Both the position numbers and the translations under genes were made by a program. A stretch of DNA of 64,000 nucleotides from Desulfobacteraceae bacterium (lineage in GTDB: Bacteria > Desulfobacterota > Desulfobacteria > Desulfobacterales > Desulfobacteraceae), in the NCBI GenBank assembly GCA_024226935.1, contig JAAELK010000423.1, positions 1 to 64,000 of the forward strand. The letters are read 5' to 3'. Shown piece by piece: positions 1 through 64,000 of this stretch. Numbering within the stretch: position 1 is the stretch's first letter; each line of letters begins with the position of its first letter. The notes beneath the pieces were generated by a model. That model searched no databases. It had not been told where the DNA came from and worked only from the letters and a program-made list of their open reading frames with translations.

Positions 1-11
1 AAATCAAGATT

Positions 12-926
12 TTATTTTGCAACAGCAATATTCATGCCATTTTTCATTATAAAAAACTGGATCATCGAGTCTAAGGCTTCTAATTCCTTCAACGCTTTAA
101 TAACAGTGGTTTTGAAGTGATCCGGCCGCCTATTTTCCTGACCACACCACACCTTTAATTTTTTAAGAGTGATGATCTGGGGTAAATTGGCAGCATTACT
201 GGACGCATATGTTTGCAGCCATTTAGCCAAGGGGATCTTGATTTCTTTCCGGGCTTCCCAATCAATCAAGCCATACTGCTCTTTTTGGAAGAGATTAACC
301 GCTTTAGGGTTAACCCGAATATAGTAAGCATCTGTATTCTCATCATGGATATACTCATCGATGAGATGTAAAACTACTTTATACTTGCCTGGGACATGCA
401 CGAATAATGTACCCTCTGTTAAGCGCTCAAATGCTCTATCAAGCCACTTTTTATCCGTCTTGCCAGCTTTTTTTTTCTTACCAGAGACCCGCCCCATTTC
501 CCTTAAAAAACCATACGGGAACATCTGGATATTAGTACCTAAATCCAGATGTTTAATAGTCCGAATTGCTTGCATAAAAACATCAGAATCTCCGATATCA
601 AGTTGTTGTCCAGAATATCTAATCTCTGCATCTTTCCTGGATGCAATCATCACTTTTTGGTGGTATTTTCTGCGCCCAGGACAAACACTGGCAAATAAAG
701 CACTCCGGGCAATGGCATTGGGCATAGCTGCCTTTCCATTTTCATATTCAGGAAAAAGATTTATTTGAACCGCCACTTTTGCGCTACTTTTGTCCATTAG
801 TACATTTCCCAAAGCCTTATCAAGTGCCGATATTTCCCGAAGGATAGCGCCTTTTTTAGCTTCTGGCACAGATTTCAGTTCCTGATATAGTTCTTTTAGC
901 TGTTTTTTTATTTCATGCTCTTTCAT
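12..926 (-). CDS. trfA: TrfA-type plasmid replication initiator protein
   Basis: This 304-residue protein resembles TrfA of broad-host-range plasmids, which binds origin iterons and recruits host replication proteins. The recognisable block is at residues 60-125: NLFPEYENGKAAMPNAIARS, then SALFASVCPG, a YSGQQLDIGD stretch and a VFMQAIR helix, matching the TrfA signature of a residue run before RSALF followed by a Y-(S/T)-G-x-x-LDxGD motif. The C-terminal half is basic and probably winged-helix. It overlaps the small gene upstream by 4 nt (ATGA), so the two are co-transcribed and translationally coupled. I saw no iteron array on this side; an origin may lie left of the window. Its presence beside a tRNA gene suggests an integrated plasmid or conjugative element. 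Family assignment is by sequence pattern; activity is inferred. Confidence 0.8.
   Translation of the reverse strand: MKEHEIKKQLKELYQELKSVPEAKKGAILREISALDKALGNVLMDKSSAKVAVQINLFPEYENGKAAMPNAIARSALFASVCPGRRKYHQKVMIASRKDAEIRYSGQQLDIGDSDVFMQAIRTIKHLDLGTNIQMFPYGFLREMGRVSGKKKKAGKTDKKWLDRAFERLTEGTLFVHVPGKYKVVLHLIDEYIHDENTDAYYIRVNPKAVNLFQKEQYGLIDWEARKEIKIPLAKWLQTYASSNAANLPQIITLKKLKVWCGQENRRPDHFKTTVIKALKELEALDSMIQFFIMKNGMNIAVAK
52..69. repeat. 18-bp sequence repeated upstream of asrA
   Basis: The 18 bases AAAAACTGGATCATCGAG, lying inside the 3' end of trfA, recur exactly and in the same orientation at 24096-24113 in the asrA leader. Bases on both sides differ. It may be coincidence or a short shared recombination footprint. 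Confidence 0.4.
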
Positions 927-1153
927 GCTGCTACCCCTCCAAAATAAAGATGGCTTTGGTGGGCATCAGTCATACTTTTCCAATATTGATATTCTGCCGA
1001 ATTTTTCACGGCTGACGTTGCTGTGTCAAGTATGTACCCTGATTTGTGTAGCGGAGCACATTGACCATCAGGCATTTTCGTTTCATCTATAAAATTTTTT
1101 ATTTTAGACGGTTTAGAAATTGGTTCAGATATGATAATAGATAGCTTAGTCAT
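923..1153 (-). CDS. Small hypothetical protein preceding trfA
   Basis: This is a 76-residue protein of unknown function. Its reality is supported by a strong ribosome binding site (AAAGGAG, 8-9 nt before the ATG), by the 4-nt ATGA overlap with trfA, and by a good promoter and structured leader upstream. The N-terminus (MTKLSIIISEPI) is hydrophobic and strand-like. There are no cysteine clusters and no obvious membrane segment. As first gene of a replication operon it could be a copy-control or accessory protein, but nothing in the sequence proves that. Confidence 0.6.
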   Translation of the reverse strand: MTKLSIIISEPISKPSKIKNFIDETKMPDGQCAPLHKSGYILDTATSAVKNSAEYQYWKSMTDAHQSHLYFGGVAA

Positions 1154-1190
1154 GATGCTTACTCCTTTGTCAGTAAGTTATTATGATTAG

Positions 1191-1222
1191 GCCCTTGGGA
1201 GTGTTTCCGCACTTTCAAGGGC
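1191..1222 (-). other. Leader hairpin at the 5' end of the trfA operon transcript
   Basis: The arms 1191-1203 and 1210-1222 form a hairpin. In the minus-strand RNA it is a 7-bp stem (GCCCUUG/CAAGGGC), a 2x2 internal mismatch (AA/CC), a 4-bp stem (AGUG/CACU) and a CGGAAA loop. The predicted transcription start (about 1228) lies only a few bases upstream, so the hairpin would sit at the extreme 5' end of the mRNA, about 40 nt before the ribosome binding site. In the plus-strand RNA the internal mismatches become G-U pairs and a T-rich run follows, so it could alternatively terminate plus-strand transcription. A control role in translation, stability or copy number is inference. Confidence 0.5.
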
Positions 1223-1233
1223 TGTTTGATTTT

Positions 1234-1260
1234 TTTATATGGCTAATTGGTATTTGTCAA
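1234..1260 (-). promoter_or_regulatory. Sigma-70-type promoter of the trfA operon
   Basis: On the minus strand a perfect -35 TTGACA (1255-1260) is followed after 15 bases by TATAAA (1234-1239), or after 17 by TAAAAA. It points into the leader hairpin and the two-gene operon. The -35 match is consensus; the -10 is approximate. Confidence 0.55.
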
Positions 1261-1308
1261 CCAAACTTATTATAATTCAGCAAGCAAAAATAGAATAATA
1301 AACCAATT

Positions 1309-1878
1309 CTAAAATGAGCCGGTCTTTTTTTGTAAAAGGTTTTTACCTTGAATGAAATGCTTGATCTGGGGGAGAATACTGTTTCTGAGTTTCCAGCAAC
1401 GAGGGAGATTTGTTTTTCTTATGGAATGCAACAGTTCATTGGCTGCTACCTGTAAAACTGGGCTTGTGGTAGCTGCATTTATATAAAGTGTGTTAGGGGC
1501 CTGGGCAATCGTGACTCCCTCAAAATCTACTCTATCTCGGATGGTGTTTTCGATGAAGGTAATTTTTTTGTTGAAGATTTCTGCAATTCTGCTTGTCTGT
1601 CGAACCATAGAGTCCCGCACTTGAACCTCTTTGAAGGTTCCTCTATGGGCCTCGATGCCCATCTTGCGCATTGCCAATACCAAACGTCTCGAAGATGGCG
1701 TAATAGTGCCTTGACCATATTTTCCCTCCTGTTTTAAGGTTTTCTTCTTCTTGGCAAAGGTTATGCTATCATCTTGCTCGGAGTCAATATCAGGCGTGTT
1801 TTCTTCTGACTCGGATTCAACAATGCCCGTTTTAGGTTCAACGAAATTTGTATTCCTAATTGTCCCTATGGATAATGG
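1309..1878 (-). pseudogene. Remnant of a large polyvalent-type mobile-element protein
   Basis: The reading frame is open from a stop at 1879-1881 to the TAG at 1309-1311 (190 codons) but has no ATG start; the first usable codon is an internal TTG at 1683. The N-terminal part is acidic then lysine-rich linker (VESESEEN, SITFAKKKK). The C-terminal part has a metallopeptidase-like pattern, with residues resembling AEIFNKKITFIE, then TLYINAATTSPVLQVAANEL and LLHSIRK. This resembles the domains found in large polyvalent proteins of phages and conjugative elements, where the motif is usually a fuller HELLH; here NELLH replaces it. A missing N-terminus and the altered motif suggest a decayed fragment. 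Assignment is moderate to low. Confidence 0.45.
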
Positions 1879-2084
1879 TCATGAGTTCTTCAAAGTATCA
1901 ATGACACCAGTTTAAATCTTGATAACCTTTTTTAAGATTTTTTTCATTCAGATAGCTAATGGATTTTTTTATAACAAGAAAATTTTCAATATCTGAGATT
2001 GCCTGTTAAATTATAAAAGGTTTAATATCTTTTCAAAACATGTAGTTTTATGGGGAATGGTGTGGGGAGGAGCACTTTTCAAAA

Positions 2085-2115
2085 ACAAAAAAGCCCTCGA
2101 CAAAATGCCAAGAGC
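2085..2115 (-). terminator. Rho-independent terminator of tRNA-Glu
   Basis: On the minus strand a 10-bp stem with wobble pairs (GCUCUUGGCA/UGUCGAGGGC) and a UUU loop is followed immediately by a T-run. It lies 14 nt past the tRNA 3' end. Confidence 0.7.
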
Positions 2116-2129
2116 CCTGCTGTTCTAAG

Positions 2130-2204
2130 TGGTGATCCCACGGGGAATCGAACCCCGGTTTCCGGCGTGAGAGGCCAGCGTCCTAACCGCTAGACGATGG
2201 GACC
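2130..2204 (-). tRNA. tRNA-Glu (anticodon CTC)
   Basis: A complete cloverleaf is readable on the minus strand. The acceptor stem GGTCCCA pairs with TGGGATC (one G-U), the anticodon stem CTGGC/GCCGG encloses the loop CTCTCAC with anticodon CTC, and the T arm CGGGG/CCCCG encloses TTCGATT. The discriminator A and a genome-encoded CCA (2130-2132) follow. The D-arm (GTCTAGCGGTTAGGAC) is typical of tRNA-Glu. The 3' end faces the mobile-element genes at 12-1878, the usual geometry for an integrase target. Confidence 0.95.
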
Positions 2205-2261
2205 AACAGTAAGGATTGATGTTTATACCGGATGGGGGAAAAAGTCAATTAAAATTATGGG

Positions 2262-2465
2262 TCAGATCGGTTTTTTTTGTCCTTTTCTGGATCCGAAGAC
2301 CAGGTAGATGAGCCAGCCCAGGAAGGGGATCAGGGCTACAAAGTGCCATAGGGCCTTGGTCTTGATCGATCCGAAGTCTTTTTTTATGATATCGATCAGG
2401 GTCAGCATTGTCAGTCCAAATGCCAGGGCTGCGATGAGCAGGGTGTATAAAATTATATTATCCAT
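2262..2465 (-). CDS. Small membrane protein with phospholipase D N-terminal-type domain
   Basis: This 67-residue protein has two membrane segments (about residues 4-24 and 41-60) separated by a charged loop (IIKKDFGSIKTKALWHF). The arrangement, with W near the start of the second segment and a short basic tail (GSRKGQKKP), matches the PLDc_N family, also found at the N-terminus of cardiolipin synthases. There is no catalytic HKD motif, so it is not an enzyme on its own. It lies just downstream of the transglycosylase gene on the same strand (12-nt gap) and is probably co-transcribed. Its function is unknown. Confidence 0.7.
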   Translation of the reverse strand: MDNIILYTLLIAALAFGLTMLTLIDIIKKDFGSIKTKALWHFVALIPFLGWLIYLVFGSRKGQKKPI

Positions 2466-2477
2466 GGAAATTTTGCT

Positions 2478-3368
2478 TTATCCTTCTTTTAATTTATCTG
2501 AAATTTTTAACAGGGTGTCCACATAATAGTTGCTGTGATTATACTGGAATAGGACTTCATGCTGACGCTGGCGGGAAATTCCCGGTTTCCAGCCGTGGTG
2601 GCTGAGAAAATTGGCCACCGATGAGATGGCGTCGGCATGGCTGAACAGGTCCACCTTGTCATCATTGTTGCCATCCTTTGCCAGGCGGAGGGCATTGGAG
2701 GGCATGAATTGAGGAATACCCATGGCTCCCGCATATGACCCTTTGATCGATTCCGGGGCAATTTTTTCCCTGTTTGTATATTTTATTAGGGCCTTGAGTT
2801 CCTGATATCCCCATTGGGAACGGGTTTTAACTTTTCGTTCAAATTTTTCCCGTTTGGGTTTTTTGTTTTTCGGGATCGATTTCCAGACAAGTTCCTTTAA
2901 ATTATCATCGGTCAGGGCAGCCATGGTGGACAGGGTATTGAAGACTGTCCGTTTGCCAAGATAATCACCCAGTTGGGTTTCCACCAGCAAAATTGCGGCA
3001 ATGACTGTTTTATCCACGCCATATTTTTTTTCGGCCTGGTCCAGGGTTCCCTGGTGGATTTTCATATGTTCCCGGGCTTTTTCAATGGGTTTGGCAGCAA
3101 GAAATTGATCATAGTCCAGATTTGATTCGGAATGGATGAAAAACAAGGATACATCCCCGGGGGTAAAAAATATCTTCTCACTGGAAAAAAGGGTGTTGAT
3201 TTTTTCAGGATCAAAGCCGTCCCGGATCAGGCGTTGGGACAGTTCAGCAAATTCATTTCCTTTTTTTGATCCCTGTGCAAGGGCCTGGGGAAAATTAAAA
3301 GAGAAACAGATCAATAAAATGAATAAAAAACCCGGTATCCGTCTGTATGGCAATTGCGAAAGTTTCAT
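2478..3368 (-). CDS. mltB: Lytic murein transglycosylase, MltB family
   Basis: A 296-residue periplasmic enzyme predicted to cleave the MurNAc-GlcNAc bond of peptidoglycan to a 1,6-anhydro product. Residues 1-31 form a signal peptide (hydrophobic IPGFLFILLICFSFNFPQAL then AQG). The SLT_2 domain follows. The catalytic Glu is in ILLVETQLGDYLG, then NTLSTMA, and the hallmark SYAGAMGIPQFMPSNALRLA is followed by a calcium-loop-like DGNNDDKVDLF. The C-terminus has FLSHHGWKPG. No lipobox cysteine is placed for acylation, so it is likely soluble rather than a lipoprotein. The 274 bases upstream, to glnA, contain an AT-rich segment and the glnA terminator. Confidence 0.88.
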   Translation of the reverse strand: MKLSQLPYRRIPGFLFILLICFSFNFPQALAQGSKKGNEFAELSQRLIRDGFDPEKINTLFSSEKIFFTPGDVSLFFIHSESNLDYDQFLAAKPIEKAREHMKIHQGTLDQAEKKYGVDKTVIAAILLVETQLGDYLGKRTVFNTLSTMAALTDDNLKELVWKSIPKNKKPKREKFERKVKTRSQWGYQELKALIKYTNREKIAPESIKGSYAGAMGIPQFMPSNALRLAKDGNNDDKVDLFSHADAISSVANFLSHHGWKPGISRQRQHEVLFQYNHSNYYVDTLLKISDKLKEG

Positions 3369-3572
3369 GGTGATGATGTTAGCTCCCCTGCTGTTTTGTG
3401 ACCGAATTTTATATTTATGTTACCGGCCGACACCGATTTCATTTTTTCTTTTTATAACTTATTTTTTTTTATATTGCATTAAAAAAAAATATTCAGGGAA
3501 TGCCTGGAGATCATGGGAAAGATGACGGGGTCGTATACCGTTAAATACCCGGGGCTTTGGTGCAAGAAGAGA

Positions 3573-3616
3573 TGAAAAAGACGACAGGCCCGGTGAAGGT
3601 TTTCACCGGGCCTGTC
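3573..3616 (-). terminator. Rho-independent terminator of the gln operon
   Basis: A perfect 15-bp inverted repeat (GACAGGCCCGGTGAA / TTCACCGGGCCTGTC, 3583-3616) with a short loop is followed on the minus strand by GTCTTTTTC. It begins 27 nt after the glnA stop. Confidence 0.85.
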
Positions 3617-3642
3617 TGGCAAGTGTTTTTGCCTAAAAAGGG

Positions 3643-5055
3643 TTAGATATCATAGTAGAGATAAAATTCATGGGGATGGGGACGGCTGATAACCGGTTTG
3701 ACCTCATTTTCCATCTTATAATCGATCCAGTAATTGATGACATCCTCTGTGAAGACATCTCCCTTGAGCAGGAAGTCATGGTCATCTTTTAATGCAGCCA
3801 GGGCTTCTTCCAGGGAGGCGGGTGCGGATTCCATTTCCGCAAGTTCCTCCGGTGGCAGATCATAGATGTTTTTATCCATGGGATCTCCTGGATCAATTTT
3901 GTTCTGGATGCCGTCAATCATGGCCATGGTGATGGCGGAAAATGCCATATAGCCGTTGCATGAGGGGTCCGGTGTCCTGAATTCAATGCGTTTAGCACTG
4001 GGAGATCCGGAATACATGGGAAGCCGTATGGCGGCACTCCTGTTTCGGCTGGAGTATGCCAGGTTAATAGGGGCTTCAAATCCCGGTACCAGTCTCTTAT
4101 AAGAGTTGGTGGTGGGATTGGTGATGGCGCACAGAGCCTTGCAATGTTTCATGATACCACCGATGGCATGGAGGGCCATGTCGGACATGCCGGCATATTT
4201 GTTGCCGGAAAACAAGGGTTTGCCGTCTTTCCAAAAACTCATGTGGGTGTGCATGCCTGTGCCGTTGTCACCATAGAGAGGTTTGGGCATGAAGGTGACG
4301 GTGTGGTTGTGTCTGGCGGCCACATTTTTCAGAACATATTTAAACCAGGCAAGGCTGTCGCCCATGTTTAAAAGAGAATCAAACCTGAGATCAATTTCGG
4401 ACTGCCCGGCCGTGGCCACCTCGTGGTGCTGGCATTCCATGGCAATACCCAGCTCCTCTAAAGTGAGCATCATTTCCGTTCTCATGTCCTGGTATTTGTC
4501 TGCCGGAGGCAGGGGGAAGTATCCGCTTTTGGGGCGGATCTTGTATCCCAGGTTGGATGTTTCGCCTGACCCTGTATTCCAATGGGCTTCCGGGGAGTCG
4601 ATCTCAAAAAAGGAGGCGTTGGGTTCCGAGGAATACCTGATGTTGGAAAAGATGAAGAATTCTGGTTCCGGTCCCACATAGATGGTGTCGCCAATGCCTG
4701 TGCTTTTCAGATATTGTTCTGCTTTTTTGGCAATACCCCTGGGGTCCCGGCTGTAGGCTTCCATGGTGATGGGTTCATGTATGTTTCCGATGAGGGCCAG
4801 GGTGGGAATTTTGAAAAAAGGATCAATTTTGGCCGTGGCGGGCTCGGGAATGACGAGCATATCGGAGTTATCAATATTCTGCCATGCCCTCATGCTGGAT
4901 CCGTCAAAGCCGAATCCATCTTCAAATGCAGATTCACTGAGTTCTCCTATGGGAACTGAAAAATGCTGCCAGGTGCCGATAAAGTCCATATAGCGAATAT
5001 CGACAACTTTTATTTTGTTTTCCTTTGCCATTGCAAGTACATCTTTTGGTGTCAT
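3643..5055 (-). CDS. glnA: Glutamine synthetase, type I
   Basis: This 470-residue GSI enzyme makes glutamine from glutamate, ammonia and ATP. Seen: the N-terminal beta-grasp with VVDIRYMDFIGTWQHFSVP, the latch GFDGSSMRAW, catalytic-domain motifs VGPEPEFFIF and MECQHHEVATAGQSEID, the ATP-site segment THMSFWKDGK, the glutamate-flap NPTTNSYKRLVPGFEAP, and the adenylylation loop NIYDLPPEE with Tyr398. The length and that loop indicate the GSI-beta type controlled by GlnE adenylylation; glnE is not in this window. It is the last gene of the glnD-glnB-glnA operon, 42 nt after glnB, and is followed by a strong terminator. Confidence 0.98.
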   Translation of the reverse strand: MTPKDVLAMAKENKIKVVDIRYMDFIGTWQHFSVPIGELSESAFEDGFGFDGSSMRAWQNIDNSDMLVIPEPATAKIDPFFKIPTLALIGNIHEPITMEAYSRDPRGIAKKAEQYLKSTGIGDTIYVGPEPEFFIFSNIRYSSEPNASFFEIDSPEAHWNTGSGETSNLGYKIRPKSGYFPLPPADKYQDMRTEMMLTLEELGIAMECQHHEVATAGQSEIDLRFDSLLNMGDSLAWFKYVLKNVAARHNHTVTFMPKPLYGDNGTGMHTHMSFWKDGKPLFSGNKYAGMSDMALHAIGGIMKHCKALCAITNPTTNSYKRLVPGFEAPINLAYSSRNRSAAIRLPMYSGSPSAKRIEFRTPDPSCNGYMAFSAITMAMIDGIQNKIDPGDPMDKNIYDLPPEELAEMESAPASLEEALAALKDDHDFLLKGDVFTEDVINYWIDYKMENEVKPVISRPHPHEFYLYYDI

Positions 5056-5097
5056 CTGTCTTATTTCCTTAAGTTCTTGGGTTGTTTGTAATTTAGC

Positions 5098-8062
<2,965 letters not shown>

Positions 8063-8111
8063 CGATCCATTCTTTTCTTTGAAAATGCTTTATTAATGAC
8101 AAATGTAATAA

Positions 8112-8127
8112 AGCAATAGGCGTGCCA
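8112..8127 (-). promoter_or_regulatory. Sigma-54 (-24/-12) promoter of glnD-glnB-glnA
   Basis: The minus strand reads TGGCACGCCTATTGCT, an exact match to the sigma-54 consensus TGGCACG-N4-TTGC(A/T). The predicted start is about 12 nt downstream, near 8100, giving a leader of about 38 nt before glnD. Activation by an NtrC-type regulator is expected from known nitrogen control; no NtrC gene lies in the window. Confidence 0.88.
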
Positions 8128-8283
8128 AGACTGGATTGGTAAGGCTTTTGGGGTGGAGGGGCAGGGCTTGGTGGTTAAATTTTAAATTTTAATTACAAAA
8201 ATGTTGTTAATGATGGGAAGAATCTTTCATTTTTGTAATTAATCTAAAAACTTATTTAATAATGCAGTTGTGGGTGTTGGATA

Positions 8284-8328
8284 GAAAAAAACCCCAACTG
8301 GATATGGAAACAATATCCGGTTGAGGTT
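8284..8328 (-). terminator. Rho-independent terminator of tatA
   Basis: On the minus strand the arms AACCTCAACCGGATAT and ATATCCAGTTGGGGTT pair with two wobbles, followed directly by a T-run (TTTTTTTC). It lies 27 nt after the tatA stop. Confidence 0.85.
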
Positions 8329-8355
8329 CTATATAATGGAAGGAAAATAGATAGA

Positions 8356-8541
8356 TCAGTCCTTATCAATTTTTTCCGGTTCATCTTCCTTTTTTGGTAG
8401 TGGTTCCTGTGTGGCTTTTTTGAAGTTTTTAATTCCTTTTCCCAGGCCAGCACCTATTTCAGGTAGTTTGCCCGCTCCAAAAATAATAAGAATAATAACG
8501 AGAATCACTATTAGTTCCGGCATTCCGAGTCCACCAATCAT
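8356..8541 (-). CDS. tatA: Twin-arginine translocase subunit TatA/TatE
   Basis: This 61-residue protein forms the pore-like component of the Tat system, which exports folded proteins across the inner membrane. It has the short periplasmic N-terminus MIGGLGMPE, a single membrane helix ([13 protein letters not shown]), the hinge [18 protein letters not shown] with the conserved F-G and L-P residues, an amphipathic helix and a short charged tail. TatB and TatC are not adjacent. It is monocistronic with its own terminator. Confidence 0.95.
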
Positions 8542-8700
8542 ATGTATACTCCTATTTAATCATAGCTTTAACAACTTAATTTATAAGCCTAACACTAAGT
8601 TTAATTTGTGTCAATCTTTTAGGATTTGGCAATAAAATAATAAAATGCCAATTTTGTAATATTTGCTTAACAATTTTTTTTATTGCAATAAAACCCTTGT

Positions 8701-8720
8701 GAAATCATCCAGGATGATTC
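8701..8720. promoter_or_regulatory. Palindromic operator-like site upstream of the MoxR gene
   Basis: The sequence AATCATCC-A-GGATGATT (8703-8719) is a perfect 8+1+8 palindrome, extended to 9 bp if one base is looped out. It lies about 95 nt before the moxR start in the divergent gap with tatA. No T-run follows, so it is more like a protein binding site than a terminator. The binding protein is unknown. Confidence 0.4.
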
Positions 8721-8815
8721 ATATATTCCGATAGTCAAAAATAGCTAACGTTAATAAAAAATGAGATGGTTAACAGACCATAATTGAAATTTAAAATTTG
8801 TGGAGAAATTAATTG

Positions 8816-9667
8816 ATGAACCAACCCGTTAATAATGAATTCCATGGTGCAAAAAAATATGTTCTGGACAATGAGCTGGCCTCAATTGTCAATATATCCA
8901 TGAAACTGGAAATGCCCTTGCTGCTCAAGGGAGAACCAGGTACCGGCAAAACCATGCTGGCCTACGCCATTGCCGATACTCTTTCCATGCCCTTGATAAC
9001 TTTGAATGTTAAATCCAGCATGAAGCTTGTGGAGGCCTTGTATCAATATGATACCCTGACCCGGTTAAACGATTCCAGGTTTGGTGATTCCAAGCGGGAT
9101 GTGAGTAATATTGATGAGTATATTAAAATGGGAAAAATAGGTCAGGCTTTTTGCGCAGAGAAAAGAACAGTACTTCTCATAGATGAGATCGATAAGGCAG
9201 ATACCGATTTTCAAGATGATATGCTGGATGTCCTGGATCAGATGCAGTTTGATATTATTGAAACCGATAAAACTGTAAAAACACTCCACAGACCGGTTAT
9301 CATTATTACCTCCAATGCCAAAAAAGATCTGTCCGATCCTTTTCTCGGGCGGTGTAATTTTCATCACATCGCATTTCCAGACCCTAAGATGATGCGCAAA
9401 ATTATCAATGTTCATTTTGAAAATATGGATGAAAAACTGGTGGAAAATGCCATAGGCTCTTTTTACAGGTTAAGAGAGCTTGATGCCATTGAAAAAAAAC
9501 CGGCCACCCGGGAGTTGCTTAACTGGATCAGGGCATTGAATGCTGATCCGGATTTCAAGGCCAAGGACCTTGTCAGGGAAAAAATGCCCTTCCTGGGTGT
9601 TTTGTTTAAAAAGAGTCCCGATTATGAACGGGCAAAGAACCTGACATCCAGACGGAAAATGTTTTAA
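8816..9667 (+). CDS. MoxR-family AAA+ ATPase
   Basis: This 283-residue ATPase has Walker A KGEPGTGKTMLA (about residue 40), Walker B TVLLIDEIDKAD, sensor-1 VIIITSNAKKDLSDPFLGRC and a small helical lid domain. MoxR proteins act as chaperones that insert cofactors or activate partners carrying VWA domains, and a VWA gene follows 13 nt later. A TTG three bases upstream (8813) is an alternative start; a GGAG at 8802-8805 would serve either, and ATG is chosen. The pair resembles the CoxD/CoxE accessory pair of molybdenum hydroxylases, but no such enzyme is next to it, so the client is unknown. Confidence 0.85.
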   Translation: MNQPVNNEFHGAKKYVLDNELASIVNISMKLEMPLLLKGEPGTGKTMLAYAIADTLSMPLITLNVKSSMKLVEALYQYDTLTRLNDSRFGDSKRDVSNIDEYIKMGKIGQAFCAEKRTVLLIDEIDKADTDFQDDMLDVLDQMQFDIIETDKTVKTLHRPVIIITSNAKKDLSDPFLGRCNFHHIAFPDPKMMRKIINVHFENMDEKLVENAIGSFYRLRELDAIEKKPATRELLNWIRALNADPDFKAKDLVREKMPFLGVLFKKSPDYERAKNLTSRRKMF

Positions 9668-9680
9668 CGGGCGGTTATCC

Positions 9681-10874
9681 ATGTTTTTAAATTTTTTTTA
9701 TACACTCAAGGAAGTTGGAATTCCGGTCTCTCCCACCTCTTTTCTTATATTACAAAAGGCATTGCATCAGGGAAATATCAGTAGTCTGGATGAATTTTAC
9801 ACCTGTGCCCGGGCCATTCTTGTTAAGAGTGAAAAATATTTTGATCTCTATGATCAGGTTTTTGCCCATCATTTTGACGGGGTTCCCCTGCCAGAAGATG
9901 GTGGCTTTGAAATTGATGAGATTGCCAGGGGTATGTTGGATGAATGGCTGAAAAATCCTGAACAATTGGCCGATGCCCTTGGAATAGATGAAAAAGAACT
10001 TAACAAGATGTCACCGGATGAATTGATTGAGTATTTTAAGAAACGCCTTAAGGATCAGGACGGGCGCCATGACGGTGGGGGCAAATGGATCGGTACAGGG
10101 GGATATTCTCCCGTGGGTCATTCCGGGCATCACCCCGGCGGTATGCGGGTGGGAGGAGAATCCCAGAACAAATCAGCGGTAAAGGTAGCCAATGAACGTA
10201 GATATAAGGATTATTCCACCAGGGGTCCTTTAACCCAGGCCAAGATGGGGGAGGCCTTGAAGCGATTGCGCAATCTTATCCCTGCGGGTCCCAGAGATAA
10301 AATTAATATTGATGAAACCATCAAAGAGACCCTGCGTAATGCAGGAGAGATCGAACTTATCTTTGATCGTGCATTGAAAGATAGGCTTAAGATTATTCTT
10401 GCCATTGATAACGGGGGATGGTCCATGGATCCACATATCCAGGTAGTCCAGACCCTGTTTGATTATGCAAGGTCCCAGTTTAAAGAGGTAAAAACCTATT
10501 TTTTCCATAATACTATTTATGATTATCTATGGGAAGATCCGGCCCGGTATAAAAAACCCAAAAGTATCATGGAATTTTCCCGGCTTGATCCAGATACCAG
10601 GCTCATTGTCTTGGGGGATGCCAGCATGGCACCCTATGAACTCATGGCCCATGACGGCTCTATCCATATTACACAAAGAAGTGGCCGGCCAAGTATCGAA
10701 CAATTAAAATTTTTGATTAAGACCTTTCCCCATGCGGTCTGGCTTAATCCGGTTTCGGAATCCATGTGGGGATATACCCATACCATCATGACCATATCTC
10801 AAATTTTCCCCATGTATGAGCTTTCCCTGGACGGTCTCGAAAAGGCCGTGGAAAAACTGATGTTGAAAAATTGA
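9681..10874 (+). CDS. CoxE-like VWA-domain protein
   Basis: This 397-residue soluble protein is partnered with the MoxR ATPase just upstream. The N-terminal 130 residues are helical (FYTLKEVGIPVSPTSFL, DELIEYFKKRLKDQDGRHDG). A glycine-rich linker (GGKWIGTGGYSPVGHSGHHP) follows, then a region with GPRDKINIDETIKETL and a C-terminal VWA-like fold. The metal (MIDAS) motif, normally D-x-S-x-S, appears as AIDNGGWSMDPH, so the first Ser is replaced, which may alter metal binding. Later TYFFHNTIYDYLW and LIVLGDASMAPYEL fit VWA strands. Related CoxE proteins mature metalloenzymes; here the target is not identifiable. Confidence 0.8.
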   Translation: MFLNFFYTLKEVGIPVSPTSFLILQKALHQGNISSLDEFYTCARAILVKSEKYFDLYDQVFAHHFDGVPLPEDGGFEIDEIARGMLDEWLKNPEQLADALGIDEKELNKMSPDELIEYFKKRLKDQDGRHDGGGKWIGTGGYSPVGHSGHHPGGMRVGGESQNKSAVKVANERRYKDYSTRGPLTQAKMGEALKRLRNLIPAGPRDKINIDETIKETLRNAGEIELIFDRALKDRLKIILAIDNGGWSMDPHIQVVQTLFDYARSQFKEVKTYFFHNTIYDYLWEDPARYKKPKSIMEFSRLDPDTRLIVLGDASMAPYELMAHDGSIHITQRSGRPSIEQLKFLIKTFPHAVWLNPVSESMWGYTHTIMTISQIFPMYELSLDGLEKAVEKLMLKN

Positions 10875-10907
10875 AATTTTGAGATGCGTTGTTTGGTCCG
10901 GCCCGGC

Positions 10908-11699
10908 TCAGCCCTGGGTGGGAAGGTTATAAAATTTTAAAGTGTTTTCAAAAATAGTCCGGGACAATTGATCAGGATCGGTCTGCTTTATCTGTGCCAG
11001 TTTCAGGAGGACCGATTTTACAAATGCAGGTTCATTCCGGCGGAACTTGTTTTTTTGGGGAGCCGGGGTCAGGTAAGGGGCATCGGTTTCAATCAAAATT
11101 TTGTCATCGGGGATTAAGGGGGCAATCGTGCGCAGGTATTCCCCTCTTTTTTGAAGGGTCAGAATACCGGTGATCCCGATGTGATATCCCAGATCCAGGT
11201 ATTTGAACATCTCGGCTTTGGTACCTGAAAAACAATGAACTACTCCTTTTCGGGTTGCGGGCCCCTCGGATTTTAAAATCTCATAAAATCTTCCATTGGA
11301 ATCGCGTTCATGGAAAATTAAGGGAAGATCCAGATCTCCGGCAAGATTGAGTTGGGAAGAAAAACAGGTTTCCTGGTCTTTTTGTGGGGAAAACATCCGG
11401 TTAAAATCAAGACCGGTTTCTCCCCAGGCTTTGATACAGGTATGCTCCTTTGCCAGATTTTTAAGGGTTTCCAGGGTTTTGGTGGAGCAATTGGAGGCAT
11501 CATGGGGATGGATTCCCACGGAGGTGATTATGCAGGGGTTGTCTCTGGCTATCTCAATTGCCCTGTGTGAGGTTGAAAGGTCAACTCCCACAATCATAAT
11601 GCCTTTTACCTGTTCTTGTGCGGCCCTGTTTATTACCTCTATAATATCATTTTCATAGACTTTGTCATCAATGTGGCAGTGGGAATCAAATAGTTTCAT
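10908..11699 (-). CDS. tatD: TatD-family metal-dependent hydrolase (DNase)
   Basis: This 263-residue TIM-barrel enzyme has the family metal ligands: FDSHCHIDD at the N-terminus, the bridging GETGLDFNR, PLIFHERDSNGRFYEIL, VVHCFSGTKAEM and the final ILIETDAPYLTP. Family members are 3'-5' exonucleases or quality-control deoxyribonucleases. Length is normal. It converges with the VWA gene with a 33-nt gap lacking a clear terminator. It is not linked to tatA despite the historical name. Confidence 0.93.
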   Translation of the reverse strand: MKLFDSHCHIDDKVYENDIIEVINRAAQEQVKGIMIVGVDLSTSHRAIEIARDNPCIITSVGIHPHDASNCSTKTLETLKNLAKEHTCIKAWGETGLDFNRMFSPQKDQETCFSSQLNLAGDLDLPLIFHERDSNGRFYEILKSEGPATRKGVVHCFSGTKAEMFKYLDLGYHIGITGILTLQKRGEYLRTIAPLIPDDKILIETDAPYLTPAPQKNKFRRNEPAFVKSVLLKLAQIKQTDPDQLSRTIFENTLKFYNLPTQG

Positions 11700-11757
11700 G
11701 CACGGTCTTACCTTTTTTTTTTCCGGTGGGTGGAGTCAGTTTCTTTTGAACATATTA

Positions 11758-11806
11758 AAGCCTTCACTGGTTGGAAGAAGCCGGGTTACGGGTACAGTGA
11801 AGGCTT
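11758..11806 (+). other. 12-bp perfect inverted repeat upstream of ftsE
   Basis: AAGCCTTCACTG (11758-11769) and CAGTGAAGGCTT (11795-11806) are perfect complements around a 25-nt GC-rich loop. It lies upstream of the predicted ftsE promoter and upstream of the tatD start, so it is not an obvious terminator of either gene. It may be a structured RNA of an unseen transcript or a protein site. Confidence 0.4.
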
Positions 11807-11836
11807 GGTGTAAGGAAAACTGTTTTGCAGCACTCC

Positions 11837-11865
11837 TTGACACGAGGGATATATATCAGTAAATT
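11837..11865 (+). promoter_or_regulatory. Sigma-70-type promoter of the ftsEX operon
   Basis: A perfect -35 TTGACA (11837-11842) and TAAATT (11860-11865) are separated by 17 bp, ending 43 nt before the ftsE ATG. Confidence 0.5.
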
Positions 11866-11908
11866 CATTATGAGTCAATTATGGTCATGATAGGCAGTAT
11901 ATAAAATT

Positions 11909-12604
11909 ATGAATGCGGACAAAAATAAAAACTCAATCATAAGGTTGTTCAATGTGAGCAAGCGCTATGGCGCCAAGCTGGCTTTGGATGATGTTTCTCT
12001 GGATGTCGAGCCCGGAGAATTTATCTTTGTTTCCGGCCCGTCGGGAGCTGGTAAATCAACTCTTTTGAGGGTTCTCTACCTTGCAGAAATGGTTTCCGAA
12101 GGTCAGATTCTTATCGATGGTATGAATCTGTCTCGGATCTCTTCGAGAAAATTGCCCTTTTTGCGGCGCAGATTTGGAATGGTGTTTCAGGATTTTAAAT
12201 TGATTCCCAGCCGAACTGTATTTGAGAATGTTGCATTGGTATTGGAGGTTGCTGGTGAAAGCCCTAATTTCATACGTAAAAAAGTGATGCAGGTGCTCAG
12301 AATCACAGGTATGGAAAAAAAGGCCAATGCCTTGCCTCTTACCCTTTCCGGCGGAGAGCAGCAACTGGTAGCCGTTGCCCGGGCCGTGGTGGGTGAACCC
12401 GCTATTATTCTGGCCGATGAACCCACGGGTAGCCTGGATGATAAGGCAGCCCAGGCCATAATGGATTTTTTGATGGAATACCATAAAAGAGGAGCTACCA
12501 TTCTTGTGGCAAGTCACAACCTCCACCTTATGGAAAGCACGGTCAGGGGGAGAAATATTGTTCTGGAAGAAGGAAAACTGAAAACAATCTCCACCATGCT
12601 CTAA
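11909..12604 (+). CDS. ftsE: Cell division ATP-binding protein FtsE
   Basis: This 231-residue ABC ATPase pairs with FtsX at the division site, where ATP hydrolysis drives activation of peptidoglycan hydrolases through a periplasmic partner. Seen: Walker [17 protein letters not shown]-loop [10 protein letters not shown] (the FtsE-typical QDF), signature [16 protein letters not shown], Walker [14 protein letters not shown] and the switch ASHN. It is the first gene of a tightly spaced division/wall operon, with ftsX 19 nt after. Confidence 0.95.
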
Positions 12605-12623
12605 TGAAGATGAGGTCTATCCT

Positions 12624-13499
12624 ATGATTCGTTTTGTAAAAAAAGCCTTGGCAGATATCCGGTCCAACCGATTTTTAAATTTTATTACGATTATTACTAT
12701 CTCTCTTTCAATTTTGATTGTCTCAATCTTCATGCTTTTTTTTGAAAATACAAGTCGGTTTATCGAAGTCTGGAATCAGGGGGGGCGTGCCGTGATCTAC
12801 CTGGAAAAAGATTTTTTCAGGGACAGGTTGCCGGATCTTGAAGCAAAAATTCGTGGGCTGGGTGAGGTTGATGAAATGGTGTTTATTCCAAAAGCCCAGG
12901 CCCTGGATAAATTAAAAAAAGAGATGAGTTCCCGCACTCAGTTTTTTAAAACCCTTAAAACAAATCCTCTGCCGGATGCGATTGAAATTAAGATGAAAGC
13001 CCATGGCAGTTTTGAACAAATACAATCTTTTGCCCGGAAAATTGAGTCCCTGGCGTTGGTGGAAAATGTGGAGTATGGCCAGGGGTGGCTGGGTAAGTTT
13101 TTAAATATCTTTAATTTATTTAAAATAACCGGATATGCCATGTGCGGTCTTTTTTTGCTCATCGCTTTGTTTATCACGGCGAATACAGTACGTTTGGCGT
13201 TTTATTCTCGTAGGCTCGAGGTTGAGATCATGCGTCTGGTGGGTGCAACCGAGGGCTTTATTAAAATGCCGTTTTATGTGGAAGGGCTTTTACAGGGTTT
13301 TTTGGGCGGGGTGGTGGGGCTTGTGATCCTTCTATGCGGGTACCTGGCCATTGCATCGGGTATTGCAGAAAACCTGGTTACTTATGTTCACATCGATATC
13401 CAGTTTCTTTCTGTAAGAGCCATTCTAATTATCCTTTTTTCCAGTACATTTTTAGGTTGGTTCGGATGTTATTTGTCTTTAAAACAAATTTTAAAGTAA
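12624..13499 (+). CDS. ftsX: Cell division protein FtsX
   Basis: This 291-residue membrane subunit has four predicted helices: one at residues 18-40 (FITIITISLSILIVSIFMLF), then a periplasmic domain (FIEVWNQ to about residue 155) that contacts the hydrolase activator, then three near the C-terminus (YAMCGLFLLIALFITANTV, LLQGFLGGVVGLVILLC, ILIILFSSTFLGWFGCYLSL). The conserved NTVRLAFYSRRLEVEIMRLVGAT cytoplasmic loop contacts FtsE. The 3' end overlaps the envC-like gene by 34 nt. Confidence 0.95.
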   Translation: MIRFVKKALADIRSNRFLNFITIITISLSILIVSIFMLFFENTSRFIEVWNQGGRAVIYLEKDFFRDRLPDLEAKIRGLGEVDEMVFIPKAQALDKLKKEMSSRTQFFKTLKTNPLPDAIEIKMKAHGSFEQIQSFARKIESLALVENVEYGQGWLGKFLNIFNLFKITGYAMCGLFLLIALFITANTVRLAFYSRRLEVEIMRLVGATEGFIKMPFYVEGLLQGFLGGVVGLVILLCGYLAIASGIAENLVTYVHIDIQFLSVRAILIILFSSTFLGWFGCYLSLKQILK

Positions 13500-14911
13500 A
13501 CAAAATCAAAATCGGGCTTTGTCTCCTTTTGGGATGCCTTATTCTTTTGATTGCGGATAGTTCTCTGGCCGATAATCGGGTTTTGTTCAAAGGGATTGTA
13601 AAATCTTTTAAACTTAATGTCAGAGCAGAACCATCCGAGTTTTCCACTGTGGTGAGGGTCATTGAAAAAGGTGGGCAAGTGGATATCATCGAGGAAGGAG
13701 ACGGGGTAGGCGGCTGGTTGACCGTGATATTCCAGGGTAAAAAAGGGTATATACGAAATAGACCCAGGTATATCTCTTTGGTGCCTGTGGGCAAAAGTAT
13801 TAAAACCAAATCCGGTTTGAAAAAAAATAAAAGAAAACAATTGGTGATTGCTTCCAAGATTGCTGCCCAGGAAAAGATTTCCACGGAAGAAAAAAAAGTT
13901 GCGGCCTTTTTCAAAAAAGAGATGAAGGTTATTGAGGGGTTAAATGCAATTGATTATGGCCTGAACCAGGCGCGTTTGAGATCCAGGGCCTTGTCCCAGG
14001 AGGTAAAGGATCTGGAAATAAAAAATGCAAAGATTCATGAATCCAGGACAACTTTGAAGGCCCAGATAGATAAAGAGCAGGTTTATGCCGGCCAGCGGCT
14101 CAATGCCCTGTATCGGATGGGCATGATCGGTCGTTTGGATATTGTGGGAGAGTCGTCTTCCGTCTTTGACTTTTTTTTAACCCAGAACGCCATGAAACAA
14201 GTGATTAACTCCGATTTACAGATTCTTGAACAGCAAGCCCGGGACCTTAAAAAGCTGAGCCGCATGGAAGTTAAATTGAGTCAACAGGTGAAAGAAAAGA
14301 TTGATCTTGAAGCGGAATTGAATTTTCAGATCAGGATTAAGGAAAAGGAAACAAGTAAAAAGGAAGCGATTTTATACGAGGTTCAAGGGAAGAAAAAATT
14401 GGCCCAGGCTGTATTGGCATCATTAAAAGTATCGGCCAGAGATCTTGATGAAAGATTGAATCTCATGAACAAAAAAGGGCAGCTTTTCATTGATGATTCC
14501 TCTTTTTTACGTCAAAAAGGGCGGTTGCAGATTCCGGTTAAAGGGAAGATTGTGTCAAAGTTCGGACCTTCAAAGAACGGGGATTACAAAGCCTTCACTT
14601 TTCAAAGCGGAATTGATATAAAAGCGGAAAGAGGAGAGCCTGTCCGGTCTGTTTTTAAGGGTGAAGTGATGTTTGCCCAATGGCTCAAAGGGTATGGGAA
14701 CTTGATGATTATTAATCATGGAGATAATTATTATACTCTTTATGCCCATGTAGAAGAAATTTTTAAGAAAAAGGGTGAGATAGTTGATACTGGTGAAGTG
14801 ATTGCTACTGCCGGAGATACCGGGTCCGTTAAGGGGTTGCTTCTTCATTTTGAGGTCAGGCACCATGGGAAACCCATTAACCCCTTGCCATGGATAAGAA
14901 AAGGAGCTTGA
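13466..14911 (+). CDS. envC: EnvC-like murein hydrolase activator (SH3, coiled coil, degenerate LytM)
   Basis: This 481-residue periplasmic protein starts at the ATG at 13466, giving a signal peptide (KIKIGLCLLLGCLILLIADSSLA); a longer in-frame start at 13334 lies inside ftsX and lacks a signal. Domains: SH3-like (FKLNVRAEPSEFSTVV), a long coiled coil (about residues 130-330), and a C-terminal LytM/M23 fold. The M23 metal site is incomplete: the first His is Gln (FQSGIDIKA), Asp is kept, YAHVEE keeps its His, and the HxH is LLH (LLLHFEVRHHG). Such loss fits non-catalytic EnvC activators, which switch on amidases under FtsEX control. An N-terminal SH3 is absent from the Escherichia coli protein. 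Confidence 0.82.
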   Translation: MLFVFKTNFKVNKIKIGLCLLLGCLILLIADSSLADNRVLFKGIVKSFKLNVRAEPSEFSTVVRVIEKGGQVDIIEEGDGVGGWLTVIFQGKKGYIRNRPRYISLVPVGKSIKTKSGLKKNKRKQLVIASKIAAQEKISTEEKKVAAFFKKEMKVIEGLNAIDYGLNQARLRSRALSQEVKDLEIKNAKIHESRTTLKAQIDKEQVYAGQRLNALYRMGMIGRLDIVGESSSVFDFFLTQNAMKQVINSDLQILEQQARDLKKLSRMEVKLSQQVKEKIDLEAELNFQIRIKEKETSKKEAILYEVQGKKKLAQAVLASLKVSARDLDERLNLMNKKGQLFIDDSSFLRQKGRLQIPVKGKIVSKFGPSKNGDYKAFTFQSGIDIKAERGEPVRSVFKGEVMFAQWLKGYGNLMIINHGDNYYTLYAHVEEIFKKKGEIVDTGEVIATAGDTGSVKGLLLHFEVRHHGKPINPLPWIRKGA

Positions 14912-14915
14912 ATAT

Positions 14916-16253
14916 ATGAAATATCAGTTTTCCGAAGTCACAAAGCATTGGATATCAATAATAGCTGTTTCTCTGGTCCTTATTTTGATGACAGGATCTT
15001 TTACCCGGGTTCAGGCGGATGATGAAAAGACCTATAAAACCTTGAAGCTTTTTACCGAGGTTTTGGAAGAACTGGAAAAAAACTATGTGGATAAAGTGGA
15101 TGCCGATACGCTTATCCATAACGCTATTAAGGGTATGGTGGGAAATCTGGACCCCCACTCAAGCTTTATGCCTCCGGAAGCTTTTGATGATCTCCAGGAT
15201 GATACCAAGGGAGAATTTTCCGGTATTGGTATAGTGATCACCATGAAAGAGGGGATTTTGACCGTGGTCTCTCCCATTGAGGGTACTCCGGCCTATAAAG
15301 CCGGTATTAAGGCAGGGGACATCATTATTAAAATAGATGGCCTGTCCACAAAAGACATGGCCCTGTGGGAGGCCGTGGGCAAGATGAGGGGGCCTCGGCA
15401 TAAGGAAACCTTGATCACCGTGGTCAGGCGGGGAGATGCTGCCCCCCTGGAATTTCTCCTGAAACGGGACATGATCCCCATGACCAGTGTGAGGTCTGCT
15501 GTTTTGAAGCCCGGTTATGGATATATCAGGATCACTAATTTTCGGATGAATACCCTGGATGACATGGAAAAACATTTGAAAAAATTTGAAACAAAAGATG
15601 GCGGGTTAAAGGGCCTTATTATTGATCTGAGGGATAATCCCGGCGGTCTTCTGGACCAGGCCATTAAAGTCAGTGATCTGTTTTTGGACCATGGCAGTAT
15701 TGTTTCCATCAAGGGTCGTCTGGAAGAAAACACCCAGGTGTTTGATGCCCACCCCGATAAAGAGGACCGGAACTATCCCGTTGTTGTTCTGATTAACGGG
15801 GGGTCAGCGTCGGCATCTGAAATTGTGGCAGGTGCTCTTCAGGATCATTCCAGGGCTCTTATCCTCGGTACTGCCTCCTTTGGAAAGGGTTCGGTCCAGA
15901 CCGTTCATCCCCTCAAGGATGGATTTGGCATTAAATACACCATTGCACGTTATTATACTCCCAATGGACGTTCTATTCAGGCCAAGGGGATCCAGCCCGA
16001 TATAGAAGTGCCATTTGCATTACTTCCGATAAAAGAAAAAAAAGTTTCTGTTTTTGACAGGATGATGAAGGAAAAAGATTTGAAGAATAGTCTGAAACCC
16101 GAAGGAAGTGCCCGGGGAAAATCTGAGAAGAAAAAATCTGGAAAAAGTCAGCAAATTTTAGATAGTGAACAACTTGGGCGGGATGCCCAGGTAAAAAGAG
16201 CTCTTGATATTCTGGTGAGCTATGGAGTGTTTAGTAAATTAAATGGTAGTTAA
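14916..16253 (+). CDS. ctpA: Carboxy-terminal processing peptidase, S41 family
   Basis: This 445-residue periplasmic serine protease has a signal/anchor helix at about residues 12-32. The N-terminal lid has LDPHSSFMPPEAF, the PDZ domain GIGIVITMKEGILTVVSP..AGIKAGDIIIKIDG, and the catalytic part LIIDLRDNPGGLL, the Ser in NGGSASASEIVAGALQ and the Lys in FGKGSVQTVHPL (Ser-Lys dyad). CtpA-type proteases degrade or process envelope proteins, including peptidoglycan hydrolases. The start is 4 nt after envC and the end overlaps the next gene by 11 nt, so co-translation is likely. Confidence 0.93.
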   Translation: MKYQFSEVTKHWISIIAVSLVLILMTGSFTRVQADDEKTYKTLKLFTEVLEELEKNYVDKVDADTLIHNAIKGMVGNLDPHSSFMPPEAFDDLQDDTKGEFSGIGIVITMKEGILTVVSPIEGTPAYKAGIKAGDIIIKIDGLSTKDMALWEAVGKMRGPRHKETLITVVRRGDAAPLEFLLKRDMIPMTSVRSAVLKPGYGYIRITNFRMNTLDDMEKHLKKFETKDGGLKGLIIDLRDNPGGLLDQAIKVSDLFLDHGSIVSIKGRLEENTQVFDAHPDKEDRNYPVVVLINGGSASASEIVAGALQDHSRALILGTASFGKGSVQTVHPLKDGFGIKYTIARYYTPNGRSIQAKGIQPDIEVPFALLPIKEKKVSVFDRMMKEKDLKNSLKPEGSARGKSEKKKSGKSQQILDSEQLGRDAQVKRALDILVSYGVFSKLNGS

Positions 16254-17376
16254 AAAAAAGAGAGGAGTCCGGGGGAAATCTTTGGTTCCCCAAAAAAAGA
16301 CACCACAAAAAAAAGCATCAGGAAAAAAGGCAGGGGCCGGAAAACAAAAAAAAAAGGATCTTGGTAAAGAGTTGAAAAAGGTCTTTTTGGGTATAGCTGT
16401 TCTGATAGCTATCTGTTTGACTCTGGCTATGATAGCGGATATATTTATTTTCTCCGGACTAAGAAGACCCGGTCAACAATATTCTAAATCCCATATTTCC
16501 CAAAAAAATAAAAACTCCCATATAAGATTTAAAAAAAATAAAAACCATATATCTCCGGTGGTTGAAGGGGGAGGCGATGTCCAGAATATAAAACCCTCCA
16601 TGGCGCTTATGGAAAAATCCCAGGGGGCTATTTTATATGAGATTTTTGAGGATCTGGATCATGGGCAGTTGAAAAAAAAGTCGAGGGTTTCAAAGGCAGC
16701 CGGTGATATTCCCCGGATAGCCATTATCATTGATGATATCGGTTATGCCAGGCGGATAGCAATGGACTTGTACCAGCTGGATTTAAATTTTACCTTTTCT
16801 GTGCTTCCCTTTTCCCCATTCGGGGCTTCCATTGCCAATAAGCTTTCTGCCAGGGGGGCACAACTTATGCTGCATCTGCCGATGGAACCGGCTCAATACC
16901 CCCAGGTAAATCCAGGCCCCGGTGCCTTATTATCCTCAATGACGCCGGACATGCTTTTGGATCAGCTTCGGAAAGATTTAAAAGATGTGCCTGGTGTTGT
17001 CGGAGTCAATAATCACATGGGATCTGAATTGACAGCCGATTCAGATAAAATGCATCAGATTTTCACTATTTTAAAAAAAGAAGAGTTGTTTTTTATCGAT
17101 TCCAGAACATCTCCCCTGTCCCAGGGTGAGGCATCTGCCCGACTGTTTGAGCTTAAGTTTGCCCAGCGGGATGTCTTTTTAGATAATGTTCAAACCGTTG
17201 CCTATATCACGGGACAATTGGAGAGTCTTGTTAAAATTGCCTTAAAGCACGGGAGTGCTATTGGTATTGGTCATCCCTATGAGGCTACTCTTGAGGCCTT
17301 GAAGATCGAACTGCCCAAGCTGAAAGGCAAAATTCGTATTGTACCGGCCAGCCAGTTGGTCTCCATTATAGAGTAG
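16243..17376 (+). CDS. Divergent polysaccharide deacetylase family protein
   Basis: This 377-residue protein has a very basic cytoplasmic N-terminus (residues 1-48, rich in K), one membrane helix (FLGIAVLIAICLTLAMIADIFIF) and a periplasmic divergent polysaccharide deacetylase domain. Landmarks: PRIAIIIDDIGYARR, LNFTFSVLPFSPFG, QLMLHLPMEP, GVVGVNNHMGSELTAD, FFIDSRTSP and AIGIGHPYEATLEAL. The family (yibQ in E. coli) is known as a neighbour of envC, and the same linkage holds here. It may act on glycan in the wall, but no activity is established. Confidence 0.88.
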   Translation: MVVKKKRGVRGKSLVPQKKTPQKKASGKKAGAGKQKKKDLGKELKKVFLGIAVLIAICLTLAMIADIFIFSGLRRPGQQYSKSHISQKNKNSHIRFKKNKNHISPVVEGGGDVQNIKPSMALMEKSQGAILYEIFEDLDHGQLKKKSRVSKAAGDIPRIAIIIDDIGYARRIAMDLYQLDLNFTFSVLPFSPFGASIANKLSARGAQLMLHLPMEPAQYPQVNPGPGALLSSMTPDMLLDQLRKDLKDVPGVVGVNNHMGSELTADSDKMHQIFTILKKEELFFIDSRTSPLSQGEASARLFELKFAQRDVFLDNVQTVAYITGQLESLVKIALKHGSAIGIGHPYEATLEALKIELPKLKGKIRIVPASQLVSIIE

Positions 17377-17403
17377 TAACCCCCAGTCACATTGGAAAAA
17401 AAA

Positions 17404-18486
17404 ATGCAAAAAAAATATGTCGGCCTGCGCTTGATTTGTCAGGTTCTGTTTTTAATTACCACCTTGTTTATCGGGTATAAATTTTATCAATTTGCAGCTG
17501 TGCTTTCGCAGGGAGTGATACCTATTACCCAGCGGCCGCCGGGAGTAGAGGCTTTTTTACCCATTGCAGCCCTTACTAGTCTGAAATATTTTTTTATAAA
17601 TTATGTTGTTGACCCTATTCATCCTTCTGGATTATTGATTTTTCTTTTCATCGTTTTGACAGCATTTTTAGTGAAAAAAAGTTTTTGTTCCTGGGTTTGT
17701 CCCATTGGTTTTCTGTCGGAAATTTTGAGTAAATTGCATTCTAAATTATTTAAAAAAGGATTCCGGATTTACCCTGGGATCGATTTTGTTTTACGGAGTT
17801 TTAAATATTTTTTGCTTGCCTTTTTTTTGTTTGCTATCTTCTATACGATGAATCCCATGGTCCTGAAACAATTTATCTTCAGCTCCTATAATATTGTCGC
17901 CGATATCAAAATGCTTAAATTTTTTACCGACATTTCCGTCACGGTTCTTGTGAGTATTGTGTTCCTGGTGATGATGTCCATAATTATTCGGTATTTCTGG
18001 TGTCGGTATCTGTGTCCCTATGGTGCTCTGCTCGGGATAGTGGGTTTATTAAGCCCCTTTAAGGTCCGGCGAGATTTTTCCACCTGTACTGCCTGTAAAA
18101 AATGTGACCGTGCCTGTCCATGTTCCATTATCGTCAGTGAAAAAAATACCATTGCTTCCGATGAATGTTTTGCCTGCGGGAAATGTGTAGATGCTTGTCC
18201 GGAAGCCGATACTCTTTTTATCAGTTTGCCCAAAAAGAAATTGAAGTTGTCGCCCCTGGCCATTGCCTGTATGATGGTGGCAATTTTTGCAGGCGGATCT
18301 TTTCTGGCCAGGAGTGCAGGACTTTGGCACAATGGGGTAACCAATCAGGCTTATCTGACGGCCATGCTTGAAAATAATCTCATCGATGTCAATAAGGTTG
18401 CGAATATGGATACTTTTGTCAGCAATCTGGATAAGCGTGGCAAGCGTTTGCTCATGATGAAATTAATCCGGGAAAGAAAAGAATAG
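17404..18486 (+). CDS. Membrane 4Fe-4S polyferredoxin (NapH/CcoG-like)
   Basis: This 360-residue protein has about five membrane helices and two kinds of cysteine clusters. The membrane part carries the paired CSWVCPIGFLSE and CRYLCPYGALLG motifs typical of NapH/NosR/CcoG-type electron-transfer proteins. A cytoplasmic ferredoxin domain has CTACKKCDRACPCS and CFACGKCVDACPEA, sufficient for two [4Fe-4S] clusters. A TTG at 17392 is an alternative start; ATG at 17404 is preferred because of the GGAAAA spacing. It probably moves electrons from quinol or reduced ferredoxin across the membrane; the partner is not visible. Confidence 0.82.
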   Translation: MQKKYVGLRLICQVLFLITTLFIGYKFYQFAAVLSQGVIPITQRPPGVEAFLPIAALTSLKYFFINYVVDPIHPSGLLIFLFIVLTAFLVKKSFCSWVCPIGFLSEILSKLHSKLFKKGFRIYPGIDFVLRSFKYFLLAFFLFAIFYTMNPMVLKQFIFSSYNIVADIKMLKFFTDISVTVLVSIVFLVMMSIIIRYFWCRYLCPYGALLGIVGLLSPFKVRRDFSTCTACKKCDRACPCSIIVSEKNTIASDECFACGKCVDACPEADTLFISLPKKKLKLSPLAIACMMVAIFAGGSFLARSAGLWHNGVTNQAYLTAMLENNLIDVNKVANMDTFVSNLDKRGKRLLMMKLIRERKE

Positions 18487-18683
18487 TTATCTTTTCCGGT
18501 TAAAAAAAATATCAACCTCATGATTTCTTCATAATAGCGATGTTATGATACCAACCAATATAAAAAGATATTTAAAAATATGAATTATAAAGAACCCCCC
18601 AATTTTATGGAATACCTGATCAGTGGCTGTCATGGTTGGCAGCCGTCTTTTTTATCCACGGCATTTGTGAAGGAAGCTGTCCT

Positions 18684-19379
18684 ATGAACCAGGAAAAGTC
18701 CCGGGGGTATCTCTTCTTGATATTGATTTTTCCCCTTCTTCTGCTTTTCCTGGGGATAATGTTGGAATACAGCGGTTTTGATCTTTGGTGGGTTTCCCAT
18801 TTTTATGATGCCGGGACCCGATCCTGGCCATTTCGGGGCCATTGGCTTTTTGATTCTGTCATCCATGGATGGGGAAGGCGTTTGGACATCGGGATAGCTC
18901 TGGTGTGGGTGATGCTTTTTTCTTCAACCTTCTTTTTTAAACCCTTTAAAAAATTTAAAAAAATTTTGATCTATTTTTTGGTGGCTTCCGGGGCAGGTCC
19001 TTTGATAGTTGGTGCCGGAAAACACCTTACACATATTTATACCCCCTGGGATTTGAAAATATTTTCCGGCACAATGCCCTATATTAAAATATTTGATCCT
19101 GTACCAAGTGGCTTGCCAGTTGGCCAGGCATTTCCAGCGGGACATGCATCCGGTGGCTATGCATTTTTTAGTCTGTACTTTGTCCTTGTCTATCTGGGGT
19201 CGCCATATAAAAAATATGGTTTTTTATTTGGATTGATCCTCGGGTTGATATTCGGGATAGGCCAACAAGTCAGGGGAGCTCATTTTCCCAGTCATGATCT
19301 GTTTACCATGGTTATCTGCTGGTACTCAGCTCTTTTTTTCTATTATATTTTTTATCCAAAAAAATGGAGTTTTTATTAG
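18684..19379 (+). CDS. PAP2-family membrane phosphatase
   Basis: This 231-residue membrane protein starts at ATG 18684 after AAGGAAG; an earlier TTG at 18636 gives an unlikely extension. There are five or six helices and the acid-phosphatase signature in three parts: GKHLTHIYTPWDL, FPAGHASGGYAFFSLYF (PSGH-like) and RGAHFPSHDLFTMVICW. The substrate could be a lipid phosphate such as lipid A, undecaprenyl diphosphate or phosphatidylglycerol phosphate. It is directly followed by an LtaS-like transferase and dgkA, suggesting a role in lipid recycling or lipid A modification. Which lipid is not decided by the sequence. Confidence 0.83.
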   Translation: MNQEKSRGYLFLILIFPLLLLFLGIMLEYSGFDLWWVSHFYDAGTRSWPFRGHWLFDSVIHGWGRRLDIGIALVWVMLFSSTFFFKPFKKFKKILIYFLVASGAGPLIVGAGKHLTHIYTPWDLKIFSGTMPYIKIFDPVPSGLPVGQAFPAGHASGGYAFFSLYFVLVYLGSPYKKYGFLFGLILGLIFGIGQQVRGAHFPSHDLFTMVICWYSALFFYYIFYPKKWSFY

Positions 19380-19381
19380 TA

Positions 19382-21346
19382 ATGTTTAATAAAGGTTTAA
19401 ATATTTCCAAAACACGATTTGCCCTGCTGGTTTGGCTGGCAATGATTATACTTGCAAGTTTTACATTATTGAGGGTGGTTCTGGTTATCAGAGACTGGAA
19501 CCTGATCGATCCCAGCCTGTTCGAATTGTGTCATATTTTTGGTCTTGGCCTGATTTATGACATCGGCTTTATAGGTTATTTTTCCATCCCGTTTGTCCTT
19601 TTTCTTGCGGTTTTACCCAATAAATTATTCAATAGTGCAATTTTTCGGTACCTGGCCCAGGGAGTTGGGTTTTTGATATTGTATGGTCTTTGTTTTTCCT
19701 CCATTGCAGAATGGTTTTTCTGGAGCGAATTCGGGGTCCGGTTTAATTTTATTTCCGTTGATTATCTTGTTTATCGTCGCGAGGTTACCAATAATATTCT
19801 CCAAACCTATCCGGTATTCTGGATACTTCCCATTCTGTTTATCATAACTCTGGCTGTCTTTTTTGCGGTCCGCCCCTTGTTTATAAAATCCATGGAGATT
19901 AAGGATAAGTTTTCTCGAAGGATTTTTATTGCCGTCTGCCTCTTGTTGATTCCGGTTGCAGCATTTCTTTTTTTAAATCAATCCCAACGCAGTTTTTCCA
20001 GCAATAATTATGTGAATGAACTGGCCTCAAATGGTCCCTATCAATTGTTTGCGGCTTTCCGCAATAATACTTTGGATTATCGGCAATTTTATAAAACCTC
20101 TGATAACCAAACTCTTTCTCCCATATTAAAAGATCAGGTTAAAGAGGCCAATAGTAAATATTACGGCAAAGACTTGTATAATATTGACAGACGGATAGAA
20201 GCAAAATCTCCTCCCAGAAAACTTAATGTTATTCTAATTTCTGTTGAGAGCCTGAGTGCAAAGTTCCTTACACGTTTTGGGGAACAAAAAAACCTCACCC
20301 CCTTCATGGATAAGTGGTTTAAACAGGGAATGCTTTTTACAAATTTTTATGCCACCGGTACTAGAACCGTCAGGGGCCTTGAAGCCATCACCCTGTCTAT
20401 TCCTCCCACACCGGGTCGTTCCATTGTAAAACGACCGGATAACGGTCATATGTATAGTCTTGGTAAGGTGTTCAAGGATAGGGGATATGATACCACCTTT
20501 CTTTATGGAGGCCGGGGGTATTTTGATAATATGAATACTTTTTTTTCAGGAAATGGATATCGGATTGTTGATCAAACCGATCTTAGTGACAAGGAGGTCA
20601 CTTTTCAAAACGCCTGGGGGGTTGCAGATGAAGATTTGTTCAACCGTGCCGTTGTTGAAGCAAATAAGGATTATGCTTCAAAAAAACCTTTTTTCTTCCA
20701 TATTATGAGCGTGAGTAATCATCAGCCCTTTACCTATCCCAAAGGAAAGATTGATCTGCTTCCAGGTGAAGGTGGATCTGGCAGCGGCAGAGATGGTGGT
20801 GTAAAATATACAGATTATGCACTGGGTCGTTTGATTCAAAAAGCAAAAAAAGAACCCTGGTTTGATGATACCGTCTTTGTAATCGTTGCGGATCATTGTG
20901 CCGCCAGTGCCGGTAAAATTGGGTTACCGATTAAAAAATATCATATTCCTCTGTTCATTTATGCTCCTAAATATATTAAGCCGGGAGAAAATAATAAACT
21001 TTCAAGTCAGATTGATATCGCCCCCACCCTATTGTCTTTGCTTCATTTTTCCTATGACAGCTTCTTTTTTGGAAAAGATATTCTGGCTCCGGATTTTAAA
21101 GGAAGAGCCCTGATTGCAAATTATCAGAAACTTGGGATACTAAATGACAAAGAACTTTTAATTTTGTCACCGGAAAAAAAGCTAAGCCGTATGGATATCA
21201 ATGCAAAGAAACCTACCCTTGAAAAAGTTCAAGTTTTGTCTCCCTTTGTTCAAGATTTAATGTCATATTATCAGGGTGCTGATTATGTGCTTAGAAACAG
21301 ATTGAATCGATGGACCGATAATCGATCCGATCTTGCGGTAAATTAA
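19382..21346 (+). CDS. LTA synthase-like sulfatase-fold phosphoglycerol/phosphoethanolamine transferase
   Basis: This protein of about 654 residues has five N-terminal membrane helices (to about residue 205) and a periplasmic alkaline-phosphatase-fold domain. Catalytic features match LtaS: metal Glu in VILISVESLSAKF, nucleophile Thr in FYATGTRTVRGLEAI, and the metal pair in FVIVADHCAASAGK. Such enzymes move head groups from phosphatidylglycerol (or PE), releasing diacylglycerol. The following dgkA fits recycling of that product. Start: ATG 19382 sits 3 nt after the PAP2 stop; ATG 19364 overlapping PAP2 is an alternative. A Gram-negative host makes true lipoteichoic acid unlikely; an OpgB/MdoB-like or lipid A-directed role is possible. 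Confidence 0.85.
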   Translation: MFNKGLNISKTRFALLVWLAMIILASFTLLRVVLVIRDWNLIDPSLFELCHIFGLGLIYDIGFIGYFSIPFVLFLAVLPNKLFNSAIFRYLAQGVGFLILYGLCFSSIAEWFFWSEFGVRFNFISVDYLVYRREVTNNILQTYPVFWILPILFIITLAVFFAVRPLFIKSMEIKDKFSRRIFIAVCLLLIPVAAFLFLNQSQRSFSSNNYVNELASNGPYQLFAAFRNNTLDYRQFYKTSDNQTLSPILKDQVKEANSKYYGKDLYNIDRRIEAKSPPRKLNVILISVESLSAKFLTRFGEQKNLTPFMDKWFKQGMLFTNFYATGTRTVRGLEAITLSIPPTPGRSIVKRPDNGHMYSLGKVFKDRGYDTTFLYGGRGYFDNMNTFFSGNGYRIVDQTDLSDKEVTFQNAWGVADEDLFNRAVVEANKDYASKKPFFFHIMSVSNHQPFTYPKGKIDLLPGEGGSGSGRDGGVKYTDYALGRLIQKAKKEPWFDDTVFVIVADHCAASAGKIGLPIKKYHIPLFIYAPKYIKPGENNKLSSQIDIAPTLLSLLHFSYDSFFFGKDILAPDFKGRALIANYQKLGILNDKELLILSPEKKLSRMDINAKKPTLEKVQVLSPFVQDLMSYYQGADYVLRNRLNRWTDNRSDLAVN

Positions 21347-21366
21347 TATTATCCAAGGAGTTTGAG

Positions 21367-21723
21367 ATGTCCCTGAAACCAACAGGTCTTTCCCGTATCA
21401 TAAAGGCGACCAGATATTCATTTGCTGGAATTAAAGCCGCCTGGAAGTATGAAGCTGCGTTTCGACAGGAATTTGTTGGATTGGTAATCTTAATACCCCT
21501 TGGATTATTTTTAGGCAAAAGCGGTGTTGAAAAAGCTTTGTTGATCTCTTCTCCCATGATAGTGATTCTCACCGAGCTTATAAATTCCGCTTTGGAGGCG
21601 GTTGTTGACAGGATAGGCCTTGAATCTCATCCCCTGGCGGGAAGGGCAAAGGATATGGGGTCAGCGGCCGTTTTTGTCAGTATTCTCATTGTAATTGTCA
21701 TCTGGACTGTGATTCTTATTTGA
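21367..21723 (+). CDS. dgkA: Diacylglycerol kinase
   Basis: This 118-residue integral membrane kinase phosphorylates diacylglycerol to phosphatidic acid. It has the N-terminal amphipathic segment with GLSRIIKATRYSFAGIKAAWKYEAAFRQE, three membrane helices, and the catalytic and ATP-site residues in LTELINSALEAVVDRIG and HPLAGRAKDMGSAAVF. Placed 21 nt after the LtaS-like gene, it would return the diacylglycerol made there to phospholipid synthesis, as dgkA does beside eptA in other bacteria. Confidence 0.95.
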   Translation: MSLKPTGLSRIIKATRYSFAGIKAAWKYEAAFRQEFVGLVILIPLGLFLGKSGVEKALLISSPMIVILTELINSALEAVVDRIGLESHPLAGRAKDMGSAAVFVSILIVIVIWTVILI

Positions 21724-21785
21724 ACTTTGTAAAAAAGCATTATACCATGGGAGATTAGAGATATAAAAAATATGGAAATATTGGC

Positions 21786-22463
21786 ATGACCATTCTTATT
21801 GTCGATGACGATGCAGAACTGCTGAGTCAGCTCAGGGAATCCTTGGAAAGAAAACATTACCGGGTTGAAACTGCGGTTAATGGAGAGTTGGCCCTGGATA
21901 AAATATTTGCGGTCACCTATGACCTTATTTTATTGGATATAATGCTGCCCCGTCTGGATGGATTTGGTGTTCTCAAACAGATCCGCCAGGCTGGGTTGAA
22001 CACTCCGGTACTGATGCTCACTGCCAGAAGTGATGTTGAAGACAGGGTTAAAGGGCTTGATTATGGCGCAGATGATTATCTTGCAAAGCCTTTTTCCCTG
22101 GCGGAGCTAATGGCCAGAATCAGGGCAATGCTGCGAAGGGACGGTAAAAAAAGTCCGGTTCTTACGGCGGGTTCCATTCAATTGGACACCGTCAGCCGGG
22201 CGGTCACCCAAGGGGGTAAATTGCTCAATTTAACATCCAAGGAATTTTCCATCCTTGAATTTTTGCTGCATAATAAGGGGGGGGCTGTTTCAAGGTTTAA
22301 CCTGGCAGAACATGTATGGGGGAATGACTTTGATCCTTTTTCCATGTCAAATTTTATTGATGTCCATATTAAAAATCTACGTAAAAAATTAAAATCCCAT
22401 GGCGATATGGAGTTGATCAGAACGATTCGCGGTATTGGGTTTATAATTGATGAGTCTGGATGA
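21786..22463 (+). CDS. OmpR/PhoB-family response regulator
   Basis: This 225-residue protein has a receiver domain (acidic pocket DDD at 7-9, phosphoacceptor Asp51 in LLDIMLPRLDG, Thr in MLTARSD, Lys in YLAKPF) and a C-terminal winged helix (LTSKEFSILEFLLHNKGGAV, then NFIDVHIKNLRKKL and IRTIRGIGFIID). It overlaps the histidine kinase by 4 nt. It follows PAP2-LtaS-dgkA in the same direction with a 62-nt gap, so it may control that set, like PmrAB-type systems. No operator was identified. Confidence 0.93.
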   Translation: MTILIVDDDAELLSQLRESLERKHYRVETAVNGELALDKIFAVTYDLILLDIMLPRLDGFGVLKQIRQAGLNTPVLMLTARSDVEDRVKGLDYGADDYLAKPFSLAELMARIRAMLRRDGKKSPVLTAGSIQLDTVSRAVTQGGKLLNLTSKEFSILEFLLHNKGGAVSRFNLAEHVWGNDFDPFSMSNFIDVHIKNLRKKLKSHGDMELIRTIRGIGFIIDESG

Positions 22464-23845
22464 AAATACAAAAAAAAATAGCTCTGTGGATTTCCGGAAC
22501 TGCTTTTTTATCAACTATTATTTTTTCTTCTTTCATTTTTTTTGAGCTGATGGAAGAACATTTCAAGTCCATTGATAACGAGATCCAGTATATGGCAGTT
22601 TCTCTTGTGGAACATATGGAGGACCTGGGAAAGGGGCCCTATGATTTCTCCTATTTACCCTATTTGTCATCTAAATTGAATAAGTATTGGATAAAGGTGA
22701 CAAATAGCCAGGGTAAAATTTTATATCAATCTGCCCTGGTTAAATATATTGATATTCCTTCTTTTTCAAATAAAACAAGTTATATGTTGGAAAAAGTTAT
22801 CCCGAGATCTCAAGTCCAGCTGGGGCAAGACAGTCAGGATGGGGTGCTGTTCAGGGTAAGTGTGATTAAAACTTTTCTTACCGGTTTACCCATTGAAGTT
22901 CGAATTGCCAAGCCCATTGAAAGCCTTGAGGAAAAATTGCTCAATCTTATACGTCGTATTGCCATCAGTCTTTCTTTGGGAACCTTGCTCATTATTGTTT
23001 TGAGCTATAAGCTGGCTGGCAAAATTTTGAATCCAATTGTTTCCATCACCAGAATGTCAAAAGAGATCAGTGAAAAATCTTTATACAAACGTATCCCCTT
23101 GAGTCGTAATAAGGATGAACTCTATGATCTTTCCCTTGCCTTGAATAAAATGTTTGACAGCCTTCAATATTCCTTTAAGCAACAAAAGGAATTTATCGGA
23201 AATGCTTCCCATGAGCTGAAAAGTCCCATCACCCTTCTCATGTTGGCCCAGGAAGAGATGCTCATGAATGAAAATTTGCCCTCATCTGCCAGTAATGCCT
23301 TGAATAAACAGCTTGATACCACCCGGCGGATGAGTCATCTGGTGAGGAATTTGCTGGATCTGTCCCGCCTTGAACACCAGGAAACACTGGATAAAAAACC
23401 GGTTGATATGGCAACATTGGTAGGTAAGGTTTTAAATGATTATACAGAGCTGTTTAAAGCAAAAAAGATTAGAATACAAAATAAACTTTCCGGAGAGTTG
23501 ATTATTCAAGGTGATAAAGAAAAATTATTCCGGCTTTTGATTAATTTAATTGATAATAGTATTCGTTATAATTTTGAAAAAGATGGAATTGTCATTGTTG
23601 AGGGGAAAAAAATAAATAAAGGGGTCCGGCTGGAAGTTTCCAATACTGCCAAGCCGATTCCCGAAGATGATATCGATCAAATTTTTGAACAGTTTTACCG
23701 GGTGGAAAAATCTCGTTCAACCAGTCATGGTGGTTCAGGGCTTGGATTGGCCATAGGTAAAAAGATAGTTGAACTTCATGGCGGCACCATTGTTATTATC
23801 AATGAACCTGGGTCTTTTGTAAAGGTTTCGGTCTTTTTCTCGTAA
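22460..23845 (+). CDS. Sensor histidine kinase with HAMP domain
   Basis: This 461-residue kinase has two membrane helices (about 8-30 and 165-185) around a periplasmic sensor of about 130 residues, a HAMP domain (YKLAGKILNPIVSITRMSKE), HisKA with phosphoacceptor His251 (FIGNASHELKSPIT), and a HATPase: N-box LLINLIDNSIRYN, G1-like region and G2 GGSGLGLAIGKKIVELHGG. It pairs with the response regulator just upstream. A 30-bp stretch of its HAMP coding sequence (23055-23084) is repeated exactly beyond the asr operon. Confidence 0.93.
   Translation: MKIQKKIALWISGTAFLSTIIFSSFIFFELMEEHFKSIDNEIQYMAVSLVEHMEDLGKGPYDFSYLPYLSSKLNKYWIKVTNSQGKILYQSALVKYIDIPSFSNKTSYMLEKVIPRSQVQLGQDSQDGVLFRVSVIKTFLTGLPIEVRIAKPIESLEEKLLNLIRRIAISLSLGTLLIIVLSYKLAGKILNPIVSITRMSKEISEKSLYKRIPLSRNKDELYDLSLALNKMFDSLQYSFKQQKEFIGNASHELKSPITLLMLAQEEMLMNENLPSSASNALNKQLDTTRRMSHLVRNLLDLSRLEHQETLDKKPVDMATLVGKVLNDYTELFKAKKIRIQNKLSGELIIQGDKEKLFRLLINLIDNSIRYNFEKDGIVIVEGKKINKGVRLEVSNTAKPIPEDDIDQIFEQFYRVEKSRSTSHGGSGLGLAIGKKIVELHGGTIVIINEPGSFVKVSVFFS
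23055..23084 (+). repeat. 30-bp direct repeat, copy 1 (inside histidine kinase gene)
   Basis: The 30 bases beginning TGTCAAAAGAGATCAGTGAA are identical to 27076-27105 in the same orientation. They encode the end of the HAMP motif (MSKEISEKSLY). Flanking bases differ on both sides. Confidence 0.9.
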
Positions 23846-24160
23846 AAGATTTTGACAGGTTCGATATAACTTTCCAAAAGCATGCTTGTCTCCCCTAACC
23901 GATGCTCCCATCCAGATTAACCACACCCTTTTTCTGATATAATTTAGCAAAGATCAAGATATTTTATCATATTTTTAATGAAGGTCAAGAGTCAAGCCAG
24001 CTCCAAAAAACTAATAAATTAATTCAACAAAAAAGCTTTAGATACTATTTTTAAAGTGATATTATACCGTCTTGTTGATCAGTCTTATCTTTTTTAAAAA
24101 CTGGATCATCGAGGAAAAATAAAGGAACACAAAATAGAATAACAAATAGGGAGTAACATA
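23846..24160 (+). other. 315-nt AT-rich gap before asrA
   Basis: No gene was found here. The composition turns AT-rich toward asrA. A weak sigma-70-like pair (TTTAGA, 17 bp, TATTAT, about 24037-24066) and the 18-bp repeat at 24096-24113 are the only marks. A GGGAG ribosome site precedes asrA. No FNR-like TTGAT-N4-ATCAA box was found. Confidence 0.4.
24096..24113. repeat. 18-bp sequence repeated from trfA
   Basis: An exact second copy of bases 52-69, located 48 nt before the asrA start. It may be coincidental. Confidence 0.4.
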
Positions 24161-25183
24161 ATGGGTTATAAGCTTAGCCCTTTAGCTTTTGACTATTATT
24201 TAAAAGCTTTAAGGAACACATACCGCATTTTCGCCCCGGTTCTGCAAAAGGGCAAAGGTAAATTTGCAGGAACCGATGTGATTAGCTATGGAGAAATAAA
24301 TAGTTTAGATGATATCATGCTGGATAGAAAATCATACTTTTCGCCTAAAGAAGTTTTGTACCCAATACGTGAAACCCTCTTTTATTTTCTCAATGATGAA
24401 ACAAAAGCACCCGCCATTAATGTAAAACCAATTCTTATACTTGTTAGGCCATGTGACTTAAACGGGATAGGAAAATTGGATAGGGTCTTTTTAAACAATG
24501 GTCAGGAAGTTGATTTTTATTACGCACGAAGAAGAGAATTGATCAAATTTGCAATGATCGAATGTGTAGAAGGATTTGATACTTGCTTTTGTGTATCCAT
24601 GGATTCAAATGTTGCAAATAATTACGATATGGCGGTGCGCTTTGATGAAGACAACATTACAGTAAAAGTTGTGGATAAATCGTTGATTACAAAGGACCTT
24701 ACCCATGCAGATACCGCAATATTTGAACCTGCATTCATTCAAGAAAACAAAGTCAAAGTTACAATTCCAGAGGTCGATTTAGTAACAAAAAAAACCTTTG
24801 ATCATGAACTTTGGGAAGAGTATACAAGTCGTTGCATAGCATGCGGAAGGTGTAATACATCATGTATTACCTGTTCATGTTATACCATGCAAGATATCAA
24901 GCTAAGTGATGACAAAAAAATAGGTGAACGTAGACGCGTATGGGCGGGATGTCATATTGATGGATTTACAAATATGGCAGGAGGGCATAATTTTAGAAAA
25001 AAAAATGGTGAAAAAATGCGCTTCAAAACCATGCACAAAATTAACGATTTTTATAAACGTTTTAATGAACATATGTGTGTTGGATGTGGAAGGTGTGATG
25101 ATGTTTGCCCTGAATATATCTCCTTTTCAAAATGCATTAATAAGTTAAATGCAATAGTAAGAGAGGAAACGCTCCATGAATAA
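24161..25183 (+). CDS. asrA: Anaerobic sulfite reductase subunit A
   Basis: This 340-residue ferredoxin-like subunit passes electrons to the siroheme subunit. It has a 220-residue N-terminal domain of the family (RPCDLNGIGKLDRVFLNNG, FAMIECVEGFDTCFCVSMDS) and two C-terminal [4Fe-4S] motifs, CIACGRCNTSCITCSCY and CVGCGRCDDVCPEYI. Start ATG after GGGAG. It overlaps asrB by 8 nt. Codon use is clearly more AT-rich than in flanking genes, suggesting transfer. Confidence 0.93.
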   Translation: MGYKLSPLAFDYYLKALRNTYRIFAPVLQKGKGKFAGTDVISYGEINSLDDIMLDRKSYFSPKEVLYPIRETLFYFLNDETKAPAINVKPILILVRPCDLNGIGKLDRVFLNNGQEVDFYYARRRELIKFAMIECVEGFDTCFCVSMDSNVANNYDMAVRFDEDNITVKVVDKSLITKDLTHADTAIFEPAFIQENKVKVTIPEVDLVTKKTFDHELWEEYTSRCIACGRCNTSCITCSCYTMQDIKLSDDKKIGERRRVWAGCHIDGFTNMAGGHNFRKKNGEKMRFKTMHKINDFYKRFNEHMCVGCGRCDDVCPEYISFSKCINKLNAIVREETLHE

Positions 25184-25967
25184 TCCATATTTACCCGATG
25201 CCTATAAAATTCTTGATATCAAAAAAGAGACACAAATTGATTATACATTTAAAATTGCTTACGAAGGTGCCTTAGTAGGTGGTCAGTTTATGGAGATTTC
25301 CATACCAGGTGTTGGCGAAGCTCCCATTTCAATCTGTAATTACGATGATAGCTCATTGGAAATGACCATACGCAAAGTCGGGAATTTAACAGATCAAATT
25401 TTTAACTTAGAAAAAGGTGACACTTTATATATGAGAGGACCCTATGGCAATGGGTTTAACTTAGATCATTATAGGGGTAAAGATGTAGTTTTTATTGCAG
25501 GCGGTACAGGGTTAGCACCTATTAGAAAAACCATTGATCATTTTGTAAATAACCCAGATGAAGTTAAAAATCTTGAGGTTCTAATTGGTTTTAAATCTCC
25601 CAAAGATAGACTGTTTATCGATGACATAGATAGATGGTCTGAAAAAAATTGCGTTACGGTGACCGTTGATCAGGGAGATGATTCTTGGACAGGAAAAACA
25701 GGTCTCATAACAACCCACATAGATAAACTTGATTTAACCAATATTAGTGAAAAAATTGCAGTTGTCGTGGGCCCACCAATTATGATGAAATTCATGCTTT
25801 TTGAACTAATTAAAAAAGGGTTTAAAGAGAAAAATATTTGGGTTTCATTTGAAAGAAAGATGAGTTGTGGTATTGGGAAATGTGGACATTGTAAAATTGA
25901 TGAAACCTATGTTTGTCTCGAAGGCCCAGTTTTCAATTATACCACAGCAAAAGCACTAATAGATTAG
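25176..25967 (+). CDS. asrB: Anaerobic sulfite reductase subunit B
   Basis: This 263-residue flavoprotein takes electrons from NAD(P)H. It has a ferredoxin-reductase-type FAD barrel (GGQFMEISIPGVGEAPISIC with the flavin-binding RGPYGNGF), an NAD-binding half (VVFIAGGTGLAPIRKT, VVVGPPIMMKFML) and a C-terminal [2Fe-2S] motif CGIGKCGHCKIDETYVC like dihydroorotate dehydrogenase PyrK. It lies between asrA and asrC, with a 10-nt gap before asrC. Confidence 0.93.
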   Translation: MNNPYLPDAYKILDIKKETQIDYTFKIAYEGALVGGQFMEISIPGVGEAPISICNYDDSSLEMTIRKVGNLTDQIFNLEKGDTLYMRGPYGNGFNLDHYRGKDVVFIAGGTGLAPIRKTIDHFVNNPDEVKNLEVLIGFKSPKDRLFIDDIDRWSEKNCVTVTVDQGDDSWTGKTGLITTHIDKLDLTNISEKIAVVVGPPIMMKFMLFELIKKGFKEKNIWVSFERKMSCGIGKCGHCKIDETYVCLEGPVFNYTTAKALID

Positions 25968-25977
25968 GAGAGCAGTT

Positions 25978-26961
25978 ATGGGTATCAATGGAAAAATAGT
26001 CACAAAGAATGCTTATCGCATAACAAAAACAAGAAATAAAACGGCCCTGAGAATAAGAGTTCCAGGTGGATATATCAAAGTAAAACACTTTACACTAATA
26101 CAATCCATAGCAGAGGAGTATGGTGATGGAACTGTCCACATAACAACAAGACAGGGTTTTGAAATACCCCACATAGATTTTGATAAAATAGCCCAAATTA
26201 ACAAGAAAATCAGACCGCTTATTGAATCATTGGGATTGGATATTGAAGTGACAGATTATGGATACCCTGCTGCGGGAACAAGAAATATATCAGCATGTGT
26301 GGGGAGCAGAATATGTCCCCAGGCAAATAATGACACCACTAAAATTGCAAGAAAAATTGAAAGAACTATCTATCCAAATGATTTTCATTTCAAGGTTGCC
26401 ATTACTGGATGCCCCAATGACTGTATCAAAGCACATATGCAGGACTTCGGTATTATTTGTACCACAGATCCACAATATGATGCAAATCGTTGTATAAGTT
26501 GCAAGGCTTGTGTAAAAAACTGCAAGAAAAACGTAACCGGCGCTCTTGAAATGAATAATTTCAATGTTAAAAGAGATGCTGAAAAATGTATTGGTTGTGG
26601 TGAATGTATTCTTAAATGTCCCATCGGTGCTTGGTCAAGAGGTGAAACACCCTATTATAGAATGGTCATTATGGGTAGAACAGGTAAAAAAAATCCTAGA
26701 ATCGCCATGCCCTTTATAAAATGGAGTTCAGAAGATGTTGTTGTAGGAGTTATTAAAAACACCTATGCTTTTGTTGGGCGCCACATAGATAGATCATTAC
26801 CCAAAGAGCACATAGGCTATATTGTAGACCGTGTTGGTTATCAAGTATTTAAGCAAGAAGTCATGGAAGGTCTAAAGCTAAATAAAAAAATTCAAATAGC
26901 AGAAAATATTCAATGGCACGGATATTACTATAAACAGGACAATCAATTTAAATCAATCTAA
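25978..26961 (+). CDS. asrC: Anaerobic sulfite reductase subunit C (siroheme)
   Basis: This 327-residue catalytic subunit reduces sulfite to sulfide using siroheme coupled to [4Fe-4S]. Key features: the N-terminal THITTRQGFEIPH-like HITTRQGFE, siroheme-cluster ligands in ACVGSRICPQANNDT and ITGCPNDCIKAHM, and an inserted ferredoxin domain with CISCKACVKNC and CIGCGECILKCP. It completes an asrABC operon of the Salmonella/Clostridium type, distinct from dissimilatory DsrAB. AT-rich codon use continues to the end. Confidence 0.93.
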   Translation: MGINGKIVTKNAYRITKTRNKTALRIRVPGGYIKVKHFTLIQSIAEEYGDGTVHITTRQGFEIPHIDFDKIAQINKKIRPLIESLGLDIEVTDYGYPAAGTRNISACVGSRICPQANNDTTKIARKIERTIYPNDFHFKVAITGCPNDCIKAHMQDFGIICTTDPQYDANRCISCKACVKNCKKNVTGALEMNNFNVKRDAEKCIGCGECILKCPIGAWSRGETPYYRMVIMGRTGKKNPRIAMPFIKWSSEDVVVGVIKNTYAFVGRHIDRSLPKEHIGYIVDRVGYQVFKQEVMEGLKLNKKIQIAENIQWHGYYYKQDNQFKSI

Positions 26962-27075
26962 GAAGATAAAAATTGTCCTTCCGTTTGTTGCACTGCGTTA
27001 TATCACAGATACCAACAAACCAAAAAACTCACTTTGAAGGTGTCTTGGATGCAATCACCCTAAAGGTTACCATAT

Positions 27076-27105
27076 TGTCAAAAGAGATCAGTGAAAAATC
27101 TTTAT
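27076..27105 (+). repeat. 30-bp direct repeat, copy 2 (beyond asrC)
   Basis: An identical copy of 23055-23084, lying in the 149-nt gap between asrC and the sigma-54 activator and ending 5 nt before the activator stop codon. It is not part of an open gene here, so it is likely a recombination or insertion footprint. Confidence 0.9.
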
Positions 27106-27110
27106 TCCTT

Positions 27111-29009
27111 TCAGTTTTTGAGGCCATTCTTATATCGGTTTAGTTTTCGGTAAAGCGTGGCCCGTGAGATTCCTAAAATTTTGGCAGTTTCAGCCATGTT
27201 TTGCTTAGTCTGTTCCAGGGTTGCAAAAATCATGTTTTTATTCATTTGCTCCAGGGTGCCAGGGGCTGCCCCGGATTCGGTTGGCTTCGATAACGGAAGG
27301 TTGAGGTGGGCAGTATCCAGAACATTGTTTTCACAAAGTTGAAGGGCACGTTGGATGCAGTTTTCAAGTTCCCTTACATTTCCCGGCCAACGGTAGGAGC
27401 ACAGGGCCAGGATGGCCTCGGGGGAAAGCCTGGGTGGGTTTGAAGAATGTTCAGCCAGGAATAACCGGATCAGGGTTAGAATATCTTCTTGTCCCCGCTC
27501 TTTTAAGGGGGGGATGGGAATTGGGAATACATTCAGGCGGTAATAGAGATCTTCTCGGAACCGGCCATCCTGGATGGCCTGGATCAGATCTACATGGGTT
27601 GCGGCAATGATACGTGTCTGGATGCGGACAGGTTTGTTGGCACCTATGCGATAGACTTCCCTTGTCTGGAGTACCCTGAGTAGCTTTACCTGCATGTTGT
27701 GGGGCATGTCTCCGATTTCGTCCAATAGTACGGTGCCCTTGCCAGCCAGTTCGAATTTGCCTGGTTTTCCTCCTTTGGCACCACCGGTAAAGGTGCCGTC
27801 CATATAGCCGAACAGTTCACTTTCCAGAAGATTGGCCGGAATGGCGCCGCAGTTTATGGGGATAAAGGGTTGTCCCGTGCGCCGGCTCTGGTTGTGGATG
27901 GCCTGGGCAAAGAGTTCCTTGCCCGTACCTGTTTCTCCGAGGAGTAAGACAGTGGTGTCGGAGGACGCTGCTCGTTTGGCGAGGGTCACAGCCTTGGTGA
28001 AGTGGGGGGAAGTCCCGGTAAGATTGTCAAAGGTGAACAGGGCCCGGGTGCCTGCAATGGTATCGGCCATTTGATAAACCTCATCCATCCGGTCAAAGGT
28101 GATCATAGCCCCCAGAGGTTCTCCATTCTCTGAAGAAACCAATTGGACAGAGCCGATCAGGGAGAGTTCTTCTTTTCCAAGGATCAGGCGGTATTCCCGA
28201 TTGATCCAGGCCCCTGGATTTGAGGTAACATTTTTAAGATCAATGTCCAGATTATTGAGAATAGACAGTGGTTTTCCCTCAAGCCCTTCCATGCCCAGTA
28301 TTGCCCTGGCCTTCCGGTTGACCCTCCATATATACTTGTCCTTTTTAATTACAATCAGGCCATTTCTTGCCGTTGTCATTGCCTGATCCAGAAAATGAAG
28401 ATTCAGGGATAGTTCCCGGTTTCTGCGGATTACCCGTAACTGCTGTTCTGCCGCTCTGGCTGCTGTGGTTACCATGAACAGGGTATGGGGATGGGTTTCT
28501 GCTGAAGATCCTGCCACTGCAATTACACCGATGAGTTCCTTGTTTTTACCGAAAATGGGGGCGGAAGAACTTGTCAGGTCGTGGACCTGACGGCAATAAT
28601 GTTCTGCTCCTGATAGCTGGATGGGGATTTGGAGGGTCAAAGCCAGAGAAATGGCACTGGTGCCCACATCATTTTCCATCCACCGAAATCCCGGGGTACA
28701 ATTGGTCCTGCTGGCGATGTTGCCCATGGAAGGACTGGATTCCACATGGAGGATATAGCCGTCACGATCCACAGCAGAGATAAAATATTCTTTTGGGGCC
28801 AACAGGGACTGGAACTCTTTGAACTGGGGGATGAGGATATCCAACAGGGGCTGATTTTTTTTTCTCCGTCGGGCAAGATTCTTTTGGGAGAGGCATCCCT
28901 GCACAGGATCACGGTGTACAGGATCTATACCATATGCTGCTGAACGTTTGAAGGAGAGACGGATTTGCTCTTGCAAATCTTTTGAATCTATCAGTTTTCC
29001 CTTTTTCAT
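27111..29009 (-). CDS. AcoR-like sigma-54-dependent transcriptional activator
   Basis: This 632-residue activator has an N-terminal GAF region (about 60-200), a PAS-like domain (about 205-310), a central AAA+ domain (about 325-560) and a Fis-type HTH (AETAKILGISRATLYRKLNR). AAA+ motifs: Walker A LLLGETGTGKELFAQ, the sigma-54 contact loop as DGTFTGGAKGG (usual GAFTGA), Walker B GTVLLDEIGDMP, and the arginine-finger region FREDLYYRLNVFPIPIP. The operon at 29495-35318 is divergent and carries a sigma-54 promoter plus twin palindromes, so it is the likely target. No receiver domain: it is expected to bind a ligand directly. Confidence 0.92.
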   Translation of the reverse strand: MKKGKLIDSKDLQEQIRLSFKRSAAYGIDPVHRDPVQGCLSQKNLARRRKKNQPLLDILIPQFKEFQSLLAPKEYFISAVDRDGYILHVESSPSMGNIASRTNCTPGFRWMENDVGTSAISLALTLQIPIQLSGAEHYCRQVHDLTSSSAPIFGKNKELIGVIAVAGSSAETHPHTLFMVTTAARAAEQQLRVIRRNRELSLNLHFLDQAMTTARNGLIVIKKDKYIWRVNRKARAILGMEGLEGKPLSILNNLDIDLKNVTSNPGAWINREYRLILGKEELSLIGSVQLVSSENGEPLGAMITFDRMDEVYQMADTIAGTRALFTFDNLTGTSPHFTKAVTLAKRAASSDTTVLLLGETGTGKELFAQAIHNQSRRTGQPFIPINCGAIPANLLESELFGYMDGTFTGGAKGGKPGKFELAGKGTVLLDEIGDMPHNMQVKLLRVLQTREVYRIGANKPVRIQTRIIAATHVDLIQAIQDGRFREDLYYRLNVFPIPIPPLKERGQEDILTLIRLFLAEHSSNPPRLSPEAILALCSYRWPGNVRELENCIQRALQLCENNVLDTAHLNLPLSKPTESGAAPGTLEQMNKNMIFATLEQTKQNMAETAKILGISRATLYRKLNRYKNGLKN

Positions 29010-29158
29010 ATCATTGCCTTTTTATATGTCCGATATTTAAGGTCATGGACCCTTTTAAATTTTCGGGGGAATGATATCTTATGATCGTGTTATGGTCAAT
29101 GGGTTGTGCTAAAAGTCTTTATATTTCAGTGTCATAGAATAAAAGTCATATTCTAATA

Positions 29159-29173
29159 TCTCATTTTGAGACA
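29159..29173. promoter_or_regulatory. Activator binding site 1 (TCTCA-N3-TGAGA)
   Basis: TCTCATTTTGAGA followed by CA is a 5+3+5 palindrome. A second copy with the same arms and CA extension lies 89 bp downstream. Both are upstream of the sigma-54 promoter at 29396, in the position expected for an enhancer site. Confidence 0.65.
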
Positions 29174-29247
29174 TGTAGCATTTTGTATAAAATCAGGGAG
29201 TTTTTGTGTATTTCGGGGGCTGTTTTATCGTTCAATGATGGATTTAT

Positions 29248-29262
29248 TCTCAAAATGAGACA
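29248..29262. promoter_or_regulatory. Activator binding site 2 (TCTCA-N3-TGAGA)
   Basis: TCTCAAAATGAGA followed by CA repeats site 1 with inverted central bases. It lies about 134 bp upstream of the -12 element, a usual enhancer distance. Confidence 0.65.
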
Positions 29263-29277
29263 GGTTATGTTATTTTT

Positions 29278-29296
29278 GAGTTGATCTTTTCAACTC
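29278..29296. other. 7-bp inverted repeat between enhancer and promoter
   Basis: GAGTTGA-TCTTT-TCAACTC, a separate palindrome with different arms from the activator sites. It has no T-run, so it is not a terminator. It could bind another regulator or IHF-independent factor; function unknown. Confidence 0.35.
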
Positions 29297-29395
29297 CATA
29301 ACATCGAATATTTCTTAATGCAGTAAAGTATAATGCCTGGAATTTAAGTGTTTTGTATAAAGACTGTTCCGATAAAGATTATTTTTCCACGGGTC

Positions 29396-29411
29396 TGGTC
29401 CGTTTCTTGCC
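29396..29411 (+). promoter_or_regulatory. Sigma-54 promoter of the catabolic operon
   Basis: TGGTCCGTTTCTTGCC matches TGGCACG-N4-TTGC at the GG and GC cores with correct 10-bp spacing; positions 4 and 5 differ. The predicted start near 29421 gives a leader of about 74 nt before the TTG start. Confidence 0.75.
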
Positions 29412-29494
29412 AAAGCAAATATTTAATGAATTATCGTGCTGATGAAGACAGTCATAAATAGGGTCTATTCAGCCAGACAATAGGGAGGTAGCGT

Positions 29495-30625
29495 TTGAAA
29501 TCCATTGATATCATGGTAATTGGTGGCGGTCTTTCCGGTGCTGCTCTGGCATTGGGGCTTGTCCGTCAAAAGGTCGGGAAGGTGATGCTTTTGGACCAGC
29601 ATCTACCGAGCCAGAGATTGTCCCGGGGAAATTTTGGATTGACCTGGTTTATGTGCAAAGGGGCGGAAAATCCAGCCTATGCTGCCTGGTGTCGTATGGC
29701 GACCCGAGAATGGCCTGAATTTGCAGCCCAACTGGAAGCTTTGACCGGGTATGATGTGGAGTTGGAATGGAAGGGTGGGGCGGTTCAGGCCTTCGGTCGG
29801 GAAGAGTTCGATGTCCATGCCGCTTCCATTAAGAAGATCGGGACAGCCTGTGAAGAGGCGGGTCTGGATTATCCTGTACAGATGCTTACCAGGGAGCAGA
29901 CCCAGGATCTGATTCCGGATATGTCTTTGGGAGAAGAGGTAAGTGGTGCAATGTATACCAAAGAACAGGGGCATGTAAATCCTCTTAAGCTTCTGGCTGC
30001 TATGCGGTCTGCTTTTCAGAAAAAAGGCGGGATCTTCCATGGTGGCACCACCGTCCGGAAGATAACACCTTTGAAAAATGCAAGCATCGCGGTGTCCACC
30101 GGGGAGGGTGATTTTTCCTGCGGCCGGGTTGTGGTGGCAGCTGGCCATGGTTGTGCCAGGCTGCTCAACCCCCTTGGTGAGACCCCTGTGATTTATCCCC
30201 AGCGGGGACAGCTCATGGTGACAGACCGCTATCCCCGCTGTCTTCCTTTTCCATTCCTAAGTGTCAGGCAGACCAACGACGGCACCTTCATGATAGGTTT
30301 GTCTTCGGAAGATACTGCCATGGATACCAATGTTACTCCCCGGGCCATGAATACCCAGGCCAAAAATGCCATTCGCCTTTTTCCAAAGCTTGCCAAGCTC
30401 AATTGGGTCAGGGCCTGGGGTGCTGTCCGGGTAATGACGCCCGATGGTGCTCCCATTTACAGTAGGGTCAAGGGTCATGAAAATCTTTTCATGATAGCCC
30501 AGCACAGTGGGCTATCTTTAGCTCCTGTTATGGCAAGTCGTGTTGCCCCCTGGATTCTGGGAAATTCTGTATCGGGCAGTCAGCAATTTATTTCACAATT
30601 TTCCAATGGACGGTTTCATGTTTAA
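29495..30625 (+). CDS. FAD-dependent amino-acid dehydrogenase, catalytic subunit (DadA/HcnC/LhpB-like)
   Basis: This 376-residue flavoprotein starts with the FAD Rossmann motif DIMVIGGGLSGAALALGL. The body has GYDVELEWKGG, EQGHVNPLKLLAAM, VVVAAGHGCARLL, YPQRGQLMVTDRYP and the C-terminal APVMASRVAPWIL. This is the D-amino-acid dehydrogenase fold, as in LhpB (D-hydroxyproline dehydrogenase), HcnC and SoxB. Start is TTG at 29495, 6 nt after GGAGG (29484-29488). Its two partner genes follow in LhpB-LhpF-LhpE order, so it is probably one subunit of a heteromeric, membrane- or quinone-linked dehydrogenase. Substrate unknown. Confidence 0.8.
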   Translation: MKSIDIMVIGGGLSGAALALGLVRQKVGKVMLLDQHLPSQRLSRGNFGLTWFMCKGAENPAYAAWCRMATREWPEFAAQLEALTGYDVELEWKGGAVQAFGREEFDVHAASIKKIGTACEEAGLDYPVQMLTREQTQDLIPDMSLGEEVSGAMYTKEQGHVNPLKLLAAMRSAFQKKGGIFHGGTTVRKITPLKNASIAVSTGEGDFSCGRVVVAAGHGCARLLNPLGETPVIYPQRGQLMVTDRYPRCLPFPFLSVRQTNDGTFMIGLSSEDTAMDTNVTPRAMNTQAKNAIRLFPKLAKLNWVRAWGAVRVMTPDGAPIYSRVKGHENLFMIAQHSGLSLAPVMASRVAPWILGNSVSGSQQFISQFSNGRFHV

Positions 30626-30914
30626 GCCAGAGAAAAATAATAATATAGATAAAGTGTCCCTTACCCTTGATGGAAAGCAGATTTTTCTGCCTGCCGCCAC
30701 CAGCGTAGCTGCCGGTCTTTTGGGAATTAATGAGCCTGTTTCAAAAATTTCTTCTACATCGGGAAAACCCTGTTCTCCCTATTGTCTCATGGGTGTTTGT
30801 TTTGAATGTACCATGGAAATTGACGGGATAAAACGCCAGGCCTGTCTGACCGAGGTTGAAGAGGGAATGGAGATCAACCGGGGCCTTAAGGGGGCAGAGG
30901 AGAAAGGAAAATGA
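30618..30914 (+). CDS. [2Fe-2S] subunit of amino-acid dehydrogenase (HcnA/LhpF-like)
   Basis: This protein of about 98 residues has a ferredoxin-like fold with CxxxxCxxC plus a distal Cys: PYCLMGVCFECTMEIDG and RQACLTEVEEG. Such small proteins form the electron bridge between the two flavin subunits of LhpBEF/HcnABC dehydrogenases. The start overlaps the preceding gene by 8 nt, with GGACGG upstream; ATG 30606 is an alternative. It overlaps the following gene by 4 nt. Confidence 0.82.
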   Translation: MFKPEKNNNIDKVSLTLDGKQIFLPAATSVAAGLLGINEPVSKISSTSGKPCSPYCLMGVCFECTMEIDGIKRQACLTEVEEGMEINRGLKGAEEKGK

Positions 30915-32332
30915 GTCGTTATGATGTGATTATTATCGGAGCCGGGCCTGCCGGGCTTTCGGCCGGGGCCGTTCTGGGAGAAATGGGGTTAAATGTTCTG
31001 GTTCTGGATGAACAGTCAGTTGTGGGTGGGCAGATTTACCGCCGTATTGAAACTGCCCCTGAACATCGGTTGAAGTTTTTTGGCAGGGATTACAGCCGGG
31101 GGCTTGCCCTGGCCGACCGATTTAAAAAGTCAGGGGCAAAATTTGAAGGAAGTGCCACGGTCTGGCAGGCGGAGTCGGACGGAAGTGTCTGTTATTCCAG
31201 GAGGGGAAAATCAAAAATGGTATGGGCCAATTATATCCTTGTGGCCACAGGTGCCATGGAACGGCCGGTTCCCCTGCCGGGGTGGACATTGTCCGGGGTT
31301 ATGGGGGCAGGAGCCGCCAATGCCCTGGCCAAGGAAGCAGGCCTGGTCCCCGCCGGAAGGGTGGTGTTGGCCGGCAGTGGTCCCTTGCTGTTGCTGGAGG
31401 CATCTCTTCTGCTCAAAAAAGGGGTAGATCTTCTGGCCGTTCTGGAAACAACCCCGGTTATGCCCCCGGTGGCTGCCCTGCCCAAAGGGGTTCAGGCTAT
31501 TTTAGATCCCGGGCTTTTGTTTAAAGGTTTGAAGATCTTAAGAGAAATTAAAAAATCAAAGATCCAGCATTATAAAGGGGTGAAAGATATTCGGGTCATT
31601 GGAACAGATGGGCTTGAATCGGTGGAGGCTATGCACAAGGAGAATCATCTTAATTTTACAGCCGATATCCTGCTGGTGCATTTCGGGGTGATTCCCAACA
31701 CCCATATGGTCAGACAGATGGGTTGTGCCATGGAATGGGATCACATCGGCCGGTTCTGGCAGCCCAAATGTGATGAATGGGGACGAACTATTTTTGAACG
31801 GGTCTTTACCGCCGGGGACGGGGCTGGAGTATCAGGTGCCGGGGCAGCAGCATTCAAAGGAGAACTTGCAGCCCTGGAAATTGCCAGGTGTCTTGGGATT
31901 TTAAATAGCTCGGACCGGGATCGGTTTGCAGCATCGGTAAAAAAGGCAATAAAACAGGATGGCTTTGCCAGGCCTTTCATCGATCATCTCTTTGCTCCGA
32001 GGTTTGATGATAGCTGGTTTGAAGATGAAACTATGATATGCCGGTGTGAAAATATCACCGTGGGAGAGATCCGGCGGGTGGTGGCGCAAGGGGTAAAGGA
32101 TGTCAATGAAGTCAAGGTTATCACCCGGTGCGGTATGGGGCCCTGCCAGGGACGTATGTGCGGGCCGGCCCTGGCGGAAGTGGTGGGACAGGCTCTGTCT
32201 ATTTGTCCGGAAGATGCAGGGTTGTTGCGGATCAGACCGCCCGTAAAGCCGGTACCCTTGGAAGAAATTGCATCCATGGATATGGGGTCGGACGGGGGCA
32301 TGGATGCTAACTGGCTGCTTGATAAAAAATAA
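30911..32332 (+). CDS. FAD/NAD-fold subunit of amino-acid dehydrogenase (HcnB/LhpE-like)
   Basis: This 473-residue pyridine-nucleotide-disulfide-oxidoreductase-type flavoprotein has the N-terminal FAD motif [20 protein letters not shown], an ATG motif ([17 protein letters not shown]), a second Rossmann ([17 protein letters not shown]), and a C-terminal BFD-like [2Fe-2S] domain with [15 protein letters not shown] and [15 protein letters not shown]. This architecture is diagnostic of LhpE/HcnB/OoxA subunits. With the two genes before it, it makes a three-subunit dehydrogenase oxidising a D- or N-substituted amino acid to an imine. Confidence 0.85.
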
Positions 32333-32357
32333 TAGATATAAAAAGAGAGGAGAGAGG

Positions 32358-32714
32358 ATGAGTACAATTAAACGCATGGAAATATCCCGACGAATGAGTA
32401 AAATTGTGGTGCATAATAATACCATCTACCTGTGTGGCCAGGTGGCCAAAGATGGCAGTCTGCCCATCATTGGCCAGGCCGAAAGTATGCTGGCAAGGGT
32501 GGATGCGCTGCTGGAACAGGCAGGAAGTGATAGGAAGCATATTCTTTCTGCCACTGTTTATCTAAAGAATATCCAGGATTTTGAAGAGATTAACAGGGTG
32601 TGGGATCAATGGATTCCCGAGGGCCATGCTCCGGCCCGGGCATGTGTGGAAGCAAAAATAGCCAGGGAAGACCTGCTGGTTGAGATCTCTGTGACGGCTG
32701 TCCTGAAGGAATAA
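32358..32714 (+). CDS. RidA family reactive-imine deaminase
   Basis: This 118-residue YjgF/RidA-fold protein has [40 protein letters not shown] and the catalytic-Arg segment [20 protein letters not shown]. RidA proteins hydrolyse enamines and imines made by amino-acid oxidation, so its place directly after an amino-acid dehydrogenase is logical. ATG 32358 follows AGAGAGG; a longer frame lies inside the preceding gene and is rejected. Confidence 0.92.
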
Positions 32715-32775
32715 TTCCCGGGAAAAATTCGGTGCATTTTATTTTACAATTCAATATCTGAAGGGGAGAGTTTTA

Positions 32776-34194
32776 ATGAGTTTAACTGTTATCATCCTGC
32801 TGAGTACTTTGTTGATATTAGGCAGCACCTATTTTATTACCTATCTCATCAATTATCGGTCCAAAACCACCAGTGAAGATTGGTCCATCGGCGGCAGGAA
32901 TCTGCCCACCTATGTGATCATAGGCACCCAGTTTGCCAGTGCAGCCGGGGGGGGGGTCCTTGTAGCGCTGGTAGGCCTTGGCTACAAGGCCGGCTTGTCC
33001 ACCATGACTTACGGGATCATAGTTGTTATTCCATTTATCATTTTGACCTTTCTTGCCAAATGGTTGAGGACAAATAAGTTCTCTACCATTCCTGATATCT
33101 TTGCTCATATATATGGTGAGCATAAGGGCATTGCTCTGGTGTCAGCCTTGCTGACCCTGATCGTTCCGTTCGGATGGATTACCGCACAACTTGTGGCTTT
33201 TGGTAAACTTTATTCTGCCATCACTGGTCTGGAATCCGCCTACCTGATGATGATAATTACCGGTATCAGCTTGGTTTTTGTTATGCCGTCAGGTCTGAAA
33301 ACCGTTGCCTGGACAGATTTTTTCTTTGCCTGTTTCATGCTTGTGATCTGTTTTATCGTGACTATGGGCGCCCTGGATATGGCCGGTGGCTGGGCCCATG
33401 TGTTGACCAGGGTACCAGAGCAGAATGTGGCTCTTCCCGGAGGATTTTTCAGCGTAGGTGGTTTTACCGTGCTGCTCTGGTTTTTTTCCGCCCTGCCCGG
33501 CGGTGTTACCAACCAGATCTATTACCAGCGTATCAGTGCCATTAAAAATCCAAATCAGGTCAGGATCAGCCTGATTGGTGCGGCCATTGCCTTGATTGCT
33601 TCCATTGTCTGGGCCTTCATGATGGGCTGCATCATCCGTTCTTTGAATCCGGGACTTGAATCGGAAATGGCTACGGGATGGCTGCTCACCCAGTTGCCCA
33701 TCTGGCTGCTGGCTTTGTTTGCAGGTCTCATTGTTGCCACTATTATTTCCACGACCTCCAGTGCCTGCCAGACTGTTGTTCTGAACATTACCCGGGATAT
33801 CTACTTAAAACTCATGGTGGATGAACCTGAGGAGAAAAAATTGATAGTTTTGTCCAGGCTGCTTTCGGTAGCGGTTATGGTTATAGCCTGTTCCATGTCT
33901 ATTTGGTTTCCAGAAACTTTGAAATGGCTTGTTTATACCTATGCATTTTCAGCAGCCGGTCTTCTGGCACCTATTTTTCTTGGATATATTTACCGGGACA
34001 GGGGCTTTATTACTCAGAATGCGGTGTTGAGCTCCATGATCGTTGGTATAGTGGTTTGTATTTTTACTAAACAATTTTCCACCATTATCCCCTTTGCTGT
34101 ATGGGGAATTTTAGGCTCTTTTATCACCATTTATCTGGTGAGTATGGTTGAAGGGACGAAAAAAGAGAAATTAGAAGAGAGGAAGGTTCGATGA
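32776..34194 (+). CDS. Sodium:solute symporter (SSS family)
   Basis: This 472-residue carrier has about 13 membrane helices. Family landmarks: the N-terminal SIGGRNLPTYVIIGTQFASAAGGGVLVAL, the region GSMTYGI-like TMTYGIIVVIPFI, and the sodium-site helix ALFAGLIVATIISTTSSACQTVVLNITRD. Related carriers move proline, pantothenate or betaines with sodium. Position between ridA and the enolase-superfamily gene makes it the likely uptake system for the operon substrate. It overlaps the next gene by 4 nt. Confidence 0.9.
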   Translation: MSLTVIILLSTLLILGSTYFITYLINYRSKTTSEDWSIGGRNLPTYVIIGTQFASAAGGGVLVALVGLGYKAGLSTMTYGIIVVIPFIILTFLAKWLRTNKFSTIPDIFAHIYGEHKGIALVSALLTLIVPFGWITAQLVAFGKLYSAITGLESAYLMMIITGISLVFVMPSGLKTVAWTDFFFACFMLVICFIVTMGALDMAGGWAHVLTRVPEQNVALPGGFFSVGGFTVLLWFFSALPGGVTNQIYYQRISAIKNPNQVRISLIGAAIALIASIVWAFMMGCIIRSLNPGLESEMATGWLLTQLPIWLLALFAGLIVATIISTTSSACQTVVLNITRDIYLKLMVDEPEEKKLIVLSRLLSVAVMVIACSMSIWFPETLKWLVYTYAFSAAGLLAPIFLGYIYRDRGFITQNAVLSSMIVGIVVCIFTKQFSTIIPFAVWGILGSFITIYLVSMVEGTKKEKLEERKVR

Positions 34195-35318
34195 AAATCA
34201 TATCCATTGATATTAAATTTTTGAAAGTTCCGTTGAAAAGGCCCTATGTATTGTCAGCTTATTACGGTACACTTTATGATACCTGCCCCATTGTTGTTAA
34301 GATTGAGACGGATGCCGGTATAACAGGGTATGGGGAGACTGATCCTTTGGGGCTGTTCACCGGTGAAACTCCTGAAACCGTTGTTTGTGTGTTAAAACAT
34401 TATCTGGCTCCGGCTCTTATAGGCAGCGATCCCACCAATATTGCAGGTCTTCACAGGATTATGGACGCAACGGTAAAGGATATGTTCCTGGCCAAGGCAG
34501 CCCTGGATATTGCTGCCCATGATATCCTGGGAAAAACCGCCAACCTGTCTGTGGGCACTCTTCTGGGGGGACGGCTGAGAGAATCTCTTCCCATCATGGG
34601 GTCTATTGGGGGAGGATCTCCTGAAACCAATGCCCGGGAAGCCATGGGCATGGTCAGGGCCGGATACGGGGCCATCATGATCAAGGTCGGCGGCAGTGAT
34701 ATTGGCTATGATCTGGAACGGACACAGGAAATACGAAAGGCTGTGGGTCCTGATATGCCCCTGATCCTGGATGCCAACCAGGGATGGAACGTCAGAACCT
34801 CAATGAATTTTCTTAAGATGGTGGAGTCATGCTGCATCGAGATTTTTGAGCAGCCAGTTCCGGCTGCAGATATCCGGGGATTAAAACGGATCCATGAGAA
34901 TACCGATGTCATGATATCTGCAGATGAAAGCCTGCTGTCCATGGAACATGCCAAACAATTGATCCAGAGTCAGGCCGTGGATATATTCAGTATCAAGGTC
35001 AGTAAAAACGGCGGGATCTTCCCCACCCGGCAGATTATAGAACTGGCAGGCAATTTCGGTATCGATATTTTGTTCAATTCAATGATAGAAGAAGGCATTA
35101 CCCAGGCGGCAAGTTTCGCATTGGGAGTTGCCACCAAAAATCTTTATCCCAGCGGCCATGCCTATTTTTCACCCACCCGTCTTGAAGCTGATATTACAGA
35201 TTTTTCAGGGTTTATTGACAATGGTAGTATTTGTATTCCCGCCACCCCGGGACTTGGTATCCGGGTGGACAACGATAAGCTTGACCGATATACCAAAGAG
35301 GTGATTCATATCAGCTAA
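34191..35318 (+). CDS. Mandelate racemase/muconate lactonizing enzyme family protein
   Basis: This 375-residue enolase-superfamily enzyme has the metal ligands Asp194 (LILDANQGW), Glu220 (EIFEQPVP) and Asp245 (ISADES), with Lys165 (IMIKVGG) and Lys269 (IFSIKVSKNGG) as opposing acid/base residues, the MLE-subgroup pattern. The usual first Lys of the KxK motif is Met here. Relatives include dipeptide epimerases, cis-3-hydroxyproline dehydratase and 4-hydroxyproline-betaine 2-epimerase. In this operon a racemase/epimerase feeding a D-specific dehydrogenase is a good hypothesis; a dehydratase is the alternative. Confidence 0.85.
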   Translation: MKIISIDIKFLKVPLKRPYVLSAYYGTLYDTCPIVVKIETDAGITGYGETDPLGLFTGETPETVVCVLKHYLAPALIGSDPTNIAGLHRIMDATVKDMFLAKAALDIAAHDILGKTANLSVGTLLGGRLRESLPIMGSIGGGSPETNAREAMGMVRAGYGAIMIKVGGSDIGYDLERTQEIRKAVGPDMPLILDANQGWNVRTSMNFLKMVESCCIEIFEQPVPAADIRGLKRIHENTDVMISADESLLSMEHAKQLIQSQAVDIFSIKVSKNGGIFPTRQIIELAGNFGIDILFNSMIEEGITQAASFALGVATKNLYPSGHAYFSPTRLEADITDFSGFIDNGSICIPATPGLGIRVDNDKLDRYTKEVIHIS

Positions 35319-35345
35319 AATTGATAATGCCTTCGGAGTCACGCC

Positions 35346-36077
35346 GTGGATGGGCCCCTTGGTGAGGGTGTTGAGGGCGATTATAATCAAAAACCCCTTT
35401 ATCGTTTTGATCTATTTGATTGCACTACATTTGTTGAAATGGTTCTGGCTCTGGCCTATACCCGGCCCGAAAGCATAAAAAAGGATCTTTCAGCCTTTGA
35501 AGAGATGGTGAAATTAATTCGCTATGGGAATGGGGAACCTTCTTTTTTAACCCGTAATCACTTCCCCAGTGCAGATTGGATTCCTAACAATACGATTGGT
35601 AATGGCTTGCTCAGGGATGTGAGTCATGAAGTGAGTCTATGGGGATCCGGGGCTGTGGGTCTGGCATTGATTAACAAACAGGGCTGGTATCAACATTTTG
35701 ATGACAAAAATACCCCGATCTGCCTGGTCGATAATGATCTGCCCTATCCAAATTGTGACGGTGGGGTAGATGATCAGGTCAGGGCCCTGGAACAATTAAA
35801 GGTCCAGGCCGAACAAGAGGTTGAAAATGTCCTTGCTGGGATTAATTATTTGCCCCTGTGGCAGATTTTTGTCTTTCCTTCGTTGACCAAAGAGCAGTTG
35901 GCTAATATTCCTTCCGGTTCAATTATTCAATTTGTAAGGCCGCGTTATGATCTTCGCGATTTTATAAATACGCGTATGCATGTTTCCCATCAGGGTATTG
36001 TAATTCAATCTCCTGATAAAGGAACTTTATTGCGCCATGTTTCTTCCAGTTTAAGTAAACGAAAAGTTGTGGGTTGA
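35346..36077 (+). CDS. DUF1460 (amidase-like) protein, 5'-truncated and probably frameshifted
   Basis: This 243-codon frame starting at a GTG matches DUF1460 from DGPLGEGVEGDY through YRFDLFDCTTFVEMVLAL (catalytic-type Cys), HFPSADWIPNN, IPSGSIIQFVRP and HVSHQGIVIQ. Members are lipoprotein or periplasmic enzymes of the NlpC/P60-like type and usually have a signal peptide and a TPW-like segment before GPLGEG. Here there is no signal and no ribosome site. In the next frame just upstream (35320-35343) one reads IDNAFGVTPW, so a one-base deletion near 35345 separates it. The gene begins 27 nt after the preceding stop, so its 5' end appears lost. The C-terminus (KRKVVG) also ends early. Confidence 0.6.
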   Translation: MDGPLGEGVEGDYNQKPLYRFDLFDCTTFVEMVLALAYTRPESIKKDLSAFEEMVKLIRYGNGEPSFLTRNHFPSADWIPNNTIGNGLLRDVSHEVSLWGSGAVGLALINKQGWYQHFDDKNTPICLVDNDLPYPNCDGGVDDQVRALEQLKVQAEQEVENVLAGINYLPLWQIFVFPSLTKEQLANIPSGSIIQFVRPRYDLRDFINTRMHVSHQGIVIQSPDKGTLLRHVSSSLSKRKVVG

Positions 36078-36115
36078 TCTTATCTTTAAGGGTTAATTTA
36101 ACTTTTAATTCAGGG

Positions 36116-36144
36116 TTGACTTTAAAATTTTTTGTGAGTAAGTA
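36116..36144 (+). promoter_or_regulatory. Promoter of the tetR-acyl-CoA synthetase operon
   Basis: TTGACT (36116-36121), 17 bp, TAAGTA (36139-36144). It overlaps the palindrome listed next and precedes the TetR start by 53 nt. Confidence 0.5.
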
Positions 36145-36152
36145 TCACTTAC
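36138..36152. promoter_or_regulatory. Probable TetR-family operator
   Basis: GTAAGT-ATC-ACTTAC is a perfect 6+3+6 palindrome covering the -10 element. Its position fits autorepression by the TetR protein encoded next. Confidence 0.6.
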
Positions 36153-36197
36153 CATACTGAAAAATAACATCAAATCTTTAATAAAGACTGCTAAATC

Positions 36198-36791
36198 ATG
36201 AAGTATAAAGGTAAAACAAATCCGCCGGGCAGGATCAAAATTATGAATTCCTTTTCCTCTCTGATGAAGGGAAAAGATTTCCATTCCATTACCACGGCTG
36301 AAATTGCCGGGAATGCCGCGGTTACAGAAGGACTTATATATAAATATTTTAAAGACAAAAAAGATCTGCTTTACCAGGTGCTTGGCGATCATTTTTTAAA
36401 TTTTACGGCAAAAATAAAAGCCCGGGTAGTCAATGAAAAAACCTGTGTTGGACAATTGGAGGTGATTATTTTCTCCAGTCTTGAAAGCTACGCGGATAAC
36501 CGGGTTTTTTCAAAAATTTTGTTGTTGGAGGTGAGAAATTCTTTGGAGTTTTTCAATTCTGGTGCCTATGGAATGGTGAAAGAATATGCAGCAAATATCC
36601 TTGCTATCATTGAAGTTGGAATAAAAAAAGAAGAGTTTAAAGCTGATACAGATTCATATTTATTAAGGAAGGTGATTCTTGGGGCCATTGAACATGCCTG
36701 TCTAGGGGAAATTATTTTTGGTAGAGAACTTGATATAGACCGGGTATCCAAAGGCATTGCAAACATTGTATTCAACGGGGTAAAAGCATGA
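36198..36791 (+). CDS. TetR/AcrR-family transcriptional regulator
   Basis: This 197-residue repressor has an N-terminal HTH (IMNSFSSLMKGKDFHSITTAEIAGNAAVTEGLIYKYFKDKKDLLYQ) and a helical ligand domain. It overlaps the acyl-CoA synthetase gene by 4 nt (ATGA), so it probably controls that gene with itself, sensing an acyl-CoA or carboxylic acid. A matching palindromic site covers the promoter. Confidence 0.9.
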   Translation: MKYKGKTNPPGRIKIMNSFSSLMKGKDFHSITTAEIAGNAAVTEGLIYKYFKDKKDLLYQVLGDHFLNFTAKIKARVVNEKTCVGQLEVIIFSSLESYADNRVFSKILLLEVRNSLEFFNSGAYGMVKEYAANILAIIEVGIKKEEFKADTDSYLLRKVILGAIEHACLGEIIFGRELDIDRVSKGIANIVFNGVKA

Positions 36792-38989
36792 TAACCAGAG
36801 AAGATGTTCAAAAATTGATTGTTGAAAAGCATGCAGCAGGGTTGTTAGTGATGGATGAAGATGAGGCAAAATTAATATTTTCTTCATTTGGTATTCCTGT
36901 GGTCCGGGAAAAACGGGTGGAAGGAATTGATCAAGCCGTGGCTGCTGCAAAAGAGTTTGGTTTTCCCGCGGCCCTTAAGGGAATTGGACCAGGCCTTCTT
37001 CATAAGACTGAATCGGGTATGGTTCGTTTGGGGCTTGGGAGTGAAGACCAGGTACGAAAAGCGGCCCGGGAGATGCAAAGTTCCGGTAAGGAGATTTTGT
37101 CGGCATTTTTAGTACAGCCCATGGTGACAGGAAAAAGGGAATTTGTTGCCGGTATGTTTAATGATTCTCAATTTGGTCCGGTGATTATGTTCGGGCTGGG
37201 GGGGGTGTTGACCGAGGCTTTAAATGATATTGTATTAAAAATAGCTCCCTTGGCCGATGTAGACATGGATGATATGATGGACCAATTATCATCTAAAAAG
37301 TTGTTAGGCGCCTTCCGGGGGGAGGCTGCCGTGGATCGAGATGCCATCAAAAAGATTTTGGGTGGGTTGTCCGATCTGGCTCTTCAAAATTCTAATATTC
37401 AAGAAATTGATATCAATCCCTTGATTATCAAAAAGGACGGGTCTCCTGTTGCTGTGGATGGCCTGGTAGTATTGGGTGATACAAAGAAACAGGAAAACCG
37501 GACCAAGAAAAAACCCATCGATCTTTCCGTGCTGGTGTCTTGTTTTTACCCGAAATCCATTGCCTTTATCGGGGCTTCTTCTGTTCCCGGTAAGTGGGGG
37601 CATATGCTGCCCACCAATACTTTATCAAGAGATTATAAGGGAAGTGTTTACCTGGTAAACCCCAAGGGCGGTAAAATTATCGGCCGGAAGGTATACAAAC
37701 AGCTTACTGATATTGAAGGTGATATTGACCTGGCTGTGGTAACCATACCGGCCCAAAAGGTTATTGACCTGATACCTGCCTTTGTCCAAAAAAATGTCCG
37801 GGGGATGTTGTTGATTTCTTCGGGGTTCGGGGAAGTAGGGTCGGAAGGGAAAGCACTTGAGGATATATTGGTGGAAAAAGCCGGTAAAGCCGGTATTTTG
37901 GTCCTGGGACCTAATACCATGGGAGTTTGTAACCCCCATGCACAATTTTTTTGCAGTGCCGCCCATGCCTACCCATTGCCTGGATCCACGGCCCTTGTCT
38001 GTCAGTCCGGCAATATGGGTACCCAGCTTTTGGCCTTTGCCGAGCAGCAGGATATTGGTATCCGTGCTTTTTCAGGTTCCGGTAATGAAGCCATGGTCAC
38101 CATCGAAGATTATATGGAAACCTTTGAAATTGATGAATTGACCCGGACCGTGGTCTTGTATATTGAGAGTATCAAGGATGGAGCCAGGTTTTTTAAGTCT
38201 GCAGCCAGGGTATCTAGGAAAAAACCCGTGGTGGTTTTAAAAGGGGGGAGAACCCAGATGGGGGAAAAGGCTGCGGCAAGCCATACCGGTGCCATGGCTT
38301 CCGATGGCAGGGTTTTTGAGGCGGCCTGTCGTCAGGCCGGTGTGATTCAGGTGGAGCAACCCATGGAACTTTTGGATCTGTCCGCTGTATTTTCATCCCT
38401 TCCCCTGCCAAAGGGTAAACGGGTGGCCATCATGACCCTGGGGGGGGGATGGGGGGTTATCACCACCGATCTGTGTGGGGATTATGGACTGGAAGTTCCT
38501 GAGTTGTCGGGGGATATTGTTGAACGTCTCAATAAGATTCTTCCTTCTTTCTGGAGTCATGGTAATCCGGTTGACATAGTTGGGGAGGGGGACCCTGATA
38601 TTCCTAAAACCTGTATGGAAGAACTGCTTAAATGGGACGGCTGTGATGCCGTGATTCATCTTGGTATCCACGGTAAACGGGTTTTGGTCAATAATATGAT
38701 TGACTCCGTAATTAAAACCGATCCGAATATGGATGAAAAATCGGCATCGAAGTTTAAGAAAATGCTCTTAAAGTCTGAAGAAGAGTATGTAAAATATATA
38801 GTGGAAATGACCCATAAATATGAAAAACCGGTTCTGGGTGTCAGTCTTTTGACCGATGAAATCAGTCGAACCCTTTATAGATATGATAATAATCCCTATA
38901 AAGGAGTCTTCTTCCCATCACCGGAAAGGGCGGTTAAGGCCCTGGCCGGTATGTGGCAATATAATAAATGGCGTAGAACCCATTCTTAA
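36788..38989 (+). CDS. ADP-forming acetate/acyl-CoA ligase family protein
   Basis: This 733-residue fusion has the ATP-grasp (beta) part first (GIPVVREKRVEGIDQAVAAA, PAALKGIGPGLLHKTESG, EIDINPLIIKKDGSPVAVD, to about residue 225), then a CoA-binding Rossmann domain (SIAFIGASSVPGKWGHML) and the ligase domain with phosphohistidine-type AASHTGAMASDG. It would interconvert acyl-CoA + ADP + Pi and acid + ATP + CoA, giving substrate-level ATP in anaerobes or activating an acid. The acid is not identifiable. The beta-alpha order is one of the known permutations. Confidence 0.9.
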   Translation: MITREDVQKLIVEKHAAGLLVMDEDEAKLIFSSFGIPVVREKRVEGIDQAVAAAKEFGFPAALKGIGPGLLHKTESGMVRLGLGSEDQVRKAAREMQSSGKEILSAFLVQPMVTGKREFVAGMFNDSQFGPVIMFGLGGVLTEALNDIVLKIAPLADVDMDDMMDQLSSKKLLGAFRGEAAVDRDAIKKILGGLSDLALQNSNIQEIDINPLIIKKDGSPVAVDGLVVLGDTKKQENRTKKKPIDLSVLVSCFYPKSIAFIGASSVPGKWGHMLPTNTLSRDYKGSVYLVNPKGGKIIGRKVYKQLTDIEGDIDLAVVTIPAQKVIDLIPAFVQKNVRGMLLISSGFGEVGSEGKALEDILVEKAGKAGILVLGPNTMGVCNPHAQFFCSAAHAYPLPGSTALVCQSGNMGTQLLAFAEQQDIGIRAFSGSGNEAMVTIEDYMETFEIDELTRTVVLYIESIKDGARFFKSAARVSRKKPVVVLKGGRTQMGEKAAASHTGAMASDGRVFEAACRQAGVIQVEQPMELLDLSAVFSSLPLPKGKRVAIMTLGGGWGVITTDLCGDYGLEVPELSGDIVERLNKILPSFWSHGNPVDIVGEGDPDIPKTCMEELLKWDGCDAVIHLGIHGKRVLVNNMIDSVIKTDPNMDEKSASKFKKMLLKSEEEYVKYIVEMTHKYEKPVLGVSLLTDEISRTLYRYDNNPYKGVFFPSPERAVKALAGMWQYNKWRRTHS

Positions 38990-39112
38990 AGGAACAAACT
39001 TGAAACTTATAAAAATTTATTTTAAGTTTCGAGAAAAAATTGGTTCATTAGCATCCTGGTTGATGCCGGTGGTTCAATAAAACAAATTAATTATGAATTA
39101 TAGAGGAAAAAT

Positions 39113-39904
39113 ATGCAATCCAAGGTGACCAGATCAACATTGATGAAGATGAAGCAGGAAGGTAAAAAAATAACGGCTTTGACCGCCTATGATTTTCCCT
39201 TTGCCGGAATACTGGACAAGGCCGGTATCGAAATTGTCCTGGTGGGTGATTCCCTAGGCATGGTTGTCCAGGGAAATGAAAACACCCTTTCCGTGACCAT
39301 GGATGAAAGTATTTATCATACTCGCTTGGTTTCCAGGGCATGTAACCATTCAATGGTCATAGCTGATATGCCTTTCATGTCCTACCACGGTTCTGTAGAT
39401 CAGGCGGTGGCCAATGCCGGCCGCTTTTTAAAGGAAGCCGGGGCCGCAGCTGTAAAACTTGAAGGTGGAGCTGATGTCTGTCCGATTATCACAGCCTTTG
39501 TAAAGGCGGGTATTCCCGTTATGGCCCATGTTGGTCTCCTGGGCCAGTCTGTTCATCAAATGGGAGGTTTTAAGGTACAGCGGGATGAAGAGCGACTCTT
39601 AAAAGATGCCGAAGAAGTTGAAAAAGCCGGTGCTTTTTGTGTTGTTCTGGAAGGAATGCCTTCTTTCATTGCCACCAGGATCACCCAGGAACTTAACATT
39701 CCCACCATTGGTATTGGTGCGGGACCTGATTGTGACGGTCAGATTTTAGTGCTCCATGACATGCTTGGGATCAATGACGGGTTTTGTCCCAAGTTTGTTA
39801 AAAAATATGCCAACATCGCCCAAATAGCCGACCAGGGGGTGGCATCCTATATCAAAGAAGTCAAGGAGGGAACATTTCCTTCGGATGAATATGAATATAA
39901 ATAA
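39113..39904 (+). CDS. panB: 3-methyl-2-oxobutanoate hydroxymethyltransferase
   Basis: This 263-residue enzyme makes ketopantoate, the first step to pantothenate. Seen: [20 protein letters not shown], the metal motif [44 protein letters not shown]-like [18 protein letters not shown] and the catalytic Glu in CVVLEGMPS. Length is standard. The end overlaps the DUF2520 gene by 20 nt; panC is not adjacent. Confidence 0.97.
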
Positions 39905-40784
39905 AAACAAATTTTGTATCATCGGGTGCGGTCGTTTGGGGGTTGCCCTGGCAGTTTTTTTATCCGATCAGGGATTTACCCCCATCTCTTTTTACAGCAA
40001 AAGTTTTGAGTCGGCAAAACATGCTGTCGCCATGGCCGGTAGGGGAGTTGTATATGATGATCCAATAGCTGCGGCACAATCTTGTGAACTTGTTTTTATT
40101 ACGACTCCCGACGCCCGGATCGGGCCGATATGTGAGCAAATTACAAAGGGTGGGGGATTTACCGATAATTCTGTGGTTTTTCATCTGTCCGGAGCCCTTT
40201 CTTCGGATGTTTTGAAACCAGCCCGAAAATTAGGTGCTGCAACAGGCTCGATCCATCCCCTCCAGGCTTTTCCTCCCTATGAAAAGGGTCAGCAATCTCC
40301 TTTTAGAGATATTAATATCTCTTTGGAAGGGGAGGAACGGGCTGTCGTCCTTGGTCGAAAGATTGTAGATGCCCTTGGTGCCAAGTCCTTTACAATTCCC
40401 ACCCAGGCTAAGCCTGTTTATCATGCAGCATCCGTGGTGGCCTCCAACTATTTGGTAACCCTGGAGCATTTTGCCATCAGTCTTTTAAAGGAAGCTGGTT
40501 TGGATGAAGATTTAGCTTACACAATTTTAGAACCACTGACCCAGGGAACCTTGAACAATATTAAGGTTCGGGGTTGTACCGATGCTCTGACCGGGCCTGT
40601 GGCAAGGGGAGATGATAAGACTATAGCCTGTCATTTGAAAGAAATTGACAAAATTATGCCCCAATTTTCTCAATTGTACAGGGTCCTGGGAAAATATACC
40701 CTTGAAATAGCCAGATCAAAGGAAGGTATGAATCAAGGGGCCAACGAAAAGTTGGCCCATTTGTTTAAGGATATAAAGATTTAA
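39885..40784 (+). CDS. Rossmann-like/DUF2520 dehydrogenase, possible ketopantoate reductase
   Basis: This 299-residue protein has an NADP-type Rossmann motif ([21 protein letters not shown]), a Ser/Thr-rich ligand region ([29 protein letters not shown]) and a helical C-terminal domain ([51 protein letters not shown]). This is the 6-phosphogluconate-dehydrogenase-like fold shared with ketopantoate reductases. Tight coupling to panB and absence of panE here make ketopantoate reduction a reasonable hypothesis (PanG-type enzymes do this in some bacteria). ATG 39891 is an alternative start. Confidence 0.8.
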
Positions 40785-40793
40785 AATACCAGG

Positions 40794-43793
40794 TTAAATT
40801 TTAACCAATTGCAGGGGGGGGCGTTTGTCGGCTTCAAGGGCCTGGTTTGCAGCCTCAAGCAGGGTTTTGTTTGAGATGACGCAGACACCTTTTTGGTCCT
40901 CTTCAATGGTAAAGTATCTTTGTGCAATTTCCTGGATTCTCTTTTTGTTGAGTTGGAGCAGGGAATCTTTGAAATGCTGACGGATTTCATCGGTCAGTCG
41001 GGTGATATCCCGATAAAATGCTTTCATGGAAGCAGGTCCCGGGGTTTCCGGTTTATCAATTTCCGAGCAGACCTGGAGAATGGCTTCTTTTACATCGGTC
41101 TGGGTGAACTCGCCCCCGGTAATATAATTGCAGGCTTTTTTATATACATCCAGAGTCCGTTTTATATGGGGGTCCCTGTAAGAGCCGAAGGAAAATATGC
41201 CTTCTTCTGTGTTATACAGGGCAAATCCGCCGTAGGCACCACCTTTTTCCCTGATTTCCCGGTGCAGGTAAAGGGATCTTAAAATTTTAGAGATCACAGC
41301 AAGGCCCGGGGAATCTTTATGGGTGATGCTTACTGTTTTAAAGGATTGGCCCACAAAGGAAACCGCCGTGTTGGTATACCATCCATCGTAGGGTTTTTTT
41401 GTGTCAAGATCAATGTCCGGGGTATTAAAACTGTTTTTGGACCCATTGGATAGTTGGGCATGGAGTTGGCTGATTCTTTGATCTGCCTGTTGTAATGCCT
41501 GGGTGTCACCGATAACAGCCGGTTTTAAATTGTTTTTTCTGAACAGGGAGCCGGCAATACTCTCAAGGTCCGATGACAGGGTATCCAATACTTTTTTGTC
41601 GGTATGAGAATTTGTCAGCTGCCCGGTTATTTTTTTTATCCGTTGAAACTGGTCTATTCCGTGCCAGAGTTCGTTGATATGGGATGCCTTGGATAAGTGT
41701 CGGGCAGAAAGGGAGATGGCATATCTGTGACCGGCGGAAACGATGGAAGATTCCATGCCTGACTGGTATTGCAACAACAGGCTTTTCAGGCGATCCTGGT
41801 CCTGGAATCCAAAATCTTGGACAAATTCATCAATTATATCAAACAATCGGCCAATGTTTCTGTCCAAAGATTTGCCCTGGAGGGCCAGAAATGAATGGGA
41901 ATTGGCATCTTTAGAAAAATAGGATCCTGAAAAAGGAGATATACTGACTCCGCCGGTGTACAGGTCCATGTTTTCTGCTATTTTTGAATAAGAATGTTTC
42001 CTTGTGCCGCTATTGGTAAAGGCCGTGGCAAAAAAGGGAACCAGAGGAAAAAGATTGGTCGGGATATTTGCAGCCCCCACGGGACAGGTAAAATAGAGGA
42101 TACCGGAAGTGGCTTTATCATAACAGGTGGAAAAATTGATCCCATCGATTTGATCGGGTTTGATGCTTTCGATTTTATGGGGGACATCGGAAAGTTCCAG
42201 GGTGGGAAGTGCCGACAGGTCTTCTTCTGATTCCTGGAGTAATTCAAGGGTGGTGCTGTCTTTTTTGATCCTTTCCAGATCCCCGGGTTTAAGGGCTTTT
42301 AAAACGGCTTTGAGTTCTTTTTTTGTTTCGGCGGTTTGATTTTTTTCAAGCTGACTGTCGGGTTCCAGAGTAAAGAGAACCATGTGGGGGTTTTCAAGAA
42401 AATAGTGAGTAATTCGTTCTTCAAGGAAACCACCCTGATTTATTTTGTGTGCCAGGGTTTCAAGGTCTTTATCAATATTGATACAAGAGACCGGATCCCC
42501 GTCATGGATCATAGTGCCGGCAAAGGAAAGCAGCAATTTAATTCCAAAGGGGTAGGGGGTGTTGGTGATCTCCTTGCGATAAAACTCAATCTGGTGAATG
42601 GCCGAATCAATGAGCTGTTTTTCTATCCCTTTTTCTGCCACCTGGGTAAGTGTTGAAAAAATGATTTCTTTCACCTTGGGGACCGATTCTTTGGCAATAT
42701 CTTTTAAACCGCAGGCAAACATGGTATCCCGGTTGTCTGCATCAAATCCGGTTGCATCGGAAAGGGCTGACCCCAGATTGGAATCAATTAATGCCTTTCT
42801 CAAGGGAGAGGCGGAATTTCCAAGGAGGATCTGTTCTAAGACCGTGAGGACAAGAATTTCAAAGGGATCTTTGATATCACAGGTCAGCCAGGCAATACAG
42901 GCCTGGTATTTATTACTGAGATCTTCGGGGTCGGAATAGGCATATGCCTGGACCTGTTTTCTGGGGGTATCCCATCGGGGTTGTAACGGTACAGCTGAAT
43001 TCATTTTTAAATAATTAAATTTAGTCAGTACTTTTTCAGAAATAAACCCCAGTGTCTTTTCCAAAGGGAAAGATCCATAGGTATAAAAATAAGAATTGGA
43101 AGGGTGATAGTATTTGGCATGGAAGGCCTTGAGCTCTTCATGGCTTAGCTTGGGGATCTCTCCGGGTTCTCCTCCTGAGTTGTTGCTATAGGTGGTATCA
43201 GGGTAAAGGCAGGCCAGAAGTGCCCTTGAAAGTACCTGACCGGGAGAAGACATGGCGCCCTTCATCTCGTTGTAGACCACGCCTTTGTATTCCAATTCAG
43301 TCCCATGGGTTTGGGTCTCCACAAGCTCCAGCCTGTGGCCCTCCTGCTTAAAGGAAAGTTCGTCAATATTAGGAAAAAATGCAGCATCCAGATAGACATC
43401 CATGAGATTGTAATAGTCTTTTTTATTCTGGGAAGCGAAGGGATACATGGTCCAATCGGAAGCCGTAAACGCATTCATGAATGTGGATAAACTTCGTTTT
43501 ATCATGGAGAAAAAAGGGTCACGGATCGTAAATTTGTTTGAGCCGCATAGAACAGTGTGTTCAAGGATATGGGCCACCCCCGATGAATTTTTAGGGACGG
43601 TTCTGAAAAATACACCAAAGGTATTTTCTGAATCCTTGTTGGCAATATGAATATGTCTGGCTTTAGTCTCTTGGTGAGTCAGTTCAATGAGCTGTGAGTC
43701 AATGGTGGGCAGTGGACAAATTCGATTGATAATGTATCCGTCGATCTTCTGGCCTTCCCTGAATGAATGATGTTCCATGTATGTTCTTTTCAA
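40794..43793 (-). CDS. M16-family zinc metallopeptidase (presequence-protease-like)
   Basis: This 999-residue peptidase has the inverted zinc motif HILEH (residues 75-79) with the downstream Glu region in YKGVVYNEMKGAMSS. There are four M16 repeats in the closed-chamber arrangement of the PreP/M16C subfamily; C-terminal landmarks include GKSLDRNIGRLFDIIDE and GGAYGGFALYNTEEGIFSFGSYRDP. There is no signal peptide, so it is likely cytoplasmic, degrading short unstructured peptides. It follows the small winged-helix gene immediately, sharing its promoter. Confidence 0.93.
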   Translation of the reverse strand: MKRTYMEHHSFREGQKIDGYIINRICPLPTIDSQLIELTHQETKARHIHIANKDSENTFGVFFRTVPKNSSGVAHILEHTVLCGSNKFTIRDPFFSMIKRSLSTFMNAFTASDWTMYPFASQNKKDYYNLMDVYLDAAFFPNIDELSFKQEGHRLELVETQTHGTELEYKGVVYNEMKGAMSSPGQVLSRALLACLYPDTTYSNNSGGEPGEIPKLSHEELKAFHAKYYHPSNSYFYTYGSFPLEKTLGFISEKVLTKFNYLKMNSAVPLQPRWDTPRKQVQAYAYSDPEDLSNKYQACIAWLTCDIKDPFEILVLTVLEQILLGNSASPLRKALIDSNLGSALSDATGFDADNRDTMFACGLKDIAKESVPKVKEIIFSTLTQVAEKGIEKQLIDSAIHQIEFYRKEITNTPYPFGIKLLLSFAGTMIHDGDPVSCINIDKDLETLAHKINQGGFLEERITHYFLENPHMVLFTLEPDSQLEKNQTAETKKELKAVLKALKPGDLERIKKDSTTLELLQESEEDLSALPTLELSDVPHKIESIKPDQIDGINFSTCYDKATSGILYFTCPVGAANIPTNLFPLVPFFATAFTNSGTRKHSYSKIAENMDLYTGGVSISPFSGSYFSKDANSHSFLALQGKSLDRNIGRLFDIIDEFVQDFGFQDQDRLKSLLLQYQSGMESSIVSAGHRYAISLSARHLSKASHINELWHGIDQFQRIKKITGQLTNSHTDKKVLDTLSSDLESIAGSLFRKNNLKPAVIGDTQALQQADQRISQLHAQLSNGSKNSFNTPDIDLDTKKPYDGWYTNTAVSFVGQSFKTVSITHKDSPGLAVISKILRSLYLHREIREKGGAYGGFALYNTEEGIFSFGSYRDPHIKRTLDVYKKACNYITGGEFTQTDVKEAILQVCSEIDKPETPGPASMKAFYRDITRLTDEIRQHFKDSLLQLNKKRIQEIAQRYFTIEEDQKGVCVISNKTLLEAANQALEADKRPPLQLVKI

Positions 43794-44156
43794 TTATATT
43801 TTTTTATAGATCCCTCGGTTAACCCGTTGAATCTTTTTTATTTTATCCAGTCTGAAGATAATATTTCTCAGTTTTTTCTCGTCAAATCCGGTCGCCGCTT
43901 TGATAGTCTTGAAATCGGTTCCTTTTGGGTGATTTGCAATGACATCCAGGACAATTGATGAGGCACTTTTTTGTTTGGTAGTCCGTCGTCGGGTATTCTT
44001 TTTGGCCCCGGACTGTTTTTGATAGATTAATTGTTCAAGCTTGTCAAGTCTGTTATGTAAAATGTTTATGTCTGTCTTTGTTGGAATATCCAGCCGGTGT
44101 AATAGCATTTTGACAAAACTATCCCAATTGGTTCCAAGTTCAGTGTTTTCTGTCAT
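43794..44156 (-). CDS. Small protein with coiled coil and winged-helix-like C-terminus
   Basis: This 120-residue protein is not assigned to a known family. The N-terminus (NWDSFVKMLLHRLDIPTKTDINILHNRLDKLEQLIYQK) looks like a phasin-type helix and coiled coil. A lysine/arginine-rich linker follows (KKNTRRRTTKQK), and the C-terminus (SIVLDVIANHPKGTDFKTIKAATGFDEKKLRNIIFRLDKIKKIQ) reads as a winged helix. A good AGGAG ribosome site precedes the ATG. The stop codon directly abuts the peptidase start, so the two are co-transcribed. DNA or granule binding is possible but unproven. Confidence 0.7.
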   Translation of the reverse strand: MTENTELGTNWDSFVKMLLHRLDIPTKTDINILHNRLDKLEQLIYQKQSGAKKNTRRRTTKQKSASSIVLDVIANHPKGTDFKTIKAATGFDEKKLRNIIFRLDKIKKIQRVNRGIYKKI

Positions 44157-44494
44157 GATACATCTCCTGAAAAAAGGGTTAATTTATGGGTCATAATATA
44201 AGCATTCGATACCCTGCCATGGGATAAGAGTTGCCCAGGCGGACGGGAATGTTTATAGATCAAGCAATAAGTTGTGTGCTTCGGTTCGTATTGGTTATTG
44301 AATCTTATTATTCATTGAAGTATATATATACATAGAAATTACTTGGAGACGCAAAGAAAGTCAAGTAGTAATTTTGTTTGGAAATTAAGAAAGTAATATA
44401 TATTTAGGTCATGGTTATGGTGGCGCATTTGGCATCACTCCAGACTCAATCAAGCCTTGTGTAGTTAAACATAGGAAGCGAACAGGTAGGTTAT
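44157..44494. other. 338-nt divergent gap between the winged-helix gene and rsmA
   Basis: No gene was found. It holds a candidate minus-strand promoter (44336-44364) and an AT-rich TATATATATAC tract around 44320. No clear plus-strand promoter for rsmA was identified. Confidence 0.5.
44336..44364 (-). promoter_or_regulatory. Candidate promoter of the winged-helix/peptidase operon
   Basis: On the minus strand TTGACT (44359-44364), 17 bp, TAATTT (44336-44341), about 180 nt before the start codon. Confidence 0.4.
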
Positions 44495-45343
44495 ATGACA
44501 CATCCGGGACAATTGTTGAAAAAAGAAAAATTATATGCGGGTAAGGAAATGGGACAAAATTTTTTATCCGATCCGGGAACTGCACAAAGAATTGTTGATC
44601 GTACCGGAATATCCGGGGATACAATAGTACTGGAAATAGGTCCTGGTCTGGGTGCCTTGACTATTCCCCTTGCCCGAAAAGCCGGGCGTGTTATTGCCGT
44701 TGAACTGGATAGACGCATGGTTCCCCTTTTAAAGGAAGAACTTGAACAAGAGGCAATTGATAATGTCACGGTGATTAACCAGAATATAATGAAAACAGAT
44801 TTTAAAGAAATCGCCGGGGATAAAAAACTTGTAGTCGTGGGAAATCTTCCCTATAATATATCATCTCAGATTTTATTTCGCCTTGTAAAAGAAAGGTCCA
44901 GTATTGAAAAGGCTTTTCTAATGTTTCAAAAAGAGCTTGCTACACGGATAATCGCATCCCCTGGTGGCCGGGATTATTCAAGATTATCCGCCGTGGTGCA
45001 ATATGCGGCAAAGGTCGGGTTTGTTGCTGATATCAAGCCCAGCTCTTTTTTTCCAAAACCGGATGTTGATTCGACTGTATTGAGATTTGATTTTCTGGAT
45101 TCGGCAGACATGTCACCACCCATGGAGGATTTGCTCTTTGATGTGATAAAGTCGGCTTTTTCAAAACGACGAAAATCCTTGAAAAATTCGATGGTTGGCG
45201 GTGAACTTGGGCTTGAAAAGCCCGATGTGGTAAGGGCATTGATCCTTGCATCCATAGCACCGGAGCGTCGAGCGGAAACCTTGTCAGTTGCAGAATTTAA
45301 AGCACTTGCAATTGCTGTTTGGCAGCTTCGCCGGGAGACCTGA
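44495..45343 (+). CDS. rsmA: 16S rRNA dimethyladenosine transferase
   Basis: This 282-residue KsgA enzyme dimethylates A1518 and A1519 of 16S rRNA. The N-terminus AGKEMGQNFLSDPGTAQRIVD is typical. SAM motif I is VLEIGPGLGALTIPLA, motif IV is VVGNLPYNISSQILF (NLPY), and the C-terminal lobe has SAFSKRRKSLKNSM. It overlaps the next gene by 1 nt (TGATG), indicating translational coupling. Confidence 0.97.
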   Translation: MTHPGQLLKKEKLYAGKEMGQNFLSDPGTAQRIVDRTGISGDTIVLEIGPGLGALTIPLARKAGRVIAVELDRRMVPLLKEELEQEAIDNVTVINQNIMKTDFKEIAGDKKLVVVGNLPYNISSQILFRLVKERSSIEKAFLMFQKELATRIIASPGGRDYSRLSAVVQYAAKVGFVADIKPSSFFPKPDVDSTVLRFDFLDSADMSPPMEDLLFDVIKSAFSKRRKSLKNSMVGGELGLEKPDVVRALILASIAPERRAETLSVAEFKALAIAVWQLRRET

Positions 45344-46770
45344 TGATAGAAGCAATGTTTTCCATTGAAAATCTTATTGAGATTGTAAAGGCCGGTGGTA
45401 AAGTAAAAACCGGTGTGGATGTTTACAATGAGAAGGGAATATTGCTGCTTGAAAAAAATATTGTTGTGGATAAAATTAAGCCCTTGCACATTCTTCAACA
45501 AAATGGAGTATTGTCTGTTCCGGTCAATTCACATGCAGATGGAGGACTTTGGGATGGCAAGGGCAATCTGATCCGGGTTGGTTCGGATGGGCAGATCGAG
45601 TTTGTTCCTCCTTTGACTTTGAAAAAATCAAATGCGCCGGCTTTAGTGTCTGATTATAGGACTGACAGCGATATTGAAAAAAGGTTGTTGGAAATTCAGA
45701 CGATAAAAAAAGAGGCAGTCCAACAATATGATGCAGCAAAAAAATGTCTGCAAAAAGCATTTCAACAGGTTCGGGAGACCCAGGGGCAATTTGATGTTCA
45801 GGAGGTTGAATCCAGAGTGTCTAAGCTTGTGGATTTTTCAGTGGCTGCAGATCACCCCTTTCCATATTTAAATCGGGAAATTTTTTTCTATGATGACTAT
45901 CTATATAGGCATTCCACCAATGTGTGTGCCCTTGCCACAGCAGTGTTACATCGGTTTAATACCCATTTTTCCCATACCATAGATAACTTTTTATCGGAAA
46001 ATAAAGCTGATATTTCCGGAGGGGGTTGGGGAGGTGATGAGGCGCACTCAGCTTCTTTTGTCTATTATTATGGAGAAGACCTTAATGAGATCTCTCTGGG
46101 GTTTTTTTTATATGATATTGGAAAGGCAATGGTTCCTGAAACTCTTTTAAATAAAACATCCCGCCTCACCGATAAGGAGTTCGAAATCATGAAGCGCCAT
46201 TCTTTTGATTATGGTGCAAGGGTTTTGGAAGCCAATGGGATTAGAAGTTGTGTTTTAAACAATATTGTTCGGTATCATCATGCCCCGTTGTTTGAAAATG
46301 AAGAAGGGTGTTATCCCCTGGATAAGGCCAGCTCGGATATACCTCTTTATGTCAGGATTTGCAAACTTGCAGATATCTATGATGCCATGACATCAAAAAG
46401 AAGTTACAATGATGCCTTGAATCAGGTGGGAGCCGTTACTCAATTGTTTCGTAAATACGTTAAGAAGGACCCCATGTTGCAATTTGTCCTCCGCGCTTTT
46501 GTGAAAAGTGTAGGGCTATATCCTCCGGGCAGTATCGTGTACTTGAAAAATGGTCAGATGGCCTATGTTCTTGAAAGTAACGGGCCCCTGGTAATTACCT
46601 TTACCGATGATAAAAAAAATACTCTGGGGGCAAAGCCTGACCCCATTGATCTTGGAAGGCCGGGGCTGGATGAGCTTTTGAAAATAGACATGGAGCGAAG
46701 TGTGAAAACTCCTAAGGAAGTGTATAGAATTCTGCCGCGATATATTAAAAACATTGCCACACCCATCTAA
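45343..46770 (+). CDS. HD-GYP-like protein lacking the HD histidine
   Basis: This 475-residue protein starts at the ATG overlapping the rsmA stop. The N-terminal 130 residues match the small domain preceding many HD-GYP proteins, with a coiled coil. The C-terminal domain has HSTNVCALATAVLH, FFLYDIGKAMVPETLLNK (YD where HD is expected), MKRHSFDYGARVL, IVRYHHAPLFENEEGCYP (altered HHExxDGxGYP) and ICKLADIYDAMTSKRSY. HD-GYP enzymes hydrolyse cyclic di-GMP; loss of the first metal His and changes in the GYP loop suggest reduced or no activity, perhaps a nucleotide-sensing role. Confidence 0.85.
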   Translation: MIEAMFSIENLIEIVKAGGKVKTGVDVYNEKGILLLEKNIVVDKIKPLHILQQNGVLSVPVNSHADGGLWDGKGNLIRVGSDGQIEFVPPLTLKKSNAPALVSDYRTDSDIEKRLLEIQTIKKEAVQQYDAAKKCLQKAFQQVRETQGQFDVQEVESRVSKLVDFSVAADHPFPYLNREIFFYDDYLYRHSTNVCALATAVLHRFNTHFSHTIDNFLSENKADISGGGWGGDEAHSASFVYYYGEDLNEISLGFFLYDIGKAMVPETLLNKTSRLTDKEFEIMKRHSFDYGARVLEANGIRSCVLNNIVRYHHAPLFENEEGCYPLDKASSDIPLYVRICKLADIYDAMTSKRSYNDALNQVGAVTQLFRKYVKKDPMLQFVLRAFVKSVGLYPPGSIVYLKNGQMAYVLESNGPLVITFTDDKKNTLGAKPDPIDLGRPGLDELLKIDMERSVKTPKEVYRILPRYIKNIATPI

Positions 46771-46772
46771 GT

Positions 46773-46802
46773 TGGCGGTCAGCCACCATCTATATTTTTT
46801 TG
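46773..46802 (+). terminator. Probable Rho-independent terminator after the HD protein gene
   Basis: TGGCGG-TCAG-CCACCA (46773-46788, one mismatch) followed after a few bases by a T-run of 7. Begins 3 nt after the stop. Confidence 0.55.
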
Positions 46803-46922
46803 TATTTTTCTATAATTGAAAAATAAACATGGAATTGACATATTTGTCTTGTTTGGCTAAAAGTTAGCTGCCAGTGTATATTTTATGTTGATATATGGAA
46901 GGAAGAGAAAAGGAAAAAAATC

Positions 46923-48149
46923 ATGATTCGAGCAAATGAGAACTACAATAAATTACAGGCATCTTATCTGTTTTCAGATATTGCAAAGCGGGTGAATGAG
47001 TTTGAACAAAAAAATCCGGATAACCACGTCATCCGGCTGGGGATAGGAGATGTGACCCGGGCGTTGCCCCAGGCCGTGGTGAAGGGGTTCCACCAGGGGG
47101 TGGATGAAATGGCGGTGGATGCCACCTTCCGGGGCTATGGCCCGGAGCAGGGGTATGCATTTTTAAGAGAGGCTATTGCTGCCCATGATTTTCAGGCCCG
47201 GGGAGCTGATATCTCAGCCGATGAGATTTTTGTCAGTGACGGTGCTAAATGTGATACCGCAAATTTCCAGGAATTGTTTGCAAAGGATATCAAAATTGCT
47301 ATCCCGGACCCGGTTTATCCGGTGTATCTGGATACCAATGTCATGGCCGGCAGAACCGGGGAGTTTAAAAATGGCAGATACCAGAATATTGTGTATATGG
47401 ATTGCCTCAAAGAAAATGGTTTTTTGCCGGAATTGCCCGGAGAAAAGGTGGATCTGATCTATTTATGTTTTCCTAATAATCCCACAGGTTCCACGGTCAC
47501 TAAGTCTGAACTGAAAGTCTGGGTGGATTATGCAAAAAAGAACAAGGCTCTTATCCTTTTTGATGCAGCCTATGAAGCCTTCATCCGGGATGAAACCCTG
47601 CCCCGGAGTATTTATGAAATTGAAGGTGCCAGGGAGGTAGCGGTTGAATTTAGAAGTTTTTCCAAGACCGCGGGGTTTACCGGAACCCGGTGTGGGTTTA
47701 CTGTGGTGCCCAAAGCCTGCTCAGTCTTTTCTTCAACCGGAGAGAAAATTTGTCTCCATAGTCTGTGGCGCCGCCGTCAGGGTACAAAATTTAACGGGGT
47801 TTCCTATCCTGTTCAAAAAGCCACCGAGGCGGTATATTCGAAAGAAGGACAGGTCCAGGTCAAGGAGTTGATAAATTATTATATGAATAATGCGGATATT
47901 ATCCGCAAAACCATAGCTGACCTTGGATTTGATTATGTGGGTGGTGAAAATTCTCCCTATATATGGGTGGATGGTAATGGCCGGGATTCCTGGGATTTTT
48001 TCGATCTTCTGCTCAACAAGGCATCTGTGGTTTGTACACCCGGTGGCGGGTTTGGCATGTGCGGAAATCAATATATAAGGATCTCAGCCTTTAATAGTCT
48101 GGAAAATGTGTCCCTGGCCATGGAACGGATGAAAGAAGCATTAAAGTGA
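46923..48149 (+). CDS. dapL: LL-diaminopimelate aminotransferase
   Basis: This 408-residue PLP enzyme converts tetrahydrodipicolinate directly to LL-diaminopimelate for lysine and peptidoglycan synthesis. Seen: [12 protein letters not shown], the [17 protein letters not shown] stretch, [28 protein letters not shown], and the PLP Lys in [18 protein letters not shown]. Length and motifs match the DapL of plants, Chlamydia and Desulfobacterota. The stop overlaps moeA by 4 nt. Confidence 0.97.
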
Positions 48150-49372
48150 ACCATTTTTTCAATGTAAAAACCCTTGAAGAGGTCTTTTCCCTGGTGGAAC
48201 AATTTTCCGTTGTGGGTACGCAAACCATTGATATCGGGGGGGCCTGTTCCAGAGTTTTGGCAGAGGATCTGATCGCAAAGACAGATATGCCCGGGTTCAG
48301 GCGGGCTACCATGGACGGTTATGCGGTCCATGCCGTATCCACCTATGGAGCCTCGGAATCCAGCCCAGCATGGCTTGAACTTGCCGGGACCATCTCCATG
48401 GGCCGGGTGCCAGGATTTGTTTTGAAACCTGGCCAGGCTGCTCATATATCTACCGGCGGTATGTTACCCAAAGGTGCGGACAGCGTGGTTATGGTGGAGC
48501 ATACAGACCTTGTGGATGGTGAATCTGTGGAAGTCTACAAGAGTGTGGCTCCCCTCCAGCATGTGATCGAGGCCTTTGAGGATTTTGCAATGGATCAGAC
48601 TGTGCTTACCCGGGGGACCTTTATCCGGCCCCAGGAAGCAGGTCTTGCTGCAGGTCTCGGGTTTTCAGAACTTATGGCTTATAAAGTACCAAAGGTGGGG
48701 ATCATCTCCACAGGTGATGAAATTATTCCCATTACCCAGGAACCTGTTCCCGGGCAAATTCGAGATATAAATTCCTATACACTGGCAGGGTTGATAGAAG
48801 AAGCCCATGGCCTGCCGGTATTGTATGGGATCATCGACGATGACCCCTCAGCCCTTAAAAAAGCCTGTGAAAAAGCCGTTGATGAATGTGATATGGTATT
48901 GATATCCGGGGGCAGTTCCGTGGGAACACGGGACTATACCGTGGATGTCCTGGCATCTTTGCCCGATACTCAAATTCTGGTCCAGGGTATGTCGGTGAGT
49001 CCCGGTAAACCTACCATCCTTGCAAAAAGCTCTAATAAACCGGTATGGGGGCTTCCCGGTCAGGTGGTCTCGGCCATGGTGGTCGTAAAAATTATTGTGA
49101 TACCCTTTTTGCAAAAACTCCAGGGATATAAAAAGTCGGTCCGGCAAATCCGGGTTCCGGCAAAATTGACCCGGAATCTTGCATCGGCTCCGGGCAGACG
49201 TGATTTTGTCAGGGTGATACTTGAAAATGACCAAGGCAGCCTGCTGGCCAGGCCGGTTCTAGGAAAATCAGGATTGATCAGGACCATGATCCATGCAGAT
49301 GGTCTTCTTGAAATAGGGGAGCATGTGGAAGGTCTGGAAAAAGAGGCTTTGGTTGATATTATTCTCCTGTAA
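48146..49372 (+). CDS. moeA: Molybdopterin molybdotransferase MoeA
   Basis: This 408-residue enzyme inserts molybdate (or tungstate) into adenylylated molybdopterin. Landmarks: [81 protein letters not shown] and SPGKPTILA with [12 protein letters not shown]. All expected domains are present. It is paired with a second MoeA-like gene 66 nt later. The initiation codon is GTG or a nearby alternative within the dapL overlap. Confidence 0.95.
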
Positions 49373-49438
49373 AATACCGGACCTGGTTCCAGGCAGATTA
49401 TATTTCAATATTTTACAACATTGCAAAGAGCGGAACCG

Positions 49439-51364
49439 ATGAACTCAAAGAGAAATGTATATCTGGATATGAAGAGTATTGAAGAGGCAAAGGCATGTCT
49501 TTTTGATCATTTTAAAGCCTATATTACTGAAATTGAAACCATTGATGTGGTGGATTCAAAGAACCGGGTTCTGGCAAAACCGGCCGTGGCAGCCATTTCT
49601 TCTCCTAATTTCCATGCTGCTGCCATGGATGGAATTGCCGTGGATGCTCAAATTACCTTTGGGGCAGACCCTTCAGCTCCCAAAACACTTGTTCCGACAG
49701 AAAATGCCTTCTGGGTTAATACCGGTCATGTCATGCCGGAGGGTACCAATGCCGTTATCATGATTGAGCATTTGAATATCCTTACTGCTGGTGTCGTTGA
49801 AATTGAAGCACCTGTTTTTCCCTGGCAGCATGTTAGAAAAATGGGAGAGGATATTGTGGCCAGCAAACTTTTATTTGCCCGGGGGCACAAGATCGATTCT
49901 TACACCCTTGGTGCTTTGCTTTCCGGTGGTATCTTCCAGGTGGCTGTGTATAAACAGCCCAGGGTGATGATTATTCCCACGGGTTCCGAGCTTAAGCAAT
50001 GGCAGGATATCCGGCTGGACCAGATGGAACCAGGGGAGGTGGTGGAATCAAATTCCGTGGTTTTGGGCAGCCTTTGCCGGGATCATGGAGCTGTTTTTGA
50101 TATTCATCCCATGCTTAAAGATGATCTTGCCTCCATGAAAAATGCGGTGGAAAAGGCTGCCCTGGGGCATTGTGATATGGTTTGTATTATTGGAGGATCC
50201 TCTGCGGGGTCAGAAGATTTCGCAAAGCCGGTCATCTCTTCCCTTGGTGAGGTATATGTCCATGGGGTGACCATGATGCCGGGAAAACCTACCCTGTTTG
50301 GAAAGATAGGTAAGGTGCCGGTATTTGGAATTCCGGGATATCCAGTGGCTGCCATCGTGGCTTTTGAACAGTTTGCAGGGCCCCTGCTGCTTCATATGCA
50401 GCAGTTACCGGAAAAGACCCTTCCGACAACCCTGGTGACTCCCGCCAGGAAAATTGCCTCCAAGTTGGGTCAGGAAGAGTTCTTAAGGGTCAAAATCGGT
50501 TCTGTGGATGGTCAGTTAATATCTTCCCAGCTTCCCCGTGGATCTGGTAGTATCACCACCCTTACCGAGGCGGACGGGGTGATCAGGATTCCCCGGCATA
50601 TCGAGGGCATTGCTGAAAAACAGAAAGTTCAAGCCCATTTGCTGCGTCCTTTGTCGGCTATTAAAAATACCCTGGTCATAATCGGTTCCCACGATAATAC
50701 CTTGGATCTTTTGGGAGATCAGATCCGGCTGGCAAATTATGATGTCGGTATTTCATCCAGCCATGTGGGTAGTATGGGGGGATTGATGGCCATTAAAAAA
50801 GGGGGGTGCCATATGGCTGGTGCCCACCTGTTGGATCCCATTGACGGTAGTTATAACATTTCATATGTTAAAAAATATCTGCCGGACCAAGGGGTTCGGA
50901 TTGTTAATCTGGTCATGCGGGAGCAGGGTCTGATGGTTTCCAAGGGCAATCCCTGGAATATTCAGTCCATTGAAGATCTGAAAGCAGGTAAATTTACCTT
51001 TATAAATCGTCAGTCAGGATCGGGTACAAGGATTTTATTTGACTATAAACTCAAGCAATTGGGTATCGATCCCCGGGATATTTCCGGGTATGAAAATGAT
51101 GAGTACACCCATATGTCGGTGGCCGTTGCCGTGCTTTCCGGCAGAGCCCAGGCAGGCCTGGGAATAAAAGCTGCCGCCGGTGCCCTTGGTCTTGATTTCA
51201 TACCCATCATCACCGAGTCCTATGACTTGATCATTCCGGAACGATTTTTTGAGTCCCAAAAGGTTCAGGTTCTTTTGGATACCATTGGTACAGATGGGTT
51301 TAAAAACAGGGTTTTGGCCCTTGGCGGATATGGTGTGGAAAAAACAGGGCAGATCCTCTATTGA
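49439..51364 (+). CDS. MoeA-like protein fused to a substrate-binding (LysR-type) domain
   Basis: This 641-residue fusion has a MoeA domain at residues 1-400 (ISSPNFHAAAMDGIAVDAQ, NTGHVMPEGTNAVIMIEHLN, IIPTGSEL, CIIGGSSAGSEDFAKPVI, MMPGKPTLFGKIGKVPVFGIPGYPVAA) and a PBP-like domain of the COG1910 type (LVIIGSHDNTLDLLGDQI, SSHVGSMGGLMAIKKGGCHMAG, FINRQSGSGTRILFDYKLKQLG, GLGIKAAAGALGLDFIP). The C-terminal part may sense or hold molybdate, tungstate or a pterin. Start ATG 49439 follows AGAGCGGA; a TTG at 49421 is less likely. Paired MoeA paralogues are common in tungsten/molybdenum users. Confidence 0.9.
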   Translation: MNSKRNVYLDMKSIEEAKACLFDHFKAYITEIETIDVVDSKNRVLAKPAVAAISSPNFHAAAMDGIAVDAQITFGADPSAPKTLVPTENAFWVNTGHVMPEGTNAVIMIEHLNILTAGVVEIEAPVFPWQHVRKMGEDIVASKLLFARGHKIDSYTLGALLSGGIFQVAVYKQPRVMIIPTGSELKQWQDIRLDQMEPGEVVESNSVVLGSLCRDHGAVFDIHPMLKDDLASMKNAVEKAALGHCDMVCIIGGSSAGSEDFAKPVISSLGEVYVHGVTMMPGKPTLFGKIGKVPVFGIPGYPVAAIVAFEQFAGPLLLHMQQLPEKTLPTTLVTPARKIASKLGQEEFLRVKIGSVDGQLISSQLPRGSGSITTLTEADGVIRIPRHIEGIAEKQKVQAHLLRPLSAIKNTLVIIGSHDNTLDLLGDQIRLANYDVGISSSHVGSMGGLMAIKKGGCHMAGAHLLDPIDGSYNISYVKKYLPDQGVRIVNLVMREQGLMVSKGNPWNIQSIEDLKAGKFTFINRQSGSGTRILFDYKLKQLGIDPRDISGYENDEYTHMSVAVAVLSGRAQAGLGIKAAAGALGLDFIPIITESYDLIIPERFFESQKVQVLLDTIGTDGFKNRVLALGGYGVEKTGQILY

Positions 51365-51371
51365 GCATCCA

Positions 51372-52043
51372 CTAGGTCTTATTTGCCTTGAGATTGACCG
51401 TTTCCACCAGGACCCGGGCGGTTCCCTTTTTATAAAATCCCAGCTTCCGGGCGGCACCTGCACTGAGATCGATGATCCGACCGCTGATGAAGGGACCACG
51501 ATCATTGACCCGTACGATGATCTGCCGATTATTTTCCAGGTTCTTAACCCGCACAAAGGTGGGAAGCGGCAGATATTTGTGGGCGGCATTCAGACCGTTT
51601 GGATCAAATGCTTCGCCGTTTGCTGTCATGTGGCCGTCTTTCTGGTGGTAGGTTTCAAATCCATACCAGGATGCCAGCCCCTTTTGGCGATAGGTTTTAG
51701 CTTTTTCCAGGTCCATGGGAACATAGCGATGGCCTTTGACAACATAGGGCGACATTTTTACTTTACCTTTCTTGATCGCTTCCTGGGGCGACAGGCCGTC
51801 TATGGACTCGATATCTTTTTGTGTCATGGGCCATGTCTTAGGTGCCATCACCTCCTTGTAGGTAAATTTTCCCACTGTATAAACTGTTTTTCCGGCAAAT
51901 TTTGTCACCTTATAGGTGGTTGTGACAGCTCCCTTGGTAACCATATAGGTGGCTTCAACTATCCCGCAGGAAGTCATACAAAGACAGCTCACTATAAAAC
52001 ATAATAAATACAAATGGCGTGATATTTTCCAAAACAGTTTCAT
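51372..52043 (-). CDS. rlpA: Septal ring lytic transglycosylase RlpA-like lipoprotein
   Basis: This 223-residue protein has a lipoprotein-type signal (LYLLCFIVSCLCMTSC, Cys around residue 26) and a C-terminal RlpA double-psi beta-barrel: GLASWYGFETYHQKDGHMTANGEAFDP, HKYLPLPTFVRVKNLENNR, IIVRVNDRGPFI and IIDLSAGAARKLGF. There is no SPOR domain. The middle (residues 30-120) has a repeated TYKVTKFAGKTVYTVGKFTYKEV pattern. RlpA enzymes act on denuded glycan at the septum. It converges with the moeA-like gene with only 7 nt between. Confidence 0.9.
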   Translation of the reverse strand: MKLFWKISRHLYLLCFIVSCLCMTSCGIVEATYMVTKGAVTTTYKVTKFAGKTVYTVGKFTYKEVMAPKTWPMTQKDIESIDGLSPQEAIKKGKVKMSPYVVKGHRYVPMDLEKAKTYRQKGLASWYGFETYHQKDGHMTANGEAFDPNGLNAAHKYLPLPTFVRVKNLENNRQIIVRVNDRGPFISGRIIDLSAGAARKLGFYKKGTARVLVETVNLKANKT

Positions 52044-52107
52044 AATATCGTGTCTTATATCACAATAATATCAAATTAGCTGTATAAAAAAGGGAGGTTA
52101 GATCTTT

Positions 52108-52133
52108 GTCCGGGAAGAGGAATCTTCCCGGAC
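52108..52133. terminator. Strong hairpin between the VWA-OmpA and rlpA genes
   Basis: A perfect 11-bp stem (GTCCGGGAAGA/TCTTCCCGGAC) with GGAA loop. A T-run follows closely only on the plus side (52137-52142); the minus side has a later T-run. It could attenuate transcription from the VWA-OmpA gene into rlpA. Confidence 0.5.
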
Positions 52134-52156
52134 AGTGTTTTTAAAGATTAATAAGA

Positions 52157-53308
52157 TTAATAGGGACGTATATCAACCCGTCTGTTCAAGGCGCGTCCAA
52201 AGCTTGTGCTGTTAAGGGCTACCGGTGATTTGAATCCAAAACCAGTCGTAACCATTCTGGTTCTTGAAACCCCTTTTCTTACCAGATAATTGGCTACGGC
52301 ATTGGCTCTTCTCAGGGATAAATTCATGTTATAGGCTTCGCTTCCAATATTATCGGTATGGCCTTGGATTTCGACACGCATCCTTGGGTTATTTTTCATG
52401 TGCCTAGCTACTTCATCAAGTTTGGGATAGGCTATCGGGTTAATAATGGTTTTATTAAACTTGAATAATAGTTCGTTAAGGGTCCAGCAGCCGGAATCAT
52501 TAACTCTGATATTTTCAGGACTTTCCGGACACTTATCTGTGATATTATGGACGCCGTCAGCGTCGGTGTCTTTTTTTTCAAGAAATACTTTTTCCACAAA
52601 AGAAGCCATTCCCGCGCTGGTGAGAACTTCATCGGCTGTGACTAAAAAACCGTGGTCGCTGTGGTCACCAATATCGGCGATTTGCTGGAGAAATGTTCTC
52701 TCCCTGGGGCAGCCAGGTATCGGGATGGGGTCACCCACCTGGATGGGATAAAAGCAGATATTAGATCCAAATTTATCTTTCAAGGCCTGGGCCTGGGCAA
52801 GGGTTTTTTCCATGTCCTGGCCGTCAGTGATGATAATTACGGCCTTGTGGCCTCCTGTTTTGTGAAGATCAAGTTGTGCGGCGTCCATGGCTTCGCCCAG
52901 GGGGCTTGTGCCGCCGGGCGAAGCCAGGTGTTTTAAACCACCCATCATGCCCCTGGTTGTATATCTTGTCATGCCATAATAAAGTTCCGTGTGGCTGTCG
53001 GAGCCCTCTTCGGCATGGCCGAAACACCTTAATCCGCCAGTCTGTCCCATTTCCGGGATGGTCATATTCATGCGTTCTGCAATGGCTTTTGCTATGACAA
53101 ATTTTGGTGTATCTTTGAAATCGTGTCTCATTGAACTGGAGGCGTCAAACAAGATAAGGAAACTATCCACTTTCAAGTTGTACATTCTTGTGTCAAATTG
53201 TGTAGCTGAAAATGGGGGGAGTTTTGGTGGGTGTTTGGCTGCACATCCCATTAAAAAAAGGAATACAATCACAGATAATAAACTTTGCACTAAAAATCGT
53301 TTCTTCAT
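52157..53308 (-). CDS. Lipoprotein with VWA domain and OmpA peptidoglycan-binding domain
   Basis: This 383-residue outer-membrane-type lipoprotein (signal VFLFLMGCAAKHPP, lipobox LMGC) has a VWA domain with intact MIDAS (LILFDASSSMRHDF, ..VIIITDGQDMEKTL), a short calcium-type TSP3 stretch (DTDADGVHNITDKCPESP) and a C-terminal OmpA domain (IQGHTDNIGSEAYNMNLSLRRANAVANYLV, RRVDIRPY). It probably anchors a VWA module at the peptidoglycan. A VWA before OmpA is unusual; most OmpA proteins have a beta-barrel or plain linker. Confidence 0.88.
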   Translation of the reverse strand: MKKRFLVQSLLSVIVFLFLMGCAAKHPPKLPPFSATQFDTRMYNLKVDSFLILFDASSSMRHDFKDTPKFVIAKAIAERMNMTIPEMGQTGGLRCFGHAEEGSDSHTELYYGMTRYTTRGMMGGLKHLASPGGTSPLGEAMDAAQLDLHKTGGHKAVIIITDGQDMEKTLAQAQALKDKFGSNICFYPIQVGDPIPIPGCPRERTFLQQIADIGDHSDHGFLVTADEVLTSAGMASFVEKVFLEKKDTDADGVHNITDKCPESPENIRVNDSGCWTLNELLFKFNKTIINPIAYPKLDEVARHMKNNPRMRVEIQGHTDNIGSEAYNMNLSLRRANAVANYLVRKGVSRTRMVTTGFGFKSPVALNSTSFGRALNRRVDIRPY

Positions 53309-53765
53309 GTGTTTCTCCTCCTTGCTTTAAATAAATAAAATGGATGATCGAAGAATACAGAAATCCTTGCAGTACGGGGATGCGTTTGAAATATGAGATA
53401 GAGATTTTACGTGAATATGAAACTAAGTGTTGCAGAAAATAGAAATTAAGTCAATAATTTTTTATGCTCCAAATCCACCATCTATTTTTTTGTAGACCCC
53501 ACAACGCAAATTCGAGGATTTTTTCTGGGGTTGAGGGCTTAAACCTTTGATTTGTTCTGGTCTCACAATATTTTTGAAGATCATGTTGTAATGCTTGTGG
53601 GTGGCATGTTTAAAATTGTAGTAAATTTTATTGTTTTTAAGTTTAAGTCTTTTTTTTAAAATCTTGCAATTTAAGAGCAGGAATTATATACGATTGCTTG
53701 ATTGTCTAGGGATTAATATTTAGAATTATGCAGACCTTTAAAAAATAAAGCAACTTGAATAAAGT
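53309..53765. other. 457-nt gap between the VWA-OmpA gene and uppP
   Basis: No ORF worth calling was found. It is AT-rich, contains a loose inverted pair ACCCCA/TGGGGT around 53497-53535 and the candidate uppP promoter at 53664. Nothing else was seen. Confidence 0.5.
53664..53692 (+). promoter_or_regulatory. Candidate promoter of uppP
   Basis: TTGCAA (53664-53669), 17 bp, TATACG (53687-53692), 74 nt before the ATG. Both boxes are partial matches. Confidence 0.35.
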
Positions 53766-54593
53766 ATGGAAATATATCAGGGAATCATTCTGGGCATTCT
53801 CCAGGGATTGACCGAATTTTTGCCGGTGAGCAGTTCAGGGCATCTGGTACTGGGACAAATTTATTTTAAAATTACTCAAGTTGGAATGATATTTGATGTC
53901 AGCGTTCACATGGGCACTTTGCTGGCCGTTCTGGTGGTTTATTTTGCCGATATTAAATTGATATTTGCATCGGTTTTTCGGGTTGCGGCAAAGGTTGCAG
54001 GTCGTAAGCCTTTTGTTCATCTTTTCAAGACAGATGAAAACTTGAAACTGGCAGTATTCATCATTGTTGGTTCCGTGCCCACGGCGTTGCTGGGTCTTGT
54101 GCTGAAAAATTTTGAGGATGTGTTGTTTACCTCTAAGACTTTGGTGGGCTGTATGCTGATACTCACCGGTACTATTTTGTGGTCTTCCAGACGGTATTAT
54201 AATAATGAAGTATCGGGGGGCAAACTTGACACCAGGCGGGCTATCTTTATCGGAATTGTCCAGGGATTTGCCGTCATTCCCGGTATTTCCCGCTCTGGGA
54301 GTACCATTGTAGCCGGGATGTTTGCCGGGCTGGACAGGGATAGGGCTGCTAAATTTTCTTTTCTTTTATCGGTTCCGGCCATTCTCGGTGCCCAGATACT
54401 TAGTGTGAATGATGTTATAAAAACAGGTATGACCATTGATCCTGCTATTATTTATGGAACAATCACTTCATTTTTTATTGGATTGATTGCCCTGAAATTA
54501 TTGTTAAAATTGGTCCACCAGGGCAAATTTCATCTGTTTGCCCCCTATTGCTGGCTGGTAGGTGTGCTGGTACTTTTATCAAAATTAATTTAA
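53766..54593 (+). CDS. uppP: Undecaprenyl-diphosphate phosphatase
   Basis: This 275-residue BacA/UppP membrane enzyme recycles the C55 lipid carrier. Catalytic motifs: GILQGLTEFLPVSSSGHLVLGQ near the N-terminus and VIPGISRSGSTIVAGMFAGLDR in the second half, with eight or so membrane helices. Length is typical. It precedes a phosphomannomutase gene by 11 nt, consistent with envelope glycan supply. Confidence 0.96.
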   Translation: MEIYQGIILGILQGLTEFLPVSSSGHLVLGQIYFKITQVGMIFDVSVHMGTLLAVLVVYFADIKLIFASVFRVAAKVAGRKPFVHLFKTDENLKLAVFIIVGSVPTALLGLVLKNFEDVLFTSKTLVGCMLILTGTILWSSRRYYNNEVSGGKLDTRRAIFIGIVQGFAVIPGISRSGSTIVAGMFAGLDRDRAAKFSFLLSVPAILGAQILSVNDVIKTGMTIDPAIIYGTITSFFIGLIALKLLLKLVHQGKFHLFAPYCWLVGVLVLLSKLI

Positions 54594-54604
54594 AGGAGGG
54601 GTCT

Positions 54605-55969
54605 ATGAATCCTGAAATTTTCAGGGAATATGACATTAGAGGGATTGCAGGCGAAGATCTTGATGAACAGGATGTCATTGATATTGGAAAAGCCTATGGT
54701 ACATTATTAATTGAACAGGGCAAAAAAAGAGTATCCGTTGGAAGAGATTGCAGGATCACTTCAGACCGGTTTTCCCAAGTGTTTATCCAGGGTATTGTTT
54801 CTACGGGTTGTGATGTGGTGGATATCGGTGTTTGTCCCACCCCTGTGCTTTATTTTTCCATCCACCACCTGGGATTGGATGGCGGGGCCATGGTGACTGC
54901 CAGTCACAATCCTCCGGAATACAACGGGTTTAAGTTGATGGACGGGTTAAATTCTATCCACAGCCAGGGACTCCAGAATCTTCTGGGGATTATTGAACAA
55001 AAGGCCTATGTCCTGGGAGAGGGGCAAAAAACCCAAGCCGATGTTATTACGCCTTATCGGGCATGTCTGGTGGAAAATATCACCCTGAATAAAAAAATCA
55101 GGATCGGTATCGATGCCGGTAATGGTACCGGCGGAATTACCGCAGTGCCGGTGTTAAAAGAACTGGGATGCGAGGTTCATGATATTTTTTGTGACCTGGA
55201 CGGTTCTTTTCCCAATCATGAGGCAGACCCTACCCAGAAAAAAAACCTTGGAGAACTTATCGAACTTGTACAAAAAAAAGGTCTGGACCTTGGGGTCGGT
55301 TATGATGGGGATGCCGATCGCATTGGGGTGGTGGACAAAAATGGGAATATGATCTATGGGGATCAGCTCATGGTGATCTATGCCAGGGAAATTCTTAAAA
55401 GAAAACCAGGGGCGACTTTTATATCGGAAGTAAAATGTTCCATGGTCATGTATGATGATATTCGAAAGCACGGTGGAAATGCCGTTATGTGGCGTACCGG
55501 TCATTCATTGATTAAGAAAAAAATGAAAGAGACAAAGGCGGAGCTTGCTGGAGAAATGAGTGGTCACATGTTTTTCAAGGACCGGTATTTCGGGTTTGAT
55601 GATGCTCTCTATGCCACCTGTCGTCTTTTGGAAATTATGGCGGATACGGGTAAAGATGTGGATGAATTGCTCCAGGATCTTCCCCGGACCTTTACCACCC
55701 CGGAAATCAGAATGGAGTGTTCCGACGCTATTAAATTTGATGTGGTGGACAAAATTGTGGCCCATTACAAGGCAAAACCAGGCCAGGAAGTGATTGATAT
55801 TGATGGACTTCGTGCTGTGTACGAAGATGGGTGGGGCCTTGTCAGGGCATCCAATACCCAGCCGGCCCTGGTGTTACGTTTTGAATCGTTGACCCAAAAA
55901 CGCCTGGATGAGATCCGCCGGGAAATTGAGTCCACCCTGGAGCAAATAATAGCTAAAATTAATATCTAA
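54605..55969 (+). CDS. Phosphomannomutase/phosphoglucomutase
   Basis: This 454-residue alpha-D-phosphohexomutase starts at ATG 54605 after GGAGGGG. It has the four domains: active-site Ser100 in VTASHNPPEYNGFK, the metal loop YDGDADRIGVVD, the sugar loop AGEMSGHMFFKD and the C-terminal phosphate loop VRASNTQPALVLRFE. It interconverts hexose-1- and 6-phosphates for lipopolysaccharide or polysaccharide precursors. ManB, AlgC and Pgm types cannot be separated from sequence alone. Confidence 0.93.
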   Translation: MNPEIFREYDIRGIAGEDLDEQDVIDIGKAYGTLLIEQGKKRVSVGRDCRITSDRFSQVFIQGIVSTGCDVVDIGVCPTPVLYFSIHHLGLDGGAMVTASHNPPEYNGFKLMDGLNSIHSQGLQNLLGIIEQKAYVLGEGQKTQADVITPYRACLVENITLNKKIRIGIDAGNGTGGITAVPVLKELGCEVHDIFCDLDGSFPNHEADPTQKKNLGELIELVQKKGLDLGVGYDGDADRIGVVDKNGNMIYGDQLMVIYAREILKRKPGATFISEVKCSMVMYDDIRKHGGNAVMWRTGHSLIKKKMKETKAELAGEMSGHMFFKDRYFGFDDALYATCRLLEIMADTGKDVDELLQDLPRTFTTPEIRMECSDAIKFDVVDKIVAHYKAKPGQEVIDIDGLRAVYEDGWGLVRASNTQPALVLRFESLTQKRLDEIRREIESTLEQIIAKINI

Positions 55970-56000
55970 ATAAATTGAGGAGATAAATTAAAGCGGTTAA

Positions 56001-56026
56001 ACCCCAGGGGCTTGTCCCCCCGGGGT
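56001..56026 (+). terminator. Possible terminator after phosphomannomutase
   Basis: ACCCCAGGGG and the CCCCCGGGGT segment form a GC-rich stem with one mismatch, followed only by a short TATTTG; a T-run lies 15 nt further on. Weak candidate. Confidence 0.35.
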
Positions 56027-56052
56027 ATTTGTCCGGTTAATTTTTTGTTTAT

Positions 56053-57915
56053 ATGCAGTTATCGTTACAGCAGCAAAATGCCGTTGATCATATAGGTTCC
56101 CCGGCCCTGGTTGTTGCCGGAGCAGGATCCGGTAAGACCCGGACCCTGACGGCTAAATTTTCACACCTGACAGCCATGGGCCATGATCCTAAACGTATAT
56201 TGGCCATCACCTTCACCAATAAGGCCGCCCAAGAGATGAAAGCCCGTCTTATTGAGATGACAGGGTTGTCCCAGAGTAGTTTTCAATGGGTTCGTACCTA
56301 TCACTCAGCCTGTCTCATGATTTTAAAAAAACATTGTGAGCTCATGGGATATACTCCACCTGTTCAGGTTTTTACCGTGTACCAGCAGGACAAGCTTGTC
56401 AAAGAGCTATGTGTGAAGAACAATATTGAAAAAAAATATGCCAATCGGATTTTATCTTCCATCTCCAGGGCAAAAAACTCCGGTGATCCCCAAACATATT
56501 TTGATTTAAATCCGGGTTTTTTCAATATCAGGTTCGAAGATATTTATTTCCAGTTTGAGGAACGTCTCAAGGAGATGAATAGTGTGGATTTTGACAATAT
56601 TTTATTAAAAACACGGGATCTTCTCCGGGATCATGAAGCAGTTCGTACCTGGTATAAGCAGTATTTTACCTATCTTTTGGTGGATGAATATCAAGATACC
56701 AATAATCTTCAGGAGGATTTGACCAACCTGCTTTTGGGAGAACACCGCAATCTGTTTTGTGTGGGGGATGACTGGCAGTCGGTTTACGGATTTCGGGGCA
56801 GTAATATCAACCATTTTTTACAGTTCCCGGATAAATATAAGGATTCAAAAATATTCAGGCTGGAAGAAAATTATAGATCCGCCAATGAAATTGTCCAGAT
56901 CGCCAATGATGTGATCGATTATAACCCGGATAAAATGGAAAAAAAATGTTTTTCCAAAAAAAAGGGTGGCGTGGTTGAAATTCATAATTTCATGTCCGAT
57001 GGCCACGAAGCTGAATGGGTGGCCAAAAGGGTGAAGGCCATGAATCGTGGTGGCCAGGGGATCCCCTTTGATAAAATGGCCGTGATCTACCGGACAAAAT
57101 TTTGTTCTTTACCTTTTGAAAGAATCTTTCGGGCCTTTCGGGTGCCCTACCGCATGATGGGATCCCAGGGCTTTTTTGAGCGTATGGAAATCTTGGATAT
57201 TAATTCCTATTTAAGTGCCGCCTATTTTCCCAATGATGACCTTTCCTTTGAACGGGTGGTTAATACCCCTAAAAGAGGTATTGGTCCCTCCATGGTTAAA
57301 AAAATAGCTGCCATGCGAACACAAGGAACAAGCCTCCAGGATGCGGCACGGATTATGGTTCAGGACCGGGTGCTTACAAAAAAGGTCCATGAAAATCTTT
57401 CCTCTTTCCTGGAAATTTTGGATGTGATCCAGTCCCAGGCTCCGGCTGCAGCTATAGAAACCGTTATTGACCGCACCGGATATTATGAATATCTGGAAAA
57501 AAAGGTAAAGACGAATACGGAATTTATTTCAAAAAAAGAGAATATCGAACAACTCATATATACGGCCAGATCTAAAAAAGATTTGCTGGAATACCTTGAA
57601 GAATCTGCTTTGATCCGGGAAGATAAAAAGGATGAGGATGAACAAAATTCAAAAGAGATAGCTCTTTTGACCATCCATTCCGCCAAGGGGCTGGAATTTG
57701 ATACCGTTTTTATTGTGGGATGTGAGGAGCGCCTTTTTCCACATTGGCGGTCCATTGATGATGGAGATCAGGCCATTTATGAAGAGCGCCGTCTCATGTA
57801 TGTGGCCATGACCCGGGCGGAACGCTTTTTATATCTCACCCACTCAAAATATAGGAAAGGAGAGTTTGCCACCCGGAGTCGCTTCCTGGACCAGATAAAA
57901 GAATGTCTGGATTAG
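56053..57915 (+). CDS. UvrD/Rep-family ATP-dependent DNA helicase
   Basis: This 620-residue superfamily 1A helicase carries motifs I (VVAGAGSGKTRTLTAKF), Ia (ITFTNKAAQEMKARL), II (LLVDEYQDTNNLQ), III (GDDWQSVYGFRGS), IV (EENYRS), V (IHSAKGLEFDTVFIVGCEE) and VI (EERRLMYVAMTRAE). It unwinds DNA 3'-5' in repair or replication restart. It lacks the C-terminal Tudor-like extension of PcrA/UvrD, and is short, similar to Rep or RepA-like helicases. It overlaps or abuts the MFS gene. Confidence 0.93.
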   Translation: MQLSLQQQNAVDHIGSPALVVAGAGSGKTRTLTAKFSHLTAMGHDPKRILAITFTNKAAQEMKARLIEMTGLSQSSFQWVRTYHSACLMILKKHCELMGYTPPVQVFTVYQQDKLVKELCVKNNIEKKYANRILSSISRAKNSGDPQTYFDLNPGFFNIRFEDIYFQFEERLKEMNSVDFDNILLKTRDLLRDHEAVRTWYKQYFTYLLVDEYQDTNNLQEDLTNLLLGEHRNLFCVGDDWQSVYGFRGSNINHFLQFPDKYKDSKIFRLEENYRSANEIVQIANDVIDYNPDKMEKKCFSKKKGGVVEIHNFMSDGHEAEWVAKRVKAMNRGGQGIPFDKMAVIYRTKFCSLPFERIFRAFRVPYRMMGSQGFFERMEILDINSYLSAAYFPNDDLSFERVVNTPKRGIGPSMVKKIAAMRTQGTSLQDAARIMVQDRVLTKKVHENLSSFLEILDVIQSQAPAAAIETVIDRTGYYEYLEKKVKTNTEFISKKENIEQLIYTARSKKDLLEYLEESALIREDKKDEDEQNSKEIALLTIHSAKGLEFDTVFIVGCEERLFPHWRSIDDGDQAIYEERRLMYVAMTRAERFLYLTHSKYRKGEFATRSRFLDQIKECLD

Positions 57916-57935
57916 AGAGGGGGCGGTTTGTATCC

Positions 57936-59201
57936 ATGGATCTATTTTACGCCATAAAAGAGCCTGTGGCCCAACTTGTTACAAGACTTTTTCGGAATGG
58001 AAACCGGATTATTCCTTCGGATCATAAAGGGATCTTTCTGACCCTGTTTTTTCTTGTGTTTGCCACGGTGACCGGGGTTGGAATCGTGGTGCCTCTATTG
58101 CCGATATATGCCAATGATCTTGGGGCCCCTGGGCTTTATGTGACCATGATATTTGCTTCATTTTCTCTCTCAAGAACTTTTTTATTGCCCCTTTTTGGTA
58201 AGCTTTCCGATAGGAAGGGTAGAAAACCGTTTATCCTGGGGGGGCTTGTCATTTACGTTCTTGTCTCTTTTGCTTTTGTTTATTCCACCACGGTGGATGG
58301 TTTGATTTTTATCCGCTTTATCCAGGGGGCAGGGTCAGCCATGGTTATGCCAGTGGTCCAGGCCTATGTGGGGGAGATCACCTTGGAAGGGTCCGAGGGA
58401 TACTCCATGGGGTTGTTTAATTTATCCATGTTTCTGAGTCTTAGTTTGGGGCCGTTGATGGGCGGGAGCATCCATGATTTGATGTCCATGGATGCCGCCT
58501 TTGTCTGCATGGGGCTTTTATCTTTCTGTGGCCTGATCTTATGTTTTGTTTTTCTGCCGCCTTTGTCCATGGAAACTATTCGTTTAAAAAACAGGATACA
58601 GGTTCCCTTGGCCCTGCTAATCAAGGATTGGGAATTGGGTGCTCTAATATCATTCCGGTATAGCTATTCCGCCTGCATCGGGATTATCTGGTGTTTTCTT
58701 CCTTTGTTTGCCGATAAGACCTTTGGTCTTTCCGGTTCCAAGATCGGCCTGTTGGTAATGCTGGGTGTTTTTGTGTCAGGTATTCTCCAGGTGCCCATGG
58801 GATATGCCGCCGACCGGTTGAACAAGAAAATCATGGTGCTTCTGGGCGGGGCGTTTTCAAGTCTGGGTATATTATTGCCTTTTTTTGCCGGTTCTTTTTT
58901 TGACCTGCTGGTTGCCGTAACCATTTTTGGCATTGGTGGCGGCATTGCAATGCCGGCCATCACAGCCATGGCCCTGGTCAAGGGAGATGCAAAAAAGGCC
59001 ATGGGGTCTGTGATGTCCTTGATGACCGTTGCCCAGTCTTTGGGTATGCTTACAGGCTCCCTTATTGCCGGATTTGCCATGGATTTTTTCAGCCTTAAAT
59101 TTGCCTTCCCCTGGGGTATGTTTATCATGATAACAGGCACTCTGGCTTTTTTGCTTTTTTATAATCATCACCGATCAAATGGAAAGCTGGGGGCTGAATA
59201 G
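57936..59201 (+). CDS. Major facilitator superfamily transporter
   Basis: This 421-residue carrier has 12 predicted helices starting near residue 35 and MFS motif A in the loop after helix 2 (FGKLSDRKGRKPFILGG) with a weaker copy (YAADRLNKKIMVLLGG) in the second half. The pattern resembles drug/proton antiporters (DHA1-like). Start: ATG 57936 follows AGAGGGGGCGG; ATG 57903, overlapping the helicase end by 13 nt, is the alternative. Substrate unknown. Confidence 0.85.
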   Translation: MDLFYAIKEPVAQLVTRLFRNGNRIIPSDHKGIFLTLFFLVFATVTGVGIVVPLLPIYANDLGAPGLYVTMIFASFSLSRTFLLPLFGKLSDRKGRKPFILGGLVIYVLVSFAFVYSTTVDGLIFIRFIQGAGSAMVMPVVQAYVGEITLEGSEGYSMGLFNLSMFLSLSLGPLMGGSIHDLMSMDAAFVCMGLLSFCGLILCFVFLPPLSMETIRLKNRIQVPLALLIKDWELGALISFRYSYSACIGIIWCFLPLFADKTFGLSGSKIGLLVMLGVFVSGILQVPMGYAADRLNKKIMVLLGGAFSSLGILLPFFAGSFFDLLVAVTIFGIGGGIAMPAITAMALVKGDAKKAMGSVMSLMTVAQSLGMLTGSLIAGFAMDFFSLKFAFPWGMFIMITGTLAFLLFYNHHRSNGKLGAE

Positions 59202-59216
59202 TTAAGAGGCGGTGAT

Positions 59217-62200
59217 TTATATTTGTTGAGCAAATTTTTTAACCCTGGACAATTCTTTTTTCAGGTTCTCCAGTTCTTTTGTCAGGTGTTGTTGTTTGAA
59301 TCTACTTATTTTTTCAATGGACCTGGCTGTCTTGGATAGATCCGTTGCTCCCAGGTTAGCTGCACCTCCCTGGATTGAATGGGCTTGTTTTTGAATGGTT
59401 TGAAAATCTTTTTTCTTTTCAGCCGTCATCATGGTTGAAATCTGCCCATCGACCGTTGTTATAAATTCTGCCAGGACTTCAAGAAAAAAGGTTTTGTCAT
59501 CTTCAAATTCTTCCAGGGCTTTTTCAAGATTAATGGGATTGTCAGGCTCCCGGGCAGATAAAATGTTTCTTTTAGAGGAAGATGATTCTTTGGATTCCAG
59601 GGCAATGACGGTCTTAAGGTTTTCAGCAGTGTAGGAGTAGACCATGGCGAGCAGATCTTTTTTCTTCAGGGGTTTGGTCATAAAATTGTCTAAATCTGCT
59701 GCCAGGCATTTCTCCCGGTAGCCTTTTATGGCATGGGCGGTCATGGCAATAATGGGAGTTCTATGGATCTTATGTTCTTGACCCGGATTGTTCCGGGCAA
59801 AGGTTGCGGCCAGTTTTTTTTCATGCTCCCGGATGAGGTGGGTGGCTTCATAGCCGTCCATTATCGGCATTTGAATATCCATGAGGACCATATGGAATGG
59901 TCGGTCTTTGAACAGCTTAACGGCTTGCAGCCCATCGACTGCCAGGCTGACCTGGAATCCCTGGCTGGTTAAGTGTTTGATTACCACCTGTTGGTTGGTG
60001 GGATAGTCTTCGGCCACTAGAATTTGTAGTTTTTCCCCTTTTGGTTTTATGTCTGGAACCGGCTGGGATGCCTGGGTGGTGGGTATCAGATCCGGTTGGA
60101 AGCAAGCTGTAAACCAGAAGGTAGATCCGGCAGCCGGTTTGCTGACCAATCCGATCTTTCCACCCATCATCTTGACCAGTTGTTTTGAAATAGTCGTACC
60201 GAGGCCTGTGCCTCCATATTTCCGGGTAGTTGACCCGTCTGCCTGGGCAAAACCTTCGAATATGGTGCTTTGCTTTTCTTCTGGAATACCGATGCCGGTG
60301 TCTTTTACATTGAATCTGAGTTCTATTAGTTCCCGGCTTTGTTTGATGGTTTCCGCCCAGACAGATATTTTCCCTCTAGGGGTGAATTTAATGGCATTGC
60401 TGATAAGGTTCGTGAGAATCTGGCGCAGACGTCCTGGGTCTCCTATCAAACGTTCCGGTGTATCAGTGGGTAGAGTACAAATGAATTTTATCCCTTTTTT
60501 TCGGGCGATTATGGTAAAGCTTGTGGCCAGGTCTTCAAACAAAAATCTGAGATTGAAGCCCTTTTGTTCCAATTCCATTTTTCCAGCTTCAATTTTTGAA
60601 AAATCCAGGATGGTGTTGATGATGTCCAGCAGTGAACTGGCTTCCGTATCGATGGTTTTGACAAGACCTTTCTGGTTATCATCCAGGGGGGTGTCCAGGA
60701 TAAGTTCCACCATGCCTATGATGCCATTCATGGGGGTGCGGATCTCATGGCTCATATTAGCCAAAAAATCACTTTTTGATTTTGTGGCCGATTCAGCCCA
60801 TGCCTTGGCATCCTGGAGCTGTTTTTCCGCTTCTTTGCGTTCTTTGATGTCGGTAATGGTGCCCTCGATGCCAAGGATATTGCCCCGGGAATCCGTATAA
60901 AATTTACTGCTGGATATTATGGGAATAATATTGCCGTCCCAGGTGAAAAGTTCCAGTTCAAAATTGCTGACCTGACCTTTTTGTGTCAGAGTTTTTATAA
61001 ATTGGGTATATTGGGGACTGTTTCTATAGAAAAGTGTTCCGATCTTATGTTTCAAGAGCAGATCATCGGAGTCATATCCAAGAAGACGTATTCCCGATGG
61101 ACTTATCATGGTGAGATTTTGGTTTATATCGGTTCTGTAAAAAACATCCTGCATGTTTTCAATTATTCCCCGGTATTTTTCTTCGCTTCTCCTTAAATTT
61201 GCTTCGGCATATTTGCGCTGGGTAATATCCCGGATATTGCTGATCCATGCAGCTCGTCCATGGTATTCTGTTTTATCAGTCCTGATTTCCACACTGATCG
61301 ATTTGCCATCCCTTGTGATATGGTTATAGCGATTGGCCTGGGTTTTTTTTGTATTATGAATGTTTTGAATGATTTTGTCTAAATCTTTGTCCGGGTGCAA
61401 AGCGTGGGGGGTCATGGTTTTGAGTTCATTCTTGGTATATCCATAGGTGTTTAGGAATGCCAGGTTGCAGTCAACAATATTAAGATCTTCCTGATCAAAT
61501 ACCATGATGGGATCTGCAATATGATTAAACAGACTCTTATATATTTTTTCAATTTTATTGCGTTCTTTAAAGGTCTGGTCAATATCTGTTTTCAGAATGG
61601 CAAGGGCATCAAAAACAACTTTATAGGGATGGGAATCCGGAATACTTTCAATGGGAATCCCCTCTTCATCCCAGTTGATTGAACCGATATAAGACAGCAT
61701 CTCCTGTGACTGGACCCGGGATCTGTTTTTTAAAGATAATTTGTTAAATAATTGCCGGAAAAGGGAAGGTTTTAATTTTCCTGCCTGGATTTGCAAAGCC
61801 CTTGCTACGGCTGCGGCGTAGCTGTTCACGGCTTCCGTGGGAGCTCCTGGTCTTTTCAGGTGTCTGCCAATATTGTACATCCATTTGATGTGTTTGGGCA
61901 CATTGTAGATAAGATGTCCTTTCAGGTATCCTTGTTTTATCTTTTCAGCTATCCGCGTTGTTACTGCAATTCGGGCTTTTTGGGAGGGGATATTGGTGAT
62001 CCGGCTATAGTCGGAAATCGCAATAAACGGGCGCCTGGCAAGACCTGCGGCCTTTAGAAATTGGTCATAGTGCCTGAAAAGTTCCATGGCACCCTCGTAG
62101 CTTATGATTCCTTTAGGTTTGATACTTAAAATATTGGTATCTATGAGATGAAAGGTGACAAAATAGTCCCGGGTCAGTTGGATGTCGGTCCATTTATGAC

Positions 62201-62282
62201 TCCTGTAAACCATGACCCCTGTTATGGAACAGATGGTACCTGTAAAATCTTTGGGCAGATTCTGTTTTTTCTTAAGTTCCAT
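59217..62282 (-). CDS. Hybrid sensor histidine kinase (two PAS, REC, HPt)
   Basis: This 1021-residue soluble phosphorelay kinase has, in order: an unassigned N-terminal domain (residues 1-170), a linker with coiled coil, PAS 1 (about 245-355), PAS 2 (365-485), HisKA with phosphoacceptor His512 (FLANMSHEIRTPMNGIIG), HATPase (N box LTNLISNAIKFTPRG; G boxes DTGIGIP and GGTGLG), a receiver with Asp802 (LMDIQMPIMDG) and a C-terminal HPt with His968 (AHSIQGGAANLG). All relay residues are intact. No membrane helix was seen. The N-terminal domain has strand-helix patterning (VTFHLIDTNILSIKPKGIISYEGAMELFRHYD) and may sense or bind a partner. It lies 13 nt from the potassium channel gene, same strand. 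Confidence 0.92.
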   Translation of the reverse strand: MELKKKQNLPKDFTGTICSITGVMVYRSHKWTDIQLTRDYFVTFHLIDTNILSIKPKGIISYEGAMELFRHYDQFLKAAGLARRPFIAISDYSRITNIPSQKARIAVTTRIAEKIKQGYLKGHLIYNVPKHIKWMYNIGRHLKRPGAPTEAVNSYAAAVARALQIQAGKLKPSLFRQLFNKLSLKNRSRVQSQEMLSYIGSINWDEEGIPIESIPDSHPYKVVFDALAILKTDIDQTFKERNKIEKIYKSLFNHIADPIMVFDQEDLNIVDCNLAFLNTYGYTKNELKTMTPHALHPDKDLDKIIQNIHNTKKTQANRYNHITRDGKSISVEIRTDKTEYHGRAAWISNIRDITQRKYAEANLRRSEEKYRGIIENMQDVFYRTDINQNLTMISPSGIRLLGYDSDDLLLKHKIGTLFYRNSPQYTQFIKTLTQKGQVSNFELELFTWDGNIIPIISSSKFYTDSRGNILGIEGTITDIKERKEAEKQLQDAKAWAESATKSKSDFLANMSHEIRTPMNGIIGMVELILDTPLDDNQKGLVKTIDTEASSLLDIINTILDFSKIEAGKMELEQKGFNLRFLFEDLATSFTIIARKKGIKFICTLPTDTPERLIGDPGRLRQILTNLISNAIKFTPRGKISVWAETIKQSRELIELRFNVKDTGIGIPEEKQSTIFEGFAQADGSTTRKYGGTGLGTTISKQLVKMMGGKIGLVSKPAAGSTFWFTACFQPDLIPTTQASQPVPDIKPKGEKLQILVAEDYPTNQQVVIKHLTSQGFQVSLAVDGLQAVKLFKDRPFHMVLMDIQMPIMDGYEATHLIREHEKKLAATFARNNPGQEHKIHRTPIIAMTAHAIKGYREKCLAADLDNFMTKPLKKKDLLAMVYSYTAENLKTVIALESKESSSSKRNILSAREPDNPINLEKALEEFEDDKTFFLEVLAEFITTVDGQISTMMTAEKKKDFQTIQKQAHSIQGGAANLGATDLSKTARSIEKISRFKQQHLTKELENLKKELSRVKKFAQQI

Positions 62283-62295
62283 GGGGCTGGATCCT

Positions 62296-63324
62296 TTAAT
62301 CAGGCCAGGTCAGATTCATGGGTCGGTTAAGGGCAATGAGCCAGATCCCGCATCCTTTGGAAACGGGTTCTTTACCTGGTGGGTTCACCATCACTTTGCC
62401 GTCGGGTTTTTTGAGGGCAAAACTTAAGTACTCATATTTTTCTTTCAGATAATTGTGCAGGTTCCACCATGTCGGATTTGGAAGAATTTCCGGTATTGTC
62501 ACATAGTAGATCTCTTCATTGTCATCTTCATTTCTCAACAGAATTTGAAGGGGAATATGAACCTTATCCTGCATGGCTTGAACCATCATTTCTGCCGTCA
62601 TCTGCATAATGGTTTCAAATTTTCCGGGGATACTGGAAAAGGTATATAGGGCTTGACTTGAAAGACAACGGACCGTGACTTCACAGGTATCATTTTTTAA
62701 CCTAAGGGCGTTGATCAGGGCAAAAAGGCTTTTTTCGTCGCTTCCAGTATGAATTATAATTTGGTCAGCCTGGGCGATATTGGCCTTGGTCAGGGCCCCG
62801 ATAGTGTCCGGTTGCCCCTGGACGAAAATAAGATTCGTAAGTTCCGGTAAAGGGTGCCGGGGGATATTGGATAGTAGAACCAGATTGCGCCTTGCATAGT
62901 TCTCATCTTTTTGAATCTGTTCCACCAGGCATTGGGTTTCTTCGGTATATCCCACCAGAAGAATGTGATTGGATCCTTTATAGAATTTTTCACCGTGCAT
63001 TTTTTTATCTCTCCTTTCAATCAAATAGGATGCAATATGGGTGATAAAAGCCGCTCCAAGCCCGATACCCATGAAAATGGGCAAAATTGTTGCTACAATT
63101 CTGCCGCCGGTGGAAACCGGGTATAGATCGCCGTATCCCACGGTGGTCGAGGTGACAATACTCCACCATAATGCGTCACCAAAGTGGGTCAGTTCTGTCC
63201 CCTGGGGTTCAACCAAGGTGATCAAAATACTTGAGACCAGAAGCAAAACCATATAGCTGATTGCAAGAGAGATGGTCCTGTGCCTGAAGCCTGCCCTGAG
63301 AATGGCTTTTAAAAAATAGATCAA
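62296..63324 (-). CDS. Potassium channel with TrkA-N (RCK) domain
   Basis: This 342-residue protein has two membrane helices (about 12-38 and 85-112) around a pore loop with the selectivity filter TSTTVGYGDLYP. A cytoplasmic RCK domain follows (HILLVGYTEETQCLVEQI, LIFVQGQPDTIGALTKANIAQADQIIIHTGSDEKSLFALINAL). The C-terminus (residues 250-342) is less typical. It is upstream of the hybrid kinase gene and probably co-transcribed, which suggests the kinase may read an ion or osmotic state; that link is inference. Confidence 0.9.
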   Translation of the reverse strand: MIYFLKAILRAGFRHRTISLAISYMVLLLVSSILITLVEPQGTELTHFGDALWWSIVTSTTVGYGDLYPVSTGGRIVATILPIFMGIGLGAAFITHIASYLIERRDKKMHGEKFYKGSNHILLVGYTEETQCLVEQIQKDENYARRNLVLLSNIPRHPLPELTNLIFVQGQPDTIGALTKANIAQADQIIIHTGSDEKSLFALINALRLKNDTCEVTVRCLSSQALYTFSSIPGKFETIMQMTAEMMVQAMQDKVHIPLQILLRNEDDNEEIYYVTIPEILPNPTWWNLHNYLKEKYEYLSFALKKPDGKVMVNPPGKEPVSKGCGIWLIALNRPMNLTWPD

Positions 63325-63425
63325 AAAAAGGTTTCCTCTATAAAATTTTGGTTTACAGAAGGATTTTCCATATATTAATCAATTATACTATCCCATCGTG
63401 ATTTGCACGAAATTTTCGATTATTG

Positions 63426-64000
63426 TTAGAACTCGATATGTTTTAATTCAATATCTTTCTTTATAATAGATTTTGCGGTTTTTTTAAATTGATCTGTCAC
63501 ATCCGAAACAAAAAAATCTGTTTGTCCGTTTTTGCTCATACATTTATCAAGATCCGGGTTTGCGTTTAAATAATTAACTACTTTATCAGCAACTGCTTCT
63601 GCAGAATCTATGAGTGCAATTTTTTTTCCGATTTTTTGTTGAATAATATCTTTTAAAACCGGGTAATGTGTACAGCCTAACACTAGAGTATCTATCTGTC
63701 TGGCTTTTAGAGGATGGAGATATTTTTTAATGATTGTTGTTGTTTCAGGCCGGTTGATCCATCCCTCTTCAACCAGGGGAACCAGAAGGGGGCAAGGTGC
63801 AGAATAGATCCTGGTTGATGGATTCAGCTTTTTTATCATTTTTTCGTAGACCTTACTTTTGATGGTACCCCTCGTACCGATTATACCTATTTGCTGTTTT
63901 TTCGATTGTTCCAATGCTTTTTCAACAGCAGGTGAAATCACCTCGAAAACCGGAGTGTCTGTGAAATAAGACTCCACTTTATGCGTTGCAACACTGGATG
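63426..64000 (-). CDS. murI: Glutamate racemase, C-terminal part (runs off the window)
   Basis: This incomplete gene is open through the right edge; at least 191 codons are present. It has the second half of the racemase: VFEVISPAVEKALE, IGIIGTRGTIKSKVYEKMIKK, the PCPLLVPLVEEGW segment, and the second catalytic Cys in LVLGCTHYPVLKDIIQ. The first Cys motif lies beyond 64000, although the last codons visible (SSVATHK) fit the stretch following it. MurI makes D-glutamate for peptidoglycan. The codon usage is AT-rich compared with neighbours. Confidence 0.93.
   Translation of the reverse strand, partial: SSVATHKVESYFTDTPVFEVISPAVEKALEQSKKQQIGIIGTRGTIKSKVYEKMIKKLNPSTRIYSAPCPLLVPLVEEGWINRPETTTIIKKYLHPLKARQIDTLVLGCTHYPVLKDIIQQKIGKKIALIDSAEAVADKVVNYLNANPDLDKCMSKNGQTDFFVSDVTDQFKKTAKSIIKKDIELKHIEF

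What the first reader, a model, noticed from the sequence alone, without database searches (positions are those of the whole stretch)
23055..27105. 30-bp perfect direct repeat flanking the asr region
A 30-base part of the histidine kinase HAMP coding sequence recurs exactly, in the same orientation, just beyond asrC and 5 nt before the sigma-54 regulator stop. Such an exact match is very unlikely by chance. It points to a duplication or recombination event that placed the asr operon between a gene and a fragment of it.
Basis: partly seen in the sequence, partly recalled or inferred. Interest (0 to 1): 0.6.

Follow-up and report, generated by a model that had tools for sequence, protein, structure and literature searches.

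The report
Copied kinase scrap at island junction
A 30-letter scrap of a neighbouring sensor gene was copied exactly into the seam where two separately acquired gene blocks meet; it looks like an ordinary DNA-repair scar with no sign of a function.

Summary
The 30-mer TGTCAAAAGAGATCAGTGAAAAATCTTTAT occurs exactly twice in the 6.09-Mb assembly: at 23055-23084 (HAMP codons of a histidine kinase) and at 27076-27105 (non-coding, 5 nt beyond the sigma-54 regulator stop). Chance is excluded.

Kinase orthologues in the family carry this stretch in place (27/28 in a sister species), so copy 2 is the derivative. The repeats do not bound the asr insert. The asr unit shared with another sister genome (90.5% DNA identity) is 23960-26975; it excludes both copies and sits at another locus there, without the repeat. 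In a sister genome lacking asr, the kinase is followed by a PHP gene, not the regulator. Relative to that genome, 23.85-36.2 kb is an insertion or replacement. It looks composite: Firmicutes-like asr (GC3 0.26-0.29) with a decayed IS end upstream, joined to a regulator/oxidase block (GC3 about 0.5). Copy 2 lies in the roughly 135-bp filler between them.

Best explanation: a short templated insertion, or a nearly erased duplication, left by illegitimate joining at that seam. No recombinase, unusual synonymous constraint or second fragment was found. Real but ordinary; low interest.

The parts
22460..23845 (+). Sensor histidine kinase (HAMP, HisKA, HATPase_c), intact; source of the repeat
   Evidence: ORF; Pfam HAMP 5.4e-9, HisKA 6.1e-12, HATPase_c 6.7e-23; orthologue 73% in G003
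23055..23084 (+). Copy 1 of the 30-bp repeat (source copy), codons for MSKEISEKSL in HAMP
   Evidence: Exact match; conserved in place in orthologues
23846..23959 (.). Left filler between the kinase stop and the asr unit; no strong match elsewhere apart from a 42-bp, 86% intergenic match in the same genome
24055..24113 (+). Decayed end of a multicopy insertion sequence just upstream of asrA (terminus AAAACTGGATCATCGAG)
   Evidence: About 84% identical to IS ends at many contig ends of this genome; also present upstream of asrA in G005
23960..26975 (+). Acquired asr unit: upstream region plus asrA, asrB, asrC
   Evidence: 90.5% DNA identity to G005 at another locus, with sharp ends
24161..25183 (+). 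asrA-like 4Fe-4S protein
   Evidence: Pfam Fer4_22 1.2e-31
25176..25967 (+). asrB-like flavin/NAD reductase subunit
   Evidence: Pfam NAD_binding_1 and DHODB_Fe-S_bind
25978..26961 (+). asrC-like siroheme sulfite reductase subunit
   Evidence: Pfam NIR_SIR 8.6e-28; nearest named relatives outside the genus are Firmicutes, 77-79%
26976..27075 (.). Right filler of unknown origin between asr and copy 2
   Evidence: No convincing match in own genome, family genomes, plasmids, phages or E. coli
27076..27105 (+). Copy 2 of the 30-bp repeat (derived copy), non-coding
   Evidence: Exact match to copy 1
27111..29009 (-). Sigma-54-dependent regulator (GAF, AAA+, Fis HTH), complete; convergent with asr
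   Evidence: Pfam; best family homologue only 52%
27106..36197 (.). Regulator/oxidoreductase block (DAO, 2Fe-2S protein, FAD oxidoreductase, RidA-like, SSF transporter, MR_MLE enzyme, amidase-like) absent from G003
   Evidence: Synteny break against G003 at 23811 and 36197; Pfam; GC3 0.50-0.54 for the regulator-to-MLE genes against 0.26-0.29 for asr

Best explanation
Copy 2 is a non-functional scar of illegitimate recombination. When the asr unit became joined to the regulator block next to the kinase, the broken end was extended for about 30 nt using the kinase HAMP sequence as a template, then switched to the regulator end. A variant leaving the same trace is a duplication reaching into the kinase that was then almost wholly deleted. 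Shown: exact copy, direction of copying (kinase to intergenic), position between two blocks of different composition, absence from the sister genomes with syntenic kinase or with asr. Inferred: template switching as the mechanism, and that the copy arose together with the seam rather than later.
For: Only two copies in the genome; kinase orthologues carry the stretch in place, 27/28 in G003, 27/30 in G026, 26/28 in G083; G003 lacks asr, regulator and copy 2 and is syntenic on both sides; G005 has the same asr unit elsewhere without the repeat; copy 2 lies in about 135 bp of filler between blocks with GC3 0.27 and 0.53; a 5-of-7 match precedes the exact stretch; synonymous conservation of the source stretch is unremarkable, rank 57 of 452 windows; no Ku gene found, so classical NHEJ filler is less likely than replication-type template switching. 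Template switching at microhomologies of 2-15 bp, with joints followed by stretches copied from elsewhere, is described for E. coli and human cells (PMC2621351).
Against: No same-species genome without copy 2 was available, so the event itself is not seen. The other 100 bp of filler has no identified source, which a simple templated insertion does not explain. The microhomology at the joints is imperfect on the left and cannot be judged on the right.
Confidence: 0.72

Rival explanations
1. Relic of a tandem duplication: a segment from the kinase HAMP to downstream of asr was duplicated, then nearly all of the second copy was deleted, leaving 30 bp before the regulator.
For: Same orientation and a spacing of 4 kb fit a tandem duplication; this gives the same end product, so the present sequence cannot exclude it.
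Against: Needs two events with a deletion ending 30 bp into the copy; no other remnant of kinase or asr is found in 26976-27110.
Confidence: 0.2
2. The repeats are attachment sites (attL/attR) of a site-specific integrative element that carries asr.
For: Exact 30-bp direct repeats of this length at two flanks resemble att cores; asr is acquired.
Against: No integrase or other recombinase ORF lies between the copies. The kinase runs on intact through copy 1 and its 3' part aligns with G003 in synteny, so the sequence right of copy 1 is native. The asr unit in G005 ends elsewhere and has no such core. What follows copy 2 is not a kinase 3' end.
Confidence: 0.02
3. Copy 2 has a regulatory role: read-through of the regulator gene would give a 3' tail with 30 nt perfectly complementary to the kinase mRNA.
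For: Orientation is right (regulator on -, copy 2 on +, kinase on +), and neither strand has a terminator-like site in the seam.
Against: Unique to this genome among those examined; source stretch not unusually constrained at synonymous sites; folds of the region are near shuffled expectation, z -1.1 and -1.65.
Confidence: 0.03
4. Assembly artefact or chimeric read.
For: The genome is a 590-contig draft with many collapsed IS copies; reads could not be inspected.
Against: Contigs end 110-140 bases into repeats, consistent with a long k-mer near 127, so a 30-bp repeat should not break or misjoin the graph (my inference). Both genes beside the seam are complete.
Confidence: 0.03

Closest known systems
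Templated insertion by microhomology-mediated template switching (FoSTeS/MMBIR; PMC2621351)
   Same: A short stretch copied from nearby DNA at a non-homologous joint, in a region with other rearrangements
   Different: Event not observed; left microhomology imperfect; adjoining 100 bp of filler without known source
Short-patch double illegitimate recombination in Acinetobacter baylyi (from memory; no held paper describing it was found)
   Same: Short intragenomic segments placed at ectopic sites by microhomology
   Different: Known from natural transformation in another phylum; competence of this organism not tested
Anaerobic sulfite reductase operon asrABC
   Same: Three genes in order with the expected domains
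   Different: In a Desulfobacteraceae-type genome, next to a decayed IS end; the repeat is not part of it
Integrative element with direct-repeat att sites
   Same: Exact direct repeats around an acquired operon
   Different: No recombinase, wrong boundaries, native sequence on the inner side of copy 1

Membership tests
Templated-insertion (template-switch) scar | Short exact copy of DNA from elsewhere in the genome | tested here: met
   Exact 30-mer, two copies genome-wide
Templated-insertion (template-switch) scar | Copy lies at a novel non-homologous junction | tested here: met
   Between asr unit end 26975 and regulator stop 27111; both flanks absent from G003, asr alone in G005
Templated-insertion (template-switch) scar | Microhomology at the switch points | tested here: inconclusive
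   5 of 7 bases before the exact stretch; right side cannot be judged without the pre-event sequence
Templated-insertion (template-switch) scar | Pre-event sequence known | not testable with these tools
   No same-species genome found
Tandem duplication relic | Remains of the duplicated segment beyond the repeat | tested here: not met
   No further kinase or asr fragment in 26976-27110
Site-specific integrative element (attL/attR) | Integrase or recombinase gene in the element | tested here: not met
   ORFs and Pfam between the copies show only kinase 3' part and asrABC
Site-specific integrative element (attL/attR) | Element boundaries coincide with the repeats | tested here: not met
   Shared asr unit is 23960-26975; sequence inside copy 1 is native kinase
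IS/transposon target-site duplication | Repeats abut the terminal repeats of an element | tested here: not met
   The only IS end found, at 24113, is 1 kb from copy 1 and 3 kb from copy 2
asrABC anaerobic sulfite reductase | Fe-S subunit, flavin/NAD subunit, siroheme sulfite reductase subunit in one operon | tested here: met
   Pfam hits in order; relatives across Firmicutes
asrABC anaerobic sulfite reductase | NADH-dependent sulfite reductase activity | not testable with these tools
   Needs an assay

The most novel reading that the evidence does not exclude
The copied 30 bp was kept because read-through transcripts of the sigma-54 regulator carry a perfect antisense to the kinase mRNA, so that the acquired block damps the neighbouring two-component system.
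Probability: 0.03. Interest if true: 0.5.

Novelty: new member of a known kind. Interest (0 to 1): 0.15.

Why it matters
It is a readable trace of how two acquired gene blocks were stitched together next to a host gene, apparently without homologous recombination or a recombinase. That is useful as one dated example of a repair scar, but it changes no understanding of function. The stronger by-product is that the asr unit in two species of the genus carries the same decayed IS end upstream, which points to shared mobilisation.

Tried and rejected
Att-site reading rejected for lack of a recombinase and wrong boundaries. Other fragments in the seam: none of 13 bp or more besides the 30-mer, none in own genome, family, plasmids (one 38-bp, 87% hit to a Vagococcus plasmid, E 0.009, taken as chance), phages, E. 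coli, viral contigs. Copy 2 as a decayed second kinase: upstream frame shows only weak HAMP-like similarity, and flanks do not align with any orthologue. Nucleotide-level constraint on the HAMP stretch: not exceptional. Ku/NHEJ: no Ku found. Searching the literature for the Acinetobacter short-patch mechanism found no describing paper in the library.

Full report
Observation. The 30-base sequence TGTCAAAAGAGATCAGTGAAAAATCTTTAT is present at 23055-23084 and again at 27076-27105 on the same strand. Shuffled sequence gives none. The whole assembly holds only these two places even with three mismatches allowed. Extended leftward the pair matches at 35 of 37 bases. Copy 1 is inside the HAMP domain of an intact histidine kinase; copy 2 is non-coding, 5 bases beyond the stop of a convergent sigma-54 regulator. 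In 856 kb of the same genome the other exact direct repeats of 24 bp or more within 10 kb belong, by inspection, to tandem arrays, paralogous genes or multicopy elements.

Direction of copying. Kinase orthologues in the family carry the stretch in its place inside the gene: 27 of 28 bases in G003 (73% protein identity), 27 of 30 in G026, 26 of 28 in G083. So the kinase copy is ancestral and the intergenic copy derived. The strength of conservation across species follows from the protein: synonymous sites in this stretch are not unusually conserved, rank 57 of 452 ten-codon windows.

What the flanks are. G003, a genome of the same genus without asr, is colinear with the window from 18500 to 23811 and again from 36197 onward. 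Between these points it has only a PHP-domain gene convergent with the kinase. That gene has only a distant relative (29%) in the window's genome. Relative to G003 the window therefore carries about 12.3 kb in place of that gene. The kinase 3' neighbourhood is also different in other family members. A second genome of the genus, G005 (record PIVS01000001.1, Desulfobacteraceae MAG), has asrABC at an unrelated locus. The DNA match between the two spans window 23960-26975, 90.5% identical, and ends sharply on both sides. Outside the genus the closest asrC relatives are Firmicutes, 77-79%. The asr genes have GC3 of 0.26-0.29; the kinase 0.385; the regulator and the oxidase, symporter and MR_MLE genes beyond it 0.50-0.54. 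The regulator's best homologue in the family is 52% identical and no same-genus genome passed the limit, and the other genes of that block were not found beside it there. I infer that the window holds two blocks of different origin, meeting at about 26975-27110, and that copy 2 sits in that seam.

An IS end beside asr. Window 24055-24113, just upstream of asrA, is about 84% identical to the end of an insertion sequence with dozens of copies in this genome, many at contig ends where assembly broke. The terminus AAAACTGGATCATCGAG occurs 36 times in this assembly. The same relic lies upstream of asrA in G005. This suggests that asr was mobilised together with, or beside, an IS in this genus. I could not name the IS family: two ORFs beside the terminus in other genomes have no Pfam match.

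Mechanism. The repeats do not bound the asr unit, the sequence between copy 1 and the kinase stop is native, and no recombinase lies between the copies. Recombination between two pre-existing repeats, or site-specific insertion at them, therefore does not explain the arrangement. The simplest account is that copy 2 was made while the seam was formed or repaired: an end was extended for about 30 bases on the kinase as template and then joined to the regulator side. Template switching at microhomologies of 2-15 bp in E. coli, and joints followed by stretches from elsewhere, are described (PMC2621351). A Ku gene was not detected, which makes classical end joining less likely, with the reserve that the assembly is 95% complete. 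A duplication followed by a deletion leaves the same trace and stays open as a rival, though no other remnant was found. The source of the other 100 bp of filler, 26976-27075, is unknown.

Function. Neither strand of the seam shows a terminator-like site and RNA folds are near expectation. A read-through transcript of the regulator would be antisense to the kinase over 30 nt. Nothing supports this beyond geometry; I give it 3%.

Verdict. Ordinary in kind, low in interest.

Noticed in passing
window 24055-24113; also upstream of asrA in G005 (L025 about 6500-6560): Decayed end of a multicopy insertion sequence directly upstream of asrA in two species of the genus, at different loci; hints at IS-linked mobility of asr.
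   Followed up: partly
window 1-69 and many contig ends (C204, C310, C312, C387 and others): The contig begins inside an IS end sharing the terminus AAAACTGGATCATCGAG; 36 exact copies of the terminus in the assembly, with differing inner sequences, so several related elements share one end.
   Followed up: partly
L131 (G000:C387) about 587-966: Two inverted copies of that terminus about 380 bp apart, resembling a short non-autonomous element.
   Followed up: no
window 26976-27075: 100 bp of filler with no convincing source in any collection searched; one weak 38-bp match to a small Vagococcus plasmid.
   Followed up: yes
window 27106-36197: Sigma-54 regulator with DAO, 2Fe-2S protein, FAD oxidoreductase, RidA-like protein, sodium:solute symporter, MR_MLE enzyme and amidase-like protein; looks like an acquired amino-acid-derivative catabolic block replacing a PHP gene of G003.
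   Followed up: partly
L186-L187 region, G000:C373 16083-19937, and G000:C110 382-6349: Two pairs of long direct paralogous gene duplications (offsets 3482 and 4517 bp) seen in the repeat survey.
   Followed up: no
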